Assembly (NCBI GenBank): GCA_003244185.1
Contig: QHBT01000009.1
Span: forward strand, 1 to 64,000
Source: Candidatus Dormiibacter spiritus
Lineage (GTDB): Bacteria > Chloroflexota > Dormibacteria > Dormibacterales > Dormibacteraceae
Length of the DNA stretch: 64,000 nucleotides
Direction of reading: 5' to 3'
Position numbers and translations under genes: made by a program. How positions within the stretch are numbered: the first letter of the stretch is position 1; the number at the start of each line of letters is the position of its first letter. Positions 1-64,000 of this stretch are shown here, in pieces. Under the pieces are notes generated by a model. That model was not told where the DNA came from and did no database searches. It was given only the letters and a program-made list of their open reading frames with translations.

Positions 1-614
1 TCGGCGATCACCGCCGGGTTGCGCGGGTCGTCCTCGGGAATGCCCGCCTCCACTTTGCCGACCAGGTCGGCGCCGACATCGGCCGCCTTGGTGTAGATGC
101 CACCGCCGAGGCGGGCAAAGACGGAGACGAGCGAGGCGCCGAAGCTCAGGCCGACCATCGATTCCGGGCTCTTCGTGAAGTAGTAGGAGATGGCCACCCC
201 GAGCAGCCCCAGGCCGACCACCATGAAGCCTGTCACGGCGCCGCCGCGAAACGCGACTGCCAGGGCCTTGTTCAGACCGCCCCGAGCCGCTTCCGCGGTG
301 CGCAGGTTCGCGCGGACGGAGACGTTCATACCCACGTAGCCGGCTCCCGCGGAGAGGGCAGCGCCGACGATGTAGAGGATGGCGGTGACCCAGTTCAAGC
401 CGAAGCCGATCACCACCGCCACGACGATTCCGATGATGAAGATCACTGCATATTGGCGGTTCAGATACGCGGCTGCGCCTTCCTGGATTGCCGAGGCGAT
501 CTCGACCATGCGGGCGTTGCCCGGTGCTTGGCGCAGCACGTTCAGCGTTAGGAGAGCGGCGAACAACACGGCTACGAACCCGCCGCCGATCGCCAGGACC
601 ACGCTCGAATCCAT
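1..614 (-). CDS. hppA: Membrane-bound ion-pumping pyrophosphatase, N-terminal part (partial)
   Basis: This is the first ~204 residues of a membrane-integral pyrophosphatase that hydrolyses PPi and pumps H+ or Na+ across the membrane. The gene runs off the left edge. The reading frame starts at ATG 614 with a GAGGG ribosome-binding sequence six bases upstream. The N-terminus is a transmembrane helix ([20 protein letters not shown]). Family signatures follow: [32 protein letters not shown], and the substrate-site loop [20 protein letters not shown], with [12 protein letters not shown] at the window edge. The residues that separate K+-dependent from K+-independent enzymes lie outside the window, so the subtype is open. 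It follows the DUF4340 gene on the same strand with a ~50-bp gap. Confidence 0.95.
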
Positions 615-664
615 TGACTTCCCTCTCTCTTCTTGACTCTGCCGCCTTGGCCAGGCGGCCTTGA

Positions 665-1192
665 TTACGGACTGGGAGTTGACTTGACCGGAGGTTGTGC
701 CAGCACCCGGTCGAACTCGTCGACCTCAACGCTCGAAATCACATAAATCCTCTGGTCCCCGCCCCGCTGGGCGTAGTAACCGGAGCCATCGAAGCTCCGG
801 TTACCGACGGATAGCGTATAGGACGCGCCTGCCGCGGTGCGACAGGAGACGACCTCGCGCGGCTGCGCCAGGCCCTCCGCGGTGGTGCTCCCCCCGTTCT
901 GCAGTGTGTTCAGAACCCGGATGGAGTTGAGCGCGCTGATCAGCGTCGTGATCCGACCGTGGTCCCCTGGTTCGGGCCCGGGGCTCAGCAACTGCCACTC
1001 GGCGCGAACGTCAGTCCGCTCCATGGTCACCGCCCCGCTGCGGCCCTCGACCTTGACGTAGACGGTGTTGAGCAGGTCGCAGGGCACGAAGGCCGCCTGG
1101 GCCGGCGACGGTTGGGGCCGGTTCAGGAAGAGATAGGCGGCGATGCCGAAAAGCAGCACGAGCAGCGCCACGCCGCCCTTCCAGCTGACCAT
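665..1192 (-). CDS. DUF4340-like protein of a Gld-type ABC export locus
   Basis: A 175-residue protein with one N-terminal membrane segment (about residues 7-24) and an extracytoplasmic domain resembling DUF4340, a family commonly encoded directly after GldG-like proteins. I start it at ATG 1192 (MVSWKGG). A longer open frame reaches 1372, but those extra 60 codons lie inside the inverted-repeat element and look non-coding. The start is only 7 bp from the CTAG that borders the element, so before insertion the gene would have followed the GldG stop codon by about 8 bp. Its biochemical role is unknown; by context it is an accessory of the ABC exporter encoded upstream. Confidence 0.75.
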
Positions 1193-1203
1193 CCTCGGGC
1201 TAG

Positions 1204-1519
1204 TGGACCGTAACAGCCGAATATGGAGCATCCGCCGCCCCAGAGCCACCCCACGAAGCAGGCTTCGTGGGGACCCCGACAGACGGGCGGGCGCCCTCCG
1301 GGCGCTGATGCCGGTGCTCCATTCCCCGCAAGCGGGGCCCCCTAAGCAAGGGGGCCCGGCGCGCCTCGTCACCCATCAGCGATGGGATCCTCGTTGCGCC
1401 ACCCGATCCTCCCACCCCACGAAGTCTTCCGACTTCGCGGGGACCCCGGTTGGCACCGCCCGCCTGGAACGGCGGTCTTCGAGCCTGAGGCCTGCTCCAC
1501 ATCCGACCGTTACAGTCCA
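1204..1519. mobile_element. MITE-like 316-bp element with terminal inverted repeats and hairpin array
   Basis: The ends, 1204-1230 and 1493-1519, are inverted repeats matching at 22 of 27 positions, and all five differences are transitions. The element is flanked by CTAG on both sides (1200-1203 and 1520-1523), which looks like a target-site duplication. Inside are five strong hairpins: 1249-1272 (10-bp stem), 1291-1305 (6 bp), 1335-1357 (9 bp), 1372-1386 (6 bp) and 1415-1442 (12 bp with one G-T). The first and last share the arm CCCCACGAAG and are both followed by GGACCCCG. There is no plausible coding content. It sits exactly between two co-directional genes and supplies neither with coding sequence. 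A non-autonomous transposable element is my preferred reading; a structured intercistronic RNA is the alternative. Confidence 0.7.
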
Positions 1520-3097
1520 CTAGCGGCGGCGACGCACGTAGACCGCCACGCCGAGACCCGCCAGCAGAGCAGGCACCAGAAGCAGTGTCACAAACGCGTT
1601 CACATAGAGGTCCTGCTGGGTGATCGGCAGCGCCTGGGCTTGCGAAGGTTTGGACGCGACGGCTATCACCTCCTCCTGCTCGCTCAACCAGTCGAAGCCG
1701 GCCAGGAAGAGGTCGCGATTGAAGGTGCCCTGGGTGGTGAGCGCCAGGTTCTCCGCGATGTCGGGCGTTCCCACCAGGACCACCCGAGTCTTGCGGTCGG
1801 CAGTCCTCTTCACCTCCAGCGTCTTCATGAGCGTGAGCGGGCCCGCCTGGTCCGAGTCCTTGCGATCCAGGTCCGCCGAAGCTCGCGGCTGAGCGACCAG
1901 ATACGAGCTGCTCGAGCTCTGCACGACGTCCACCGAGTCGACGCCCGCCGCCGCCTGGCCGCTGACGCTGCTCGAGTGGGGGAAGAGCACCGTATGTCCG
2001 GCCAGACCCTTGCTGATGGGTGAGTCGCCGTAATTAAAGACGGCCGCCACCGTCCGGTCGTTAGCGGCCTGGCGGCTGGAGTCGCCCTCCACCACCAGAC
2101 CCCCCGAGAAGCCGACACCCAAGTCCTTGAGTGGTGAGTTGAGGGAGGCCGTGACCGCTTCGCCCTGCCAGGGCGCATAGGCGAGGAGCAGCTTGCCGCC
2201 CTGGCCCAGATACTGGTTCAGCGCTGCCTGGGCCGGCGCCGTCAACCCGCTGGTGGGGCCGACTATTGCCACCACCTCGCAGTCGGCCGGCACAGCAGTT
2301 TGCTGCGAGAGGAGCAGTGTCTGGAGCCGGTAGCCACGCTGCTTCAGCACATCCTGCGCTTGGGCGTAACCGGTCTGGCTCTGCCTGTCGAGCAGGTCGC
2401 GTTCTCCGTCCCCCTGAGCCCAGCAGACGAGCGGAGAGCGGTTCGACTGAAGACGCAGCAGCGCCCCTGTCACATCGGCCTCCGACTGCGAGGCAAGCGT
2501 CAGGATCACGGGTGGCTTGGCCTTGTAGCGCAGCACCAGATCCCCGGCGATGTCCACGCCCAGCTGTTGGGCCAGCGCGGGATCCTGGTCAGGATCGGCG
2601 AAACGAAGCTGGATGTGTGGCGTCTGCTGCTGATAGAGCTGGATCAGGCCCGTCGCCGTTCGCTTGCTCGCCTGCTGGTCGGGCCGGAAAAAGCCTGTGA
2701 TGGTGAGGTCGGAATCCAGCCGCTTGGCCGCGAGCACCGACTGCGGCGCCAGCGTGTAGTAGCCGGCGCGCGTCAGGTCGATCGCCTGCACGCTCCGCGC
2801 CGCAACAAGGTTGAGCAGGCCGAGGATCCCGATCGTGAGCGCGCTGACGAGGACAGCAAGGGTGGCGAACCTCCCTCGCCGCGTTTGGGCAAGAGCCCGA
2901 AAGGCGCCTGGATCGAGCACCCCACCCACCGCCAGCGCGGCCGCCCCGAAGACCAGCGTCAGCCCGGCAGTTCGGTCCACCGCGCCGGCGTTCAGCGCCA
3001 GACCGGCTCCGGCGCAGAGCAGCAGCACCCCAGCGCCGGCTGCAGCCAGTGCCAATCGGCCGCTCCAACCGCGCGGCATCAGTGGGCCGCTCGACAC
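1520..3097 (-). CDS. GldG-like ABC transporter auxiliary protein
   Basis: A 525-residue protein with two or three N-terminal membrane helices (within residues 12-105), a long extracytoplasmic domain of the GldG/ABC_transp_aux type, and one C-terminal helix (about 497-520) ending in four arginines. The motif LTRAGYYTLAPQS after the second helix is typical of the family, in which a DUF4350-like domain follows. Family members work with an ABC-2 permease and ATPase in export or gliding machinery; the substrate here is unknown. The frame opens at a GTG (3097); ATG 3079 is an alternative. Its TAG stop lies within the left-hand CTAG target copy of the inverted-repeat element, so the insertion leaves the protein intact. 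Confidence 0.85.
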   Translation of the reverse strand: MSSGPLMPRGWSGRLALAAAGAGVLLLCAGAGLALNAGAVDRTAGLTLVFGAAALAVGGVLDPGAFRALAQTRRGRFATLAVLVSALTIGILGLLNLVAARSVQAIDLTRAGYYTLAPQSVLAAKRLDSDLTITGFFRPDQQASKRTATGLIQLYQQQTPHIQLRFADPDQDPALAQQLGVDIAGDLVLRYKAKPPVILTLASQSEADVTGALLRLQSNRSPLVCWAQGDGERDLLDRQSQTGYAQAQDVLKQRGYRLQTLLLSQQTAVPADCEVVAIVGPTSGLTAPAQAALNQYLGQGGKLLLAYAPWQGEAVTASLNSPLKDLGVGFSGGLVVEGDSSRQAANDRTVAAVFNYGDSPISKGLAGHTVLFPHSSSVSGQAAAGVDSVDVVQSSSSSYLVAQPRASADLDRKDSDQAGPLTLMKTLEVKRTADRKTRVVLVGTPDIAENLALTTQGTFNRDLFLAGFDWLSEQEEVIAVASKPSQAQALPITQQDLYVNAFVTLLLVPALLAGLGVAVYVRRRR

Positions 3098-3125
3098 TGG
3101 GTCAGGGCTGCGCCCAAGCCCTGGC

Positions 3126-4154
3126 TCAGCGCCATTTCCGCGACTCCAGCACCCGCGTCGCCAGGAAGAGCGCAGCGGCTATCACGCTCAGGAAGTAGAC
3201 GCTGTCACGCAGCGTGATGAGGCCGGCGTTGAAGCTGGCGTAGTGGCTGGCGGCGCTGGCGTAGTCCAGCACGTCCCGCAGCCCGGCCGGAACGGGGAGT
3301 TGGACTGAGAAGGAGAGGCCTATGTGCAGGGTGAGCAGCGCAAACATGGCCACCATCGCCGCGATGATCTGGTTCGAGGTCACACTCGAGGCAAGCACCC
3401 CGATCGCCGTCCAGGTGGCGCCGATGAAGAGCAGGCCGGCATAGCCGGCCCAGATGGAACCGTAGTCGAGGGCCGGGATCTGGAACGTGTGACCGAACAG
3501 CGGCAGCTCCGTCTTGAGCTGCTGGTAGATGGACATGAGCGCTACGTAGACGAGGGTGAAGGCGGAAGCCGCGCAGAAGGCGCCGAAACCACCCAGCCAT
3601 TTGCCAACCACCACCTCCCAATCCCGCAGGGGCGAGGTTAGGAGCATCTCCAGCGTGCCCGCCCGCCGTTCCTCGGCCAACAGACGCATGGTCAAGAGGG
3701 GGCTGATGAAGACCATCAGCGTCTCGACCAGGGCAAAGATCTGGCCCATCGTGAAGGGCTGCTCGTTGGCGAGGTTGGGCAGGTAGCCGAAGACTGTGAC
3801 GAGTAGAGCCAGCAGGGCGGCCACCACGTAGAAGATGGGAGACACGAAGAGCCCTGTCATCTCGCGCCGGGCCAGCGTCAGGACGTTGGGCAGGCCGCTG
3901 GCCCAGAGGGCGGCGTAGAGGCGGTCACGCGGCGCGAGGTGGTCGCGGTCGAGCCCCTCCGCGAACGGTTCGCTAGTGGCTCCCGTTTCCGCTCGAGCGA
4001 CCTCAGGGTCAAAAGCCTGCGGCTCCGTCGCCGGCTCCTCGATCAGCACGGCCGACGTCGCGGCAGCGCTCGGCTTGAGCGGCAAGGCATCGCTGCTGGG
4101 AGGGCTGCCGGGCTGCCGGCGAACGTGTCGGCGGACGGTCTTGCGGCGCGGCAT
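3126..4154 (-). CDS. ABC-2 type transporter permease (GldF-like)
   Basis: A 342-residue polytopic membrane protein with about six helices starting near residue 103. The N-terminal ~85 residues are a charged cytoplasmic extension. The segment LLTMRLLAEERRAGTLEMLL is the conserved ABC-2/GldF signature before the coupling helix. The gene lies 3 bp after the ATPase stop and 28 bp before the GldG-like gene, so ATPase, permease and auxiliary protein form one transcription unit. The long N-terminal extension is unusual for the family; internal starts cannot be excluded. Confidence 0.9.
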   Translation of the reverse strand: MPRRKTVRRHVRRQPGSPPSSDALPLKPSAAATSAVLIEEPATEPQAFDPEVARAETGATSEPFAEGLDRDHLAPRDRLYAALWASGLPNVLTLARREMTGLFVSPIFYVVAALLALLVTVFGYLPNLANEQPFTMGQIFALVETLMVFISPLLTMRLLAEERRAGTLEMLLTSPLRDWEVVVGKWLGGFGAFCAASAFTLVYVALMSIYQQLKTELPLFGHTFQIPALDYGSIWAGYAGLLFIGATWTAIGVLASSVTSNQIIAAMVAMFALLTLHIGLSFSVQLPVPAGLRDVLDYASAASHYASFNAGLITLRDSVYFLSVIAAALFLATRVLESRKWR

Positions 4155-4157
4155 CAG

Positions 4158-5099
4158 TTAGCGGCGGCGGCCGCCCCTGGTCACCTTCAGGAACACTTCC
4201 TCCAGGCTCATCGAGGCGCTCTTCAGCGAGCGCAGCTTGAGGCCGGCCCCCACCAGGGCCCGGGCCACCTGATCCTCCAGGTCGGCGCCACTGCCGTGGA
4301 CCAGCACCAACCATTCCTCTTGCGTTGCCTGCAGCTTCACCTCGTTCACCGTCGGGAGATCGGCCAGGCAGGCCTCGATCGCCTCCCGCTCACCCTGCAC
4401 CCTGGCCTCCACCTGCTGGCGGCGACCCTCCCCCAACCGGCGCGAGAGCCCAGCCGGCGTGTCGTCGGCAACTATGCGGCCCTGGTCCAAGATCACCACC
4501 CGCTCGCAGCTCGCCTGCACCTCGCTCAGGACGTGGCTGGAGAGGACTATCGTGTGGCGCCGGCCGAGCGACCGGATCAAGTCACGAGTCTCCCGCGTCT
4601 GGCGGGGATCAAGGCCCGCCGTCGGCTCGTCAAGGATCAGCACGTCAGGTTCATGGACAAGCGCCTGGGCCAGGCCCACCCGCTGTCGAAGCCCCTTCGA
4701 GAGGCGCCCTATCACATCTCGGCGCCGGCCGCCCAGGCCGCAGGCGTCAATGACCGTGTCGACTCGGGCCCGGCGCCGGCTCGGCGCCACTCCACGCAGC
4801 CGGCAGGCCAGCGATAGGTGCTGGTCGACCCGCATCTCCGGGTAGAGCGGATTGAGCTCGGGCAGATAGCCGATCCGGCGGCGCGCCTCGCGGGACTGGG
4901 AGAACACGTCGAAGCCGGCGACAGTGGCAGCGCCCGCGGTCGCCCCCAGATAGCCGGTCAGGATGCGCATGGTCGTCGACTTGCCTGCCCCGTTGGGGCC
5001 CAGGAAGCCGAGGATCTGGCCGCGGGGAACGGAAAAGGTGACGTCGACGATCGCCGGGCGCTCGTCGTAGTACTTGGTAAGCCCCTGGACGGAAATCAA
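4158..5099 (-). CDS. ABC transporter ATP-binding protein (GldA/NatA-like)
   Basis: A complete ABC ATPase. The Walker A is GPNGAGKST, the signature loop is LSKGLRQRVGLAQAL, the Walker B is DVLILDEPTAGLDP and the switch His is in IVLSSHVLSEV. A C-terminal ~80-residue domain carries the DLEDVFLKVT-like ending (SLEEVFLKVTRGG) typical of ABC-2 export ATPases. I place the start at TTG 5099, which gives the expected N-terminus (ISVQGLTKYYDE); the open frame extends 15 codons further to GTG 5144. It powers the permease encoded 3 bp downstream. Confidence 0.92.
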   Translation of the reverse strand: MISVQGLTKYYDERPAIVDVTFSVPRGQILGFLGPNGAGKSTTMRILTGYLGATAGAATVAGFDVFSQSREARRRIGYLPELNPLYPEMRVDQHLSLACRLRGVAPSRRRARVDTVIDACGLGGRRRDVIGRLSKGLRQRVGLAQALVHEPDVLILDEPTAGLDPRQTRETRDLIRSLGRRHTIVLSSHVLSEVQASCERVVILDQGRIVADDTPAGLSRRLGEGRRQQVEARVQGEREAIEACLADLPTVNEVKLQATQEEWLVLVHGSGADLEDQVARALVGAGLKLRSLKSASMSLEEVFLKVTRGGRRR

Positions 5100-5190
5100 G
5101 GCACAGCATTTTGGCAAAGTTTGGCGGCCGGGCTGTCCAGGCACTCTCGCTGGCCCGCCTCCCGCCGGCGCGTAGGGCCGGGCTACCGCC

Positions 5191-5520
5191 TCAGCGCCCG
5201 TGCGCTCGTCTCGGCGCCGGCGACCACGATTCGCCGCGCGGACGAGGATTGCGCTTCAGTGCCAAAAGCAGCGAGCCCGCCCGCGGCCAGGACCGATCCC
5301 GGCGCGACCAGGCGTCGAAGCCGCCCTGCTCGAAGAGAGCCCGCAGCTCCCACTTGATTCGGCCCCGGCCATCCTCGACCCGCGCCTGGACCGAGGCGGA
5401 GCCGTGGACGAGCTCGATCTCGTCGTAGCCGTTCTCGTACGCTTCGCGGACCCGCTCCAGCGCAAAGTCGATTGCAGTGAGCACGTCATAGCCGTGCAGG
5501 TCTTCTTGCCGCCGCCTCAC
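5191..5520 (-). CDS. Small Smr-domain-like protein
   Basis: A 109-residue protein. The first half (EDLHGYDVLTAIDFALERV, then DEIELVHGSASV) matches the small MutS-related (Smr) fold, where an LDLHG motif and an xxHG motif are diagnostic. Smr domains are nucleases or RNA-binding modules. The basic C-terminus (ALKRNPRPRGE) may bind nucleic acid. I place the start at GTG 5520, which overlaps the stop of the upstream membrane-protein gene by 4 bp (GTGA). A longer open frame to 5802 only runs through the shadow of that gene. The HG following the second strand is less standard, so Smr membership is probable rather than certain. Confidence 0.65.
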   Translation of the reverse strand: MRRRQEDLHGYDVLTAIDFALERVREAYENGYDEIELVHGSASVQARVEDGRGRIKWELRALFEQGGFDAWSRRDRSWPRAGSLLLALKRNPRPRGESWSPAPRRAHGR

Positions 5521-5891
5521 CTGGCCGGCCACAGAACTCGGCTGATGGCGGACCCCAGCCAGCCACCGCCCAGACCGAGCAAAGCACCGAATACAACAGT
5601 CAGCAGAGCTGCCAGGACAGGCAGGCTGGGGAAGCCGAGGATGCCCGAGAGCACAGCTGAGCTGCGGGCCGCCTGACCGCGGACGGTCAATAGAACCAAG
5701 GGCAGCGCCCAGCCGGCAGCGGCGGCAAGCCAGGCCGTGTGCACTGAGCGGCCCCCCGCCAGTAGGAAGGTGAGCAGGAAGCTTGCGGGTAGGGCCAGCC
5801 ACCAGATACCTATCTGGAGGCCCGCCCAGATCACGACGACCATCAGCACCCCAGCAGCCGCCACCAGCCGTGCCGGCTGCCGGCGGATCAC
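5517..5891 (-). CDS. Small polytopic membrane protein of unknown function
   Basis: A 124-residue protein with four predicted membrane helices (VVVIWAGLQIGIWWLALPA and three later segments, the last a glycine-rich stretch GALLGLGGGWLGSAI). I do not recognise a family. GTG 5891 is chosen as the start because it overlaps the penicillin-acylase stop by 4 bp (GTGA), the same arrangement seen at its own 3' end with the Smr gene. These three genes are therefore translationally coupled. The longer frame reaching 5975 overlaps the acylase coding region and is unlikely. Confidence 0.6.
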   Translation of the reverse strand: MIRRQPARLVAAAGVLMVVVIWAGLQIGIWWLALPASFLLTFLLAGGRSVHTAWLAAAAGWALPLVLLTVRGQAARSSAVLSGILGFPSLPVLAALLTVVFGALLGLGGGWLGSAISRVLWPAR

Positions 5892-8383
5892 GGCTGCAGC
5901 GTCCAGGTGGCGGACCCCGAGCGGCTCTCCGCCTCGGCCGCAGTGGTCATCTCGTGATATCTGCCCGCCCACCAATCGTCGACCAGGTTCTCGTACCAGG
6001 CCGAGACAGGGTTCTCGGCCTGCCCCGCCGGGTAGACGCCGTAGGAGCGGCCGCTGCCCCAGTCCACCACCATGCGCCAGCTCGGTCCATGCGTCGACAC
6101 GGTGCCCGCGGCTGCGTCAGGCGTGCGTTCGTCGCCGCCTGCCCCGCGGGGACCGTAGCTCAGGCTCGTGTCGACGAGAGAGGCGATCAACCGCTGGTGA
6201 ACCCGGCTCCAGGCCCAGGTTTCGGGCCGGGAACCAAACCGCCGAGCCAGCGAGCTGACAGCCTTGCCGAAAGCAGTGGCCATCACCAGATCGGGCGTAG
6301 CCGAAACCGAGCCCGGCGGTGAGAAAGCGTCTGTGGGCGCCCCGCTCAGGGTCCAGCCTTCAAGCGCGCCTCCGAGCGGCCCGGCCACCTCAGTGATCGG
6401 TACGCCCACCCGGTAGTGATCCCACCAGGGCTGGAAGGTCTGGCTCAGGTACTCCCGCCAGAACGCATCCCAGATGCTGGCGGCTGGGGAGCTGGCGCGC
6501 ATGACACCGTCCCAGCCCCGGATCTCCGCCAGCGCCTGCCTGTGGAGCGGATCCAGGTCAGCTTCGCCCACCGCCCCCAGCAGCCGAGGCAGCACCCGGA
6601 CGGCCAGTTGATCGCGATCGTCGAGCTGAATGCGCTGCACGTCCAAGACCGTCAGGGGACCCTTCAACGACTGCAGCGCGGTGCGGATCTCCGCCGCTCG
6701 GTACCCGGGGTCAAAATCGTCCTGGGAGGTGCCTATGTAATAGGGGTAGTCCCCGCCGACCGGCCGCTGGTTGGCGGAGACCACCATGTGGCCGGGTGGG
6801 TCGTAGACCTGCGGTACCTGCTCCAGCGGCACTGTGCCGACCACGTCGGCCTCGCCCGTGCCGGGTAGGGGAAGATCCGGCCTGGCGGCCTTCACGATCG
6901 GGTAGAGCCCGGGAGCGTAGATGCCTATGTGGCCGGCGGCGTCGGCGTAGACCCAGTTCTGCGTCGGCGAGGTCCAGTCTTTCAGCGCCGCCTTGAAGCC
7001 CGGCCAGTCTCCCGCCCGCATCATCCTGAGAATCGAGCCCAGGCCGCTGGAGGGGACGTTGCCCATCCACTCCACCGCGAGCGTCTGGCCCTGCTGGGTC
7101 AGGATCGGCCCGTGCACCGTCAGCTTCAGCTCATGGTGCTCAGCCGAGCCACCCTTGACCGGGATGTCGTAGGAGATCCTCTCCATCCGGTGCCAGGCGC
7201 CCTGCCAGAAGTACTGGTCGGGATGCGCTGGGTCGGTCTTTTCGGCGTAGTAGAGTGTTGCCTGGTTCTGGGTGTCCGTGGCCCCCCAGCTGATCTGTTC
7301 GTTGCGACCGATGGGCACGACGGGGGCGCCGGGGAAGGTGACCCCGCGGACGTGATAGGAGGGCGACTCCAGGTCAACCTGGAACCAGACTGAGGGCAGG
7401 TTCAGCGCCAGGTGAGGATCGTTGGCCATGAGCGGCTTGCCGGAGGCGGTGAGGGTCCCGTCGACAGCCCAGTTGTTGCTGGCGCCAGTCTCCGCAGCAA
7501 ACTTCGGCAGGCCGGCGGTTCGGCTGAGCAGCGAGGCCGCTGCGGCATCCGCCCCATCGCCAACGACTGCCGCTGGCAGAGGTGCGGCAGCGGCCGTCTG
7601 GTAGGGCCCGGGGTCGTAGGGGGTGTCGCGGTTGGACGCCGGGAGAACCGGGAACCACCGGCTCGCCCGATCGGCGCCAAGCGCTTTCACCAGGCGCGTG
7701 TTCGTCAGCGGATTGGTCTGGTAGGCCAGGTCCTGGGCCTGGATGCCCTTGATCACAGCCGTGTCCAGGAGCTGCCAGTTGGCAGGCTCGTAGCCGAGGA
7801 GCTTGAAGAAGGCGGGCAGGTTGCGCTCAGTCTCGGCCTCGTGGATGCGGGCGTTGACGCCGTCTGCGTATGCCTGCAACACCGCGCGCTCGTCGGGCGC
7901 CAGCCGCTTCAGATCCTGCTGCGCAGTGCGGCTCAGACCCAGGTCCAGCTCGAACTCGTCCACCGGAAGCAGTTTGCTGCCCAGCACCTGGGCCAGGCGG
8001 CCCTCGCCCTGGCGCCGGATCAAGTCCATCTCGAAGAGGCGGTAACGGGCGTGCACGTAACCCAGGGCGAGGAAGAGGTCGTGATCGTCCCGAGCCCGGA
8101 TGTGCGGCACGCCCAACGCGTCGAAGGTGACCGAGGCCTGGGCGTGCAGGCCGGTCAGCTGCAGGCTCTGATCGTGCGGCAGAGCGGCATCCGGCCCCGC
8201 TGTCCAGAAACCGGTGGCGGGGTCCAGGAGAGGGCCGACACCTGTCAGCGGTCCCGCACCGTTGGTGCCGGCGTAGAGGAGCCCGCCGCAGACGACGGTG
8301 GCCAGGATCGCGTTTGCCAGCGCACCCGACCTGCGGACCACCTGCCGAAGGCTAGCATCGCGCGGACCCTGCGCTGGACGCAC
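5888..8383 (-). CDS. Penicillin-acylase family hydrolase (peptidase S45)
   Basis: An 831-residue Ntn-hydrolase precursor. An N-terminal membrane or signal segment (about residues 22-43) is followed by the A-chain region (GVPHIRARDDHDLFLALGYV), a spacer, and the beta-chain beginning at GASNNWAVDG. The Ser in that motif is the expected N-terminal nucleophile released by autoproteolysis. Downstream landmarks are ANDPHLALNLPSVWF, GVTFPGAPVVPIGRN and SANQRP. Family members cleave amide bonds of beta-lactams, acyl-homoserine lactones or other acylated amines; the substrate here cannot be told from sequence. It is followed, with 4-bp overlaps, by a small membrane protein and an Smr protein. Confidence 0.92.
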   Translation of the reverse strand: MRPAQGPRDASLRQVVRRSGALANAILATVVCGGLLYAGTNGAGPLTGVGPLLDPATGFWTAGPDAALPHDQSLQLTGLHAQASVTFDALGVPHIRARDDHDLFLALGYVHARYRLFEMDLIRRQGEGRLAQVLGSKLLPVDEFELDLGLSRTAQQDLKRLAPDERAVLQAYADGVNARIHEAETERNLPAFFKLLGYEPANWQLLDTAVIKGIQAQDLAYQTNPLTNTRLVKALGADRASRWFPVLPASNRDTPYDPGPYQTAAAAPLPAAVVGDGADAAAASLLSRTAGLPKFAAETGASNNWAVDGTLTASGKPLMANDPHLALNLPSVWFQVDLESPSYHVRGVTFPGAPVVPIGRNEQISWGATDTQNQATLYYAEKTDPAHPDQYFWQGAWHRMERISYDIPVKGGSAEHHELKLTVHGPILTQQGQTLAVEWMGNVPSSGLGSILRMMRAGDWPGFKAALKDWTSPTQNWVYADAAGHIGIYAPGLYPIVKAARPDLPLPGTGEADVVGTVPLEQVPQVYDPPGHMVVSANQRPVGGDYPYYIGTSQDDFDPGYRAAEIRTALQSLKGPLTVLDVQRIQLDDRDQLAVRVLPRLLGAVGEADLDPLHRQALAEIRGWDGVMRASSPAASIWDAFWREYLSQTFQPWWDHYRVGVPITEVAGPLGGALEGWTLSGAPTDAFSPPGSVSATPDLVMATAFGKAVSSLARRFGSRPETWAWSRVHQRLIASLVDTSLSYGPRGAGGDERTPDAAAGTVSTHGPSWRMVVDWGSGRSYGVYPAGQAENPVSAWYENLVDDWWAGRYHEMTTAAEAESRSGSATWTLQP

Positions 8384-8429
8384 TTCGCTGAGGCGAGGTG
8401 ATGGCGAACTCTCCGCTCAACGCTGAAAG

Positions 8430-9230
8430 TCAGCGGCCTGTAAACTCTGGCTCCTGCTTCTGGAAGAACGAGACAATGCCGACGAGGGCGTCCTGACTCA
8501 GCGCAGCGCGGGCGAAATGCCGAGCTTCCAGCTCCAGTGCGGCTGCCAGGGGCAGGTCTTGGCCCCCGTTCAGTGACTGTTTGATGAGCCCCAGGGCGAG
8601 CGTCGGCGCCCGCGCCAGCCGCTCAGCCAGCTCCAGCACCGTCTGGTCCAGCCGCTGCGGCGACACCGCCTGGTTGACCAGACCGACCGCCTCCGCCTCG
8701 ACGGCTGAGAGCCTCCTCGCTTCGAAGAGCAGGGGCAGAGCCCGTGCTCTGCCGATCAGGCGCGGCAGCCTCTGGGTGCCCCCGGCCCCGGGCATGATGC
8801 CCAGGGCCGCCTCCGTCTGACCGATCCGGGTGCGGCCGTCCTGGACCATGATCCGGTAGTCGCAGCACAGCGCCAGCTCGCAGCCGCCGCCCAGCGCATG
8901 GCCGTTGACGCGAGCGATGACAGGCTTCGGGCAGGCCGCGATGGCGGCAAAGCCGGCAGCGGAGCGAGCGAGCAGGCGCACCACCTGCTCTTCCGCGTCC
9001 GGCGCCTCCCGGTCCAAGCTGCCCATTTCGCTCAGGTCCGCGCCGACGCTGAAGTAGCGCTCGTAGGCGCTCTCCAGCACCACCGCGCGGACCTCGACAT
9101 CGGCGCCCAGCTCTGTGAAGGCGGCGGCCAGCTCCTGCATCAGGTCGGGGGCTATCGCGTTGTTGCCGCCGCGGTGCATGACCACCCGGGCAACAGAGCC
9201 TGACCTTCGGACGTCGACCAAGTCAGCCAC
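8430..9230 (-). CDS. Enoyl-CoA hydratase/isomerase family protein
   Basis: A 266-residue crotonase. The oxyanion-hole region is SVGADLSEM and GHALGGGCELALCCDYRI, and both catalytic glutamates are in place (GGGCELA and GQTEAALGIMPGAGGTQ), supporting hydratase activity on trans-2-enoyl-CoA. It lies 1 bp downstream of the SDR gene and belongs to a five-gene acyl-CoA block with an acyl-CoA dehydrogenase and two MaoC-type halves. That block would cover the first steps of a beta-oxidation-like route. The acyl chain specificity is not predictable. Confidence 0.92.
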   Translation of the reverse strand: MADLVDVRRSGSVARVVMHRGGNNAIAPDLMQELAAAFTELGADVEVRAVVLESAYERYFSVGADLSEMGSLDREAPDAEEQVVRLLARSAAGFAAIAACPKPVIARVNGHALGGGCELALCCDYRIMVQDGRTRIGQTEAALGIMPGAGGTQRLPRLIGRARALPLLFEARRLSAVEAEAVGLVNQAVSPQRLDQTVLELAERLARAPTLALGLIKQSLNGGQDLPLAAALELEARHFARAALSQDALVGIVSFFQKQEPEFTGR

Positions 9231-9231
9231 C

Positions 9232-10077
9232 TCAGGCGGTGAAGAGCGGGATGCCGCCGGCGATCTCCAGCGCCGCCCCGGTTATGTAACCCGCCTCTTC
9301 GCTGCAGAGAAACGCGATTGCGGCGGCGACCTCCGACGGCTCGCCGAAGCGCTTCATCACTGTGCGGTTCCGGAAGCGCTCGTAGAGCGGGTTCACGGCA
9401 GCCGCCGCGCTGCCCGCCTCGCTGAGGATGATGCCTGGCACCACTGCGTTGGCGGTGATGCCATGCCTGCCGCCCTCCAGCGCCGCCGTGCGGGCCAGCC
9501 CGATCAGCCCAGCTTTGGTGGCGGCGTAACTGGCCTGTCCGAAGCCGCCCATGGTGCCGGCCACGCTGGACATGTAGATGATCCGGCCCCAACCGCGTTC
9601 GACCAGGTGTGGCCAAACCTCCTTGGTGCAGTTGAAAGCCCCTGTCAAGTTGACGGCGATGTCGCGGTCCCAGAGCGCGTAGTCCTGCTGCGGAATCTGC
9701 GCTGTGTGGTCAAGCGTGGCGGCGTTGTTGATCAGAATGTCGATGCCGCCGAACTGCACTCTCACCTGAGCGAACACCTCCCGCACCTGTTCGCGGTTGG
9801 TCACGTCCATCTTGACAGCCGTCGAGCGCCGGCCGAGAGAGCGGATCTCCTCGGCGGTGGCGTGGGAATGCACCCAGCCCTGGCTGGCAGCAACCTGGGC
9901 CAGCACGCTGTTGGCGCCTTCGGCGGTGATTGCCAGCTGCGGATCGTCCTCCAGCAGGATGTCGGTGATGACCACGTCGGCTCCCTGCCGGGCAAGGGTG
10001 AGGGCGTCCTCCCGGCCCAAACCGCGAGAAGCGCCAGTAACTACAGCGACCCGACCGCTGAGATCAAACATCGCCAC
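9232..10077 (-). CDS. Short-chain dehydrogenase/reductase
   Basis: A 281-residue classical SDR. It has the cofactor motif TGASRGLG, NNAA after strand 4, the catalytic Ser in IYMSSVAG and the YAATK (YxxxK) pair, and ends with the ITGAALEIAGG motif common to 3-hydroxyacyl-type reductases. An insert after the first strand (about residues 40-80, DILLEDDPQLAITAEG) resembles the larger SDRs of the peroxisomal hydroxyacyl-CoA dehydrogenase type. By context it is likely the 3-hydroxyacyl-CoA dehydrogenase of the block, which is an inference. The start is at 10077; ATG two codons later is equally possible. Confidence 0.9.
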   Translation of the reverse strand: MAMFDLSGRVAVVTGASRGLGREDALTLARQGADVVITDILLEDDPQLAITAEGANSVLAQVAASQGWVHSHATAEEIRSLGRRSTAVKMDVTNREQVREVFAQVRVQFGGIDILINNAATLDHTAQIPQQDYALWDRDIAVNLTGAFNCTKEVWPHLVERGWGRIIYMSSVAGTMGGFGQASYAATKAGLIGLARTAALEGGRHGITANAVVPGIILSEAGSAAAAVNPLYERFRNRTVMKRFGEPSEVAAAIAFLCSEEAGYITGAALEIAGGIPLFTA

Positions 10078-10095
10078 CGCCGTCTTCGACCCGCC

Positions 10096-11307
10096 TCAAT
10101 CGTTGAGCCGGATGGTGGCCCGCTGGCCGCTGATGGCGCGAGCGATCACCAGGCGCTGGATCTCGGCAGTGCCCTCCCAGATCTGGTAGATCTTCGCATC
10201 CCTCATCCACTTCTCGACCGGATACTCCTTGATGTAGCCGTAGCCGCCGAGCACCTGGATCGCGTCGACTGTCACCTGCATCGCCACGTCGGCCGCGAAG
10301 AGCTTGGCCATCGAGCCCTCCGCCCGCTCGAAGGGCCTCCGGTTGACTGCCATCCAGCCGGCGCGCCAGATGAGCAGCCGGGCGGCGTCGATGCTGGTCG
10401 CCATGTCGGCGAGCTTGAAGCCGATGGCCTCGTGCTGAACCAGGGGCCGGCCGAACTGGTGTCGCTCGCAGGCGTAGTCAAGCGCAAACTCGTAGGCCGC
10501 CCGAGCGATGCCAAGCGCCCCCGCCGCCACACCCGGTCGGGTCGCCTCCAGGGTGGTCAGCGCCCCCAGCGCGCCGGGGCCGGCAGCATCGCTCTCCGGC
10601 TCACCGCCCAGGCGGTGGTCCTCCGGCACGAAGCACTCCTCCAAGATGAGCTGGGCCGTGTGGCTGGCCCGAACGCCGAGCTTCTGCTCTTTGCGCCCCA
10701 TGACGAGGCCTGAGGTGTCCTTTTCGACTAGGAAGGCAGCTATGCCGCCGGGCCCGGCGGCCGGATTGGTGTTGGCGAAGATCACGTGGTAGTCGGCGAT
10801 GCCGCCGTTGGTGCAGAACTGTTTGGTGCCTCTCAGCACATAGCCGGGCTCGCCGCGCTCTACGGTGCGCCGGGCGGTTGCTTTCAAGGCCAGCGCATCG
10901 GAGCCCGAATCAGGCTCCGTCAGACCCAGGCCGCCCAGCACCAGCCGCCCGGGATCGGTGAACTGCGGCAGCCAGCGACGCTTCTGCTCCTCATTGCCCA
11001 TGGAGCGGATCCCTGCGATCGCGAGCCCCATGCTTTGGATGCAGACACCTATGCCTGCGCAGCCCCAGTGCAGCTCCTCGTTGAGGATCAGCTCAGTCAG
11101 GAAGTCGAGGCCCTGGCCGCCGTACTCCTCAGGCAGAAAGGCGGCTGGACTGAGTCCCAATCGGTGGGCCTTGCGGACCACCTCGTAGGGGAATTCCTCG
11201 CTCTCGTCGTAGCGTGCCGCCACGGGCCGGATCTCCTTCTCGGCGAAGGTGTGAGCGAGCTGCCGGATCTCCTCCTGCTCGGGGCTAAGGGAAAAGTCGA
11301 GGGGCAT
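10096..11307 (-). CDS. Acyl-CoA dehydrogenase
   Basis: A 403-residue flavoprotein of the acyl-CoA dehydrogenase family, all three domains present. Recognisable elements are GLTEPDSGSDA (FAD/acyl contact loop), HQFGRPLVQHEAIGFKLADM (helical domain), IQVLGGYGYIKEYPVEKWMRD and the catalytic-base region IWEGTAEIQRL, whose Glu is the expected base of short/medium-chain enzymes. It oxidises acyl-CoA to the 2-enoyl-CoA that the neighbouring hydratases would use. It is 18 bp upstream of the SDR gene. Confidence 0.95.
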   Translation of the reverse strand: MPLDFSLSPEQEEIRQLAHTFAEKEIRPVAARYDESEEFPYEVVRKAHRLGLSPAAFLPEEYGGQGLDFLTELILNEELHWGCAGIGVCIQSMGLAIAGIRSMGNEEQKRRWLPQFTDPGRLVLGGLGLTEPDSGSDALALKATARRTVERGEPGYVLRGTKQFCTNGGIADYHVIFANTNPAAGPGGIAAFLVEKDTSGLVMGRKEQKLGVRASHTAQLILEECFVPEDHRLGGEPESDAAGPGALGALTTLEATRPGVAAGALGIARAAYEFALDYACERHQFGRPLVQHEAIGFKLADMATSIDAARLLIWRAGWMAVNRRPFERAEGSMAKLFAADVAMQVTVDAIQVLGGYGYIKEYPVEKWMRDAKIYQIWEGTAEIQRLVIARAISGQRATIRLND

Positions 11308-11380
11308 TTGATTCTCCTTCGGTCGCGCTTCGGGAGAGAGTGCAGGCGATGACGCGCGTCACGTCTTTCGCGGCAGTCTC

Positions 11381-11734
11381 TTACTCCTCGTGGTACTCGG
11401 CGATCGCCTTCGAGAGGACCGCTTCACCGTTCTGATTGACCGCCGACAGTTTGAGGCCGCCCGCCACCGGATCGGCGCTGTAGGTGATCTCATCCCCAGG
11501 TCGGACCATGCCGGCGAAGCGGCAGGACAGCCGCCGGATGCGCCGCGGATCGCCCGCCTCGGCCACCGCCACACTGGCCAGCTGACCCATCTGCAGCATG
11601 CCGTGCGCGATCACGCCGGGCAGCCCCACCGAATGGGCGAACGTCTCGTCCAGGTGGATCGGATTGTGATCGCCGGAGGCTTCAGCGTAGGCGTTGATCT
11701 GGTGCCGCGTGACAGTCACCTTGCGCTGGCTCAT
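11381..11734 (-). CDS. MaoC-like hot-dog dehydratase (R-hydratase half)
   Basis: A 117-residue single hot-dog domain with the hydratase-2 signature: YAEASGDHNPIHLDETFAH supplies the catalytic Asp and His, and GLPGVIAHGMLQMG is the conserved central helix. The ATG at 11734 overlaps the stop of the preceding gene by 4 bp (ATGA). The preceding gene encodes the non-catalytic MaoC N-terminal half, so the two probably form a heterodimer like HadA/HadB, hydrating or dehydrating acyl-CoA or acyl-ACP substrates. Pairing is inferred from gene order. Confidence 0.88.
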   Translation of the reverse strand: MSQRKVTVTRHQINAYAEASGDHNPIHLDETFAHSVGLPGVIAHGMLQMGQLASVAVAEAGDPRRIRRLSCRFAGMVRPGDEITYSADPVAGGLKLSAVNQNGEAVLSKAIAEYHEE

Positions 11735-12114
11735 GGCTGCCTGCCCCGGATGATGAAGAGGGCCTTCGACCGGCAGAACAACTCGCCCCGGCCGCTGGCG
11801 GTCGTCTCGAAGCCAAGGAAGCGCATACCGCGTCGATGCTGATCGGAGACTATTCGGCCCTGGGCGATCACTGTTTCGCCCACCTCCGGATGGCGGCTCC
11901 ACTCGAACTCCTGCTCGGCATGGAGGAGATTGGCCACGTCCACAGCTGCCTCCGCGTCTTGGAACAGCTGGGGCGCAGTGGCGAACAACCCGTACACGGC
12001 GGCGAATGTGGGCGGAACTCCCTGCGCCGGGTCCGCGCCAACCGCCCGGGCAAATGCCTCGACACGCTCGCGCTCGATGGTAAGTTCGACCGGCGGGTAC
12101 TCCCGGCCGATCAG
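11731..12114 (-). CDS. MaoC N-terminal-type (FAS1_DH-like) hydratase partner, apparent CTG start
   Basis: A 127-residue protein. The N-terminal segment LIGREYPPVELTIERERVEA and the later HAEQEFEWSRHPEVGETV match the MaoC_dehydrat_N family (HadA-type subunit). The homologous N-terminus is open all the way back to CTG 12114, but no ATG, GTG or TTG codon is available before GTG 11997, which would remove ~39 conserved residues. CTG 12114 overlaps the upstream stop as CTGA and has GGGAG eight bases before it, so I infer CTG initiation. It pairs with the MaoC-like gene downstream. Confidence 0.75.
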   Translation of the reverse strand: MIGREYPPVELTIERERVEAFARAVGADPAQGVPPTFAAVYGLFATAPQLFQDAEAAVDVANLLHAEQEFEWSRHPEVGETVIAQGRIVSDQHRRGMRFLGFETTASGRGELFCRSKALFIIRGRQP

Positions 12115-12308
12115 TGGTGGAACTCCCGCGACCGCGCCATCGCCTCCAGATCGCGCTGCTTCCGCTCCGCCTGCTCGCGGTCTGGGAAGAAGAGGAAGTG
12201 TCCGCGTCCATGGACGTAATAGCCGCCTCCCTGGTCGCGGGTCACCTTCACCTGCGCCAGTTCCGCGTCGTAGACCTGGCCCGAGGCGGACACCTTGAGA
12301 AGCGTCAT
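12111..12308 (-). CDS. Small basic hypothetical protein (65 aa)
   Basis: A 65-residue protein with no recognised domain: an N-terminal beta-rich part (LLKVSASGQVYDAELAQVKV), an aromatic stretch (GGGYYVHGRGHFLFF) and a charged helical tail (DREQAERKQRDLEAMARS). ATG 12308 overlaps the TgpA-like stop by 4 bp (ATGA), and its own stop overlaps the CTG start of the MaoC-type gene. The coupling on both sides supports it as a real gene despite its size. The open frame continues to 12383 but only inside the transglutaminase gene. Confidence 0.6.
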   Translation of the reverse strand: MTLLKVSASGQVYDAELAQVKVTRDQGGGYYVHGRGHFLFFPDREQAERKQRDLEAMARSREFHH

Positions 12309-14680
12309 GCCGAGTAGGCTACTCGCCGCCGCGTCAATCTGTCCTTGAGCCGCCGCAAGAGAAGTGGCCGCAGCTCGAGCCATGCCTCCAACGCAGCGTC
12401 CTCGGCGGCTTCCGCCAGCTGCCGCGGGGCGTAGGCGGCCAGCGTGAACCGATCGGCGAGCCGGCCGGCTGGGCCGGCCGCTTCGGGCATCTCCCGAGCC
12501 AGCCGCCGGCCGAACTCGAGAGGCGTTTCACCAGGGGAACCGCGGATGCCTGCCAGCGCCGCCAGCCGCCGCGTGCGGGACCAGGCGCCGTCGGCAGTCC
12601 CCGGCCGCAGATAGCGCGACAGGAAGAGTAAGCCCAAGCCCAGGACCAGGGCCAGCAGCAGCAGCAAGAGCGGTGAGGCTGCTGGCAGCCGTGCGGCGGC
12701 GCCGGCCTCCGTGCCTGCCACGCCGTTCAGATTGGGGTCCCCAAGCAGTCCCTGGGGAACCCGCGGGGTGGCACCGACGCCATTGCCCGCGCCCACGGCG
12801 TTGGGATCGCAAGCGATCGAACCAGGCGCGCAGCCGGCGCCGGCGCCGGCCCGCTGGATCGGGAAGTACTGGCCGTCCGACGTCGGCTCGAAGGGGATCC
12901 AGCCGTAACTGGGGAAGTACACCTCGACCCAGGTGTGCGCGTCTGATTCCTTCACCACGAAGCGATCGAGCTTCTCGTCATAGGTGCCAGGTCCGTAGCC
13001 GTTGACCAATCGGGTGGGCAGGCCGAGGGCGCGCAGCATGTCGCCCATGGCGCTCGCGAAGTACTCGCAGTAGCCCTGCTTGCCAGTGAACAGGAAGTAG
13101 TCCAGCGGGTCATCGGTGCCCGGCGATGGCGGGCTCAGCGTGTAGGTGTAGGTGCTGCGCAGGTAGGTCTCGATAGCCTGCGCCTGGTCATACGGGTTCG
13201 TCTTGCCAGCCGTCACCTGTTGGGCCAGCTGCGCGATGCGCTGCGCCACCTCGGGGGGCCTGTAACCCTGCGTGGCGGGGCTCGCTGACTGACCCGGTCG
13301 GTAGGCGTTGGAGAAGGCCCGGTACGCTTCCAGCCAGGCAGGATAGTCGGTGCCGGCGGCGCGCAGCTGATCCTCGCCGGCCGTCGAGTAGGAGGTGTTC
13401 ACGTGGTAGCTGCCGGAGCTGCTTTGGCCACGTGCGCCGGAGAGACGGTCGAGTGTGTAGAGGCCACTGGTCGGCACGGGCTGGCCGTAGGCCCGGCTGG
13501 ACCGGGCCAGCGCCGCCCGGTCGAGCTTCTGCAGCTGACCTGTGTAGAAGATGACGTCCTGAGCCGCGCCAGGTGGCTTCAGCATCTGGATCGTCTCGCC
13601 AGCCTGCGCCTGCTGTTGGTAGCTCTCGGCGTAGGAAATCGCAGTGTTTCTCGGGATTGGCACCGGCGGCTCGACTATGTCGTTGTATTTCCACTCAGGA
13701 CCGGTGGGGCCGCGGCCGGTCCGGGTCAGGTTAAGACCACGGAAGTAGGCAGGACCGCCGTAAGCGCTGTCGAACTTGTAGGTGAAGACCACCCCGCTGG
13801 TGCGCTGGATGGGTCCGCCCATCCTAACGTCGGTCGTGAATCCTATCGAGTTCCCGGTGGCGCCGCCCGCTCCGAGCGGGACCGGATGGTTCAAGCGTTC
13901 CTGCAGGTCCGCCCAACCGCGAAAGGCTGAGTTCTGGAAGTCGATGGTGCGATCTGTGGTGGAGAGCGGAGGCAGGAACAGACCCAGCAGCACAAGTCCC
14001 ACCAGCACCAGCACCCCGCTTTCCCAGAAGTCCCAGCGGGCGTCACCGCTGAGGCGCACCTGCCGCCGTCCGGCCGATTCCAGCGAGCGCTGGTAGGTGG
14101 TCCAGAGCAGCAGGCTCAGCGTCAGGATCAGAAAGCTGAGGACGTAACCGTTCTGCTGGTCGGGAAAGTTGAGCAGGTTCCCGGCGAAGACGACAGCCCC
14201 CGGCGCCACGCCGAGCAGCGGCTGCTGCCAGCGCAGCGAGCACCAGGCGAGCCAGCCGCCGATCAGCCAGAAGCCCAGGTTCAGCAGGTAGAGGTAGGAG
14301 ACGTTGTCGAGCGCCGCATCTCCGCTGAGCACCCGCGGCCACCAGGCGCGGGCCAGCCCGAGTAGATCACCTGGGTCGGTCGGATGGGAGCGGACCAGGG
14401 CGCCGTGGCTGGCCCACACGGCGACGACTGGAGCAGCGAGCAGGCCGAAAAGGAGTACCACGCCGGCCGGCAGCGGCCGGATCAGCGCCGTGAGCCCGAA
14501 GAGCAGTGCGGCGACCAGCGCGACCAGCGTGAGAGAGCTCGAGTCCGGCACCCAGTTGGCTGTCACCGTCGAGTTGGCCAGAGCCAGCGTCAGCAGGACG
14601 ACCAGGCAGGCAGTGATCCAGGTGCCGCGCGGCAGCTGGACCGTGCCCCTGACGCGTTCAGACCAGACGGACTGCATCAC
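12305..14680 (-). CDS. TgpA-like membrane transglutaminase-core protein
   Basis: A 791-residue protein with a DUF3488-type N-terminal block of five to six membrane helices (to about residue 225), an extracytoplasmic transglutaminase core, and a C-terminal helix followed by a cytoplasmic DUF4129-like tail. The catalytic triad is visible: Cys in GKQGYCEYFASAM, His in DAHTWVEVYFP and Asp/Glu in WIPFEPTSDG. The family is routinely encoded after DUF58 and MoxR genes, as here; its substrate is unknown in most organisms. The start (GTG 14680 or ATG 14677) overlaps the DUF58 gene by about 20 bp. Confidence 0.9.
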   Translation of the reverse strand: MMQSVWSERVRGTVQLPRGTWITACLVVLLTLALANSTVTANWVPDSSSLTLVALVAALLFGLTALIRPLPAGVVLLFGLLAAPVVAVWASHGALVRSHPTDPGDLLGLARAWWPRVLSGDAALDNVSYLYLLNLGFWLIGGWLAWCSLRWQQPLLGVAPGAVVFAGNLLNFPDQQNGYVLSFLILTLSLLLWTTYQRSLESAGRRQVRLSGDARWDFWESGVLVLVGLVLLGLFLPPLSTTDRTIDFQNSAFRGWADLQERLNHPVPLGAGGATGNSIGFTTDVRMGGPIQRTSGVVFTYKFDSAYGGPAYFRGLNLTRTGRGPTGPEWKYNDIVEPPVPIPRNTAISYAESYQQQAQAGETIQMLKPPGAAQDVIFYTGQLQKLDRAALARSSRAYGQPVPTSGLYTLDRLSGARGQSSSGSYHVNTSYSTAGEDQLRAAGTDYPAWLEAYRAFSNAYRPGQSASPATQGYRPPEVAQRIAQLAQQVTAGKTNPYDQAQAIETYLRSTYTYTLSPPSPGTDDPLDYFLFTGKQGYCEYFASAMGDMLRALGLPTRLVNGYGPGTYDEKLDRFVVKESDAHTWVEVYFPSYGWIPFEPTSDGQYFPIQRAGAGAGCAPGSIACDPNAVGAGNGVGATPRVPQGLLGDPNLNGVAGTEAGAAARLPAASPLLLLLLALVLGLGLLFLSRYLRPGTADGAWSRTRRLAALAGIRGSPGETPLEFGRRLAREMPEAAGPAGRLADRFTLAAYAPRQLAEAAEDAALEAWLELRPLLLRRLKDRLTRRRVAYSA

Positions 14681-15848
14681 GCGTGCTCACCAGGCGGGAG
14701 AAGTCGTCGCCCCGGCGCACCACGTAGAGCTCGGTCTCGGAGCCAAGATCAAAACTCAGGTTGCTGCCGGCGGCGCCGAAGCTGCAGGCGTCCAGGTAGA
14801 AGACTATCAACGCAGCGCCCGGCGCTCTGACGCTCTGCAGGCTGCCGAGCCAGGCCGGATCGGCGCTGGGTGTGATGACCGCCACCGCCCGTCGGGGGAG
14901 CCGGCGCAGCTTCTCCCAGACGCTGGCGCGGGCCAGCGGCAGACTCCCGTCCGCTCCGCAGAGTGCGAAATAGTCAAGCAGCGCCCGGTCCTTCCGGCCG
15001 GTGCGGCTGGGCTCGATCAGCGTCCCCCGATCGTCGGTGGCGATCAGGCCCACCTGGCGCCCGTTCTCCTGCACCTGGACGCAGAGGGAAGCCGCCAGGC
15101 TGACGGCGTATTCAAGCGTCGACTCCAGACCTTCGCCATGGTGGACGCTGCCTTCCAGGTCCAGCACCACCCAGACGTCGGCTGTAAGCGGCTGCTCGAA
15201 AGTCTTGCTCATGAGCTGGCCGTGCTTGTGGCTGAGCGGCCAGTGGATGCGGCCGAAAGAGTCGCCGGCCACGTAGTCGCGAACACCTGAGCTCTCCGGC
15301 GGATAGTCGGACCAGTTGCCTGTCCGGGGCGCGATGCCGGCATGCTGGCTGGCCGGCACCACCAACTCGGGCAGGGGCCAGATGCGCGGGTAGACGAGGG
15401 CTTCGTTGAGGGCCTCCACCCGAACCTGGCGGCGGAACAAGCCAAAGGGCTCGCTCACCACGACCTGGGTGGGGCCGAAACGCACCCGGCCGCGCTGCTT
15501 ATAGACTCCTTGGCTGGTCCAGAGAACCGGCCTCTTGCCCAGCGAAACCACCCGACCTGGCTGGTAGTCGCGCAGGCCGCTCAGGTCCTGCACCTCGACC
15601 CAGGGCGCAGGCAGGCGGCTCTGCTTCCGCACGCTGAACGTCTCCTCGAAGGGCTCTCCCACGCTCGAGCGGCCGGCATCGAGCGAGCGCTGAAGGTGGA
15701 CTCCGCGGGCCACCAGCCGGGGCCACGCCCAAGCCAGGAGGAGCAGGCCGCCCAGGGCGTACGCCACAGCGAAAGCGGGCCTGATGGCAGTGAGGTAGGA
15801 GAGGAACAGAAGCACGCCGATCCCGGCCGCCAGAAGCACCCGGGTCAT
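14658..15848 (-). CDS. DUF58 domain protein
   Basis: A 396-residue protein with two N-terminal helices (residues 5-40) and a DUF58 region around SSGVRDYVAGDSFGRIHWPL, the family signature. A VWA-like fold follows (ADVWVVLDLEGSVHHGEG). DUF58 proteins act with MoxR ATPases and transglutaminases in an undefined assembly or chaperone-like role at the membrane. It is encoded between these two partners, with a 90-bp gap from MoxR and a ~20-bp overlap with the transglutaminase gene. Confidence 0.9.
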   Translation of the reverse strand: MTRVLLAAGIGVLLFLSYLTAIRPAFAVAYALGGLLLLAWAWPRLVARGVHLQRSLDAGRSSVGEPFEETFSVRKQSRLPAPWVEVQDLSGLRDYQPGRVVSLGKRPVLWTSQGVYKQRGRVRFGPTQVVVSEPFGLFRRQVRVEALNEALVYPRIWPLPELVVPASQHAGIAPRTGNWSDYPPESSGVRDYVAGDSFGRIHWPLSHKHGQLMSKTFEQPLTADVWVVLDLEGSVHHGEGLESTLEYAVSLAASLCVQVQENGRQVGLIATDDRGTLIEPSRTGRKDRALLDYFALCGADGSLPLARASVWEKLRRLPRRAVAVITPSADPAWLGSLQSVRAPGAALIVFYLDACSFGAAGSNLSFDLGSETELYVVRRGDDFSRLVSTRDAVRLV

Positions 15849-15938
15849 CGGCCGCCCCTCCCCGCCAGCCGACCCGATGACATCTCCTGGCGTCCCTAGT
15901 CGTGCGGCCGGTAAACCGTTGACATCAGCGCCGGCCGG

Positions 15939-16943
15939 TCATGATTCGTAGGCCAGCTGGGGCACCGGTTCGTGCTCCAGCAGCTGGCTCAGGATTCGGC
16001 TCGCCGAGCTGCCCTGCATCTCCGCGTTGGGCCGGAGGATGATGCGGTGTCCCAGGATGGGCTCAGCCAGCGCCTTCACATCATCTGGCAGGACGAAGGA
16101 CCGGCCGAGAACCGCCGCCCTGGCCTGAACTCCGTGAAAGAGGTTCAGCGTGCCTCGGGTGCTGGCTCCCAGCGCGATTTCGCGATGGCTGCGGGTTTTC
16201 TGCACCAGCCGGGCGATGTACTGCTTCAGTGCCGGCTTGACGTAGACCTGCCGGCAGTGACGCTGGGCATCGCGCAGCTCGTGGGGCGCGATGACAGGCT
16301 GCAGCTCATCGAAGGGAGACTCCACCTTGTCCTGGTCCAGCAGCTGCGTCTCCTGGTCGATGCTCAGATAGCCGAGCCGGACCTTCATGAAGAAGCGGTC
16401 GAGCTGGGCCTCAGGCAGGGGGAAGGTGCCTGAGTACTCGATGGGATTCTGGGTGGCCATGACCATGAACGGTCGTGGCAGCAGGTGAGTGTCGCCGTCG
16501 ACTGTCACCGTGTGCTCCTCCATCGCCTCGAGCAGGGCAGCCTGGGTCTTCGGTGTGGCACGGTTGATTTCGTCTGCCAGCAGCACCTGAGCAAAGACCG
16601 GGCCGGGCCGGAACTCAAAGTCATCCTGCTTCTGATTGAAGGCCCGGACGCCAGTCACATCGGAGGGCAGCAGGTCAGGGGTGAACTGGATGCGGCGGAA
16701 GCTGCAGTCCAGCGAGCGAGCCAGCGCCTTCGCCAGCATCGTCTTTCCCACACCCGGCACGTCCTCAATCAGGAGGTGGCCCTGACAGAGCAAGGTGACG
16801 AGACACTGGCGGACCTCGTCGTCCTTGCCGACGATGGCACGGCCCACATTTGCCAGGACCGCTTCGGCGACTTGCTGGACGTCGTCGAACGCGGCGGCGT
16901 CTCTCAACGCACTCTGACCGTGGCGGGTCGGCAGCGAGCGCAC
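15939..16943 (-). CDS. MoxR-family AAA+ ATPase
   Basis: A 334-residue AAA+ ATPase with Walker A GVGKTMLAKALA, Walker B VLLADEINRATPKTQAALLEAM (catalytic Glu present), sensor 1 MATQNPIEYSGTFPLPEAQ and the MoxR-specific hallmark LDRFFMKVRLGY. It is the promoter-proximal gene of a MoxR-DUF58-transglutaminase unit that continues into the acyl-CoA genes. A perfect TATAAT lies 33 bp upstream. Confidence 0.95.
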   Translation of the reverse strand: MRSLPTRHGQSALRDAAAFDDVQQVAEAVLANVGRAIVGKDDEVRQCLVTLLCQGHLLIEDVPGVGKTMLAKALARSLDCSFRRIQFTPDLLPSDVTGVRAFNQKQDDFEFRPGPVFAQVLLADEINRATPKTQAALLEAMEEHTVTVDGDTHLLPRPFMVMATQNPIEYSGTFPLPEAQLDRFFMKVRLGYLSIDQETQLLDQDKVESPFDELQPVIAPHELRDAQRHCRQVYVKPALKQYIARLVQKTRSHREIALGASTRGTLNLFHGVQARAAVLGRSFVLPDDVKALAEPILGHRIILRPNAEMQGSSASRILSQLLEHEPVPQLAYES

Positions 16944-16962
16944 TGGCTAAAGCTCGGCATCT

Positions 16963-16990
16963 CTCCGGTCTCGGGATTATAGAACCGGAG
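16963..16990 (-). promoter_or_regulatory. Probable promoter -10 for moxR inside an inverted repeat
   Basis: On the minus strand the sequence TATAAT (plus coordinates 16976-16981) sits 33 bp before the MoxR start codon. It is enclosed by a 7-bp perfect inverted repeat, CTCCGGT at 16963-16969 and ACCGGAG at 16984-16990. No good -35 is visible at the right spacing, so an activator or an extended element may compensate. The repeat arms could be an operator. Confidence 0.45.
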
Positions 16991-17056
16991 CCGAAGCACC
17001 GCTTGGACTCGAACCGAAGAGTCGGAGACCTGGCAGGGTGAGAAGTCCTGGCGGGC

Positions 17057-17086
17057 TTGACTTCCCAGTCGGGGATTGGGTAGGGT
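17057..17086 (+). promoter_or_regulatory. Possible sigma-70-type promoter of the LysM-CHAP gene
   Basis: TTGACT at 17057-17062 and TAGGGT at 17081-17086 are separated by 18 bp and lie ~58 bp upstream of the TTG start at 17144. The -35 matches consensus at five of six positions; the -10 is weaker. Confidence 0.4.
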
Positions 17087-17143
17087 GACTCCCGACAAGC
17101 AATGTCCCGCGGTAAGGGGCAAATTTCGGGGGTAGCTCGGTAG

Positions 17144-18067
17144 TTGGCGGTAATCAGTCGATTCTTCGCGCACGCCATCGTTCTGGTGATCGCGATCTCA
17201 TTGGCAGGTTACGCGACTGTGAACCAGGATTTCCGGTCCAGCGCGAACCTGCGGCTCGGCGTGGTCAACGCCCAGGGCCTGGCGCTGGGCGAGGGCGGCC
17301 AGAGCGGCAGCGTCGAGCTCGGCCGCTCGGGCACCATCGTGAAGCCGGCGGGCCTTCCCAACGGTCCGGAGCTGCAGCACCAGCCGATCCGCTACACGGC
17401 GAAAGACGGCGACGACATCTACTCGGTCGCCAAGCGGTTTCAGGTTTCCAGCAACGAGATCCGCTGGTCCAACCCGACGCTGCTGGCCAAGAGCGACAGG
17501 ATTGCCGGGGGCGAGCAGCTGATCGTGCCCCCGCTGCACGGGGTGGTGGTCACCGTCAAAGCCGGCGACACCCTGAGCGACCTCGCTGCCCGTTATCACG
17601 CCTCCGCCCAGGCCATCGCCGACTTCAACTACCTTCGGACCGCCGACCAGCTGCCGGCTGGCAACCAGCTGATCATCCCCGGTGGGATCGGCCCCCAACT
17701 CTGGCCTCGACGCTTCTCGGATGAGGCGCCCCACATGGGCACGTTCAGCAATTCGAAGTTCGTCTACGGCCAGTGCACCTGGTACGCCGCCAGCCGCCGC
17801 TACGTGCCGTGGACGGGTGACGCGCACGCCTGGTACGACAACGCGCGGGCGTTGGGCTATCCGGTGGGACAGACTCCTCAGCCGGGCGCTTTCATGATCA
17901 CCTGGGAAAGCGTCTATTACGGCCACGTTGCCTTTGTGGAACAGGTCAACGAGGACGGTTCCTTCCAGATCTCGGAGATGAACTACAAGGGCTGGAATGA
18001 GATCGACACCCGACTGCTGAGCCCCGCCGACTACAGCAAGGTCCACCTGATCGGCTTTATCTACTAG
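17144..18067 (+). CDS. Secreted LysM-CHAP peptidoglycan hydrolase
   Basis: A 307-residue exported protein. A hydrophobic N-terminus (about residues 5-22) is followed by two LysM repeats (KDGDDIYSVAKRFQVSSNEI and KAGDTLSDLAARYHASAQAI, about residues 85-180) that bind peptidoglycan. The C-terminal CHAP domain (about 200-307) has the nucleophile Cys near residue 211 in YGQCTWYAA and the catalytic His near 260 in YGHVAFVEQV. CHAP enzymes cleave peptide cross-bridges or the amide link. The start is a TTG. It is monocistronic and divergent from moxR. Confidence 0.9.
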   Translation: MAVISRFFAHAIVLVIAISLAGYATVNQDFRSSANLRLGVVNAQGLALGEGGQSGSVELGRSGTIVKPAGLPNGPELQHQPIRYTAKDGDDIYSVAKRFQVSSNEIRWSNPTLLAKSDRIAGGEQLIVPPLHGVVVTVKAGDTLSDLAARYHASAQAIADFNYLRTADQLPAGNQLIIPGGIGPQLWPRRFSDEAPHMGTFSNSKFVYGQCTWYAASRRYVPWTGDAHAWYDNARALGYPVGQTPQPGAFMITWESVYYGHVAFVEQVNEDGSFQISEMNYKGWNEIDTRLLSPADYSKVHLIGFIY

Positions 18068-18115
18068 TCCCTGTCCGTGTGGCCGCAGCTCGGGCTAGGC
18101 ACCCCGCCCAATGAT

Positions 18116-18250
18116 CTACAGGAACAACGCCGCGTGCTGCTCGAGCCAGGTCCGGTAACCGGTTGCCGGCCGGCCGAGCAGCTGTCCAACATCAGTCGTG
18201 ACCACATCAACGGTCCCGGCCTTCACGGCGGCGTAATTCGGGCGGTGAGG
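18116..18250 (-). pseudogene. C-terminal remnant of an NmrA-type NAD(P)-binding oxidoreductase
   Basis: Only the last ~43 codons survive: PNYAAVKAGTVDVVTTDVGQ, then LLGRPATGYRTWLEQHAALF and a TAG stop. This is the usual ending of NmrA-like oxidoreductases. The homology stops at about 18245, where it abuts a truncated AraC-family gene on the opposite strand. Such oxidoreductases are often divergent from a cupin-AraC regulator, so one internal deletion could have removed both 5' halves and the shared promoter. Confidence 0.6.
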
Positions 18251-18843
18251 TTGGAGCATGGCTGGCTCAGACGCTCCGTTTATTGAGCTACGAGTCACAG
18301 TCCGATCGTCCGGGCAAGAGCACTGTTGTAAACCGCCTTTTGCGATGCGCTCTTCGTCTATATCCTGCGAAGCCATCTTGCCGACCTTCCAGCCGAGGAC
18401 GCCAGCTGGTTGCGCGGTCTCTGGCCGAAGCGAGAGTTGGAACGGCCCTGGGGCTCATGCCCGAACAGCCGGCCAGGGAGTGGACGCTGGTCGAGCTGGC
18501 ATTGAAGGGGGGCCTCGCTCGCTCCGCTTTTGCAGTCCGATTTCGGTCTACTGCCGGTGATACGCCGATCCAGTATCTGACCAAGTGGCGCCTGGAAAGG
18601 GCTGCCGCGATGCTCCGCGATGGAGCGATGGTCGAGCAGGTAGCCGCGGCGGCGGGCTATGAGTCGGCGGCCGCGTTCAGTAATGCCTTCAAACGTCATC
18701 TGTCAGTGCCGCCCGGCGCCTACCGCCGAGCGGATCACTGGCTACGTTCGCCAGCGCTGGCGGAGGCCTGCTTGAACGTCCAGCGCTGGACGAAACATGA
18801 TAGAGGTGTTAGCATATTTCTACGGCAAGAACTGCCAGCCTAA
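18244..18843 (+). pseudogene. Truncated, double-frameshifted AraC-family regulator
   Basis: The C-terminal two-helix AraC DNA-binding domain is intact (EWTLVELALKGGLARSAFAV and VAAAAGYESAAAFSNAFKRH), but the N-terminal cupin domain is mostly missing. An open frame runs 18283-18843, yet residues ~20-47 are out of register. Removing one C at 18343 and one CT from TCTCT at ~18419-18423 restores a family-like sequence NRLLDALFVYILRSHLADLP followed by AEDASWLRGLAEARVGTALG. The +1 and +2 insertions cancel, so the frame was re-established. Family-like sequence also continues upstream of the apparent start to 18244 (WLAQTLRLLSYES). I read it as a decaying gene. Confidence 0.65.
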
Positions 18844-18864
18844 TCCACTTCTGGAGTAATTTAG

Positions 18865-19131
18865 ATGGGAACCCTCCTGCTGATCGTCCTGGTCGCCCTC
18901 TTCCTGGCCCTAATCTTCGGCGGTGGTGGCTACACCTACCGCCGCTACTACCGCCACCCGATGACTGGTGATGAGATAGTTGAGGAGCAACCGGGTGACA
19001 GCCCGATTGGAATGATCCTCGGCCTCCTCATCCTGGGCGTTATCCTGCTTTTCCTCATCTATGGCGGCTTCAATTTCTGGCATTGGTTCAACGTAGCGGT
19101 GGGGCAGCCAGGGGCTGCGCCCACACCCTGA
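18865..19131 (+). CDS. Small two-helix membrane protein
   Basis: An 88-residue protein with a helix at residues 3-20, a cytoplasmic or external loop containing YRRYYRHPMTGDEIVEEQ, and a second helix at about 48-68 followed by an aromatic segment (NFWHWFNVAV). No family recognised. The ATG is preceded by GGAG nine bases upstream, a good ribosome-binding site. It lies 21 bp after the AraC remnant, which is probably coincidental. Confidence 0.6.
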   Translation: MGTLLLIVLVALFLALIFGGGGYTYRRYYRHPMTGDEIVEEQPGDSPIGMILGLLILGVILLFLIYGGFNFWHWFNVAVGQPGAAPTP

Positions 19132-19160
19132 GAGGTCCCGCAATCTCGGCTTCAGGGTGA

Positions 19161-19174
19161 GAGGTGGCCACCTC
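19161..19174. promoter_or_regulatory. 14-bp perfect palindrome between convergent genes
   Basis: GAGGTGGCCACCTC is self-complementary and lies between the ends of the small membrane-protein gene and the response-regulator gene. There is no T-run on either side, so it is not an obvious intrinsic terminator; a protein-binding site is possible. Confidence 0.3.
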
Positions 19175-19234
19175 CGAAGCAGCGACGGTTCTGCAACTAC
19201 CAGCCAGCGGCGTTAGCCGTCTGGGCCGCCCTAG

Positions 19235-19891
19235 CTATACCTCGACCAGGCCTTTGCGAACGGCATAGAGGACCGCCTGGGCGCGGTCGAAGATCTGCAG
19301 CTTCTCGTACATGTTGCTGACGTGATTGCGCACAGTCTTTTCGCTGATGCCCAGCTTGTAGGCGATCTGTTTGTTGGCCATGCCGGTCGCGAGCAGCTTC
19401 AGGATCTCTATCTCTCGGGGGGTCAGCCCATCGTAGAACTCGTTTCGAGTACTGGTGCCGGTCAGCATGTCGAGCACCCGCGTCGCCACGGTGCTAGCCA
19501 TCACCCGCTCGCCGGCCATCACGGCCAAGATGCTGGAGACGATGGCGTCCGCCCGCGAGTCCTTGAGCACATAGCCCGAAGCCCCCGCCTGCAAGGCCTG
19601 AATGATGCTGGAGTCGGTGTCGAAGGTGGTCAGGATCAGCACCTTCATTTCCGGGTTGGCGGTCAGTATGCGCCGGGTGGCCTCGATGCCATCCAGGCCC
19701 GGCATCTTGACGTCCATCAAGATCACATCTGGCTTCAGCGAGGCAATCAGATCTATGGCAGCCAGTCCGCTGCCGGCCTGACCGACGACCTCGATGCGAG
19801 GATCCTCGCCCAGCAGCAGGGCGAGCCCACTGCGAAACAGGGTCTGATCGTCGACGACGACTACCTTCACGGTCTCGGTGGTAACGCTCAT
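19235..19891 (-). CDS. NarL/FixJ-family response regulator
   Basis: A 218-residue regulator. The receiver domain has the acidic pair VVDDQ (residues 14-15), the phosphoacceptor Asp60 in DVILMDVKMPGLDG, the Thr at LILTTFD and the Lys in GYVLKDSRAD. A LuxR-type helix-turn-helix follows (LTPREIEILKLLATGMANKQ, then ISEKTVRNHVSNMYEKL). It is coupled to the kinase-like gene by a 4-bp ATGA overlap. Its targets are unknown. It belongs to the same broad family as DosR, which is relevant to the box upstream of the bcsB-like gene. Confidence 0.95.
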   Translation of the reverse strand: MSVTTETVKVVVVDDQTLFRSGLALLLGEDPRIEVVGQAGSGLAAIDLIASLKPDVILMDVKMPGLDGIEATRRILTANPEMKVLILTTFDTDSSIIQALQAGASGYVLKDSRADAIVSSILAVMAGERVMASTVATRVLDMLTGTSTRNEFYDGLTPREIEILKLLATGMANKQIAYKLGISEKTVRNHVSNMYEKLQIFDRAQAVLYAVRKGLVEV

Positions 19892-20640
19892 ATCAGCTTC
19901 TCCTTGGGAATCAGGGCCGCAAGCTCGGTGCGGTGCGGGCTTACGGGTTTGATAGTCATTTCGCCGCCCAGCAGCAGGGCACGCTCCCTCATTCCGAGCC
20001 TGCCCAGCCCGATGCCGTCCGCCAGGCCAGACTGCAAGGCCTGCCCATCGTCGACGACGCTGACCACTGCCAGGTCCCCCTCCGCTATCCCCAAGAAAAC
20101 CTCGACCAGCTTTGCGCCGCTGTGGCGGCGGACGTTGTTAAGCGCCTCTTCCAGCATCCGGTAGAGGTTGATCGACGCCATGATGGCCAACCGCGACGGC
20201 CAGGTCGCTGAGACAGTGAACCGGGTGAGGATGCCGGTTTGGGCCTGGAACCGGTCCAGCATCCGGCCGACCCAGGCCGGAAAGTCCCGGCCGAGATCCT
20301 TCTGGCCCCGCAGCTCGTAGAGAATCTCGCGAATGTTGCCCAGCACGTCCCGGATTGCGTCCTGGTAGAGAGTCACTTCGGCCACCATGCGCTCGCGTTC
20401 GAACTCGAGCAAATTGAAGTTCTCCATCTCGACGAGCATCGCCGCAAGGGGCTGCGCGACCCGGTCCTGGAGCTCGCGGGCAACGTCTTGCTTGATGCGC
20501 AGCTCGGTGGCATGAGCATCTGCCATCCGGGCTTTGCCGTCGTCCGCGAGGGTGTCGAGGGTCACCAGTTCCGTTTCCGGCCTCCAAAAAAGCTGCTGTA
20601 ACAACTGACGACCTCGGCAGGGCCTGTTAGCCCAGGCCAT
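19888..20640 (-). CDS. NarL-type histidine-kinase-like protein lacking the phosphoacceptor His
   Basis: A 250-residue soluble protein with the HisKA_3-like dimerisation segment (IKQDVARELQDRVAQPLAAM) and a HATPase_c domain (N box EALNNVRRHSGA; G boxes VVDDGQALQSG and GIGLGRLGMRERALLLGG). In this family the motif reads ELHD, and that His is phosphorylated. Here residue 58 is Gln, encoded by CAG. There is no membrane or sensor domain. It is followed by its presumptive response regulator with a 4-bp overlap. Either the pair works by a non-canonical route, for example phosphatase-only or scaffold, or the kinase is inactive. The start could also be an internal Met. Confidence 0.85.
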   Translation of the reverse strand: MAWANRPCRGRQLLQQLFWRPETELVTLDTLADDGKARMADAHATELRIKQDVARELQDRVAQPLAAMLVEMENFNLLEFERERMVAEVTLYQDAIRDVLGNIREILYELRGQKDLGRDFPAWVGRMLDRFQAQTGILTRFTVSATWPSRLAIMASINLYRMLEEALNNVRRHSGAKLVEVFLGIAEGDLAVVSVVDDGQALQSGLADGIGLGRLGMRERALLLGGEMTIKPVSPHRTELAALIPKEKLI

Positions 20641-21111
20641 AGGTCAGCCCGGACTGGATGTTCCGGGTAAACTGATCATAACTCCTTTGAAAAAACGAGT
20701 CAAGAGCCTCAATTCGTTAGGCTACCTGCACCAGCTCCGCCCAGTGCTTGGAAAAACGGACTATGCCGCGATACGTCGAATCCCACCTTTAGTTATAGCA
20801 GGATTATCAAATTCTCGCACATAGCGGGCTCGGGTTCCGGGACATCCCGATCGCCAATGGGCTGGGCTGGGGTTGCCGCCTTTCTGAGCCAGGTGGAGCG
20901 ATCGGATGGGATGGCCAGCTCTCAGATTGGCAGACGCGTACCACAACGCCCGCCGCCGTGCGCACCGGGGCCGACCGTCCCGGTCACCTGGGCCTCAGGC
21001 TCATGGCGGCACAAACGTCCTATTGGCTGCGACTGCCGGCGCGTGCGATTCTCGGACACAGGCCGGCTGACTTCCGCCGGTTCCGATATGTGGAGGAGGG
21101 AACACAAACGA
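20641..21111. other. Intergenic region upstream of the kinase-like gene and the coupled LuxR pair
   Basis: About 470 bp without a convincing gene. The part nearest the kinase gene (20680-20830) is visibly AT-richer than its surroundings, as expected for promoter DNA. Several open frames exist on both strands but have no ribosome-binding site or recognisable product. Confidence 0.5.
21092..21100 (+). promoter_or_regulatory. Strong ribosome-binding site for the 61-codon ORF
   Basis: GGAGGAGGG, 11 bp before ATG 21112. It is the strongest Shine-Dalgarno sequence in this part of the window and is the main evidence that the short ORF is translated. Confidence 0.6.
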
Positions 21112-21297
21112 ATGGGAGGCAAGAGACATCACGGTCGTCGCTTCTTCCGGATCATGCCGCGCGTGGTGCAGGCTGACCGGACCCTGGTGCTGGCTGATCT
21201 GTTGCCCATGGCGCCGCCGAGTGGGCTGGGCTGGATCAGGGACCGCCACTGCCACCAGCGCCCCGCTCGCGTGCTGTGGCTGGCGGCGTGTCTATGA
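21112..21297 (+). CDS. Basic 61-residue ORF coupled to a LuxR-type regulator
   Basis: A 61-residue protein with a basic, His/Arg-rich N-terminus (MGGKRHHGRRFFRIMPRVVQ) and a hydrophobic C-terminus ending VLWLAACL. No family recognised. Support comes from the GGAGGAGGG ribosome-binding site and from its stop, which overlaps the ATG of the downstream regulator by 4 bp (ATGA, 21294-21297). It may be a regulatory leader ORF or a small partner protein. Coding status is probable, not certain. Confidence 0.45.
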   Translation: MGGKRHHGRRFFRIMPRVVQADRTLVLADLLPMAPPSGLGWIRDRHCHQRPARVLWLAACL

Positions 21298-22016
21298 CCG
21301 TCGTACTGAGCCCGGCGGGCGGAGCCCGCGGGCGACCGACTGCACCGGCTCCCGGAACCGTCGCCACGTGCGCCCCCAGCCTTCTGCTGGTGGATCGCCA
21401 ACCCCTCTTCCTGGAGGCGCTTGGCTCGCTGCTTCGGCAGCCGCCGCTCAGCGCTCTGACCCGGGCGACGACCGGCTCTGACCTCACCGCTCAGATGGTC
21501 GAGGCGGCCCGGCCCGATCTCGTCGTTTGCGACCTGAACGCGGAGCCGCTGGACGGCCGCGCCGTCCTCCGAGCCATGCTGGGGCTCCGGCCGCCAGTCC
21601 CAGTGATCATCCTCGGCGAGCTGGTTGAGATGGTGCTGGCCGTGGGGCTGATGCTGGAGGGCGCGGCCGGCCTCTTCATCAAAGAGTGCGCGCAGGCCGA
21701 GCTTGTCACTGGAGTGGTCGCGGTACTCGACGGCCACCGGGCGGTCAGCGCTGAACTGCTGGAGGCGGCCATCGCCGGTCCGCACCGGCGGGGCGCGGTG
21801 CCTGGCTCACCGGCCGAGAATCTATCCCCCACCGAACTCGAAGTGCTTGCCCAGCTGGGGCAGGCACGGTCGGTGGCGGCGATCGCCCGCGCGCGGACTG
21901 TCAGCGAGAAGACCGTCCGCAACCACATCGCGGCGATCTACAGGAAGCTCAGCCTGCGCAACCGCACGGAGGCGGTGCTGCTTGCTGCGCGATGGGGCCT
22001 AATCCCCAATTCATGA
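21294..22016 (+). CDS. Orphan LuxR-type response regulator
   Basis: A 240-residue protein with a receiver-like domain (LLLVDRQPLFLEALGSLL) and phosphoacceptor Asp in LVVCDLNAEPLDG, then Lys in GLFIKECAQAE and a C-terminal LuxR helix-turn-helix (LSPTELEVLAQLGQARSVAA, then VSEKTVRNHIAAIYRKL). The usual acidic pair of strand 1 is reduced to a single Asp (VDRQ), so Mg2+ binding may be weakened. No kinase gene is adjacent in the same unit. ATG 21294 is chosen because it couples to the upstream ORF; a GTG or TTG six codons earlier is possible. Confidence 0.85.
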   Translation: MTVVLSPAGGARGRPTAPAPGTVATCAPSLLLVDRQPLFLEALGSLLRQPPLSALTRATTGSDLTAQMVEAARPDLVVCDLNAEPLDGRAVLRAMLGLRPPVPVIILGELVEMVLAVGLMLEGAAGLFIKECAQAELVTGVVAVLDGHRAVSAELLEAAIAGPHRRGAVPGSPAENLSPTELEVLAQLGQARSVAAIARARTVSEKTVRNHIAAIYRKLSLRNRTEAVLLAARWGLIPNS

Positions 22017-22114
22017 CATCGGACTGGTCCGCGGGGGCGACCCGGGCGCGTTCGCCCCGCCGGTTGGGCGCTGCCGCACGGCTGCTGGGCAGTTTGGCCG
22101 TCAGTCGGGACAAT

Positions 22115-22132
22115 CGCCCATTGCTATGGGCG
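22115..22132. promoter_or_regulatory. Hairpin downstream of the LuxR-type gene
   Basis: CGCCCAT (22115-22121) pairs perfectly with ATGGGCG (22126-22132) around a TGCT loop. No T-run follows, so its role as a terminator is doubtful. Confidence 0.3.
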
Positions 22133-22236
22133 TCTGCCCTTCTCCCTGACAAGTAACACGCTGTACGTATCCTCGACTTTCCTGAGACACCCGGAGGCGC
22201 CAGACAGTTGTCTCGCCTACTCGGGGATAGGACAAC

Positions 22237-23145
22237 TTAGACTGGCTGCTGGTTGATCGCCTTTACGGCCTCCAGGTTGCCGGGCAGCGTCCGGATGTCC
22301 ACTCCGTCGGCATCCCAGGCGTACAGCCAGTAGCCGGAGGCTCCCTGACCCTGCCAGTGTTCGTACATCTGCGTCAGCTCGCCCGGGGTCGGCTGCCGCC
22401 AAGACGGCTCGTTGAAGTCCGGCAGGATGAACTGCCAGGACTTCACTCCCGCCTGGTGGATGCGCAGGACCGCCTCGTCGATCAGGTTGTAGCGGCACGG
22501 CTGGGCCGGCTGGCAGGGGTAGACGTCAAACGCGACGATGTCGACGGTGCCCTGCATGGGCAGGCCCGACGGCCACGCGGCGAGGTTGGGGTCGTTGAAC
22601 TGATCGTCGGCAACCCAAGTCTGGGCGGTCGGATCGCGCAGGTGGATGAGGGCAGTCGCCTGGCGGTAGGCCGCCGGTGCCCCTGGGCACTTTTGCACGT
22701 TAGGTTCGTCGCCGAGTTGAAAGTACGAATTCACGCCTCGGTTTTGGTCCACCCGTGCAGCCATCTGTTCGGGGCTCAACTCGAAGGCGCACCGGTCCGC
22801 GCTCCAGCTGCCCAGCCAGACCATCCCGGCCAGGCGGGCGGCGGTCTGGGCCGGGCCGAAGCTGTTGCCGTCGGTCACAGCGTTAAAACCAGCGCTGGCC
22901 ATGGCGCCCCAGTCCTCTGAATTGAAGCGGTAGATGCCCCTGACCACCGGGCCCTTCTGGCCCGAGCTCCGGTCCGGGGCGGTTGGCTGCGCGCTTGCCG
23001 CGGTTGGCTGCGGGCTTGCCGCGGTTGCCGCAGGTCTGGCTGAAGCCTTCGCCGTGCCGCCGCCGCTCCCGCTGCAGGCAGCCGTCAGCGCAGCGGCGCT
23101 CAACAGCGTGATCAGGGCCAGCAGTGCCGGTCGCCCGGCCGGCAC
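22237..23145 (-). CDS. Glycosidase-like lipoprotein, paralogue A
   Basis: A 302-residue lipoprotein. The signal ends in SAAALTAACSG, placing the lipobox Cys near residue 23, followed by an Ala/Pro/Ser-rich linker. The folded part (GIYRFNSEDWGAMASAGFNA, YFQLGDEPN, VDIVAFDVYPCQP, FILPDFNEPSW, GYWLYAWD) has the alternating strand/acidic-residue pattern of a TIM-barrel glycosidase, with LGDEP and FDVYPC as candidate active-site strands. I cannot name a GH family. GTG 23145 is the start; the longer frame is shadow. It is the last gene of the EPS operon and has two paralogues at 39875-40888 and 41335-42213. Confidence 0.75.
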   Translation of the reverse strand: MPAGRPALLALITLLSAAALTAACSGSGGGTAKASARPAATAASPQPTAASAQPTAPDRSSGQKGPVVRGIYRFNSEDWGAMASAGFNAVTDGNSFGPAQTAARLAGMVWLGSWSADRCAFELSPEQMAARVDQNRGVNSYFQLGDEPNVQKCPGAPAAYRQATALIHLRDPTAQTWVADDQFNDPNLAAWPSGLPMQGTVDIVAFDVYPCQPAQPCRYNLIDEAVLRIHQAGVKSWQFILPDFNEPSWRQPTPGELTQMYEHWQGQGASGYWLYAWDADGVDIRTLPGNLEAVKAINQQPV

Positions 23146-23155
23146 GCAGCTTCGG

Positions 23156-24202
23156 CTAACCGGCTTCACTGAACTTGGCCAGCAGGTGGAGGTGCCGGCG
23201 AGCGAACTCGATATGGTCGGCCACGGCGGCCACTTCCGAGATTCCGACCAGGACGGCTTCGCGCCAGAACCGGGGGTCGGCCCCCAGCCGGGCCATGCCG
23301 CCCTGGAGGAACCGTCGAAAGAGGTCCGGGAACCAGCCCTGGGCGGAGACCGCGTATTCAATCCCCGCTCCCCAGCTTCCCACCCTGAGGCCGTTGTGGC
23401 CCGGGACGCGCACCCCGCTCAGCACGTGGCGGTCGAGATAGAGAGCGTAGCTTAGCGCGAAGCGGACCAGGTCGCGCATCGGCTCGCCGGAGATAGAGCC
23501 CGCTTCCCAGTCGACGACGCCGCTCAGCTCGTTTCCGTCGACCAGGATGTTGCCCGCCCAGAAATCGCCATGAACTGCCGTTCGAGGCGCCGCGGTGGTG
23601 GCCAGCCTGCGGCGTGCCTCGCCCATGATCTCCAGTGCGGGCGGCAGCCAGGTGTCGCCGGCGAAGCGCGACCGCAGCGTGTCGGCTAGCCCCGAACACA
23701 GCTCGACCGGGCGGCGTGGGCCGGCGGTCGCCGCCTGCAGGGCCGCCAGCCAGTTGCCAGCCATCTCGAAGTCGGCCGCCACCCGACCGGGCCGGGCGGT
23801 GTGTCGCCAGCGGTGGTAGCCGGTGGTCATCGGCGTGCCGGCCAGAGCCGTCATCACCAGCGCCGGGCGACCCTTGAAGTGGAGCACGGCCTCTACCCGC
23901 GGCACCTGGCGCCCCACCCAGCCGGGAAGCAAACGCTCGAGCGCGCTCAGAGTGTGGATCTCCGACTCGACGCTCGCCGCCGCGATGTCTGTCGTCGGCA
24001 CCTTGACCACGTAGGCCGGTACGCGGTCACCGTTGGGGATCAGCAGCACCACTATCTTCGCGTTGGGATCCTTGGAGATCCCCACCACTATCGAGTGCAT
24101 GCCGGGCACGTCGATCAGGTCGTCCAGGTCCTCGGCGCCGGCCATGAGCAGCGAAAGGTCGCTCACGACCGGCTTGGCCAGTTGGATCACAGGCGTACTC
24201 AA
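23156..24202 (-). CDS. APH-fold phosphotransferase in the EPS operon
   Basis: A 348-residue kinase-like protein. The aminoglycoside-phosphotransferase/choline-kinase signature is complete: VHGDFWAGNILVDG (catalytic Asp, Mg-binding Asn) and GVVDWEAGS (DxD-like second metal site). The nucleotide-binding Lys is probably in AYVVKVPTTD. TTG 24202 is chosen because it overlaps the FkbM stop by 4 bp (TTGA); a much longer frame to 24778 is antisense-like shadow. Placed in an EPS operon after a methyltransferase, it may phosphorylate a sugar, lipid or glycan intermediate, but no substrate can be read from sequence. Confidence 0.8.
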   Translation of the reverse strand: MSTPVIQLAKPVVSDLSLLMAGAEDLDDLIDVPGMHSIVVGISKDPNAKIVVLLIPNGDRVPAYVVKVPTTDIAAASVESEIHTLSALERLLPGWVGRQVPRVEAVLHFKGRPALVMTALAGTPMTTGYHRWRHTARPGRVAADFEMAGNWLAALQAATAGPRRPVELCSGLADTLRSRFAGDTWLPPALEIMGEARRRLATTAAPRTAVHGDFWAGNILVDGNELSGVVDWEAGSISGEPMRDLVRFALSYALYLDRHVLSGVRVPGHNGLRVGSWGAGIEYAVSAQGWFPDLFRRFLQGGMARLGADPRFWREAVLVGISEVAAVADHIEFARRHLHLLAKFSEAG

Positions 24203-25566
24203 GCGCGCCTCCCGATCGCCAGGCGCACTGGAGCGACGGCCCCCAGCAGCCGCCAGGGTGACAAGCGCTGCGCCAGCCAGAGCAGGCCACCCACTGTCGC
24301 GGTGACGCTGGGATGGCCGCGATGCATGACGAACAGCTCCCGGCAGAAATAGGCGATGGGGATCGGATGGTCCTCGATGTAGTAGGCCGGAGCAAACAGG
24401 GAAGGCGCCGCCAGCAGGTGCTTGTCCAGCCGAATCCCCGCGGCCAGGGCGAAGCCGTCGCAGCGGCCGCGGGAGCCGATGACCCGGTCGTAGAGCGCCA
24501 CCGGCGTTCCCCGCGGCAGCGCCTTGACCTGCACCGACAGCCGACGGCGGGCGGCCCGCGAGACGGGGACCCGCACGCGCACGGTCCCGGGTGGCGACAG
24601 CAGCCGCCATTGCTCTGGGTGGCCGGGCACGATGTCGTCTGCGGCTCCGGCGGGCGAGACAGGCCGCCAGGCGACCAGCAGCACGTCTGTGCTCCGGAGC
24701 TCGACGGCGACCCGGAAGCCGCCTCCGCGCAGAGTGCGCACGAGGCGCTCGTGGTCCCCCGCGACCAACCCATGCCATTCGACGATCAGGACGCCGACCC
24801 GCTCGAGCGAGCGCGTCCAGACCGAGTCGTGCAGCTCGTGCTCAGCCCCCTCTACGTCGACCTTAAGTAGGTCGATCCAGTCGAACCCAGAGGCTTCGAC
24901 GACCTGCTCGAGCGTTACAGCCTCGACTGAGAAGTCGGCCCCGGTGCGCCGGCCGCCGACGATGCCGGCATCGGTGGAGTAGCGGTCCGTGTGCAGGGTT
25001 CTTTCACCGGGCTCGCCCGCCAGTGCTGCCCGCTGAAGCGTGACCCGCCCGCCCAGGTTGGCGTTGGCCACATTCTCGCCGAGCAGGGCAAAAGTCTCCG
25101 GGTTGGGCTCGACCGAGTAGACACGGCAGTTGGCTCTACCGGCGACCCAGAGGCTGAAGCCGCCGACGTGGGCGCCGACGTCGACCACCGTCTGGACGTG
25201 GTCGAAGTCGATCACGCTGAAGTCGTACTCCCCGAGTCCGAAGACGTCGGCCGGCCCCGGCACGTCCTTCAGCCGGGCGAGCAGCCGGAAGCCCTCCCGG
25301 CTGCGCAGGGTGACGCGGAGATCCCAGAACCGCGACAACGGCCAGGGCGCCGGCCGCAGTAGCCAGGCGACCGTCAGCAGCAGCGAAGGCCAGATCCAGT
25401 TGCTGAATCCGGAGCGCATCATCTGCAGCCATCGGGTGACGTAGTAGGAGGCCTCGCCGGCGTGCTTGCGGAGGGCTGTCGCGTCCTCGAGGTGGGCCGC
25501 TTCCACTGACCCGGGCACCACTCGGACGACCCGTACGGCCGGCAGTGCCATCTCTGCTGACTTCAC
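24199..25566 (-). CDS. FkbM-family methyltransferase
   Basis: A 455-residue protein. The central SAM-binding domain has VVDVGAHVGGFSLWVA (motif I), YSVEPNPETFALLGENV, and the FkbM hallmark WIDLLKVDVEGAEHELHDS. FkbM enzymes O-methylate sugars or polyketides. Beyond the methyltransferase (from about residue 300) there is ~150 residues of unassigned sequence with aromatic-rich segments (YYIEDHPIPIAYFCRELFV), an extension longer than usual. GTG 25566 overlaps the preceding stop as GTGA. Confidence 0.85.
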   Translation of the reverse strand: MKSAEMALPAVRVVRVVPGSVEAAHLEDATALRKHAGEASYYVTRWLQMMRSGFSNWIWPSLLLTVAWLLRPAPWPLSRFWDLRVTLRSREGFRLLARLKDVPGPADVFGLGEYDFSVIDFDHVQTVVDVGAHVGGFSLWVAGRANCRVYSVEPNPETFALLGENVANANLGGRVTLQRAALAGEPGERTLHTDRYSTDAGIVGGRRTGADFSVEAVTLEQVVEASGFDWIDLLKVDVEGAEHELHDSVWTRSLERVGVLIVEWHGLVAGDHERLVRTLRGGGFRVAVELRSTDVLLVAWRPVSPAGAADDIVPGHPEQWRLLSPPGTVRVRVPVSRAARRRLSVQVKALPRGTPVALYDRVIGSRGRCDGFALAAGIRLDKHLLAAPSLFAPAYYIEDHPIPIAYFCRELFVMHRGHPSVTATVGGLLWLAQRLSPWRLLGAVAPVRLAIGRRA

Positions 25567-28500
25567 TTGAAAGTCGCCACCACCGCGTACCAGTCGCATG
25601 AGCTTGGCAGGTTGAAGGTCCCCGTTTGGGGGCCGGCCGGGCCGGCGAGCTGATCCTCGGCCGCAGCCTCCGCCCCGCCGGTCACGGTCCGCAGTGTGTA
25701 GCCGGGGCCCGCGCCGACGCTGCCGGGCGAAGCGCCGGTCTGCAAACCGGCGAAGACGACCTCGCCCGCTGGCACCGAGCCGGTGGCGCCCGAACTGGCG
25801 GTGGCGCTGACGCCGCTCTGCATGTGGATCTGGTCCAGGGTCCTAACCCCCGAGTACTCGGCCGCGGCCGCCTGCAGGAAGGTGCCGCTGCCGGCGGAGA
25901 CGGTGATGGTCAGCGTGGCTGCCGCCTTGGAATTGGGCAGGTAATAGAGCGCGATGTCGCCGCTGCCGCCGAAGGTCAGGTTCCCGGGGGCGCGGGTCCA
26001 GGCGCCGTTGATGTTGTCACTCACCCTGACCTGGCCGGCCGCATCGTACTGAGCGAACCAGCCCACCAGCAGGTCGCCAGCGGCAACTGGGCGGCCGAAG
26101 CCGATCGTGGCAGTCGTCGATGTGTTGGGTGTAGCCACCGAGCCTGCTTGTACGAAGCGATGGGTCCCGCCGGCCGGGGTGGTCACCGTGGCGGCCGCCG
26201 ACTGCGCCGAGTGGTTGCCGGCGGCGTCGAAGGCGTCCACCGTGTAGCTGTAAGTGGTGTTGGGCTGCAGTCCGGTGTCGGTGTAGGTCAGCGTGGAGCC
26301 GGCCACCTGCGCGACCTTGGCCCCGCCCCGGTAGACGTCGTAGCCAGTCACACCAACGTTATCTGTCGAGGCCGACCAGCCGACCGTCACCGAGGTCGGT
26401 GAGCTCGCCGTCGCGGTGACGTTCTGGGGCACCGTCGGCGGCTGCGTGTCGGAGCCGGCCGGGGTGGTCACCGTGGCGGCCGCCGACTGCGCCGAGTGGT
26501 TGCCGGCGGCGTCGAAGGCGTCCACCGTGTAGCTGTAAGTGGTATTGGGCTGCAGTCCGGTGTCCCCGTAGGTCAGCGTGGAGCCGGCCACCTGCGCGAC
26601 CTTGGCCCCGCCCCGGTAGACGTCGTAGCCGGTCACACCAACGTTATCTGTTGAGGCCGACCAGGTCACCGTGGCCGAGGTTGGGCTGGCGGCAGTCGCC
26701 CGCACGTTGGTCGGAGCCGTAGGCGGCTGGGTGTCGGCCGAGCCGGAGCCCTTGAAGGTCGCTACGACGGCGTACCAGTCGGCCGGGCTGGGCAGGTTGA
26801 AGATGCCGGTTTGAGCGCCCGCAGCGCTTGGGAACAGATCCTCGGCAGCTGCCTCGGCGGAACCGGTGATCGTGCGCAGCGTAAAGCCGTTGCCGGCGGT
26901 GGCGCTGCCCGGCGAGGCCCCGGTCTGGAGGCCAGCGAAGACGAGTTCGCCAGCTGGCACGGCGGCCGTGCTGCCGGAGCTGGCCTGGGTGCTGTTGCCG
27001 CTGGCCATCGAGATCCGGTCCAGCGCACCCGCCCCGGAGTAGTCAGCGGCCGCCGCTTGCAGGAACGTGCCGGTGGCGGCGCTCACGGTGATGGTCAGGC
27101 CGCCGGGCGCGGCCTTGGAGCCGGCGAGGTAGTAGAGAGCGATGTCCCCGCTGCCGCCGAAGTCGAGGTTGCCTGGGGCACGGGTCCAGACGCCGTTGAC
27201 AGAGTCGGAAACCCGCACTTGGCCCGCGGCGCTGTACTGCGCGAACCAGCCCACCAGCAGGTCACCAGATGCGACCGGGGAGGTGAATGCGATGGTGGTC
27301 GACGTCGCGGTGTTGGGAGTCGCCACCGACCCGGCCTGATCGAACCTCAGATTGGCCGGCGCCGGGGTCGTGACGCTGGCCGCGCTCGACTGGGCGGAGT
27401 GGTTGCCAGCCGCGTCGAAGGCGTCGACTGTGTAGCTGTAGGTGGTGCTCGGCTGGACTGTGGGGTCTGTGTAGGTCAGCGTTGAGCCGTTGACCTGGCC
27501 GACCTTGGTCCCGCCGCGGTAGACATCGTAACCGGTCACCCCGACGTTGTCGGTGGAGGCCGACCAGGCCACAGTCACCGTGGTCGGCGAGGTGGCATTG
27601 GCTGTCACGTTCTGAGGCACCGTCGGCGGCTGCGTATCGCTGCCACCAGGGGTCGTGACCGACGCGGCCGCCGATTGTGCGGAGTGATTGCCGGCCGCGT
27701 CGAAGGCGTCGACGGTGTAGCTGTAAGCGGTGTTCGGCTGGACGGTGGTGTCGGTGTAGCTGAGAAAAGAAGCGCCTACCTGGCCCACCTTGCTGCCGCC
27801 ACGGTAGACGTCGTAGCCGGCCACGCCGACGTTGTCGGTGGAGGCCGACCAGCTGACCGTGACCGAGGTACCGCTGTTCGCCACCGCGCGCACGTTCTGC
27901 GGCACGGTCGGCGCCTGGGTGTCGGTCGCCGGCTGGAACTCGTAGGCCCCGCGGTCGTCATAGGTGCGCGGACCGGCCCCGCTGTTGGGCACGGTGGGGT
28001 CGTCGATCCGCGGCTTGCCGTCCAAGTCGCGCGTCTGCTCGCCACTGGCGCCGGAGTTGGCCGAGTCGATGGCCGGCGAGCCCTCGACCAAGTGCAGGTT
28101 GTACCCCGCCGAGCTGACGAAGCCGGGTGGCGCCGTCAGTCCGTGGGCCTCCTGCCCGGTGGCGGAATTCAACGAAGCAGTGGAGTCGTAGCTCGTGTCG
28201 TTCCAGACGTACATCGGGCTGCCCGCAGTCAGCCAGACCAGGTTGTAGTCGGCGATGGTCGAGGCAGGTGCGGAGTCGTAGATGCCGATGTTCCCCGCCC
28301 GCCGGGAGCAGGCGATTCCCTTGTAGGCGGGATAGACGGCGTTGTCGACAGATATGTTGTTCTCGACCAGGTAGCTGCCCGAAGTCCCCTCGACGTTGAT
28401 GCCTGAGGTGCAGTTGTGGTAGACGGTGTTACCGATTACCCGGCCGCCGGTCACGTCGAGGTCATCGATCCCGTGGTCGCCGTTGTTGTAGGAGACGTTG

Positions 28501-29276
28501 GCGGTGACCAGCGTGTTGTCACCGCCCGGGTACATCTGGATCCCGGAGTCCTCATTGTCGTGAGTGAGGTTGAAGCGGATGGTGTTGCCGCTCGCGATGT
28601 CGTTGATGCCCTGCGCGTTGCGCTGCCACTGCTCGGCGTTGAAGGCAGAAACGTTGTGGTTGACGTCGTTACCTGTCGAGCCGGTGCTGAGGTAGATGCC
28701 GGGATCGGTGTTGTAGTCGGTGAGGTTGTTGGAGATCAGCGAGTTGGTGGTGCCGACGAGCTGGATGCCGGCCGCAGTCTGGCCTGGGTTGGGGGAGCCG
28801 GCCTTGGTCACATGGTTGCCATCAATGGTCAGATTGGAGCCGCCATTGGTGTAGATTCCGGGGCCGGTGGTGGTGGTCACCGTAAATCCGTGGATGGTGA
28901 TCCAGCTGCGGCTGGAGAGCGCGAAGCCCTCGATGCCCCCGGTCACCTTGACGCCGGCCGCCGCTGTGTACGTGATCGGGGCACTGGAAGTGCCCGACGC
29001 CGCTGGCGACACGTCCTCGTTGTAAGTCCCGGCGGTCACGCTGACGGTCTGCCCCGCGGTCGCCTGGGTTGCCGCCGCTTGGATGTGGCAGAAAGGTTGG
29101 GCCTGGGTGCCAGAGCCCGAGTCGCTGCAGCTGGCACTGCCGATGTTGACGTAAAGGGTCGAACCCGCCCCCTGGGCGCCTACGCCAGTCAGCAGCCCGC
29201 CCGCCAGCGCCAGCGCGGCGGCCAGCGTCGCAGATCGCAGCTTGTTCTGCCGCCGAGCAATCCATTCCATCATCAC
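25563..29276 (-). CDS. Secreted beta-helix protein with four FN3 domains and two jelly-roll-like repeats
   Basis: A 1237-residue exported protein. A signal peptide (residues ~14-38) precedes a right-handed parallel beta-helix (about 40-450) with typical coils such as GIYTNGGSNLTIDGNHVTK and DSGIQMYPGGDNTLVTANVS. Then come FN3-1 and FN3-2 (about 458-638), a ~200-residue module beginning LRFDQAGSVATPNT (643-840), FN3-3 and FN3-4 (848-1037), and a second copy of the module (1040-1237). Beta-helices of this type bind or cleave polysaccharides; no lyase active site is obvious. The GTG start at 29276 follows GGGAGG and overlaps the upstream stop by 4 bp. It probably acts on or anchors the exopolysaccharide. 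Confidence 0.85.
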   Translation of the reverse strand: MMMEWIARRQNKLRSATLAAALALAGGLLTGVGAQGAGSTLYVNIGSASCSDSGSGTQAQPFCHIQAAATQATAGQTVSVTAGTYNEDVSPAASGTSSAPITYTAAAGVKVTGGIEGFALSSRSWITIHGFTVTTTTGPGIYTNGGSNLTIDGNHVTKAGSPNPGQTAAGIQLVGTTNSLISNNLTDYNTDPGIYLSTGSTGNDVNHNVSAFNAEQWQRNAQGINDIASGNTIRFNLTHDNEDSGIQMYPGGDNTLVTANVSYNNGDHGIDDLDVTGGRVIGNTVYHNCTSGINVEGTSGSYLVENNISVDNAVYPAYKGIACSRRAGNIGIYDSAPASTIADYNLVWLTAGSPMYVWNDTSYDSTASLNSATGQEAHGLTAPPGFVSSAGYNLHLVEGSPAIDSANSGASGEQTRDLDGKPRIDDPTVPNSGAGPRTYDDRGAYEFQPATDTQAPTVPQNVRAVANSGTSVTVSWSASTDNVGVAGYDVYRGGSKVGQVGASFLSYTDTTVQPNTAYSYTVDAFDAAGNHSAQSAAASVTTPGGSDTQPPTVPQNVTANATSPTTVTVAWSASTDNVGVTGYDVYRGGTKVGQVNGSTLTYTDPTVQPSTTYSYTVDAFDAAGNHSAQSSAASVTTPAPANLRFDQAGSVATPNTATSTTIAFTSPVASGDLLVGWFAQYSAAGQVRVSDSVNGVWTRAPGNLDFGGSGDIALYYLAGSKAAPGGLTITVSAATGTFLQAAAADYSGAGALDRISMASGNSTQASSGSTAAVPAGELVFAGLQTGASPGSATAGNGFTLRTITGSAEAAAEDLFPSAAGAQTGIFNLPSPADWYAVVATFKGSGSADTQPPTAPTNVRATAASPTSATVTWSASTDNVGVTGYDVYRGGAKVAQVAGSTLTYGDTGLQPNTTYSYTVDAFDAAGNHSAQSAAATVTTPAGSDTQPPTVPQNVTATASSPTSVTVGWSASTDNVGVTGYDVYRGGAKVAQVAGSTLTYTDTGLQPNTTYSYTVDAFDAAGNHSAQSAAATVTTPAGGTHRFVQAGSVATPNTSTTATIGFGRPVAAGDLLVGWFAQYDAAGQVRVSDNINGAWTRAPGNLTFGGSGDIALYYLPNSKAAATLTITVSAGSGTFLQAAAAEYSGVRTLDQIHMQSGVSATASSGATGSVPAGEVVFAGLQTGASPGSVGAGPGYTLRTVTGGAEAAAEDQLAGPAGPQTGTFNLPSSCDWYAVVATFK
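26166..26650. repeat. Near-identical 291-bp-offset direct repeat encoding FN3-3 and FN3-4
   Basis: The stretch from about 26170 to 26355 recurs almost unchanged at about 26457-26650. Many runs of tens of bases are identical, including silent positions. The other FN3 pair (27360-27900) is offset by the same 291 bp but is more diverged. This indicates recent duplication or gene conversion inside the gene. Confidence 0.7.
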
Positions 29277-31282
29277 CGTGTTGCCCTCCCTTGGCTGCCG
29301 CCCGAGACGGCAGCGCTTCGCTGCCCGTTCACTGGCTCCGCTCCGTCCCGAAACTGGTCACGCTCGTGGCGCAGCCGGACTCGTCCATGCTCGATAACGT
29401 GGTCGACAGTCTCCGCCATCACGCCGATCGTGCGGCCGAGCGAGGGGTCATCCAGGTACTCAAGGTCCATTGCCACACGCCATGGAACCATCTCCTCCAG
29501 GTAGTGCCGCTCCACGTCCTGCAGGCCGGGCGGCAGGTTCTCGCGCATGTGGACCTGAGTCAGACCGGTCAGCCCGGGACGGTAGGCGAAGATCTCCCGC
29601 AGCCCGCGCGGGTAGCGCCTGGCCAACTCGATGCTCTCCGGCCGGGGACCGACCAGGGTCATGTCGCCCTGGAGCACGTTCAGCAGCTGAGGGAGCTCGT
29701 CCAGGCTGGTCGCGCGCAGGATCCGGCCCAGCCGGGTGATCCGGGGATCCCCGGCAGCGGTGACGCCCGGGCCGCCCACCACCGGCCGCATGCTGCGAAA
29801 CTTGTAACAGATGAACGGCACACCGCCTTCGCCCACCCGTTCCTGTTTGAAGATGGCGCTGCCGCCCGCGCTGATCCGGACTGCCAGGGCCAGGAGCAGT
29901 AGCAGCGGCCAGCTGACCAGCAGTACGGCCGCCGCGACGGCTATGTCGACAGCCCGTCGCACCCGGCTGGGCGGCAGGGCTGGCAGGTCGGGAAAGATCG
30001 GCGCGAGCTTCGGCAGCAGTCGGCCCGGCCGGCTCATCAGCAGGAAGAAGGCGACCAGCAGGGCGTCAGTGGTCAGGTAGGCAATGCTGGATGTGATCGC
30101 CGCCCCCACCGAGCCCAGCCGCGGGATCAGCAGGAGATCTAGCACGAGCGTCACAACCAGGGCGCTGCCGGAGGCGATCGAGGCCAGGCCAGGTCTGCCA
30201 CGGCCGTAGAGAAAGGCGTTGATCACCGCCCCAACGCCCTCGCCCATCAGGCCGAGGAAGAGGATCTGCGCAGGCAGAATGGCGCCCTCGAAGGAGTGCC
30301 CGTAGAGCCTTGGGATGATCAGGCCTGAGGCCGGAAGCAGCGGCAGGCAGCTGAACGCGGTCAGCAGCCCGAGGCGGAGGATCATCCGCTTGGCGCGATG
30401 GACTGCCTTGGCTGGGTCGTCCTTGGCAAAACGCGGGTAGAGCACCCAGTTGGCGGCGATCGGCGGCAGCCGGACCAGCTCGGCGTACTTGGAGGCGATT
30501 GAGTAGGTACCGAGCGCCGCTGTCCCGACCAGGATGTCCACCAGCACGAAGTCCAGCCGGAGGTTGAGCAGCGTCATCATGTTCCCAATCTGGCTGCGGA
30601 ACCCGAATGCTGCGATCCGGCGCCCCAGCTCGAGGGACGGCCGGCCCAAGCCGCGGAAGAAGCCACGCCGGGCGAGGCGCAGCCAGACCACTGCGCCGGT
30701 GAAGACATCGGCCAGCACGAGCGAGCCGATGATCGCTCCGTAGCCTCCATGCAGCATGGTGAGCACCAGGTAGATCGGCAGAAACGACAGCTCCTCAAGG
30801 AGGATGCCGACGTTGCTGCCGGCGAGATCGTCACTGCCCTGAGACGCCGCCTTGGCGGTGATGACGACCAGCCGGCTGCCCACCTTCAGCCCTGCCCAGG
30901 CGACCAGCACTGTGCTGAGGTCTCTGAAAAACAGAGGACGGAGCAGCGGCGAAGCCCCCGCCCAGACCGCCATCGCGGTCACTGAGGCGAGCAGGGTCAT
31001 GGCCAGGATGGTCGACGGGACCCGGCGATCGCCCCGGGTCGGTCCGGCAAGAAAGTAGGAGATGGCGTAGGGCAGGCCGCTCGATACGATGATCGCCACC
31101 AGCCACGGCAGTATCCGCAGCAGGGCGTATTGGCCGACGGCGTAGGGACCTCCCACTCGGGCGACCAGCAGGCTCGCCACCGCAACGCTGGCCAGCGACC
31201 CGCCGAGCGCGACCAGGTTGCCGACGAATGGGCTCCGGCGAAGGTGCCAGCAGCGCCCGATGACCCGCGAGACCAGGCTCAC
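29273..31282 (-). CDS. Wzx-like flippase fused to a bacterial sugar transferase
   Basis: A 669-residue fusion. Residues 1 to ~430 are a polytopic flippase-like domain of the polysaccharide biosynthesis/MATE superfamily (start GGSLASVAVASLLVARVGG; FGFRSQIGNMMTLLNLRLDF). Residues ~450-650 are a monotopic phosphoglycosyl transferase: a membrane helix (VDIAVAAAVLLVSWPLLLLL), then FKQERVGEGGVPFICYKFRSM, TSLDELPQLLNVLQGDMTLV and GPRPE, all hallmark segments. One enzyme would thus start undecaprenyl-linked synthesis and flip the product. GTG 31282 overlaps the Wzy stop as GTGA. The frame continues far upstream, but that part is shadow of the polymerase gene. Confidence 0.88.
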   Translation of the reverse strand: MSLVSRVIGRCWHLRRSPFVGNLVALGGSLASVAVASLLVARVGGPYAVGQYALLRILPWLVAIIVSSGLPYAISYFLAGPTRGDRRVPSTILAMTLLASVTAMAVWAGASPLLRPLFFRDLSTVLVAWAGLKVGSRLVVITAKAASQGSDDLAGSNVGILLEELSFLPIYLVLTMLHGGYGAIIGSLVLADVFTGAVVWLRLARRGFFRGLGRPSLELGRRIAAFGFRSQIGNMMTLLNLRLDFVLVDILVGTAALGTYSIASKYAELVRLPPIAANWVLYPRFAKDDPAKAVHRAKRMILRLGLLTAFSCLPLLPASGLIIPRLYGHSFEGAILPAQILFLGLMGEGVGAVINAFLYGRGRPGLASIASGSALVVTLVLDLLLIPRLGSVGAAITSSIAYLTTDALLVAFFLLMSRPGRLLPKLAPIFPDLPALPPSRVRRAVDIAVAAAVLLVSWPLLLLLALAVRISAGGSAIFKQERVGEGGVPFICYKFRSMRPVVGGPGVTAAGDPRITRLGRILRATSLDELPQLLNVLQGDMTLVGPRPESIELARRYPRGLREIFAYRPGLTGLTQVHMRENLPPGLQDVERHYLEEMVPWRVAMDLEYLDDPSLGRTIGVMAETVDHVIEHGRVRLRHERDQFRDGAEPVNGQRSAAVSGGSQGRATR

Positions 31283-32595
31283 CTGCGCGCCACCTCGCCG
31301 GCAGGCCGATAGCCCCACAGGTGGAGCGCGGCCAGCAGCCCGAGCAGCGCCCAGCCATGCCTGAAGTGGAGGACCTGATAGAACGTGGCCGAGGCGGCAA
31401 AGCCAAGCAGGGCGGCGATCAGGGGCACCCGGTTGGGCAGCGCCTCCGAATAGCCTGGCGCCAGTTCCCGAGCAGAGACTGCGCGCGCCCGAACCACCAC
31501 CGAGCCGACCAGCAGGAAGATGCCGGCGAAGCCGATCACGCCGCGCTCGACCAGCGCCTCGATGTAGTCGTCGTGAGCCTCGTGGACGAAGTTGGCCTGC
31601 TGCCGCCCCCGCAGGTTGTCGATGGTGGTGTTCGGTCCCAGCCCCCAAAGCCCGCCCTGATCGAGGAGGGCCAGGGTCTCGTTCACGAGCTGGGTGCGCT
31701 GGCCCAGGCTCTGGTCGGCCCGGCCGAAGGAATCGCGTAGAAGAGGCACATTGGAGGCTACGGCCCACGCCTGGATCTTCTGTGGCTGGACCAGGTTGAG
31801 CGCGGCACCGCCCATGAGAATGCCCGCGCACGCCAGCCCGATGGCACCCTGCATGCCAAAGCGCCGGTAACCCCAGCCGATGATGACAATGAAAGTGGCC
31901 AGCGCCAGGTAGAAGGCGCCCCCGTTCGAGCCGCTGAACACGATGCTGAGTGCCAAGGCGATGTAGGCGAGCACCCGCAGCGACCGGCGCGCCGGGTACT
32001 TGGTGGCGGCCACCACCATGGCCGACATGGACCAGTAGTTGGCAGCCATGTTCGGGTCGGCGAAGAGCATGCCGGCGCGGACCCCGAGGCGAGCGGTGAC
32101 ACCGGAGACGGCGTCGATGTGGCCGAAGTAGGCGACTACCAACACCCCGGCCCAGACCGGCGCCGCCACTGCCCAGGTCCTGATCACTACCCGGAACGCA
32201 TCGGGATAGCGGCAGATGTTGACCAGCGCCAGCACCCAGAGCATCAGCACCAGGTCCTGGGCGACGTCGAGCAGCGCAGGACCCGGGCGGCCACCCGCCA
32301 GCGCCCCGACCACGCCTCCGGCGATCAGTAGGGACCAGGCCCCCCAGTAGGGCGCGCGCAGCTTGATCCCCGACCAGCCTGCCCAGAGCAGGAAGGTCGC
32401 GATAGCGGCGGCGATCGCCAGATCCACCGGCGAGGAGTTGCCGGGTCCTGTCGGCCGGATCATCGGCAGCAGGATCACCGCCGCCTGGGCCGACAGCAGC
32501 ACCACGCGGGGCACTGAGGCGGTGCGCTGGTGCCGGGCAGCAAGCAGCTCGGCCGCCGGCTCGCTGCCAGACCCGACCCGGAGCGCGCTGATCAC
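31279..32595 (-). CDS. O-antigen ligase/Wzy-like polymerase
   Basis: A 438-residue integral membrane protein with ~11 helices and the periplasmic loop typical of the O-antigen ligase/Wzy superfamily, including FVHEAHDDYIEALVERG, where the conserved H-N/D-x2-(L/I)-(E)-x2-x-E-x-G pattern occurs. It would polymerise undecaprenyl-linked repeat units supplied by the fused flippase. GTG 32595 overlaps the stop of the 54-residue membrane protein. Confidence 0.82.
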   Translation of the reverse strand: MISALRVGSGSEPAAELLAARHQRTASVPRVVLLSAQAAVILLPMIRPTGPGNSSPVDLAIAAAIATFLLWAGWSGIKLRAPYWGAWSLLIAGGVVGALAGGRPGPALLDVAQDLVLMLWVLALVNICRYPDAFRVVIRTWAVAAPVWAGVLVVAYFGHIDAVSGVTARLGVRAGMLFADPNMAANYWSMSAMVVAATKYPARRSLRVLAYIALALSIVFSGSNGGAFYLALATFIVIIGWGYRRFGMQGAIGLACAGILMGGAALNLVQPQKIQAWAVASNVPLLRDSFGRADQSLGQRTQLVNETLALLDQGGLWGLGPNTTIDNLRGRQQANFVHEAHDDYIEALVERGVIGFAGIFLLVGSVVVRARAVSARELAPGYSEALPNRVPLIAALLGFAASATFYQVLHFRHGWALLGLLAALHLWGYRPAGEVARR

Positions 32596-32756
32596 AGCCG
32601 CAGCCCGACCATCGCCGAAACCAACAGCACCATGCCGCCGGCCAAACCGGCCCACAGTGCGGTGCCCAGCCAGGTCCGCACCAGCGCGGCACGCCGCCGG
32701 CGGCGGACCGCGCGCAGGCGCGCCTCGAAGCTGTCGCCGGCGGCCTCAGAGCGCAC
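32592..32756 (-). CDS. 54-residue single-pass membrane protein
   Basis: A short protein: an Arg-rich cytoplasmic N-terminus (SFEARLRAVRRRRRAALV) and one helix (about residues 30-52) ending at GLRL. No family recognised. GTG 32756 overlaps the stop of the MBL-Rieske gene by one base, and its TGA overlaps the polymerase GTG, so it is held in the operon by coupling on both sides. It could be a small subunit of the polymerase or flippase assembly. Confidence 0.55.
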   Translation of the reverse strand: MRSEAAGDSFEARLRAVRRRRRAALVRTWLGTALWAGLAGGMVLLVSAMVGLRL

Positions 32757-34354
32757 TACTCGATCCGCGCCGTCCGGCCGGCTGTCTGCAGTTCGGCCAG
32801 AGGCCGTGTGAAGAGTGGGTCGCAGCGGGCGTTGAGGCAACTTCCCGTCTTCAGGTCGAACTCCAGGTTGTGGCCGAGGCAGCGAATGACGCCGTCCACC
32901 ACCGTGCTGCCGATGGCGAGATCCTCGCCCGCGTGGGGGCAGTAACGTGCGATTTCGTAGTTGCCGTGCTCGGAACTGACGACTATCTTCTCGTCGTTGG
33001 CCCGGCCCAGCTCATACTTCTCGACAGCCGACAGGGCCTGCTCGTCGGCGTGCTTGAGCAGGCCGATCAGGTAGTCGTTGTAGATGTCGGGGTCGCGCCA
33101 GGCCTGAAAGCGGAGGGAGAGGAAGAAGTCTTCCCAAGCAATCTTGCCGTCCATGACCGGGGCCAACCAGCGGGGATCAAGCCGGAAACGATAGCCGACG
33201 TCGGCCGTACCGCCACCGAGGTCCACCTTGACGCCGGGGGGCCGCAGGTGGACATCCCAACGACCCTCCATCTCGCCCACCAGCTCGAAGCGGACTGTCA
33301 TGTCGATCCGCTCCAGAAAGTAGGGACTGAGTTCGCCGAGCCGGCGAAAGTGCTCAACGAACTTGTCCGCCAGCTCGGGCCCGGGGGTCGGGTGGGCGGC
33401 CCGAAAGGCCTCGATCTCCGGCAGGCGGGCCTCGGCATAGGAATCGATGTAGGAATCGGCGTCGTCGAACCGAAAGTCCGCCCACTGCGGGTCGCGCAGA
33501 AGCTCCTTGGCCAGCGGGTCGTACCTGTCGCCGGGCATCCATTGCTGAACAGTCTGGTTGGGCAGACGGGTGCTCAGGAAGTCGGCCGCTTGCTGCATGT
33601 CGGGGAAGATGCCTGGGGAGCGAATCCAGCGGTTATGGTGCTGCAGCTCCGGGTCCAGGAAGCACATTGGGCCGGCGAAGGGCACAACTAGCTCCGGCTT
33701 GACCATGCGGACGAGCTGGCCGACCGCCTTGAACTTGCCATTCCGCTTCATGGCCGAGATCTGCGCCATCTCCTCGGCCGGGTACTCGTAGCAGATCGGG
33801 TGCCAGGACGCCCCGGACATCTGGAGCGGCATGACGTCGATCCGGCCGCCGCACTCATGGGCCGCCCGCCGGGCCTGGCCGACGGTCAGCCGGGCGTCGT
33901 TGCAGTGCAGCAGCGAGGCGCCGCCCAGAGAGACCAGCACGGCAGCGTCGTGGCACATCGGCGACTGCTCCGTGATGAAGGTCAGCCAGTCGCCCCGCTC
34001 TGTCAGCTGGAAGCGCTCCCAGGCGGGGACCTCGATCAAGCGCTTCACGCCCGCCCGACGCAGCCGTTCGGCCACGTTGTCCGAGGGATACTTGGGGGTC
34101 AGAACGACAGTCCGGTCGGGCAGGCGCCCGAGCACTGACTCGTCGAGGTGGTCCAGATGTTCGTGGGAGACTGTCACGTACTCGACGTCGAGCAGCCCAC
34201 GGTGGTCCAGGTGAGCGTTGCTCGGGAACTGATACCAGGCGGCGAGGAAGGCGCCTCGAGGAGAGAGCCAGCCGTCCATCAAAATGCTCACGTCGGGCCC
34301 GTCCACGCGCAAGCCGGCGTGGCCGAGGTACGTGATCTGCATCGAGTCGTTCAT
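32756..34354 (-). CDS. Metallo-beta-lactamase-fold protein with C-terminal Rieske [2Fe-2S] domain
   Basis: A 532-residue protein. The N-terminal MBL-fold domain carries TYLGHAGLRV and the metal motif VSHEHLDHLDES (HxHxDH), resembling UlaG/CMP-sialate-hydroxylase-type lactamase folds. The C-terminus is a Rieske domain: ARYCPHAGEDL (C-x-H) and VIRCLGHNLEFDL (C-x2-H). CMP-Neu5Ac hydroxylase joins the same two modules in the reverse order. In an EPS operon an oxidative sugar modification is a reasonable inference, but no substrate is known. ATG 34354 overlaps the GT4 stop (ATGA). Confidence 0.82.
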   Translation of the reverse strand: MNDSMQITYLGHAGLRVDGPDVSILMDGWLSPRGAFLAAWYQFPSNAHLDHRGLLDVEYVTVSHEHLDHLDESVLGRLPDRTVVLTPKYPSDNVAERLRRAGVKRLIEVPAWERFQLTERGDWLTFITEQSPMCHDAAVLVSLGGASLLHCNDARLTVGQARRAAHECGGRIDVMPLQMSGASWHPICYEYPAEEMAQISAMKRNGKFKAVGQLVRMVKPELVVPFAGPMCFLDPELQHHNRWIRSPGIFPDMQQAADFLSTRLPNQTVQQWMPGDRYDPLAKELLRDPQWADFRFDDADSYIDSYAEARLPEIEAFRAAHPTPGPELADKFVEHFRRLGELSPYFLERIDMTVRFELVGEMEGRWDVHLRPPGVKVDLGGGTADVGYRFRLDPRWLAPVMDGKIAWEDFFLSLRFQAWRDPDIYNDYLIGLLKHADEQALSAVEKYELGRANDEKIVVSSEHGNYEIARYCPHAGEDLAIGSTVVDGVIRCLGHNLEFDLKTGSCLNARCDPLFTRPLAELQTAGRTARIE

Positions 34355-35529
34355 GCGGTAGTAACCTCACTGAGCCGAACCGCTGGAGCGTCACGGTGCT
34401 CCTCGAGCAGCTGGGAATAGGTTTCGGCCAGGTCGCTGCCGAGCTGAGCCGGGTCGAAGCGATCGTGGACCTGGGTCCGAGCCCCCGCCGCCAACCGGGT
34501 GCGTTCCTCCGGGTGGTCCAGGAGGTGCCCGATAGCTCGCGCGAGCAGGGCCGGGGCGCCGGCGGGAACCAGGATGCCGGTTCTGCCGGGAACTACCAGC
34601 TCGGGAACCGCGTTGACGGCTGTCGCCACCACCGGCACGCCAGCGGTCATCGCCTCGGCGATCGAGCACGGCAGGCCCTCGTAGAGGCTGGACATCGCGA
34701 AGACGTCGAGTCCCGGGAGCAGGTAGCCGACGTCGCGGCGCTCACCCAGAAAGAGGAAGCGATTCTGCAGCCCGCGGCGGCCGGCCAGCTCGCGCATGCG
34801 TCGCTCCAGAGGGCCGCCGCCGATCCAGACGAATCTGGCGTCGGTCCGGCCGAGCCTCTGGAAGGCGTCGAGCATGTGCTCGGGCGCCTTCTGGCCGGCA
34901 AGCCTGCCCACCGTACCCACCACCGGCGCGTCTGGCCGGACGCCCAGGCGCCGGCGCGCCTCCGCGCGTGACGAAGGGTTGGCGGCGACGATACTGCTGG
35001 TGTCGATGGCGGGCGCGATCACCCGCAGCCGCTCGGGGGAAGCGATCCCCAGTCGAACGGCGTCGGCCGCCACATTGGCTCCCACGGCCAGGAAGCGGTC
35101 GGTGTGGCGGCCGAGACGGCGCTCGATCTCAATGTAGGTTCGGCGCATGATCGGCATCTGGAAGTCGTGGAAGGGGAAGCCGTGAAAGGTGTGGACGGTG
35201 GCGCGCACGCCCGCCCGCCGCGCCGCCATCCGGCCCAGTGCACCGGCCTTGGCGCTGTGGGTGTGGACGACGTCCGGCCGCAGCGTGGCCAGCTCGTGGG
35301 TTAGCTCGTGCAGGCAGCGGAGGTCCTCGCGGGGATTGACCTCCGGCCGCAGGTGCCGTAGGCGCACCACTTCGAAGCCGGAGCGCTCAGCCTCGGCCAG
35401 CAGCGGGCCGCCGTCAGCTGCCAGGATGCTGACCCGGTAGCAGTGGGGGTCCAGTGCCTGGGCGCCCCGCAGGGCGACGCCTCCGGCACCCGCGATGAAC
35501 CGGGTGACGATCTGCGCGACGTGGATCAT
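34351..35529 (-). CDS. GT4-family glycosyltransferase
   Basis: A 392-residue GT-B enzyme. The N-terminal domain has VVHTHSAKAGALGRMAARRA and the C-terminal domain has VGTVGRLAGQKAPEHMLDAF, FVWIGGGPLERRM and the nucleotide-sugar site SLYEGLPCSIAEAMTAGVPV (E-x7-E type). It transfers a sugar to a growing lipid-linked oligosaccharide on the cytoplasmic face. It overlaps the dehydratase stop by one base and the MBL-Rieske start by four. Confidence 0.92.
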   Translation of the reverse strand: MIHVAQIVTRFIAGAGGVALRGAQALDPHCYRVSILAADGGPLLAEAERSGFEVVRLRHLRPEVNPREDLRCLHELTHELATLRPDVVHTHSAKAGALGRMAARRAGVRATVHTFHGFPFHDFQMPIMRRTYIEIERRLGRHTDRFLAVGANVAADAVRLGIASPERLRVIAPAIDTSSIVAANPSSRAEARRRLGVRPDAPVVGTVGRLAGQKAPEHMLDAFQRLGRTDARFVWIGGGPLERRMRELAGRRGLQNRFLFLGERRDVGYLLPGLDVFAMSSLYEGLPCSIAEAMTAGVPVVATAVNAVPELVVPGRTGILVPAGAPALLARAIGHLLDHPEERTRLAAGARTQVHDRFDPAQLGSDLAETYSQLLEEHRDAPAVRLSEVTTA

Positions 35530-37031
35530 CAGAAGTCATCTGGGTAGTAGGCGGCCATCGAATCAGTGGTCGTCGACATCGGGCGGCCCACTTCGGGGAA
35601 CCGCTCGGCCAGAATCTTCCTCACCTCGTGCATGCGGTTGCGCTGGGCAACTTCGCAAAGCCGGTCTAAGTAGGTGCCCAGCTCGGCGTCCGGTGCCCTG
35701 CGAACCGTGGCCCAGATCCGCGGATGAAGTGTTGTCACGTGCTGCTCGGTCTCGCTGAAGAGCGTCTCGTCGAGCTTCTCACCAGGCCGCAGCCCGGTGA
35801 AGACTATGTCCAAGTCATCCTCGACGACGTGCATCAGGGCAGCCGTGTTGTGGACCAGGTCGAGGATCTTGACCGGCTTGCCCATGTCGAGCACGAATGT
35901 CTCGCCCGCGTTGGCGAGCCCGGCCGCCTCGATCACCAGTCCCACAGCTTCCTCGACGGTCATGAAAAACCGTGTCATGTCGGAGTGCGTCACGGTGATC
36001 GGCTCGCCGTTCTGGAGCTGGTCGGTGAGAACGTTGAGAAAGGAGCCGCGGCTGCCCAGAACATTGCCGAAGCGCACGGAGGCGAACTTGGTCGGGGGGC
36101 GTGCATTCATCTCGACGATCATCTCGGCCAGGCGCTTGGTCGCCCCTAACACTGATGTGGGGTCGGCCGCCTTGTCGGTGGAGATCAGGATGAAGCGCTC
36201 AGTGCCGAACTCGCGCGCAGCGTCCACCAGCCAGCGGGTGCCCAGCACATTAGACTTGACGCCCTCACACGGGTGCAGCTCAAGCAGCGGCAGGTGCTTG
36301 TGGGCCGCCGCGTGAAAGACGACCTCCGGTCGCCAGTGCCTGAACAGCTGTCGGATGCGATCGCGGTCACGGATGTCGGCGATGATGAGCTCGGGGTTGT
36401 CAAGCAGCGCCTTGCCGGTCAGCTCCATGAGCATCCTGTGCAGGTTCGACTCGTCATGGTCGAGCATCAGCAGCCGGCTGGGGTCGAAGCCTTTGATTTG
36501 GCGGCAGAGTTCGCTACCGATTGAGCCGCCGGCGCCGGTGACAAGGACTCGCTTGCCCTGAATCAACTCCCGTGAGTCGGAGCGGACCACATGCAGCTCG
36601 TCCCGACCCAGCAGCTTGTCCACCCGCATCCTGCGGAGATCTGAGATGCGAGCGTCGCGCTCGATGGCGGCGCCGAACGAGGGAAGGTATCGAACGGAAA
36701 CAGCCGCCGACGCAGCTGCCTCGGCCAGCCGGCGAATCTCGGCATTGCTGAGCGACGGGATGGCTATGATGACGGCCGCGATGGAGTGCCGGTGGGCGAC
36801 TTCCGCCAGCTCGGCGGTCGTACCGACGATCGGCAGTCCGTCCACCTCCTCGGCGAACGCGTTGTCGTCGAGAAAGCCCAGCGGCTCAAGGCCCAGCTCG
36901 GGGCTCCTCAGCAGGTCCCGGGCGAGAACCTGGCCCGCCTCACCGGCGCCCACGATGAGCGTGCGCAGGCGGACTCGGTGGCGGGGTCGGGTCAGCAGTG
37001 GGATATCCGGGTCGGTGACGGGTTCGATCAT
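35529..37031 (-). CDS. FlaA1/CapD-like nucleotide-sugar dehydratase, soluble form
   Basis: A 500-residue protein with a CoA-binding-like Rossmann domain (TLIVGAGEAGQVLARDLL) and a C-terminal SDR dehydratase (RVLVTGAGGSIGSELCRQI, HAAAHKHLPLLELHP, ISTDKAADPTSVLGATKRLAE). These are marks of UDP-GlcNAc 4,6-dehydratases, which make 4-keto-6-deoxy sugars. The usual N-terminal membrane helices of CapD-type proteins are absent. The product would feed the DegT aminotransferase encoded just upstream, giving a 4-amino-6-deoxy sugar. Confidence 0.9.
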   Translation of the reverse strand: MIEPVTDPDIPLLTRPRHRVRLRTLIVGAGEAGQVLARDLLRSPELGLEPLGFLDDNAFAEEVDGLPIVGTTAELAEVAHRHSIAAVIIAIPSLSNAEIRRLAEAAASAAVSVRYLPSFGAAIERDARISDLRRMRVDKLLGRDELHVVRSDSRELIQGKRVLVTGAGGSIGSELCRQIKGFDPSRLLMLDHDESNLHRMLMELTGKALLDNPELIIADIRDRDRIRQLFRHWRPEVVFHAAAHKHLPLLELHPCEGVKSNVLGTRWLVDAAREFGTERFILISTDKAADPTSVLGATKRLAEMIVEMNARPPTKFASVRFGNVLGSRGSFLNVLTDQLQNGEPITVTHSDMTRFFMTVEEAVGLVIEAAGLANAGETFVLDMGKPVKILDLVHNTAALMHVVEDDLDIVFTGLRPGEKLDETLFSETEQHVTTLHPRIWATVRRAPDAELGTYLDRLCEVAQRNRMHEVRKILAERFPEVGRPMSTTTDSMAAYYPDDF

Positions 37032-38257
37032 CGGGTCAGCTCCAAATGCAGGTCGCCGGTCGTGGCACGCGACTGCTCGCTCAAGCCGGCGATCTCGGAA
37101 CAGACGCGCTCGACCTCGTGATCGCCCAGGCTGGCGAAGAAGGGCAGGGACACGATCCGTTCGAAGACAATGTCGGCAGCGGGGAAGGCCCTCTCCAGGT
37201 CCGGACCGAGCAGCCGCTGAAAGTGTGGCTGGTGATGGAGCGGGATGAAGTGCACCGAGCAGTCGATTCCGCGTGCTGAGAGGCGTTCGATCAGGGTGTC
37301 CCGGTCGAGCCCGAACTCAGGTTCGACCTGCACAACGTAGAGGTGCCAGGCATGGCGGCCCGTCGCCGGCCGGGCCGGCAGGCGGATCCCGGGCACGCCG
37401 GCCAGGCCGGCGTCGAAGATCGCTGCAAGCTCGGCCCGGCGGGCTTGCCAGGAGCCAAGGTGGCGCAGCTGGGCTCGGCCCATCGCCGCCTGAAGGTCAG
37501 TCATGTTCGCCTTCAGTCCATCGCTTTTGACCTCGTAGCGCCAGCTGGCCCGGCCCGGCAGATAGCGGCGCCAGGCGTCTGCGCTCATCCCGTGGAGCCG
37601 CAGCTCACGCGCCGCCGCCGCGACGGCCGGAAGGTCGGTTGTGAGCATGCCGCCCTCACCGATCGGCAGGTTCTTCGTCGCGTAGAAGCTGAAGCACGTC
37701 GCGGCGGAGATCGTGCCCACCGGCCGCGCACCCGCCCAAGTGCCGATCGCATGCGCGGCGTCTTCGACCACCCGGCTGAGCGGTAGCCCGGCCGCCTCTG
37801 CCAGCTCCTCGACGGGGGCCGGCTGGCCCGCGAAGTGGAGCGCCACCATGGCGTCGGCCCCCCCGGCGCGGCGAACCGCCGCCCGCGTCGTGGCCGCGTT
37901 AGGCATCAACGTCTCCGGATCGACGTCGCAGAGCACCGGCACCAGACCGGCCCGGGTGATCGCGTGGACTGCGCCGCAGAAGGTGACCGTCGAAGTGAGT
38001 ACCCGGCTGCCAGGCGGCAACTGCAAGGATCGCAGGCCGATCTCGATCGCCGCGGTGCAGGAGGACACAGCCACGGCGTGGCGCGCGCCGACGTGTTCCG
38101 CGAACTCACGCTCGAACTCGATGACCTCAGGTCCGGAGGTGATCCAGCCTGAGGCCAGGATCCGCTGGGCCGCCACCCGTGCCTCGAGACTGATCTCGGT
38201 CCGGCAGAAGGGGATCCGCAAGGGGACCGGGCGCCCAACCTCGACCGGCGCGCTCAC
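37028..38257 (-). CDS. DegT/DnrJ/EryC1/StrS-family sugar aminotransferase
   Basis: A 409-residue PLP enzyme. SSCTAAIEIGL is the phosphate-binding region, VVEDAAHAIGTW carries the Asp contacting the pyridine nitrogen, and FSFYATKNLPIGEGGML contains the Schiff-base Lys. It aminates keto-sugar nucleotides, most likely the product of the adjacent FlaA1-like dehydratase. It is coupled to both neighbours by 4-bp overlaps (GTGA, ATGA). Confidence 0.93.
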   Translation of the reverse strand: MSAPVEVGRPVPLRIPFCRTEISLEARVAAQRILASGWITSGPEVIEFEREFAEHVGARHAVAVSSCTAAIEIGLRSLQLPPGSRVLTSTVTFCGAVHAITRAGLVPVLCDVDPETLMPNAATTRAAVRRAGGADAMVALHFAGQPAPVEELAEAAGLPLSRVVEDAAHAIGTWAGARPVGTISAATCFSFYATKNLPIGEGGMLTTDLPAVAAAARELRLHGMSADAWRRYLPGRASWRYEVKSDGLKANMTDLQAAMGRAQLRHLGSWQARRAELAAIFDAGLAGVPGIRLPARPATGRHAWHLYVVQVEPEFGLDRDTLIERLSARGIDCSVHFIPLHHQPHFQRLLGPDLERAFPAADIVFERIVSLPFFASLGDHEVERVCSEIAGLSEQSRATTGDLHLELTR

Positions 38258-39588
38258 CGCTCTACCGTCCGTGAGCTCTCGGCCAAGGCGACGGTGGGGC
38301 TCAGCTCGGTCTCCTGGCGGTGCCCGTTGCGCGGCGAGCTCGGCAGGCCGGCGGCGCCGTATGTAATGACACCGAGCACCGGCCAGCGCGACAGCCGGAT
38401 CAGGTCCATGAGCGGCTGCAGCTCGACCTTCTTCAGGACCTCGGGGGCAAGCACCACCAGCCCGACTGACCAGTCTCCGTTGGGGGCTGGGTCCGAGGCA
38501 CCGTAGGACTGGACGGCCAGACTCGAACTGTCCGCCGCCGCGACCGAGCGCTGGAGCCGCTTGGCCAGCGTCGGGATCCCGTCGGTAGTCGGCGCCCCGA
38601 TCAAGCGAACTACGCTGACGCCGGCGGCCTGCGCGGCCAGATGAAGGCGCTGTGTAAGCGGCGCTGGGAGGCTGGTAAAGACCGCCGGCGACCCCCCGTC
38701 GAGATGGCCGATGACCGGCACCCCGAGCAGGTCGGCCAGAGCCCGACGGCCGATCAAGGTCGGGCGGAGGACCTCCATGATGGTTGCCAGGGCGACGCCG
38801 GCCACTAGGCCCAGCAGGCCGCCGAGCGCCAAGTCGACAGGCAGTTGCGTGCGGTCCGGCGAACTCGGCGGGGTGGCCTGCTGGATCACCGCCGGCGACT
38901 GGGCGCCGCTGTTCTGGAGCAGCGCGTCGCGCTGGGTGTGCAGGTTTCCAAGCTCCTGAACCAGGCTGCTGCGCTGCTGCTGCAGTCCGTTCAACTGGTT
39001 GGTCACGATCTGGATCTGAAGTGCGATGGCACCCTCGTTCGCCGGGCTGGCAGGGACGTCGCTCAGGGAGGCGAGTTTGTTGTTCAGATCCGCCGTCCGC
39101 GTGTCGATGTCCACGATCGCTTGGGAATCGGCATCGATCTGCCTTTGCAGGCCGGGCAGTTGGTCGGCACCCCGGCTGTTGCTCACGCGGGTAAGAAGCA
39201 GGTCGTCCGCCAGCCGATTAGCGAGCGTGGCGGCCACGCTCGGGTCGGTATCGGTGACGCTGAGCTCCACCACGCCGGACGAGCCGAGGGGCTGGACAGT
39301 AATGGCCTTGGTGACTTCGGGCACTGTTCGATTGACGTCGGCCACGTTGATGGCGGACTGGACGTGACTGGGGCTGGTGACAACTGCACGCGCCGTATCC
39401 GCGATGGCTACCGCCTGGGCGGGGTCCTGCGGGTCGGGTGTCCCGAGTTGGACGCGACTCGCGGCCGTGTACTTGACACCGCCGGCAAAATAGACGCCAG
39501 AGGCCAGCGCTAGGCCGAGCAACACGAGCGCCGCAATCAGTTTCAGATGGCCGCGCAGAATGCGATTAGCCGCTTCGTTAAGTTCCAC
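38254..39588 (-). CDS. Wzz/Wzc-like chain-length determinant without kinase domain
   Basis: A 444-residue protein with an N-terminal helix (about residues 17-36), a long extracytoplasmic coiled-coil region (VSNSRGADQLPGLQRQIDAD and onward), and a second helix (about 240-260, LALGGLLGLVAGVALATI). The cytoplasmic C-terminus (PTLIGRRALADLLGVPVIG onward) resembles the region leading to a BY-kinase, but lacks a Walker A. It would set polymer length. GTG 39588 is chosen because it begins the Wzz domain (VELNEAANRILRGH), with AAGG just upstream; the longer frame has no plausible N-terminus. First gene of the EPS operon. Confidence 0.85.
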   Translation of the reverse strand: MELNEAANRILRGHLKLIAALVLLGLALASGVYFAGGVKYTAASRVQLGTPDPQDPAQAVAIADTARAVVTSPSHVQSAINVADVNRTVPEVTKAITVQPLGSSGVVELSVTDTDPSVAATLANRLADDLLLTRVSNSRGADQLPGLQRQIDADSQAIVDIDTRTADLNNKLASLSDVPASPANEGAIALQIQIVTNQLNGLQQQRSSLVQELGNLHTQRDALLQNSGAQSPAVIQQATPPSSPDRTQLPVDLALGGLLGLVAGVALATIMEVLRPTLIGRRALADLLGVPVIGHLDGGSPAVFTSLPAPLTQRLHLAAQAAGVSVVRLIGAPTTDGIPTLAKRLQRSVAAADSSSLAVQSYGASDPAPNGDWSVGLVVLAPEVLKKVELQPLMDLIRLSRWPVLGVITYGAAGLPSSPRNGHRQETELSPTVALAESSRTVER

Positions 39589-39874
39589 AACCTTAACCTT
39601 GCCGCCGCCCCTTGGAGAAGAAAATGGGGATTGCCAGCCGCCCGGGCGGGGCGGTCCCTGAGGGTCTAGGTCATTCGCCCATGTCCAGGTCCAGCGCGCC
39701 TCAGGCTTCGACTGGCAGCCGGGCGGCAAGTGTGACGCGAATTGGCTGAGGGCTAGGCCGGTCGCCTCCCACCCCGCCCAGACCCATCGGGGACATAAGC
39801 CCAGAGTGGGCTGGGACGCCGTCCCAAGCCAGGTCGGCTAGCGCCGGTCAGCACCTTCCGCGTTTGACGCGCAA

Positions 39875-40888
39875 TCAGACTGGCTGGCGGTTGATCCATT
39901 GCAGGGCGGCAACGTGCCCGGCCTGGTCGGCGAGGTTGCCGTCCTGGTAGTCCCAGGCAAAGATCCAGTAGCCGCTCGCGCCCTGGTGCTGCCAGTGCTC
40001 GAACTGAGTTCTCAGCTCCGCCGGGCTCGGCCACCGCCAGGAGGAGGCGTTGAAGTCCTGCAGTATGAACTCCCACTTGGCAACACCTGCCTGATGTATG
40101 CGGTTGACCGCCTGGTCGATCATTCCGTAGTCGCAGGGGCCCGACTGGCAGGGGTAGACGTCGAAGGCCAGCACATCCACGGTGCCGTTCATAGGCAGGC
40201 CGGCCGGCCAGTGACCGGTATCGGGGTCGTTGAACTGGTCGTCCGCCACCCAGGTCTGCGCGCGGGGGTCGGCCGAGTGCACCAGCCCAGTCAGGTGCGA
40301 GTAAACAGGGGCTGCAGCGCAGCCGTTGGCGGTCGGCTCGTCGCCGATCTGGTAGGTCAACCCACCATAGCCGGAGCGGACGTTGTCAGTCACGACCGCA
40401 ACGATGGCAGCGTCGCTCATGGTCTGCTGGCAGGAGCGATTGTCATAGGCGGGTACCCAGACCATGCCGTTCAGTCCCGCCGCTGCCTCGGCCTGTCCCA
40501 GGCTGGCAACGCCGCCGTCGGTCGCTGCGTTGAACCCGGCTGCCGCCATAGCCCGCCAGGCTTCCGAGTTGAACCGGTACACCCCCCGCCGGGCGGGCGC
40601 AGAGGTCGACCGGGCAGGCGCAGAGGTCGACCTGGCACCCGCTGACGGCTTCGCCGCGCCGGGGCGGGCGCCGGCTGCCCGAGGAGCGAGTTGGACGGCC
40701 ACCGGGGTCGGCGATGGAGACGTCGCCGGGTTGGTCTCGACCTCCGGCCGGTCGGCCACAGACAGGCCGGCGCGCTGCGGGGCGCTGGGCGGCTCGACCC
40801 CAGCGGTCGACGAGCAGCCGGCGGCGGCCAGCGCCAGACCTATCGCCCACATAGCCGGCTTTCGCAGCGAGCCCGGCAAGCCGCTCAC
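39875..40888 (-). CDS. Glycosidase-like lipoprotein, paralogue B
   Basis: A 337-residue lipoprotein with the lipobox in LALAAAGCSS and a linker containing two tandem copies of ARSTSAP. The folded part closely parallels the protein at 22237-23145: GVYRFNSEAWRAMAAAGFNA, YQIGDEPTANGC, TWVADDQFNDPD, VLAFDVYPCQSGPC, FILQDFNASSW, GYWIFAWDYQ. The conserved acidic and Cys positions suggest the same barrel and activity. GTG 40888 is the start. It stands alone, ~290 bp from the Wzz-like gene. Confidence 0.75.
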   Translation of the reverse strand: MSGLPGSLRKPAMWAIGLALAAAGCSSTAGVEPPSAPQRAGLSVADRPEVETNPATSPSPTPVAVQLAPRAAGARPGAAKPSAGARSTSAPARSTSAPARRGVYRFNSEAWRAMAAAGFNAATDGGVASLGQAEAAAGLNGMVWVPAYDNRSCQQTMSDAAIVAVVTDNVRSGYGGLTYQIGDEPTANGCAAAPVYSHLTGLVHSADPRAQTWVADDQFNDPDTGHWPAGLPMNGTVDVLAFDVYPCQSGPCDYGMIDQAVNRIHQAGVAKWEFILQDFNASSWRWPSPAELRTQFEHWQHQGASGYWIFAWDYQDGNLADQAGHVAALQWINRQPV

Positions 40889-41334
40889 CTCGCTCTCACG
40901 CTCTGCGGAACGCGTCGCCTCACGACGAACGAGCCGGCCCGCCCCGCATCGGTGACTGCGTCGGCGAAGAACCGGTCTCCCTTCACCCTGATTCTCATCC
41001 AGCTCGCACTCATGCAACCTCCCGACCGGCCTCGAACGCCCCCCGCAGCCATAGCGGCAGGAGATTCGAGCCGGTCCTTGCTACCCCCTGGACGGCGGCA
41101 CCGAGCCGGGCGCACGCCTGTCGGACCGTTCGTCTCTGGTGGTCGCCTAGCCTGCGGCAATCACAGCACAGATGTCAAGCCATGACCCATGGTCGCTCGG
41201 GCTCGACTCGATCACCAGCCGGAGCGATGCTGGGACATGGCCTCGCGCCGTTGCGGGGCCGTGGTTGGCAGCGATCGCCCCCCGCAGCAGCGAGCAGCGG
41301 ACCAGCCCGTTGCCGCTGAGGCCGGGATTGGGCG
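40889..41334. other. Intergenic region between lipoprotein paralogues
   Basis: About 445 bp. No supported gene, RNA or clear repeat was seen; open frames on both strands lack ribosome-binding sites. It contains the upstream region of paralogue B. Confidence 0.4.
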
Positions 41335-42213
41335 TCAGCCGGTCGTCGTGAAGGGGACCCGGTTCTCAGTCGCCAGCTGGGCCACATTGTCCGGGTAGCT
41401 GCTGAGCTCGGTGCTCTTCCAGTGCCAGCTGAAGACCAGGTAGCCGGTGGCTCGACTGGCCCGCCAGAGCTGCCATTGATGGGCCAGCTCCGCGGCGGAC
41501 GGAAGCCGGTAGTAGTCGTCCTGGAAATCCTGCAGCACTGCCCAGTACGGCACGTGGAGCCGGTCGATGGCGGCGATGGCATCGGGGATCAGGTTCCAGT
41601 TGCAGCCGTTGGCGAAGGAGCAGGGGTAGACATCGATCGCAATGATGTCCACGGTGCCCCGCCAGGGTGCATAGGGGAACCGCTCCCCGGTCCTGGGGTC
41701 GTACTCCTGGATCACAGTGAAGGTGGGCCTTGCGTCGAAGCGGTGGACAAGCGCAGTGCGGGCGCGAAACTTTGCAGGTCCGCCTGGACAGGCCGAGACT
41801 AGCGGCTCGTCACCCAGGAAGAAGGCGCCGATGGCGGAGTGGCCCCGGATGCCCTGCAGCAGCCTGACCACCGTGTTGTCATCGCGTTCGAAGGTGCACG
41901 AGTCTTTCTTCCAGCCGCCAAGCCAGACGAATGCCTTGGCGCCGGCCGGCAATGCGTCGAGCTGGCTTCGGTCGGGGTTGACGTCAAAGGTGTTGAACCC
42001 GGCCTGCATCTGCTTGCTGTGCCCGTCAGGTGAGCCATCCTTGCCGTACACGCCACGGACCAGATAGCCAGCGGCGGCCGGCGAGACCGCAGCGGCGGGC
42101 CCCGCTGGAGCACCGGGCGTGGCACCGCAGGCGAGAGTGAAGACACCGGCCAGGAGCGCCGCCAGCAGGCCGGCGAGCCGCCCATGACAGCTACGCAGCT
42201 GGGGGCACCGCAT
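41335..42213 (-). CDS. Glycosidase-like lipoprotein, paralogue C (divergent)
   Basis: A 292-residue lipoprotein (lipobox in GVFTLACGA) from the same family as the other two but clearly divergent: GVYGKDGSPDG instead of GVYRFNSE, FFLGDEPLVSACPG, VDIIAIDVYPCSFANGC, AVLQDFQDDYYRLPS, GYLVFSWHW. The LGDEP and DVYPC motifs are kept. The ATG overlaps the RtcB-like stop by one base (TGATG), so it is co-translated with the RtcB/HprK-like pair rather than standing alone. Confidence 0.72.
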   Translation of the reverse strand: MRCPQLRSCHGRLAGLLAALLAGVFTLACGATPGAPAGPAAAVSPAAAGYLVRGVYGKDGSPDGHSKQMQAGFNTFDVNPDRSQLDALPAGAKAFVWLGGWKKDSCTFERDDNTVVRLLQGIRGHSAIGAFFLGDEPLVSACPGGPAKFRARTALVHRFDARPTFTVIQEYDPRTGERFPYAPWRGTVDIIAIDVYPCSFANGCNWNLIPDAIAAIDRLHVPYWAVLQDFQDDYYRLPSAAELAHQWQLWRASRATGYLVFSWHWKSTELSSYPDNVAQLATENRVPFTTTG

Positions 42214-43781
42214 CAGTTGAGGACGGCGATCGGGCGGAGCCGCGCCACCGGGCGGACCAGACGCTCAGCGACCATGATTTGGAGGCCCTCGTCGACGCCC
42301 CGGTTGTCCAGGTGTTGGACCACCTTGGCATCGTCACTGTCGTAGCTGTAGCGCAGTGTCGCCCGGCCCTGGGGATCCGGCCCGGAGAGCCCACGGTTGG
42401 CGAAGTCCTTGACGATGCTACCGGTGCCGTGGCAAGCCGTGTGCAGGCTCGGCCGTGACTCGTTGGTCCCCACGCAGAGGTAGGAGCAGGTCCGACTGGT
42501 CCCCGGGACCAGCACCGGCTGGCCTGTCACCGAGAAGATCGGGTGGGCGGCCATCAGTTTGGGACCGTAGGCGCGGGAGGCGTTGTGGCGGTGGACGATG
42601 GCCGTGCGCCCGTCGACCTCCTCCTCGTAGATCGAGTTATGCGGAGAGTCGACGATCAGGCGGCTTCCTGAGCAGAGGTGCTCGCGCGCCAGCCGGCGCA
42701 GGCTCGCATAAGTGGCCTGGCGGAACGCGAAGCCGTAGTTCATGGCCACCGCGCGGGACAGCATCAAGCGACGGCCCTCCTCGCTGAAGCGCTCCACCGG
42801 CGGACAGCCGTCGCCGAAGTAGAGCTGCAGGCGCAGGCGCAGTTGCTCAAGCGAGCGGGCAGTGGCCAGGTGGTAGGCCGGCTTCTGCAGGAGCATCACT
42901 TTCCGGAGCGTGCTGTTGACTTTCTTCCGCTTACCGAACAGGGCCCCCATGGCGCCGGCCAAAGGGCCGCCGCCGTTGTGGTACTGGAGCGTAATCTGGC
43001 CCTGGTGCAGGCCCAGTCGGGAAGCGGTGTCTCCGTCGAGCACCTCCTCGACCTCCTGCAGCTCCAGGAAGTGGTTGCTGGGGCCGATGGTCCCAAAGCG
43101 CATGCGCGACAGCTGCGTCAGAAGCCAGGGCAAGTCGTCGCGGACGCTCTGGGCGCCGCCGTAAGGGGCAAGGTCGAGCTGCCCCCCCTCCTCGATGCGG
43201 GCGATGTCGTCAGGGTCGGCTGCCCAGCGGTCCATCGCGAAAGGTGCGCCCTCCACCGCGGAGCGCAGCACTTCCTCGTGGGTGAGCTCCAGGCGGCGGC
43301 TTGGCGGCACCGGGTACCGGCGCCGGGCGGCGCCGTAGAACGCGTCGACCGCCGTTCGCTTGGGCCGCTCGCCGTCCAGCGCGATCAGGGCCATGCCGCA
43401 ATTTACGGAGGCGCTGGTCAGGGTGGGCCGGATGGTGTCTCGGGTGGCTACAGCGATGCTCGACGGCATCTCCATGTTCTGCTTGTGAAAGAAGTCGGGC
43501 AGCACGACGGGAGGGGCCGCGAGGTCGGCGTCGCGCAGCCCCTCGGCAAGGACGGCGAGGGCCTCCGGCTCAGCCGGATGGTCGAGGCTGTCGTAGATCC
43601 GCGGCCGTTGCAGGTCGCGCTTGGGGTCGTGCCCATGGCCGTGGTCCCAGTGGTCACTCCGGCCGTTGCCGCCGTCGTGATCGCAATCGAGCAGCGCCCC
43701 AGGCGCTGGCACGGCGCTGCGCTGTGGGTGGTGGATGCGAGTGAAGCTTTCGTCTCCCGAAGTTGTGGAGTCGATATTCAA
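42213..43781 (-). CDS. RtcB-like RNA-ligase homologue with altered metal site
   Basis: A 522-residue RtcB-fold protein. Equivalent motifs are SVNCGMALI (metal Cys128), GTIGPSNHFLELQ (His237), ITLQYHNGGG (His268), DSPHNSIYEEE (His381), HRHNASRAYGP and ACHGTGS (His451, the residue that carries GMP in RtcB). The Asp ligand expected three residues before Cys128 is Ser125. The N-terminus has a His-rich stretch (HDGGNGRSDHWDHGHGHD, within 35-52) not found in standard RtcB. The TTG start overlaps the HprK-like stop (TTGA). No tRNA or RNA-repair gene is nearby, so its substrate is open. Confidence 0.82.
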   Translation of the reverse strand: MNIDSTTSGDESFTRIHHPQRSAVPAPGALLDCDHDGGNGRSDHWDHGHGHDPKRDLQRPRIYDSLDHPAEPEALAVLAEGLRDADLAAPPVVLPDFFHKQNMEMPSSIAVATRDTIRPTLTSASVNCGMALIALDGERPKRTAVDAFYGAARRRYPVPPSRRLELTHEEVLRSAVEGAPFAMDRWAADPDDIARIEEGGQLDLAPYGGAQSVRDDLPWLLTQLSRMRFGTIGPSNHFLELQEVEEVLDGDTASRLGLHQGQITLQYHNGGGPLAGAMGALFGKRKKVNSTLRKVMLLQKPAYHLATARSLEQLRLRLQLYFGDGCPPVERFSEEGRRLMLSRAVAMNYGFAFRQATYASLRRLAREHLCSGSRLIVDSPHNSIYEEEVDGRTAIVHRHNASRAYGPKLMAAHPIFSVTGQPVLVPGTSRTCSYLCVGTNESRPSLHTACHGTGSIVKDFANRGLSGPDPQGRATLRYSYDSDDAKVVQHLDNRGVDEGLQIMVAERLVRPVARLRPIAVLN

Positions 43782-45031
43782 GCTAGTACCTCCAACCGAG
43801 AAGGCCGGGCTTCGGCCGACTTAAGCAGCTGTCCCAACCGCGCTCCGGGGCGGCGGCCGAGCGTAATCTCGAGGCAGCGCAGGCGGGCCGCGAAGCGCCG
43901 CCCAACCTCCGCGATGGGGGGATGGTCCGGTCCGACTCCGGTACCTGCGCTCAACGTGGCCGCGAAGGCCCAGTAGCGGCGCAGCTCGCCGGCGGCGTAG
44001 GTGCCGGTAACGAGGGCACGCGCGGCCAGCTCGGCCTCGCAGGCTCTCACCGACGCGGACTCAGCCAAGCTGCGACGCAGCACAACTAGCATGTCCGGCT
44101 CGAGAACGGGCACGCGGCCGCCGAAGTCGACCTCGCCGCGCCCACTGGTGGTGCGCCGGCCTCGAACCTCGACGCGCAGCGGCTCCACAAGGCCCCAGAC
44201 CGAGCTGCCGTCGCCGACGCCGATGTTATCGGAGGTGGCCGCGCCGCCGGCTGCTATCTCGCGGAGGAGGAGTGTCGACTTGCCGACACCGGCGGGCCCA
44301 GCAACCAGCGCCACTCGAGCACCCACGGTGCAGGCGGGCGCGTGGAGCGGGACCCGGCCGCGCGCGCCGGCGGACCAGAGAGCCGGGTATTGGCCCAGCA
44401 CGGCGCGGGTGAGCAATTTGGCGCGCACCCGCAGCAAATTGGTGGCGAGCCGGACTTGCGGCCGCGGTCGCCAGCGGAAGTCGAAGATCGGCGCGGCCGA
44501 CCCGGTCGTAACCCGCAGGTCGAAGCCCGAGCTGCAAACGTCCTCCATGATCACCTGGCCGTCGCGCAGCCACGCGCCTCGGGTCAGTGGCTCCCGGCCA
44601 TCGACCTCGAAGGGCCGGTGACTGCGCTCAATCCTGACTCGGACGGTCGGCTCGTGACCAGGCCCTCGAATGAGATCGGATCCGGCCATCTCCTCCAACA
44701 GCCGACATGCCCAGGGCAGCTCCGACTCGAATCCGACCCGCTCGCCAGCGGTGTTCAGGGTGGCCGTCCAGGGCAGTTCGTGCGAGGTGCGATGCGCCCT
44801 GGGCGCCCGCAACTCAGACCAGCGAACGCCGCTCAACTGTCTAACCCGCTCCCACTGACCAGTGACCCAGCGCTGTGCAGGGCACGACCCAAAGAGCAGC
44901 CAGGCAGGCGCCGGCGCGGACCGCGGAGAGCGATGCGGGGCCGACTCTGGCAGTGACGATGGAGCGCGCGACTTCTCACGGGGGCAGAGCATAGGCTGGC
45001 GTTGGCCGGGAAAGAATGGGCGACACGCCAC
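43778..45031 (-). CDS. HprK-like P-loop protein
   Basis: A protein of up to 417 residues with the P-loop VALVAGPAGVGKSTLLLREI and, downstream, GGAATSDNIGVGDGS at the position of the HPr-kinase catalytic/Walker B region, where HprK has an Asp. It resembles the HprK-related kinases found in polysaccharide and peptide-modification clusters rather than true HPr kinase; no HPr gene is visible. The N-terminal ~70 residues of the open frame look non-homologous, so the real start may be well inside (for example ATG 44992 or later). It is coupled to the RtcB-like gene. Confidence 0.7.
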   Translation of the reverse strand: MACRPFFPGQRQPMLCPREKSRAPSSLPESAPHRSPRSAPAPAWLLFGSCPAQRWVTGQWERVRQLSGVRWSELRAPRAHRTSHELPWTATLNTAGERVGFESELPWACRLLEEMAGSDLIRGPGHEPTVRVRIERSHRPFEVDGREPLTRGAWLRDGQVIMEDVCSSGFDLRVTTGSAAPIFDFRWRPRPQVRLATNLLRVRAKLLTRAVLGQYPALWSAGARGRVPLHAPACTVGARVALVAGPAGVGKSTLLLREIAAGGAATSDNIGVGDGSSVWGLVEPLRVEVRGRRTTSGRGEVDFGGRVPVLEPDMLVVLRRSLAESASVRACEAELAARALVTGTYAAGELRRYWAFAATLSAGTGVGPDHPPIAEVGRRFAARLRCLEITLGRRPGARLGQLLKSAEARPSRLEVLA

Positions 45032-45177
45032 CGGGTCAAGCCGCCGTCCCGGATCGGTCTGGGCAGGAGTCCCGGGCGCTGCTCAGCCGGGCGGCGATAA
45101 CCGCCTGGAGTGGTCTCAACCGCCAGATTGAGACCCATACCCGGGCTTCAACCGCCGCTCAGCCCAGGCGGATTGAC

Positions 45178-46083
45178 TTAGGTCAAGCCGGATGCCAGCA
45201 AGTCACCGACGCCGTCTCGCGTGACACCGTCCCCCCGCCAGAACGCCCGCCGCATACGCCACAACCCCAGCAGGTCCTCTGCCACGGTGCGACGGATGAC
45301 AACTCGCGAGTCGAGATCCTCCACCCAATCGACAGGCACCTCGAAGATTCGCATACCGTTCCTCTCAGCCAGGAGCAGGAGCTCGGTGTCAAAGAACCAG
45401 GAGCAATCTTCGACCAACGGCAGGAGCTTGCGAGCGGCCGACGCCCGGATCGCCTTGAAGCCGCATTGCGCATCGCTGAAACCGGCCCCGAAGCCGGTTC
45501 GAATCAGCCCGTTGTAGCCGCGGGAGAGCACCTCTCGTTTTAGCTGGCGCGTCACCCGGGCGCGCGGGGCGAGCCTCGTCCCGATGGCCACGTCGCTGTG
45601 CCCCGTCAACAAGGGGGCGAGAAGAGGCAGGAAGCTTTCCAAATTAGTGGACAGGTCCACGTCCATGTAGCTGAGAACGTCGGCATCGCTGTTCAGCCAG
45701 GCGGTCTTCAGTGCCAGACCCCGACCCTTGCGGTCGAGATGAATAGCCTCCACGTGCGGGAGGGTATCCGTCAAGTGCTGGGCGGCCAGCCAGGTCTGGT
45801 CGGTGCTCGCATTGTCAGCGATGACGATCCGCCAGGCGACGGGGAGCTGGGCCTCGAGATATGCCCAAAGCCGGTGCACGCTGGACGAAAGCGCGCGTTC
45901 CTCGTTGAAGACGGGGATGACGACGTCGACCACGGCTGTCTTGGCCGGTCGGCCACTGGCCAGGTCCCGAGCCCAGCTCGGGGCCAGGAGACGGCCGGCT
46001 GTCAAGCGTGCGGCTGTGGGAGCCCCCGGGGCGGACCTCCGCCTGGCATCGGTTGGTCTCAGCCCCCGTCTCTTCTTACTCAT
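45178..46083 (-). CDS. GT2-family glycosyltransferase (DPM/Alg5-like)
   Basis: A 301-residue GT-A enzyme: VDVVIPVFNEERAL, VIADNASTDQTW, SYMDVDLSTNLES (DxD) and GFSDAQCGFKAIRA, the pattern of polyprenyl-phosphate glycosyltransferases of the dolichyl-phosphate mannose/glucose synthase type. No C-terminal membrane helices. ATG 46083 is preceded by CAGGAG at a good distance; the frame upstream of it is not credible. It would make the polyprenyl-phospho-sugar donor used by GT-C enzymes such as the one encoded at 49623-51497. Confidence 0.9.
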   Translation of the reverse strand: MSKKRRGLRPTDARRRSAPGAPTAARLTAGRLLAPSWARDLASGRPAKTAVVDVVIPVFNEERALSSSVHRLWAYLEAQLPVAWRIVIADNASTDQTWLAAQHLTDTLPHVEAIHLDRKGRGLALKTAWLNSDADVLSYMDVDLSTNLESFLPLLAPLLTGHSDVAIGTRLAPRARVTRQLKREVLSRGYNGLIRTGFGAGFSDAQCGFKAIRASAARKLLPLVEDCSWFFDTELLLLAERNGMRIFEVPVDWVEDLDSRVVIRRTVAEDLLGLWRMRRAFWRGDGVTRDGVGDLLASGLT

Positions 46084-46553
46084 TGCTCCTGGCTCACTGC
46101 CGCCTGACCACCTCCCGATGCCCGAATCACCTGCCAGGTGAGCTAGATCAGGCCCTCCCAGCTGATCCCGCACCCTCTGCTCCGCCAATATCGCTGGCCC
46201 GGAGGATCAGTGCAATGGGACTCCTTGCACTCTGGGCGAGACATTTCTCCACTGACCTAGACAAGTCGTAGCGCGCTGTCGGGACAAGGCCTAAGCACAG
46301 GTGGTGCGGATGTCCCATTGGCTATTGGTGCCCGAGATTCCATACTGACATCGATGCTCCAATCAGGCGGCGTTCGCGTGCGCGCTGACGCCACGGTAAA
46401 GCCTCGGACGCCGACATTCAGCCGACATTCAATGGTCGCTGCCCGCGCGCGGCCACCACGCCGCGCTGCGGGTTGATGACCATCTCCGCAGCCGAGATTT
46501 CGAGCCGGGATCTTATCCGCGCGTCAGTGTCTGGCACTGGATAAGCGTCCGCT
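46084..46553. promoter_or_regulatory. Divergent regulatory region between two glycan loci
   Basis: About 470 bp with no gene, separating the minus-strand GT2 from the plus-strand membrane-protein operon. Visible structure: a perfect 11-bp tandem duplication GCCGACATTCA at 46410-46420 and 46421-46431, and a bulged hairpin at 46512-46545 ending 8 bp before the TTG start of the next gene. Several GTCCCATTG-like words occur (46210-46222 minus, ~46311 plus). Confidence 0.45.
46512..46545 (+). promoter_or_regulatory. Bulged hairpin just before the exosortase-like gene
   Basis: CTTATC (46512-46517) pairs with GATAAG (46540-46545) and CAGTG (46525-46529) with CACTG (46535-46539), with a 7-nt one-sided bulge and a 5-nt loop. 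It occupies the position where a ribosome-binding site would be. Confidence 0.35.
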
Positions 46554-48032
46554 TTGAGCGTCACTTTGCGAGCATCACTCGGCGCCGCGCGGCCGGCGTT
46601 CAACCTTGGCACCTGCTCACCTGTGCTGCGCGTCATCGGGCTGGTAGGCATCTGCGCGATCGCCTATCACTACACGCTCCTGACCCTGGCCACGTCGTCC
46701 GCGTACTTGGCGCTACTACCAGCAATGGCCCTATTGCTCGGTTTGCAGAGGGCGGTCGCTGCGGAATCCGGTCCAGATATTCACGACAGGTATCTCGACT
46801 GGATAGTCGGCCTTCCCCTTCTCGTCGCCGCTCTGGCCATCATGACAATCTTGCCGATTCGGCTCTCCGCCTACTTCTGGCTCTGGCGACTCGATCTGGT
46901 TTCATTGCCCATCTTCGTCGCGGCGGCCATCGCTCTCACATTCGGAACGCGCGCCCTCTGGCGGCTCCGCCTCCCCATCGCATTGCTCGGAGTGATCTGG
47001 CCCGCCCAACATGTCCTGGCCTTGACCGGCGTTGGCGCCTTCGTGAGTAACCCGATCAACAAGTCGCTGAGTTTCGCTTCCGCCACGCTGCCGCCAGCTT
47101 ACATAGTGGGGTTTCCCACCGGCCTGGCTGCTCTCATGCTCACACCTGCTGTTGCCTTCGTGGTCTTCGGGCTAGGGACGCGGCAGATGGCAGTGAGGCC
47201 ATTGGACTTGGGGTTGGGCGCCATCACTCCAGACCTCCGGGAGCGCCTGAGCGGCTGGGCCGCGGGATTGCTCGGGGTCGTCCGGCCACGCCGCTTGGCT
47301 GTGCAGCGAGCGGGGACGGGACTGGCGATCTTGAGCCTCGCAGCCACTGTCGCCACCTTGGCGAATGACGCGCAGCGCCAATTTCAGCTCGTCGCCAGCC
47401 CGCTTGGGACGCCCGTCCTGCAGAGCGCCGTGGTCCCGAGTAATCCGCTCCCCGGTTGGAGCATCAGGAAGACCGACTCCTATGCCTGGGCACCTGTTTA
47501 TCTCGGTACGGGCGGAACCTGGGACCGCTACCGATACTCCTCCCAACCCTCCCAAAATTCAGCCCCATCGGGGCTGGGCCTCTATGGTCCAGTCACACTC
47601 GATTTATTCACCACTGCAGATGGCAGCGCGCTCGCCAAGTACAGCCTGGAAGACAGCTACCGCCTGCACAGCTACCGACTGAAGACGGCGCATGTGATCG
47701 ACTTGGGCGGCGGCGTGGTCGCCAAATCCGTTGTGTATCAACAGCAATCCACGGGCGCGACCTGGGCTGGAGTTGATTGGGAGTGGCCTGTGCGAACTGC
47801 TGCCGGCCTGGCCTATCAGCGGGTGGTCCTCAACGTAAGAAACAGAACTGACGCGGAATGGCGGCTGGCGCCGCCCTCAACTGCTCGGCTCCAGCCGCTG
47901 CGGTTCACCGCCCTGCAGCTCTTTGGCGGCGCCAGGACAGCAGCCGCGAGCGACGCGAACAGCCAGGCGGGTGATGCCCTTGCCGAGTTCGCCACGCAGG
48001 TGGCGCAGGCGAGTCTGGGGAGCTCACGGTGA
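46554..48032 (+). CDS. Exosortase-like membrane protein without the catalytic Cys
   Basis: A 492-residue protein. Residues ~24-215 form about seven helices; the portion YFWLWRLDLVSLPIFVAAAI followed by LTFGTRALWRLRLPIALLG resembles the N-terminal half of exosortases. The later CSG-type Cys and Arg motifs of exosortase are absent. After a helix near 260, the C-terminal ~200 residues form an extracytoplasmic domain (LGLYGPVTLDLFTTADGSAL) that recalls EpsI/DUF3485. Identification is tentative. The start is TTG 46554; GTG 46623 is an alternative. It begins a plus-strand operon with two membrane glycosyltransferases and a large secreted protein. Confidence 0.5.
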   Translation: MSVTLRASLGAARPAFNLGTCSPVLRVIGLVGICAIAYHYTLLTLATSSAYLALLPAMALLLGLQRAVAAESGPDIHDRYLDWIVGLPLLVAALAIMTILPIRLSAYFWLWRLDLVSLPIFVAAAIALTFGTRALWRLRLPIALLGVIWPAQHVLALTGVGAFVSNPINKSLSFASATLPPAYIVGFPTGLAALMLTPAVAFVVFGLGTRQMAVRPLDLGLGAITPDLRERLSGWAAGLLGVVRPRRLAVQRAGTGLAILSLAATVATLANDAQRQFQLVASPLGTPVLQSAVVPSNPLPGWSIRKTDSYAWAPVYLGTGGTWDRYRYSSQPSQNSAPSGLGLYGPVTLDLFTTADGSALAKYSLEDSYRLHSYRLKTAHVIDLGGGVVAKSVVYQQQSTGATWAGVDWEWPVRTAAGLAYQRVVLNVRNRTDAEWRLAPPSTARLQPLRFTALQLFGGARTAAASDANSQAGDALAEFATQVAQASLGSSR

Positions 48033-49630
48033 GTCAAGCCCAGCGCCGCGTCAAGCCGCTCTCGCTTCACTTGATCGACCGCCCGGGCCAGCAAGCAGCG
48101 CAGTCCGCCAGGCCGATCGCGCCGCGGAGAGTCAGAGCGCCGCATCAAAGCCTTGGCGTGAGCGGGAAGCGCAGCCGGCGTCCGGCTGAACTCCGCACCC
48201 AGGCCGCCCGGCTCGACACAAGTGTGAACGGACTCAGTCGGGCCCTTCCTGAGATGTCCGCGAGACGGACGCTGACCAGCGATCAGCGTGTGCTGCTCGT
48301 CGGCGCCACTGTCGCGCTCATCCTGGGATTGGCCGGGTTTCCGACGGCTGTAGTGGTGGGGCTCAACGCCTTGGGCACCGCTATGTACGTGCTCGTCTTC
48401 ATCTACGGCATCGTTTGGTTTCGAAGAATGGTCAGCCGGCCGGCACTCGTCACTGTCACAGACGAGGAAGCACGCGCCGTACCTGACAGGAGACTGCCAA
48501 CGTACACGGTGATGGTCGCCGCGTACCGGGAGGCGAACGTGATCGGCGAGACCATCCACGCCCTGGAGGCCCTGGAGTACCCGGCGGATCGCCTCGAGCT
48601 GCGGCTCCTGCTGGAAGCTGACGATCACGAGACAATCGCCGCCGCTCGGGCGACGCCGCACGGCTCGAACCTTGAGATAGTTGAGATCCCCAGTGGTGGG
48701 CCGCGAACGAAGCCCAAAGCCTGCAATTACGGCCTCCAGCTCACGAAGGGCAAGCTGGTCACCATCTACGACGCCGAGGATCGGCCTGAGCCTCTTCAGT
48801 TACGCCGCGCGGCTGTCGCCTTTCGCCGACTCGGCTCGCAGGTGAGTTGTCTCCAAGCCAGGCTCCACTACCACAACACCGGCGACAACCTCCTGACCCG
48901 TCTGTTCGCGGCCGAGTACCTCACCTGGTTCGACGCCATGCTGCCAGCCTTGGCTGCTATGGGTGGTCCGGTCCCGCTGGGCGGCACCTCGATGCACATC
49001 AGGCGAACCGCACTCGAGGCGGTCGGGGCCTGGGATCCCCACAACGTGACCGAGGACGCCGACCTGGGAGTGCGCCTGTACCGCCTGGGCCACAAGACGG
49101 AAGTGCTTGACTCAGTCACTTCCGAGGAGGCCAACAGCGACTTCATCAACTGGATCAAGCAGAGGTCGCGCTGGTACAAGGGCTACCTGCAGACCTGGTT
49201 GGTCCACATGCGCCAGCCCGTCCGGCTCTGGCGAGAGCTGGGTCCCCGGGCCTTCCTGAGCTTCAACGTTACTGTCGGAACGACGCCCCTGCTAGCGGCC
49301 CTGAACCCAGTCTTCTGGCTGCTGACAGCGCTCTGGTTCCTCGGCAAGCCGGAGTTCGTGCAAACCCTCTTCCCAGCGTGGCTCTACTATCCGGCGTTGG
49401 CCTGCCTGGTAGCCGGCAACTTCCTGGCGTTTTACAGGACTGTGGTGGGCATCTGGATCGCCGGTAGGCCTGATCTTCTGTGGGTGGTACTGCTCTCGCC
49501 CATCTACTGGCTGATGATGTCGATCGGAGCGATCCGAGCGATAGCCCAGCTCGTCGTGAAACCGTCGCATTGGGAAAAGACTGTGCACGGGCTCGATCGG
49601 CTGCGCAAGCCGGAGCTCCAATATGGCTGA
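48029..49630 (+). CDS. Cellulose-synthase-like GT2 membrane glycosyltransferase
   Basis: A 533-residue processive-type GT2. About 80 polar residues precede two helices (about 86-130); the catalytic domain has VMVAAYREANVIGETIHALE, TIYDAEDRPEP (DxD), VTEDADLGVRLY (TED) and KQRSRWYKGYLQTW (QxxRW). Three to four C-terminal helices follow. The set is that of cellulose/hyaluronan/poly-GlcNAc synthases. GTG 48032-side coupling is by GTGA overlap with the upstream gene. The BcsB-like protein encoded at 58570-60732 could be its partner, although it is in a different operon. Confidence 0.9.
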   Translation: MSQAQRRVKPLSLHLIDRPGQQAAQSARPIAPRRVRAPHQSLGVSGKRSRRPAELRTQAARLDTSVNGLSRALPEMSARRTLTSDQRVLLVGATVALILGLAGFPTAVVVGLNALGTAMYVLVFIYGIVWFRRMVSRPALVTVTDEEARAVPDRRLPTYTVMVAAYREANVIGETIHALEALEYPADRLELRLLLEADDHETIAAARATPHGSNLEIVEIPSGGPRTKPKACNYGLQLTKGKLVTIYDAEDRPEPLQLRRAAVAFRRLGSQVSCLQARLHYHNTGDNLLTRLFAAEYLTWFDAMLPALAAMGGPVPLGGTSMHIRRTALEAVGAWDPHNVTEDADLGVRLYRLGHKTEVLDSVTSEEANSDFINWIKQRSRWYKGYLQTWLVHMRQPVRLWRELGPRAFLSFNVTVGTTPLLAALNPVFWLLTALWFLGKPEFVQTLFPAWLYYPALACLVAGNFLAFYRTVVGIWIAGRPDLLWVVLLSPIYWLMMSIGAIRAIAQLVVKPSHWEKTVHGLDRLRKPELQYG

Positions 49631-51497
49631 GCTGCGCGCGAGGCAGCGGTCAAGGCGCGGCGGACAAGCTGTAGCAATGCCACTCAAGTCGGCACCAAGT
49701 GTTCAGCGAAAACTGGCGTCTGGGCGCGCCAGTGGGCGGTTCGGGGAAGCCGACCTCGTGTTCGCGGTGGCCTTTGCCGGATACCTGGCCGCGGCTGCGT
49801 ATCTAGCTCTGAATCAGCATCTGCTGGCCAACGACGCCTACTCGCGCATTGCCAGCGCCCAGCGGATGCTCTTCGGCCACGACCCGCATCTGGCAGCGAT
49901 TGGCTTCGTCTGGAGCCCGCTGCCGGTGCTGGCGCTTCTGCCCCTAGTGCCATTCAAGTGGATCTGGCCCGCGATGACCACCTACAACTTCGCCGGCAGC
50001 CTGGTTTCGGCCATCTGCATGGCCGGAGCCGTTCGGGAGATGGCGCTGTTTCTGGCCGACATGGGGCTGGACCGGTTGAGGCGGAGTGCCATTGCAATCG
50101 CTTTCGCCATCCACCCCTTGGTCCTCGTCTATGCCGCCAACGGGATGAGCGAGGCGATGTTCCTTCTGTTTCTGCTCATGGGTACGAGGCGGATAGCTGG
50201 CTTTTTGCGAAGCGGGGAGCTGCATTGGGGGATGAGCGCAGGGCTGGCGCTGGCCGCGGCCTACCTGACCCGATACGAGGGTCTGCTGGCCGGCGCGGCC
50301 GCTGTCGCAGTGGTCGCAGGAGCGGCCTACAGGACCGCCCCCGGCACCACCCGTGAGCGGCTGGACAAGGCGCTCAGCACCGCCGCCGTGGTTGGTGCGC
50401 CTGTGGTCGCTGCGTTCCTGGTCTGGCTGGTGGTCAGCTGGGTGATCACTGGTAACGCCCTGGAGCAGTTCTCTTCCGCATACGGAACCAGTTCCCAGCT
50501 GGCGGCCAAGACCGCCGCCCCAAACGTGCCTGGAGGCTGGGCCGCCTACGCGATGAACCAGATCTTTGTGCTCGAGCCGTTCATCGCGATCCTGATCGCG
50601 GGCGCGGCGCTGCGGGCGTGGCGGAAGGGCCTGACGCCCGACATCGCTGCAGTGCTCCTCATCCTGGGCCCCGTGCTCGGCTTCATGTTCCTGTCCAACG
50701 CCGCGAGCACCATCGATCACGAGCTGCGCTACATGATTGTGACGGTGCCGCTGGCGGTGCTGACGACGGGCACGCTGCTCGCGCCAGCTCGCGTCACCGG
50801 TCGGCCGGTTGATGGCTGGACCGGCCCTCGGCTGCCCTGGCCGGGCCGGGTGCGCGCCGGCGCACGGATCCTGCATCGCCCGGTCAATGGCGCAGCCAGA
50901 GCCATGCTTGCACGAGCCGCCGAGCTCCCCTCGCTCGCACTCCTGCGGGCGAGTGTGCGGGGTGGGCGCCGGCGGGCGGGTCAGCTCGCCCCGTTGGCAG
51001 CGGTGCTCGCGATCGCTGTGGCTCTGCCTGTGTCGATCTCCGGGATCACCAGCTCGCGCCTCAACTATTTTGACGCCCCGCAGATACGCGCCATCTATGC
51101 GCCCCAGGGCGCTGCCGAAAGGCAAGCAGTGCAGCGTTACGTAACCGAGCGAAAGATCGCGGCCGACCTTGACGCCAAAGGCCTGCGGCCGGGCTCCGTG
51201 CTGCTGGACGACTTCCTCGGCTTTCCGATCCCGATCAACTCGAGCAACCCAAAGCAGTTCGTGATCACGTCTGATCGTGACTTCAAAGCCGTGCTCTCTG
51301 ATCCCGCAGCGTCTGGAATCCAGTACGTGTTGGTGCCCAGTCCGACCGACCTGGGCCGGCTCGACGCTGTCAACCGCCAATATCCGACCCTCTACGCCGG
51401 TGGCATGGCCAACGCGCATCTGGTACGCGAATACCCGGATCTCGGCGGCTTCAGCACCTGGCGGCTCTACCACCTGGACCCGGAGGCGCAGCCATGA
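49623..51497 (+). CDS. GT-C-like polytopic membrane protein (GT39-type)
   Basis: A 624-residue protein with ~10 helices. The first periplasmic loop carries HLLANDAYSRIASAQRMLFG, whose Asp matches the catalytic-acid position of GT-C enzymes that use polyprenyl-phosphate sugars; RYEGLLAGAAA and STIDHELRYMI are further conserved-looking segments. The C-terminal ~170 residues are soluble and extracytoplasmic. No specific family assigned with certainty. It overlaps the GT2 gene by 8 bp and the next gene by 4. Confidence 0.75.
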   Translation: MAELRARQRSRRGGQAVAMPLKSAPSVQRKLASGRASGRFGEADLVFAVAFAGYLAAAAYLALNQHLLANDAYSRIASAQRMLFGHDPHLAAIGFVWSPLPVLALLPLVPFKWIWPAMTTYNFAGSLVSAICMAGAVREMALFLADMGLDRLRRSAIAIAFAIHPLVLVYAANGMSEAMFLLFLLMGTRRIAGFLRSGELHWGMSAGLALAAAYLTRYEGLLAGAAAVAVVAGAAYRTAPGTTRERLDKALSTAAVVGAPVVAAFLVWLVVSWVITGNALEQFSSAYGTSSQLAAKTAAPNVPGGWAAYAMNQIFVLEPFIAILIAGAALRAWRKGLTPDIAAVLLILGPVLGFMFLSNAASTIDHELRYMIVTVPLAVLTTGTLLAPARVTGRPVDGWTGPRLPWPGRVRAGARILHRPVNGAARAMLARAAELPSLALLRASVRGGRRRAGQLAPLAAVLAIAVALPVSISGITSSRLNYFDAPQIRAIYAPQGAAERQAVQRYVTERKIAADLDAKGLRPGSVLLDDFLGFPIPINSSNPKQFVITSDRDFKAVLSDPAASGIQYVLVPSPTDLGRLDAVNRQYPTLYAGGMANAHLVREYPDLGGFSTWRLYHLDPEAQP

Positions 51498-54400
51498 CAC
51501 CGACTCATCGACGAACCTTGACGCTGCCCTCCGCTGTGCTGTCGGCGCTTGTGCTCCTTCTGTTAACCGCGGGTTCAGTCAGCGCCCAGGGGTCGCCAGC
51601 CACTTCGCCTACTCCGGCGCCCAGTGCAGGTCCTCAGGCGTCGGCAACCCCATCTGCTTCGCCGAGACCACAAGCGTCGCCCAGCCCCCAGGCCGCGCCG
51701 ACGCCCCCCGCGTCGCAGCCGATCCAAAGCCCTAAACCGACGCAACCCACTCGGCCGGCGCAGCCCACCAAACCCGCGCCTGCGGCGGCGGCCCCCGGCC
51801 AAGTCGACGACTGGCCCACCTACCTGCACGACCCCCAGCGCACGGGAGCAAGCGCCGAGACGACCCTCGGTCCCGGCAACGTTGCCCAGCTCGGCAGGTC
51901 GTGGGCGCTGAAGACCGGCGGCCCGATCGCCGCCTCGGCCACCATCGTGGCCGGCACGGCCTATGTCGGTTCCTGGGATGGGTTCGAGTACGCGGTTGAC
52001 GCGGCCACCGGCGCCATCAAGTGGAAGGCCTTTCTGGGCACGACCACTGGTGGGGCCGGCTGCTTCCCCAGGACGGCGGGCGTCTCATCCGCACCGACGG
52101 TTCTGAACGGCGTCGTTTATCTCGGTGGCGGGGACTCCAACTGGTACGCCCTGGACGCGAATACCGGCGCGGTGCTGTGGACAGTGCCCACCGGCGACAA
52201 CAGTGCGGCGGGGGGCCACTACAACTGGGCGAGCCCATTGCTGTACAACGGCTACGCGTATGTAGGCATCTCCAGCCTGGGCGATTGCCCGCTCGTACAG
52301 GGCCAGCTGCTGCAAGTCAACCTCACCACTCACCAAGTGGTCAACACCTTCAACGCCGCGCCCCCTGGTCAGACCGGCGGCGGCATCTGGACCACACCAG
52401 TAGTCGATCCTGCGACCAACACCATCTTCGTCACCACAGGTACCACCAGCGGTTTCAACGAACCGCTGGCGCAGGCAATGGTTTCCCTGGACGCGACGAG
52501 CCTCGCCGTCAAGGGTTACTGGACGGTCCCACCGGCGCAGACCGGGGTGGACTCGGACTGGGGCACCAGCCCGATCCTGTTCGCGGACGCTGCCGGCCAC
52601 CCGCTGGTTGCGGGGATCAACAAGGGGGGCTGGGCCTATGGCTTCAACCGCAACAACATTTCGGCTGGACCGGTGTGGCAGCAACAGATCGCCAAGGGTG
52701 GCACCTGCTCTCCATGTGGCGATGCGAGTGTCTCCTCTGGAGCGTTCGGTAACGGGCTGCTCTATTTCGCCGGTGGCAACACCACCATCAACGGAGTGGG
52801 TACACCCGGGTTCGTGCGCGCACTCGACCCGGCGACTGGTCGATTCGTCTGGGAGCACCCCACGGCTGCGCCGGTAGTCCCTGCGCTTGCTTACGCGAAC
52901 GGAATGGTGATCGCGGGCGCCGGCGCCACCCTCGAGGTGCTGGACGCGGCCTCGGGCACCCGGCTCTACAGCTACACGACGGGCGCGGTTATCTACGGTT
53001 CGCCCAGCGTGTCCACCGGCAGGATCTTCCTAGGCTCAACCGACGGCAACGAATATGCCTTCGGCCTGACTGCGGTGAATCCCCCGCCCCCCGATCCCAA
53101 CTGCTCGCCGGGATGGACCTGCCAGGACATCGGGGCGCCGCTGCCGGCGGGCTCAGAGGCCGTCCAAGGAGGCAACTGGGCCATCCAGGCGGGCGGTGCT
53201 GGCGTGCGGGGCACTGCCGACCAGTTCCGCATGATGAACCGGGCAGTTGTCGGAGATGCCCAGATAACCGCCCGGCTGACGGCTCAGCAGGCGACCAACC
53301 CGACAGCCCAGGCGGGATTGATGATTCGCCAGAGTAACGACGCTGGCTCCCCCTACTACGCCGTGTTCAGGACTCCAGGAACCGGTGTTACTGTCCAATA
53401 CCGCACCCAGTTCGGCGGCGTCACTACCACTGTCCAGAGCCCGGCTAAGGGCCTGCCCGTTTACCTGGAGGTGCAGCGACGTGGGGACCACTTCCAGGCG
53501 GCGACCGCAGCGGATGGCATCAACTACACACTGATCCCTGGCACTGACGCGACAGTGGTCCTGCCGGCCGCGGCCCTGGTGGGGCTCGCCGCCACCTCAG
53601 CTGTCAACGGCACCTCAGGAGCGGTCCGCTTCACGGGTGTGGCAGTCGGTACTCCGGGCGCGGCGCCGGTCGCGCCACCGCCGGCGAGCGCCTGCCCTGC
53701 CGGCTGGAGCTGCCGAGATGTAGGCAATCCACGCCTCGTCGGGGATCAAACCCTGGCCGGGGGCGTCTGGACAGTGAAGGGCGCCGGCAACGACATCTCC
53801 TACTACTCCGACCAGTTCCATTACGTCTGGCAGCCGGTGGCGGGTGACACTACTGTGACGGCCCGTGTCGCTACCCAGACCAATACCAGCCCGGGGGCCA
53901 AGGCAGGCATCATGCTGCGCCAGAGCACCGATCCGGGCTCGCCCTTCTATGGGGTGTTCGTGACTCCCGGCGCCGGCATTCAAGTCCTGTATCGCGCAAC
54001 GCAGGGCCTGCGGATCCTGCCGCCGGCGGCCACCGTGCCGGGCACGGTCCCAGCCTACTTCCAGGTTCAGCGATCAGGCAATGTGTTCAGCACCTTCACT
54101 TCCGCTGACGGAGTGAACTGGACCTACCTGCTGGACAGCGCACGGACCGTGTATGGCGGAGCCGGCTTGGCCGGGCTCGCGGTCACCTCGCAGAACGGGG
54201 GCAAGCTGGGCACCGCAACCTTCACCCAAGTCCGCGTGACCCCCAACGCCCCGCCGCCGCCGACCGCCTGTCTCGCCGGATGGTCGTGCGCAGACATCGG
54301 CTATCCGACCCCTGCCGGCGAGCAGTTCTTCAGCAACGGCGTCTGGACGGTTGGGGCGGGCGGCACTGACATCTGGGGACCTTACGACTCCTTCCACTAC

Positions 54401-55972
54401 GTCTGGCAGACGCTGGCGGGTGACGGCAGTTTCAGCGCTCGGGTGGCAACGCAGACGAACACTGATCCCTCCGCCAAGGCGGGTGTCATGCTGCGCCAGT
54501 CCGCCGATCCCGGAGCCCCTTTCTTTGCTGCGCTGGCCACGCCAGGAAACGGCATAGTGATCCAGTACCGCACGACCCAGGGCAGCAACGCAGTCCAGGC
54601 TAACATGATGCCCGGTGCGGTTCCGGCCTACCTTGAAGTGGCCAGGTCCGGAAACATCTTCTCGGCCTACACCTCGCCGGACGGAGCCACTTGGACCCCT
54701 GTTGCAGGATCCAGCGTGGCGCTCTTCGGTGGACCGGCTTTGGCCGGCATGGCGGCCACGTCGCACAACACCGCGAACGTCAGTTCGGTCACTTTCGACC
54801 ACGTAGTCCTCAGCCTGACCGCTCCTCCGCCGGCGTGGAGCTGTTTCGCCGTCTGGAGCTGTCAGGACATCGGACAACCATCACCGGCCGGGGGCCAGAC
54901 GCTCAACAACGGAACCTGGCAGATCCAGGGAGGTGGTTCGGACATCTTCCAGACTTCAGACCAGTTCCACTTCGTCTGGCAGACGGTGGCGGGCGACGGC
55001 ACGGTGAGCGCGCACATCACCGCCCAGACCAACTCCGATCCGTGGGCGAAGGCCGGCGTAATGCTCAGACAGAGCGCTGATCCTGCCGCAGCCTACTATT
55101 TCGCGCTCGTCACGCCAAGCAACGGTATCCAGATCCAGTACAGGCCGAGCCAGGGGGCGGCAGCCGCCGAACTTACGGGCTTTCCGGCAACTGTCCCCGC
55201 CTATCTTCGTGTCGCTCGCTCAGGCTCTGTCCTCTGCGCCTATTCCTCAGCTGACGGGGCCACCTGGAGTTACATACGGGGATCCTGCATAGTCCTGGCG
55301 GGAATCAGCGGCCCGGTCTACGGCGGCCTAGCCGTGACCTCGCACAACGCTCTTGCTCTCAGCACAGTGACCATGGACAGCGTCGCCATCACTGCGACCG
55401 CCCCACCCCCTCCAGTCTTCTGCCCGGCGAACTGGAACTGCGCCGACATCGGAAACCCTGGGCTGCCGGGTGATCAAGCGCTGAACAACGGCGCCTGGAC
55501 CGTCGACGGAGGTGGCAGCGACATCTGGGGCAACGCTGACCAATTCCACTACGTCTGGCAGCAGCTGCCGGGAGATGGGAGCGTCAGCGGCCGCGTGGTG
55601 TCGCAGGGCAACAGCGATCCCTGGGCCAAGGGCGGCTTGATGATCCGGCAGAGCACCGACCCCGCCTCGCCTTACTACGCGGTCTTCGTAACGCCGGGTC
55701 ACGGCGTAGTAGTGCAATACCGCGCCACTCAGGGCGGAGCCTCGGCGGCGGCCGGCCCGGTGGCCGGAGCCCCGCCCGCCTATGTACGGGTGACAGTCGC
55801 GGCCGGCAGCTTCACCGCTTACACCTCGGCTGATGGGGTCACCTGGACTGCGATCCCGGGCTCAACCGTGGCTCTCGGTATGACTGCTCCATCGTTGGCG
55901 GGCATGGCAGTGACTGCCCACAACGGCGGGGCCATCTCTCAGGTTGTCATTGACACAGTCAGCGTGGGGTAG
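51494..55972 (+). CDS. Secreted PQQ-type beta-propeller with five C-terminal modules
   Basis: A 1492-residue exported protein. A signal peptide (to about residue 32) and a Pro/Ser/Ala/Thr-rich linker (to ~100) precede a PQQ-like beta-propeller (about 105-530; repeated AxDAxTGAxxW-like blades such as YALDANTGAVLWTVPTGD). Five modules of ~190 residues follow, starting near 536, 733, 925, 1116 and 1309. Each opens with C-x4-W-x-C-x-D-I/V-G and contains a DQFHYVWQPVAGD-like strand and KAGIMLRQSTDPGSP. The modules recall DUF1349/laminin-G-like sugar-binding folds. No catalytic residues recognised; a surface glycan-binding scaffold is likely. ATG start in ATGA overlap with the GT-C gene. Confidence 0.85.
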   Translation: MTPTHRRTLTLPSAVLSALVLLLLTAGSVSAQGSPATSPTPAPSAGPQASATPSASPRPQASPSPQAAPTPPASQPIQSPKPTQPTRPAQPTKPAPAAAAPGQVDDWPTYLHDPQRTGASAETTLGPGNVAQLGRSWALKTGGPIAASATIVAGTAYVGSWDGFEYAVDAATGAIKWKAFLGTTTGGAGCFPRTAGVSSAPTVLNGVVYLGGGDSNWYALDANTGAVLWTVPTGDNSAAGGHYNWASPLLYNGYAYVGISSLGDCPLVQGQLLQVNLTTHQVVNTFNAAPPGQTGGGIWTTPVVDPATNTIFVTTGTTSGFNEPLAQAMVSLDATSLAVKGYWTVPPAQTGVDSDWGTSPILFADAAGHPLVAGINKGGWAYGFNRNNISAGPVWQQQIAKGGTCSPCGDASVSSGAFGNGLLYFAGGNTTINGVGTPGFVRALDPATGRFVWEHPTAAPVVPALAYANGMVIAGAGATLEVLDAASGTRLYSYTTGAVIYGSPSVSTGRIFLGSTDGNEYAFGLTAVNPPPPDPNCSPGWTCQDIGAPLPAGSEAVQGGNWAIQAGGAGVRGTADQFRMMNRAVVGDAQITARLTAQQATNPTAQAGLMIRQSNDAGSPYYAVFRTPGTGVTVQYRTQFGGVTTTVQSPAKGLPVYLEVQRRGDHFQAATAADGINYTLIPGTDATVVLPAAALVGLAATSAVNGTSGAVRFTGVAVGTPGAAPVAPPPASACPAGWSCRDVGNPRLVGDQTLAGGVWTVKGAGNDISYYSDQFHYVWQPVAGDTTVTARVATQTNTSPGAKAGIMLRQSTDPGSPFYGVFVTPGAGIQVLYRATQGLRILPPAATVPGTVPAYFQVQRSGNVFSTFTSADGVNWTYLLDSARTVYGGAGLAGLAVTSQNGGKLGTATFTQVRVTPNAPPPPTACLAGWSCADIGYPTPAGEQFFSNGVWTVGAGGTDIWGPYDSFHYVWQTLAGDGSFSARVATQTNTDPSAKAGVMLRQSADPGAPFFAALATPGNGIVIQYRTTQGSNAVQANMMPGAVPAYLEVARSGNIFSAYTSPDGATWTPVAGSSVALFGGPALAGMAATSHNTANVSSVTFDHVVLSLTAPPPAWSCFAVWSCQDIGQPSPAGGQTLNNGTWQIQGGGSDIFQTSDQFHFVWQTVAGDGTVSAHITAQTNSDPWAKAGVMLRQSADPAAAYYFALVTPSNGIQIQYRPSQGAAAAELTGFPATVPAYLRVARSGSVLCAYSSADGATWSYIRGSCIVLAGISGPVYGGLAVTSHNALALSTVTMDSVAITATAPPPPVFCPANWNCADIGNPGLPGDQALNNGAWTVDGGGSDIWGNADQFHYVWQQLPGDGSVSGRVVSQGNSDPWAKGGLMIRQSTDPASPYYAVFVTPGHGVVVQYRATQGGASAAAGPVAGAPPAYVRVTVAAGSFTAYTSADGVTWTAIPGSTVALGMTAPSLAGMAVTAHNGGAISQVVIDTVSVG
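53095..55969 (+). repeat. Five tandem ~190-residue modules in the propeller protein
   Basis: Module starts are near 53101, 53692, 54268, 54841 and 55420, a ~575-bp period. Each contains two Cys in a C-x5-C spacing at its start, presumably a disulfide. Modules 2-5 resemble each other more than module 1, consistent with serial duplication. Confidence 0.8.
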
Positions 55973-56166
55973 GTGAGCCAGCGCGCCTCAGCGCGCTGGG
56001 CTCGGGCCGGCTGGGATTCGCGGCAGCGCCGCCTCCGCCTTTGGGTGGTCTCGCAGCTTGGGTCCGCTTGAGGGGGCTGGACTGGTTCGGCGGCACAAAA
56101 GCTGCGCCCACACAACTGATCCTCGGCACCTCGGTCAGCGTGGCCTAGCACGCCCTACTTCTTAAA

Positions 56167-56922
56167 TCAATCTGCAGCCGCGCCGTGGCTCCCCATTCGT
56201 CTCGCCGCTGGGATCTCCGCGGGGGTCGGCCGCGCGTCGGCAGCGGCGAAGACAACCAAGTTGGAGCCGTAGCGCCTCGCCCCCCAGTCCCAGGTGCCGC
56301 CACAGGTAATCAGGCGCAGCTCGGGACCAGGGAGCGCCCCGTACACATCGCTGACCGGAAAACGGTCCCTCGGGAAGCTCTCCACTCTTGACACGTGGAA
56401 GCCAACTGCCACGCCGTCCTGGCGCACAACTGTCATCGGATCGCCAGGGTGAAGCTTGGCCAGGTTCCAGAACACGCCCGGTCCGGTGAAGGAGTCGAGG
56501 TGACCCAGGATCACCGCCGGACCTTGCTCGCCTGGGGCCGGGCCCCCCGCATACCACGCAGCCTGGCCGTAGTCGCTCGGCACCTGAATGGTGCCGTCGG
56601 GCTCTAGCCCAACCCGGCCGAGGCTGGAGGAGACGCCGATGCTGGCGATCTCGATCCGCAGAGGCTGCGCGGCGACAGGCCGCTCGGGCGAGTCCTGCGC
56701 AGGCACGGCGCCGCCGCCTTCGAGCGGAGCCCGCACTGTCGGCGTTGCCAGCTGCATGCCCCCCGGGGCTGCAGCCAGAGCCGGCAGCCGGGCGGAACCC
56801 GGAGCCGGTGCCGCTCCTGCTCCGTGGGTACGGAGCACTGCCCGGCCTCCAGGAAAGCAGGCGTACGCGACCAGGGCCGCAGCCGCGACCGCCAGCACTA
56901 CCTTGCCCGGCCGGTCCTTCAG
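56167..56922 (-). CDS. Class F-like sortase, apparent CTG start
   Basis: A ~251-residue membrane-anchored sortase: an N-terminal helix (VVLAVAAAALVAYACF), a Pro/Ala-rich linker, and the sortase fold with catalytic His in AVILGHLDSFTG, Cys in LRLITCGGTWD and Arg in RRYGSNLVVFA. The lack of a C-terminal helix and the sequence style fit class E/F enzymes. The frame continues upstream of GTG 56898 to CTG 56922, which overlaps the DUF4397 stop as CTGA and adds the basic residues KDRPGK before the helix, as expected for a signal anchor. I therefore favour the CTG start. Its likely substrate is the DUF4397 protein. Confidence 0.85.
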   Translation of the reverse strand: MKDRPGKVVLAVAAAALVAYACFPGGRAVLRTHGAGAAPAPGSARLPALAAAPGGMQLATPTVRAPLEGGGAVPAQDSPERPVAAQPLRIEIASIGVSSSLGRVGLEPDGTIQVPSDYGQAAWYAGGPAPGEQGPAVILGHLDSFTGPGVFWNLAKLHPGDPMTVVRQDGVAVGFHVSRVESFPRDRFPVSDVYGALPGPELRLITCGGTWDWGARRYGSNLVVFAAADARPTPAEIPAARRMGSHGAAAD

Positions 56923-57737
56923 AGCAGGCGTCTCTGCCGCCGAACGGCTGCCGCGCCTAACAGGCAGGTGAGCAGGAGGCTGAGCGCCACCAAGGTCAGG
57001 GCGGCCGGTTGGCGAATGGCCATGCCGCCTCCCCCTGTGTCGGCGCCTCCGGACGGGCTGGAAGAGCTGGACGTGGCGTCTGCAATCTGCAGCAGCTCGA
57101 TCGGACGGCCGACGCCGCCGATGGCCGCCAGCGAGTGGATGGTTCCCCGCGACGCGACGACACCCGTGGCCGTGAAGAGCACCTGGTCGGTGCCTGTCGA
57201 CCTCAGCTCAAGATCGTATGAACCGGCCGCCAGCGAGCCATAGCTGGACGCCTGCAGGAAGGAGATGTTGGTGAAGAGCACAGGCCCACCCTTGACTGCC
57301 ACGTCCACTCCCGGGACCTCTGGAGCCGTGTGAATGAAGCGCGCCGAGGCTTGACCCTGGCCAGGTGTCGAGATCGCGTCATTGAACACAGCGGCTCGCA
57401 GCTGTCCCGACTTACCGCCCACCACTATGGTGCTGAACGAGCCCGCGGCCAGGGAGCTCTGCACCTCCGCCACGACGGCGGAGCTCGAACCAGCCTGATT
57501 GACGCGGAAATCGTGGGCGCCGGGCGGGACAGTCATGTACGTCGACACAGTCTTGTAGGTGACGTTGGTGAGCGCCTGCGATGAGTCCCAGTAGAGGTCC
57601 ACATTCGGTCCATCAGGTGAGACATAGACCATGCGGACGTTGGCCTGGTCGGCGGCCTGGGCGACAGTGCCGGCGGCGGCCAGGAAAGCTGCGGCCAGCG
57701 TGAAGGCAAAGGCACCTGTTGTAGTGATCGACCTCAT
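56919..57737 (-). CDS. DUF4397 surface protein, probable sortase substrate
   Basis: A 272-residue exported protein: signal peptide (MRSITTTGAFAFTLAAAFLA, cleavage near AQA), a DUF4397 region (RMVYVSPDGPNVDLYWDS; ARFIHTAPEVPGVDVAVKGG) and a C-terminal cell-wall sorting signal. The latter consists of SSPSGGADTGGGG, a hydrophobic helix (about 245-262) and the basic tail RRQRRLL. The ADTGG stretch occupies the place of LPXTG, matching the altered motifs known for sortases outside Firmicutes. The sortase gene follows with a 4-bp overlap, a strong functional link. Confidence 0.85.
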   Translation of the reverse strand: MRSITTTGAFAFTLAAAFLAAAGTVAQAADQANVRMVYVSPDGPNVDLYWDSSQALTNVTYKTVSTYMTVPPGAHDFRVNQAGSSSAVVAEVQSSLAAGSFSTIVVGGKSGQLRAAVFNDAISTPGQGQASARFIHTAPEVPGVDVAVKGGPVLFTNISFLQASSYGSLAAGSYDLELRSTGTDQVLFTATGVVASRGTIHSLAAIGGVGRPIELLQIADATSSSSSPSGGADTGGGGMAIRQPAALTLVALSLLLTCLLGAAAVRRQRRLL

Positions 57738-57757
57738 GTATCGTCTCCTGGTTCCGA

Positions 57758-58573
57758 TTACTGGTTCCTTGCCGCCAGGTCGGCCGCCGGGCGGCGGCCG
57801 GACACCCCGTTGGCCTGGGGGCGGGAGCCGGCAGCCGCCGGCTTGGCTTCGATGTCTTCAGGCCGGCCGGGGAGCAGCGTGACAGCTGTGCGAAAACGGC
57901 GTTTCAGCACCCGTTTCGCGCGGACGGCGCTGGCTTCGACTGCCTTCTCAGCGGCTGTCGGGTCGGCGTCGTTCAGCAGCACGAGCACGTCTTGGCCTCG
58001 GCGGACCACAACTGTGTTGAAGGAGGTTAACCCCTCACTGACGATGTCGGCCAGCCGTGCGATCACGGCTGCCCCTGCGGGGGACGAGGCCAGGCTTTTC
58101 TCAGGCGAGATGCGAATCAGCATCGCGGGCACCGCCTGCTCCAGGTCCAGTCGCTCCGCGGCTTCCACCTGCTGCCCTCTCGCGTCGCGCAGGCGGCCGG
58201 CCACCAAGTTGCCCAGAGCGACAGTCGCCAGCAGCAGCGCGGCGCCTAGGATCGCCGCCGCCTCGCCGCCCGGGCTGGTCAGCTGGAGCAGCCGAGGCAA
58301 GTTTGTTTCCGCCTGCGGCACCCCGAATTCGGGGCCGGCAGGCTGGGCGGAGGTCACCAGCTGAGAAAACCCGAAGCCGGCTGCACAGAGGAGAGCGACC
58401 ACAGCCCCGAGTCGGATAGTCCTGAAGGTAGCGACGACCACCAGCGCGAGGGCCGGCACGAAGAACAGAGTCGCCAGGGCAGTGCTGACGGCCCACGTTG
58501 CGGCCACCGCGAGCAGCGCCCAGGCCACCAGCGCCAGCAACGCCGCTCGCAGATCGAGCCATCGCAAGCTCAT
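57758..58573 (-). CDS. Four-helix membrane protein with cytoplasmic domain
   Basis: A 271-residue protein: three or four helices within residues 8-130, then a soluble domain (RLDLEQAVPAMLIRISPEKS; FNTVVVRRGQDVLVLLNDAD). The soluble part faintly recalls a degenerate GGDEF/nucleotidyl-cyclase fold, where a diguanylate-cyclase-type active site is missing. I would not assign a function. ATG 58573 overlaps the bcsB-like stop (ATGA), so it probably works with that protein. Confidence 0.55.
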   Translation of the reverse strand: MSLRWLDLRAALLALVAWALLAVAATWAVSTALATLFFVPALALVVVATFRTIRLGAVVALLCAAGFGFSQLVTSAQPAGPEFGVPQAETNLPRLLQLTSPGGEAAAILGAALLLATVALGNLVAGRLRDARGQQVEAAERLDLEQAVPAMLIRISPEKSLASSPAGAAVIARLADIVSEGLTSFNTVVVRRGQDVLVLLNDADPTAAEKAVEASAVRAKRVLKRRFRTAVTLLPGRPEDIEAKPAAAGSRPQANGVSGRRPAADLAARNQ

Positions 58574-60732
58574 CGAAAGCTCCGCCGCAGGCGCGTCATC
58601 TCCAGCCCCAGGAAGAAGAGAAGGGCAGCCAGAGCCACCACAGGCAACAGCTCGGCGATCCGGAGCTCCAGGGGCGTGCTGACCACCGGCTCTTGAGCGG
58701 CGCCGATCGGAGCTCGGACGCTTCGATCCGCCGCAACCAACTCCACCCGGTGACTGAGGCCGTTCTCATAGAGCGCGGCGGCCGCGGCTTGCGCCGCCGC
58801 GGTGTCGGTGCCCCCCACCCAGAGCGCCGCCTGGAGTCCGGAATCCGGCTGGGTCACCTCGTCCAGCCAGCCGACGGGTGCGCTACCGCCGCCAGTGGTG
58901 CCGCGCGACTCGACAGGGGCCAGATCCGCGCGGCCCTTCAGGCCGAGGTGAAGCGAGAGGGTAGGGCCGCCGGCGGTCTGACCAGCGCCTGAAGGCGTGC
59001 CGATCACCAGCACTGAAGGGCTGTCCGCGAAAAACCCGCGGTTCGGCGCCAGCGGCCGAACCCGGACGCGGGGCGGGGCCTCAAGCGAGCGCGACCCGAG
59101 CGCCGCCAGGGCGGTGGCAGCCGTATTCAGGGTGGCCGATTGCCCGTTGGCAAGAATCACCGAGAGAGATCCTCTCGAGGTCGGATCGAAGAACGGGTAC
59201 GGAAGCGCCTCCAGCCCGAACGCGCCATTGGGCGCGGGAGGCAGGGCGATCGCCGAGCCGGGGATGAACAGCTGAGTCCGGCCGCCGCTCAGATGGATGG
59301 TGACCTCGAAGCCGTCGATACCCGGTCTCAGGAGGTCGCCGTCCAGGGGCAGCACCACCTGTTCTGGCCGCGAGGTCAGCGCCACCTGTGGTGCCGTGAG
59401 CGGGTGATCGTTCACATCCAGTGTCAGCGTGGCCGGCCCGGAGACGTAAGCCGCCGGACCGGCCGTGCTGAGTCGCACCGACCCGGCCTGGCCATTGTCA
59501 ATCGCCGGCACCGGCACGCCGAAGACCACCCTGTGCTCGCCAGCGCCTTCCACGAAGGTGTCAGGGGGCAGCAGTCCGGCCAGGCTGAGCAGGCGCTTGG
59601 CGGGTCCTGGCGCTGCCGTGGGAGCAGTTCCGGTCAGCACGGCCGTGCTGGTCGCGAGCGCAGTGGAATTTGCACCGACCAGCGCGTCTGTCGCCCGGCC
59701 CAGGGCGGCCTCGCTACCGCCGGCGACTATGACCAGAGGGGTCCGGCCGTCAAAGGGTGAGATGAGGCTTGCCAGCAGGCCATCGTCGGTCCCGGCGACT
59801 TGACCACCCGGCGACCGCCAGCCGCGGTCGGTCTTCGAGAACCCTGCCGCCTGCAGCAGGCGGCTGATCAGGGGCGATCGCTCGGCCCGGCCGACGACCA
59901 CTGCCGGGCCCACCACGCCACTCGGCCAGTCGGCCTGCCCGGTGGTGATCACCTTGGGTTGAACCCGCCTCGATCGGGCCGATTTACCAACGGCCGCCGT
60001 CAGCCGGAGGGCGTCTCCTAGCTCCGCAGCCTGGGGTTTGTCTGGCAGGACCAGCGCCAGGGGTGGACTGGATGTCGCCGAGGCTGGCTCGATGAGCGAG
60101 TAAGGAAAATCGTTCAAGGCCAACGAGTCAGCTCCGGCCGGCCGCTGCAGCGCATAGTGAATCAGGGTCTGGCCGTCCAGCCGCCCAAAAAGCCCCTTTG
60201 CTGCCTGGCCGCCGTTTGGAAGCAAGAAATGAGCCTGCAGGAGGTTGGGGCCATCGCGGCTCAGGATCTCCTGCGGCACTCTGGATTCGAATACAGCGCC
60301 GCCGGCGGTCCCGGTGCTGAGCGCTGAGTCGCTGAGCGGCCGACCGTTGACAGCGACCTCGATTCGGGAGCCGGGCGGGATGGTGGCGCTGTGCCCGAAG
60401 AAGACGCGAACGAAGCTGCCGGAGCTCGCCAGGGGCGCCGCCGGCGCGGGAAAGGCGATGTTTATAGAGCCCGCTTGCCCGTGAACTGTCTGCGGGCCGG
60501 CGCCGAGGTCGGTGATGCTGATCTCCTGGGCGAGATCGGTAGCAGATACAGGCTGCAGAGGGGCTGCGGCGGGGCCTGCTGCCCACACGCCGACTGCCGG
60601 CCCGAGCAGCAGAAAAGCGCCGCTCAAGCCCAGAGCCAGGATCATCCCGGCGCGAGCCGTTCGGTCCGCAGCGCGTCGGCCCCAATGGCTTCTTCCCCCA
60701 TGCTCCTCGGTTTCTACATGACGCCTCTCCAC
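58570..60732 (-). CDS. BcsB-like cellulose-synthase auxiliary protein
   Basis: A 720-residue exported, C-terminally anchored protein resembling BcsB, the periplasmic partner of cellulose synthase: a signal or anchor segment (about residues 30-52), beta-rich carbohydrate-binding-like domains (RVFFGHSATIPPGSRIEVAV; ALVLPDKPQAAEL), flavodoxin-like parts (TPLVIVAGGSEAALGRATDA), and a C-terminal helix (LPVVALAALLFFLGLEM). BcsB guides the nascent glucan out of the membrane. No bcsA lies in this operon; the GT2 at 48029-49630 is a candidate partner. The start is uncertain: GTG 60732 or ATG 60645. Confidence 0.75.
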   Translation of the reverse strand: MERRHVETEEHGGRSHWGRRAADRTARAGMILALGLSGAFLLLGPAVGVWAAGPAAAPLQPVSATDLAQEISITDLGAGPQTVHGQAGSINIAFPAPAAPLASSGSFVRVFFGHSATIPPGSRIEVAVNGRPLSDSALSTGTAGGAVFESRVPQEILSRDGPNLLQAHFLLPNGGQAAKGLFGRLDGQTLIHYALQRPAGADSLALNDFPYSLIEPASATSSPPLALVLPDKPQAAELGDALRLTAAVGKSARSRRVQPKVITTGQADWPSGVVGPAVVVGRAERSPLISRLLQAAGFSKTDRGWRSPGGQVAGTDDGLLASLISPFDGRTPLVIVAGGSEAALGRATDALVGANSTALATSTAVLTGTAPTAAPGPAKRLLSLAGLLPPDTFVEGAGEHRVVFGVPVPAIDNGQAGSVRLSTAGPAAYVSGPATLTLDVNDHPLTAPQVALTSRPEQVVLPLDGDLLRPGIDGFEVTIHLSGGRTQLFIPGSAIALPPAPNGAFGLEALPYPFFDPTSRGSLSVILANGQSATLNTAATALAALGSRSLEAPPRVRVRPLAPNRGFFADSPSVLVIGTPSGAGQTAGGPTLSLHLGLKGRADLAPVESRGTTGGGSAPVGWLDEVTQPDSGLQAALWVGGTDTAAAQAAAAALYENGLSHRVELVAADRSVRAPIGAAQEPVVSTPLELRIAELLPVVALAALLFFLGLEMTRLRRSFR

Positions 60733-60737
60733 CGGTC

Positions 60738-60757
60738 AATAGGACTGAAGTCCCGAA
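60738..60757. promoter_or_regulatory. DosR-box-like palindrome upstream of the bcsB-like operon
   Basis: The 20-bp site agrees at 15 positions with the published DosR/DevR consensus TTSGGGACTWWAGTCCCSAA; the right half (AGTCCCGAA) is perfect. It also forms GGACT-GA-AGTCC and, overlapping, AAGTCC-CGAAC-GGACTT. It lies 6 bp from GTG 60732, so if this GTG is the start the site overlaps the ribosome-binding region. A NarL-family regulator is encoded at 19235-19891. Confidence 0.4.
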
Positions 60758-60776
60758 CGGACTTGGGCATCCCTGG

Positions 60777-61385
60777 TTAGGAACCTCGCTTTCTATGTGG
60801 AAAGCGCAGGCTTCGCGCCTCGGTCACGACGGCGTCCAAACCCTGGTCCCAGCCATCACTGGGTAGCCACTCCACCACCTGGCAATCAAAGCCATAGCCA
60901 ACGCGGACTGCTCTTGTCAACTCCGCCAGAGCGCGGTCGTAGTGACCGCCACCCTGGCCCAGACGATTGCCTGCCAGATCGAAGCCGACGCCCGGCACGA
61001 CTACCAGGTCGATGGACTCCAGCGCCACAGCTGCGGCCGATGGCTCCAGCGAGCCCCGGAAGCCACTGCGAAGAGCACCGGCCGGCGGCCCCGGCGCGAA
61101 GTCAAGGGTCGCTCCTCTCACCCGGGGCAGCACGATCCTGACGCCCTTGAGCTCGAGCCGCTCAGCCAGAGGCAGGGTGTCCAGTTCCCCAGCCAGCGGG
61201 AGGTAGAGGGCTGCAACCTTGAACTCGGTCAAGCCTGGCAGGGCAACGAGCCGTACAGCTGCCGCCAGAGCCGCGGCTGAGCGCTGCGCCGCCGGCAGGG
61301 AGGCTCGAGTGGCTCGCAGATGCGATCGCCACTCCGCCTTTCTAGCGGCAGCGGGAAACCAGTCTGGCGTCCCCGCCTCCTTCAG
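60777..61385 (-). CDS. 5-formyltetrahydrofolate cyclo-ligase, non-canonical start
   Basis: A ~202-residue 5-formyl-THF cyclo-ligase (ATP-dependent conversion to 5,10-methenyl-THF). Conserved parts are ARKAEWRSHLRATRASLPAA (N-terminal basic ATP-site region), ALYLPLAGELDT, DLVVVPGVGFDLAGNRLGQG and GGHYDRAL. The first ATG/GTG/TTG is TTG 61232, which would delete the essential N-terminal 50 residues. Upstream, CTG 61385 overlaps the preceding stop (CTGA). ACG 61370 is a second option, being preceded by a perfect AAGGAGG five bases before. One of these non-canonical codons must be used if the gene is functional. Confidence 0.85.
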   Translation of the reverse strand: MKEAGTPDWFPAAARKAEWRSHLRATRASLPAAQRSAAALAAAVRLVALPGLTEFKVAALYLPLAGELDTLPLAERLELKGVRIVLPRVRGATLDFAPGPPAGALRSGFRGSLEPSAAAVALESIDLVVVPGVGFDLAGNRLGQGGGHYDRALAELTRAVRVGYGFDCQVVEWLPSDGWDQGLDAVVTEARSLRFPHRKRGS

Positions 61386-61558
61386 CCGCCGGAGGGAGGG
61401 CCTGGAGGCTCCGGCCGGCCGGGCGGACGAGCCGACCGGGCTGCTGGCGCACGTCGGCGGCCGGCATGGCGCGAGCGCACGTAGTCAACCACGGCCAGAA
61501 CCGCAAACAGCAGGGCCAGCAGCACCAGGCCGATGAGCACCAGCAGAGTCTTGCTCAC
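61382..61558 (-). CDS. Small single-pass membrane protein
   Basis: A 58-residue protein: one helix (KTLLVLIGLVLLALLFAVLA) and a basic, Pro-rich cytoplasmic tail (RSRHAGRRRAPAARSARPPG). No family. I choose GTG 61558, which overlaps the GH2 stop by 4 bp (GTGA); ATG 61564 two codons earlier is equally possible. It is coupled on both sides. Confidence 0.55.
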   Translation of the reverse strand: MSKTLLVLIGLVLLALLFAVLAVVDYVRSRHAGRRRAPAARSARPPGRPEPPGPPSGG

Positions 61559-64000
61559 TTCCATCCTCTGCTGAGTGCCTCGTCGGGCCTGATGCGCCCG
61601 CTCACTCGCGCTCGGCCGCTGGCCACGCCCGGCAGGTTCAGGTCCAACTCCAGGTCATGATCGCCGGGTTCGAGGGGAAAGTCGAGCTCGACCAGCACTG
61701 TCAGATCGCGTCCGAAGGGCAGGTCGAGGGTCCGCGGCAGGGGCACACGGCCGGAGTCGGTCTCGAGCGACAGCCTGGGCTCAACCAGCGGCCGACCATC
61801 AAGGCGGAGATCGTCCAACCCAGCCAGAACTGCAGGTCGAGTCAGGTTCCGCAGTGTGAACCGAACCCCCTCCAGGTCAGGTCGAAGGCTGTCGTGCACG
61901 ACTATGCGCTCAAGTAGATAGCTGGGCAGCTGCGGGCGCCGGCGTGGCTCCGGCAGCTCCGCCCGAACCTGGACTGCCAGCGAGGATCTCACAGGCGCTC
62001 GGCCTGCCGGCCGCAGGTCGGTTTCCAGGCGATAGTTTCCCGCAGCGAGCGGCAGAGTGAGGTTGGTAGCCTGCAGCGCTGGCTCGACGGCGCTGGGCAA
62101 CCCGACGCTGACCGAGCCGGAGAAGGATTTACGCCGTACGGCATCCCGGAACCAGGAATTGCCCCGGGTCTCCAAGCTGTGCTCGCGGACCACGAACCAG
62201 CGCAGTTCAGCACTCCCTCGGAGGCTCGGGTCGTCGTTCACGATGATCAGGCGAAGGCCTACCGGCCTCTCCGATCGGTAGCCGAAGCCCCACGGCTGCA
62301 GCGGCGTGAAACCGACTGGATCGATGATGACCCGGACTGGGGCAAACGCCTCCCGCACCGCCGCCAGGGCTGCCTTGGGCACACGGGCCGCGTCCACAAG
62401 GCCGAAGCCTATACCTGGGAAAGAGTCACACAGCTGGTAGGGGAAAGCAGCCCAGCAGGGCTCGAACTTCCGCTTGCGGGCTTGGTCGATGGCGTATGCG
62501 AGCAGCCCCGCCTGGTACTCCTGGCCGGCCGCCACAAAGTTCGCCAGGTCGGGGAAGTCGGTCGGCAGCCCCGCTCCCCGCTCGGCCCAACACGGCAGGT
62601 GGAAGCCGGCATAGAGCCACTGGGGATCGTCCCCGCGCAACGGCCAGCGTGTGCTGAGCTGGCGCCAGACGGGGGAATCCAGAGTCGGGGCGGCCTGCGC
62701 ACCGAACTCAGTGAGAAAGGCCGGCAAGGCGTCTCCGAACCCCGACCAAGAGCCCTCCTTCCACCCCAACCAACTGTGCTGATCCAATTCTCCGGACGCC
62801 GCCAAAGCAGTCCGCTCGGGGTCCAGCTGGTCGATGCTTGCCTTGATCTCCTGGTCGATCGTGTAGTTCTGGCGAACCGCATGCACATCGGCCAGCGAAG
62901 CGCTGGCCGGTATCCAGGGCGGATCGTCATGAGCCACCCAAAAGAAGATCGAACATCGGTTGCGAAGCTGCCGCACCATCTCCGGGACCTGGTCGCGAAC
63001 CACTGTCTCGAAGAAGCGAGCCTCCTCAGCCGTGGCATGGTAGGCGTAGGCGAGCGTGAGTGGAAAGTCAGCGATCACCAGGATGCCCGCCTCGTCCGCC
63101 AGCCGGTAGAACTCGTCTGGCAAGACGTGCGCGTGCACCCGCAGCGCATCCAGGTTCGCCTCCCTCGCCAGCTCCAGATCGGCCCGAAATAGATCAGCGT
63201 CCAGCTGATCCAGCCGCAGACTGGGCGTGTAGTTGGCGCCGCGAATGAAAGCCGGCTGGCCGTTGATGCGGACATCCCAGCCGTCCTGGGCGGCGTGGAC
63301 GCGGATGTCGCGGAAGCCGAAGGTCTCGCGCACTTCTGCCGACGGGCGGCCCTGCACGGTGACGCTGACCTGCGCCTGGTAGAGGCTGGGCTCGCCAAAA
63401 CGCCAGGGCGACCAGCGGTGGGCGCCGGCGACGTTCAGCCCGAGGCTGGTTGTGATCTCGGCGCCACCCGCCAGGCGCACCTGCCGGCGCAGGCGCAGAG
63501 GCGGGCCCTCCGGTCGAACCAGTTCCAAGAGCAGCTCCCCGTCCATCTGGCGCCCATCCAGGTTGCGCAGGCGGACTTCCACCTCCAGCCGGCCGCTGTC
63601 GCCGGCGACGAGCCGGGGCCGCAGATGCAGCCAGTCGATCATGATCGGACCGACGTACTCAAGCTCGACCGGGCGCCAGAGGCCGACTGGCACCTCCCAG
63701 CGATACGGCTCAGGCAGGCTGAACCAGGCGCTGTCGGGATAGGGCCGGCTGTCGCCGTCGTTGAAGATGCCCATGACGTGGCGCTTGCGCGTGAGATCCG
63801 TCTCGATGGGCGATTCGCAGCAGATGACCAAGAGGTTGTCGGGGCGCAGATGGGAGGTGATGTCGAAGCCGAAAGCTGCGAAGTAACCGTAGTGAGAGCC
63901 GAGCAGGCGACCGTTCAGCCAAACATGGGTGGCGAGAAAGGCTCCGCCCAGCCGCAGCACCACGCGTCCGTTGTGGTCGGGGCGGGGAAAGCGGGTGCGA
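61555..64000 (-). CDS. Glycoside hydrolase family 2-like protein (partial)
   Basis: The C-terminal ~815 residues of a GH2-type enzyme; the N-terminus lies beyond the right edge (frame open to 64000). Order: jelly-roll sugar-binding domain (HVWLNGRLLGSHYGYFAAFG), immunoglobulin-like domain, TIM barrel (FIRGANYTPSLRLDQ; EANLDALRVHAHVLPDEFYR; GILVIADFPL), then beta-sandwich domains. The nucleophile Glu is plausible in FLTEFGAQA. The acid/base position, normally an N-E pair after S-I-x-x-W, reads FFWVAHDDPPW, so the Glu is replaced by Asp. It is closest in style to beta-mannosidases; substrate unknown. Confidence 0.85.
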   Translation of the reverse strand, partial: RTRFPRPDHNGRVVLRLGGAFLATHVWLNGRLLGSHYGYFAAFGFDITSHLRPDNLLVICCESPIETDLTRKRHVMGIFNDGDSRPYPDSAWFSLPEPYRWEVPVGLWRPVELEYVGPIMIDWLHLRPRLVAGDSGRLEVEVRLRNLDGRQMDGELLLELVRPEGPPLRLRRQVRLAGGAEITTSLGLNVAGAHRWSPWRFGEPSLYQAQVSVTVQGRPSAEVRETFGFRDIRVHAAQDGWDVRINGQPAFIRGANYTPSLRLDQLDADLFRADLELAREANLDALRVHAHVLPDEFYRLADEAGILVIADFPLTLAYAYHATAEEARFFETVVRDQVPEMVRQLRNRCSIFFWVAHDDPPWIPASASLADVHAVRQNYTIDQEIKASIDQLDPERTALAASGELDQHSWLGWKEGSWSGFGDALPAFLTEFGAQAAPTLDSPVWRQLSTRWPLRGDDPQWLYAGFHLPCWAERGAGLPTDFPDLANFVAAGQEYQAGLLAYAIDQARKRKFEPCWAAFPYQLCDSFPGIGFGLVDAARVPKAALAAVREAFAPVRVIIDPVGFTPLQPWGFGYRSERPVGLRLIIVNDDPSLRGSAELRWFVVREHSLETRGNSWFRDAVRRKSFSGSVSVGLPSAVEPALQATNLTLPLAAGNYRLETDLRPAGRAPVRSSLAVQVRAELPEPRRRPQLPSYLLERIVVHDSLRPDLEGVRFTLRNLTRPAVLAGLDDLRLDGRPLVEPRLSLETDSGRVPLPRTLDLPFGRDLTVLVELDFPLEPGDHDLELDLNLPGVASGRARVSGRIRPDEALSRGWK

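Follow-up and report, generated by a model that had tools for sequence, protein, structure and literature searches.

The window analyzed here is a 64,000-nucleotide stretch of contig QHBT01000009.1 of Candidatus Dormiibacter spiritus (assembly GCA_003244185.1). An RtcB-like gene and a gene for an HprK/PEPCK-fold P-loop protein lie within a gene cluster (Table 1) that contains Wzx, Wzy-like, Wzz-like, phosphoglycosyltransferase, glycosyltransferase, and sugar-modifying genes and that is, by this content, a Wzx/Wzy-type exopolysaccharide (EPS) cluster. Both ORFs are real and overlap by 4 bp, which upholds the translationally coupled arrangement reported in the first-pass annotation. Its suggestion of a glycosidase-like lipoprotein as the third coupled member did not hold: the lipoprotein gene does overlap the stop of the RtcB-like ORF by 1 bp here, but the coupling is not conserved across clusters, and we ruled out its membership in the unit since its family (cluster C12) is rarely at that position in other loci.

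Table 1. Genes and features of the polysaccharide cluster in the window
Feature	Position	Strand	Remarks
FkbM methyltransferase protein	24199..25599	-	PF05050; also has a domain similar to a small protein (C14) found in other clusters
APH-fold small-molecule kinase	23156..24202	-	~348 aa; PF01636, E 9e-19; a longer ORF, 23156-24778, is also called; 44 clusters have a family member
Secreted beta-helix/fn3 protein	25563..29276	-	18 loci have a related protein
Large fused protein: Wzy-like part, Wzx flippase, and phosphoglycosyltransferase (Bac_transf)	29273..32692	-	PF02397, PF01943, PF13440
GT4 glycosyltransferase	34351..35529	-	PF00534/PF13439; relatives often directly adjoin the HprK-like or RtcB-like gene
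PglF-like nucleotide-sugar 4,6-dehydratase	35529..37031	-	PF02719 and PF13727; present in 50 loci
DegT/DnrJ/EryC1 sugar aminotransferase	37028..38257	-	PF01041, E 7e-98; present in 49 loci
Wzz-like chain-length determinant	38254..39729	-	weak TIGR03007/TIGR03017/TIGR01006 matches; family in 47 loci
Second glycosidase-like lipoprotein	39875..41017	-	related to the one at 41335..42213
Glycosidase-like lipoprotein	41335..42213	-	without Pfam match; not kept in other clusters
RtcB-like protein	42213..43781	-	522 aa; conserved part ~59-522 (PF01139, 145.7 bits; alignments; predicted structure)
His-rich N-terminal extension, residues 1-58 of RtcB-like ORF	43608..43781	-	TTG start; true start uncertain
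HprK/PEPCK-fold P-loop partner	43778..45031	-	417-aa ORF; conserved domain from about residue 75-95
GT2 glycosyltransferase	45178..46188	-	PF00535; upstream of HprK-like gene

An RtcB subfamily of polysaccharide gene clusters

In a tree built without RtcB2/PrfH-type sequences, the RtcB-like protein falls within a monophyletic, long-branch subfamily (n = 63) from Actinomycetota and Chloroflexota/Dormibacterota. The genes of this subfamily are situated in Wzx/Wzy-type EPS clusters without RNA-repair genes, a synteny that recurs in about 60 genomes. Conservation of the pair in relatives had been set beforehand as a test, and the HprK/PEPCK-fold gene was found in 55 of the 63 loci, the other 8 being on stretches that end nearby; among 301 Chloroflexota genomes, both genes are present in the same 5. 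In these soil bacteria, the RtcB-like gene is a fixed member of the surface-polysaccharide cluster, with the HprK-like gene as its partner.

Like the Wzx/Wzy EPS clusters of Actinomycetota, these clusters encode a dehydratase, an aminotransferase, GT4, Wzx, Wzy, Wzz, and a phosphoglycosyltransferase; they differ from those clusters in having RtcB-like, HprK-like, and APH genes in addition. When the paper on the Actinoplanes wps EPS clusters was searched by term, neither HPr kinase nor RNA ligase nor phosphotransferase was found. No close relative was found on plasmids or phages, where RtcB matches share ≤34% identity, and a mobile or phage origin was therefore ruled out.

A canonical RtcB is also encoded in 15 of 26 host genomes, and 11 of 26 are without one, as is the window's own genome (93% complete), in which a check for a second, canonical RtcB and for Archease found neither. 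Archease occurs in 6 of 27 genomes; in all 6, its gene neighbors that of a canonical RtcB and never the RtcB-like gene. One RtcB that looked like an intermediate form proved to be a canonical archaeal-type RtcB. The gene pair recalls the Archease-RtcB operon, in which an RtcB gene is accompanied by a partner gene modulating nucleotidylation, but the partner here is an HprK/PEPCK-fold P-loop protein, and the Archease of the host genomes pairs with canonical RtcB.

Active site of the RtcB-like protein

The RtcB-like protein matches PF01139 with 145.7 bits (E 3e-42; cut-off 27 bits), its predicted structure has the RtcB fold (pLDDT 89), and the best PDB match of the model by Foldseek is 4dwq, RtcB-GMP/Mn (E 6e-30). 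Residues were mapped by alignment to P. horikoshii RtcB and E. coli RtcB, and conservation was assessed in 60 to 63 subfamily sequences versus 20 canonical RtcB sequences, with invariance counted where a position was covered. The metal ligands Cys98, His203, His234, and His329 of P. horikoshii are kept in the window protein as C128, H237, H268, and H381, and the guanylylated His404 as H451, in line with the original reading that the His ligands and this His are retained. The same alignments place Ser125 at Asp95 (P. horikoshii)/Asp75 (E. coli), again as first read. Far from being unique to the window sequence, the loss of this second-metal Asp defines the clade (Ser in 42/62, Ala in 20/62, and Asp in 0/62 members, against Asp in 20/20 canonical RtcB). 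With Ala also accepted at this position, Ser125 itself was discarded as a special feature. The Mn-A site (Cys, His, His) is conserved, and the Asp of the Mn-B site is lost.

With the canonical RNA ligases (P. horikoshii PH1602, E. coli RtcB, and human RTCB), the subfamily has in common the fold, the Cys and three His ligands, the guanylylated His, and the equivalents of D65, F204, E206, and S385. The D65, C98, H203, F204, E206, H234, H329, and H404 equivalents (P. horikoshii numbering) are invariant across the subfamily where covered, so that the base-contacting Phe/Glu are kept. In contrast, the guanine-contacting C-terminal Lys, K480 (E. coli K407), is replaced by N, H, T, or S in 59/60 members and kept in 1/60. 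Other basic residues of the canonical enzymes are lost as well (E. coli numbering): R189 is G in 60/60, K299 is H in 58/60, R341 is T, S, or A (E in one member), and R345 is D, Q, A, or others; the lost Arg/Lys set, including K407, is present in 19 to 20 of the 20 canonical sequences. The subfamily also differs in S380 (T), in E. coli Y380 (mostly V or A), and in the loss of the C-terminal KG, besides its long-branch monophyly and its location in an EPS operon instead of next to rtcA, Archease, or RNA-repair genes. Newly conserved basic residues (R118, R226, R228, R285, and R430) suggest a different anionic substrate.

The His-rich N-terminal segment reported at the outset is real in the window ORF, but it is not a feature of the subfamily, as it occurs in the window's genus only. 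Residues 1 to 48 of the model are predicted to be disordered (pLDDT <50). Codon changes numbered 10 nonsynonymous versus 6 synonymous in the 58 codons of the extension and 10 versus 27 in the other 464 codons, indicating that the extension is weakly constrained. Being genus specific, disordered, and weakly constrained, it was rejected as a new domain.

The HprK-like partner

The partner has no Pfam match and no NCBIfam match above cut-off. It aligns with L. casei HprK in a profile comparison (E 9e-5), and Foldseek relates its predicted fold to PEPCK (E 2e-8) and HprK/P (E 5e-5) at low TM-scores (≤0.43); on this modeled fold, it is assigned to the HprK/PEPCK structural superfamily. With HPr kinase/phosphorylase and the HprK-related kinases A and B (TIGR04352 and TIGR04355), it has in common the P-loop, a preceding His, an Asp-x motif, and a Glu; in the window protein, these include the Walker A motif AGPAGVGKST, SDN at 267-269 (D268, N269), and E283. 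Among NCBIfam models, HprK-related A comes nearest to the distant member of the partner family. However, scores against the HprK family models are far under their cut-offs (the highest is 43 bits where 200 are required), and the partner, unlike those kinases, has an N-terminal domain of its own. The GAK, lasso-peptide, and SynChlorMet HprK systems were ruled out, their NCBIfam matches being weak and below cut-off and no PqqD or precursor gene being recognized.

HPrK/P enzymes have a conserved Asp177/Asp178 pair (M. pneumoniae numbering) (PMC11204831), the second Asp of which, catalytic in HprK, is Asn in 52/52 partners. In addition, the Walker A Lys, retained in the window protein, is K in 36 and R in 15 of 51 partners, the change to Arg having arisen independently in two clades and been conserved thereafter. 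Kinase activity therefore cannot be assumed, and of the earlier label "HprK-like kinase," only the relationship to HprK stands.

Possible function in glycan assembly

That the pair is part of an undescribed system other than RNA repair, as first proposed, is well supported by the conserved pairing, by a clade marked by the missing Asp ligand, and by a context of glycan synthesis and not RNA repair. The accompanying claim, nucleotidyl or phosphate transfer by the pair on a target other than tRNA, is inferred.

Published mutants bear on the chemistry. In P. horikoshii RtcB, D95A abolishes ligation, and guanylylation of the RNA 3'-P is regained when Archease is added; Archease also rescues K480A, which works faster with ATP (PMC3973293). 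Human RTCB D119A retains weak guanylylation but does not ligate (PMC10944509). Taken with the matching losses in the subfamily, the D95A and K480A mutants make the RtcB-like enzyme look capable of phosphate nucleotidylation but not of ligation. There is precedent for nucleotidylation of a phosphate without sealing in E. coli RtcB, which can halt at the capping step (DNA3'pp5'G) (PMC4499129), and in M. xanthus RtcB3 (PMC10630183), although the substrates there are DNA or RNA ends.

We therefore tentatively suggest, as a reading that falls somewhat short of probable, that this RtcB has been repurposed as an NTP-dependent phosphate nucleotidyltransferase of Wzx/Wzy EPS assembly and is not an RNA ligase. 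It would form a His451-NMP intermediate from GTP or from ATP, the latter being a possible nucleotide since the guanine-contacting Lys is gone, and would hand the NMP on to an acceptor phosphomonoester carried by a sugar, a lipid-linked glycan, or a small decoration (X-P to X-pp-N), with the nucleic acid ligation step largely absent. A transferase encoded in the cluster might then use the activated phosphate, or the latter might react with a hydroxyl of the glycan, forming a phosphodiester. Possible sources of the phosphate are the APH-fold kinase and/or the HprK-like protein; alternatively, the HprK-like protein may be an NTP-binding activating partner, as Archease is for canonical RtcB. The conserved residue pattern, the EPS synteny, the co-occurrence in Chloroflexota, and the restriction of Archease to canonical RtcB argue for this nucleotidyltransferase, and the need for D95 equivalents in efficient guanylylation without Archease (PMC3973293) argues against it. 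The N202 equivalent is Thr in 17/63 members, while P. horikoshii N202A is inactive (PMC3973293), which also fits it less well. As the kinase, the HprK-like protein fits poorly, given its degenerate P-loop (Lys to Arg in two clades). Much of the conservation would also be expected of a pseudoenzyme that binds metal and serves in structure or regulation, although the invariance of the His nucleophile and of D96 speaks against one.

It is rather unlikely that the pair is instead catalytically dead or sensory, forming a nucleotide- or metal-sensing complex with a regulatory or scaffold role in gating EPS synthesis, like the tyrosine kinases with Wzz elsewhere. The Asn and Arg substitutions in the partner, the metal ligand lost in every RtcB-like member, and the frequent Wzz-like gene are consistent with such a complex; however, a scaffold would have no need of H451, D96, or the remaining four metal ligands, all of which are invariant where covered. 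Also unlikely is a full phosphodiester ligase, which would make X-pp-N from a glycan or lipid phosphate and itself join it to the hydroxyl of another sugar or decoration with release of NMP, yielding a polysaccharide with phosphodiester links. RtcB chemistry does turn a phosphate and a hydroxyl into a phosphodiester, and the cluster has phospho-chemistry genes (APH kinase, HprK-like, and phosphoglycosyltransferase), but it is exactly ligation that D95A abolishes in canonical enzymes (PMC3973293), and the near-invariant basic residues of those ligases are gone.

A phosphoesterase that cleaves a (cyclic) phosphodiester during glycan precursor processing, echoing the 2',3'-cyclic phosphodiesterase step of RtcB, would fit the fully retained Mn-A ligands and the phosphate-handling neighbors, and yet we consider it improbable, as the invariant His nucleophile would be unnecessary and the RtcB step is itself GTP dependent, going by the title of a work cited in PMC4499129. 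An RNA ligase or RNA-end capper located in the EPS island by chance, for instance for tRNA protection under stress, is highly improbable despite the PF01139 membership and the host genomes without canonical RtcB, given the canonical RtcB in the other hosts, the lack of RNA-repair genes or Archease nearby, the roughly 60 EPS contexts, and the lost RNA-ligase residues.

Implications

If the nucleotidyltransferase reading is extended to the whole system, the RtcB chemistry (histidine-NMP, conversion of a phosphomonoester to a pyrophosphate-linked nucleotide, and optional sealing to a hydroxyl) may have been transferred from nucleic acids to the assembly of polysaccharides, Archease giving way to an HprK/PEPCK-fold protein as its partner, in a new route to NDP-activated or phosphodiester-linked glycan parts; we regard this as possible but less likely than not. 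Our literature search found no paper linking RtcB to HprK or to polysaccharide clusters, and the two papers naming both RtcB and HprK are, by title and abstract, unrelated.

For this clade, the automatic annotation "RNA-splicing ligase RtcB" is probably incorrect. Its members are natural counterparts of the engineered D95A and K480A mutants, so that the step logic of RtcB catalysis can be tested in a natural enzyme. The RtcB functions in the literature cited here all concern RNA or DNA ends; if the proposed function is true, this clade would represent the first RtcB to work in glycan synthesis and would reveal a further means of activating or linking the phosphate groups of bacterial surface polymers.

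A divergent RtcB-like subfamily

The 522-aa protein of this Dormibacterota genome (congener record Candidatus Dormiibacter inghamiae, 96% whole-protein identity by homologue search) is assigned to RtcB both by its Pfam score (145.7 bits) and by its predicted structure (AlphaFold2 pLDDT, 89; Foldseek against RtcB-GMP/Mn, E = 6e-30). A scan of 84,980 species genomes yielded 65 loci, in Actinomycetota (Streptomyces, Kribbella, Terrabacter, Amycolatopsis, Dactylosporangium, and others), in Dormibacterota/Chloroflexota, and in individual MAGs that carry the labels Gemmatimonadetes and Acidobacteria. In a tree whose canonical sampling left out RtcB2/PrfH types, the RtcB-like proteins from these loci fall into a single clade (UFBoot, 100) on a stem branch of 1.23 substitutions per site, separate from the sampled canonical RtcBs, including those of the same genomes. 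As canonical RtcB is present in 15 of 26 host genomes and absent from 11, the clade does not serve as its substitute. A genome search for the second, canonical RtcB raised by the first-pass annotation found no other PF01139 protein in the window's genome, and no Archease. Dactylosporangium fulvum carries a third, divergent RtcB (L107, G315:C1:8338400-8341500; 256 bits to PF01139) in addition to two canonical copies and the exopolysaccharide (EPS)-linked one.

Active site

In alignments with E. coli RtcB plus 19 canonical sequences and, separately, with P. horikoshii RtcB (pairs are P. horikoshii/E. coli), nucleophile H404/H337 (window H451), metal ligands C98 (C128), H203 (H237), H234 (H268), and H329 (H381), and D65 (D96), F204 (F238), and E206 (E240) are invariant where covered, bearing out the claim that all His ligands and the guanylylated His are kept. 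The reported change of the Asp ligand to Ser125 is also real and not unique to the window: D95/D75 is Ser in 42 and Ala in 20 of 62 proteins, and Asp in none. This change marks the clade, whereas the His-rich N-terminal segment, although present, is limited to this genus, is disordered in the model, and accumulates changes under little constraint. K480/K407 is N, H, T, or S in 59/60; E. coli R189 becomes G, K299 H, R341 T/S/A, and R345 D/Q/A and others; N202/N167 is N (46/63) or T (17/63); the guanine loop PGSMGT has turned into PGT-N/H-RTS; and R118, R226, R228, R285, R430, H399, and N400 are new, family-specific residues.

In the published assignment (PMC10630183), the alpha-phosphate Mn is bound by Cys98, His234, and His329, and the gamma-phosphate Mn by Asp95, Cys98, and His203; by these ligand sets, the subfamily retains every Mn-alpha ligand and lacks one of the Mn-gamma ligands. 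D95A RtcB loses ligation and, with Archease, regains RNA 3'-phosphate guanylylation, and K480A, when given Archease, works faster with ATP than the wild-type enzyme does (PMC3973293); human D119A shows weak guanylylation and no ligation (PMC10944509). The natural sequence thus resembles mutants with phosphate nucleotidylation and without sealing, and by this likeness we infer that the protein may keep the former while having lost the latter. It is a member of the RtcB superfamily outside the canonical RNA-ligase family, since it lacks two of that family's defining features.

The HprK-like partner

Of the 63 distinct loci, 55 carry the HprK-like gene: gene calls place it in 52, and a six-frame search adds three. 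In the other eight (L020, L027, L037, L054, L055, L056, L057, and L069) the contig or stored sequence ends a few kb from the RtcB-like gene. The HprK-like gene lies directly before it, usually with an overlap (by exactly 4 bp in 11 loci); alternatively, a GT4 gene separates the two, or it lies downstream past a Wzz-like gene. Both window ORFs are as first described, sharing 4 bp (TTGA). The claimed coupling to the lipoprotein gene is seen in the window as a 1-bp overlap, but the lipoprotein is not a conserved cluster member. Across 301 genomes of the phylum to which the window belongs, strong matches to the two proteins come from an identical set of five (HprK-like, at least 238 bits; next best, 42 bits); with relatedness ignored, the chance of such overlap would be ~5e-11. 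Both of the 296 Actinomycetota genomes with a strong HprK-like match also hold the RtcB-like gene; in two further RtcB-like genomes, both fragmentary MAGs with the gene on 9.6- and 14.2-kb contigs, the partner was not detected. The p-distances of the two proteins correlate (0.70 over 50 loci), as expected of genes inherited together, and the proposed pairing is upheld.

Pfam gives no match for the 417-aa ORF. A profile built from its family finds L. casei HprK (E = 9e-5), and structural comparison of the predicted model (pLDDT, 84) finds PEPCK (E = 2e-8) and HprK/P (E = 5e-5), both at low TM-scores. Positions at which conservation is complete or almost complete include H230, G248, G250, D268, N269, E283, R298, and E349. 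The Asp177-Asp178 pair conserved in HPrK/P (M. pneumoniae numbering; PMC11204831) is Asp-Asn in 52/52 proteins, and the Walker-A Lys is Arg in 15/51, a change that arose on two separate branches of the tree and persisted in each resulting clade (GxGRS/T; L018, L021, L026, L028, L043, L044, L049, and L050 in one, L019, L031, L033, L035, L062, L065, and L071 in the other). The partner thus belongs with the HprK/PEPCK fold group and falls outside HPr kinase proper; of the original "HprK-like kinase," the fold stands, but the kinase label is unsafe. NTP binding is plausible, and any phosphoryl transfer to protein or sugar is putative.

Genomic setting and proposed role

Neighbour clustering and Pfam define one recurring cluster of DegT aminotransferase, PglF-like dehydratase, Wzz-like, GT4, APH-fold kinase, Wzy, Wzx, and phosphoglycosyltransferase genes, often with histidine kinase and LuxR regulators and sometimes with formyltransferase-like, deacetylase-like, and beta-helix proteins. 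The window holds the full set (about 19 to 46 kb); the most distant loci, L070 and L074, have fewer common neighbours.

Features of the window
Feature	Position (strand)	Remark
MoxR AAA ATPase, DUF58, transglutaminase/DUF4129 genes	12305-16943	In a row; ordinary conserved MoxR operon
APH-fold kinase	23156-24202	Part of EPS set
C14 small domain	24199-25599	Also L036:13148-13585; no Pfam match; beside or fused to APH-fold kinase, or on FkbM methyltransferase protein; may serve the kinase as a carrier or partner domain
Single 1139-aa ORF	29273-32692	Seemingly fuses Wzy-like part, Wzx flippase, phosphoglycosyltransferase (separate genes in most relatives)
Metallo-beta-lactamase-like + Rieske [2Fe-2S] protein	32756-34354	Inside EPS cluster; possibly sugar oxygenase or CMP-Neu5Ac hydroxylase-like enzyme
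Glycosidase-like lipoprotein	41335-42213 (-)	Next after RtcB-like gene
RtcB-like	42213-43781 (-)	522 aa
HprK-like	43778-45031 (-)	417 aa
GT2	48029-49630	With the run below, may form a second, cellulose-like polysaccharide locus beside EPS cluster
Sortase, DUF4397 protein, BcsB-like protein	56167-60732	One run

Searches of the open-access literature found no paper joining RtcB with HPr kinase and exopolysaccharide, and a wider polysaccharide search gave no relevant RtcB paper among the matches listed.

That the two proteins form a regulatory or structural pair is unlikely, although it heads the alternatives; a glycan phosphodiester ligase, ranked next, is also doubtful, and a phosphoesterase is improbable. 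Neighbour clustering and Pfam recognised no RNA-repair genes in the loci, agreeing with the first-pass view of a setting other than RNA repair, and an RNA enzyme is the least credible reading. Over all of these we prefer, tentatively and at somewhat less than even confidence, that the RtcB-like protein would act as an NTP-dependent phosphate nucleotidyltransferase in EPS assembly.
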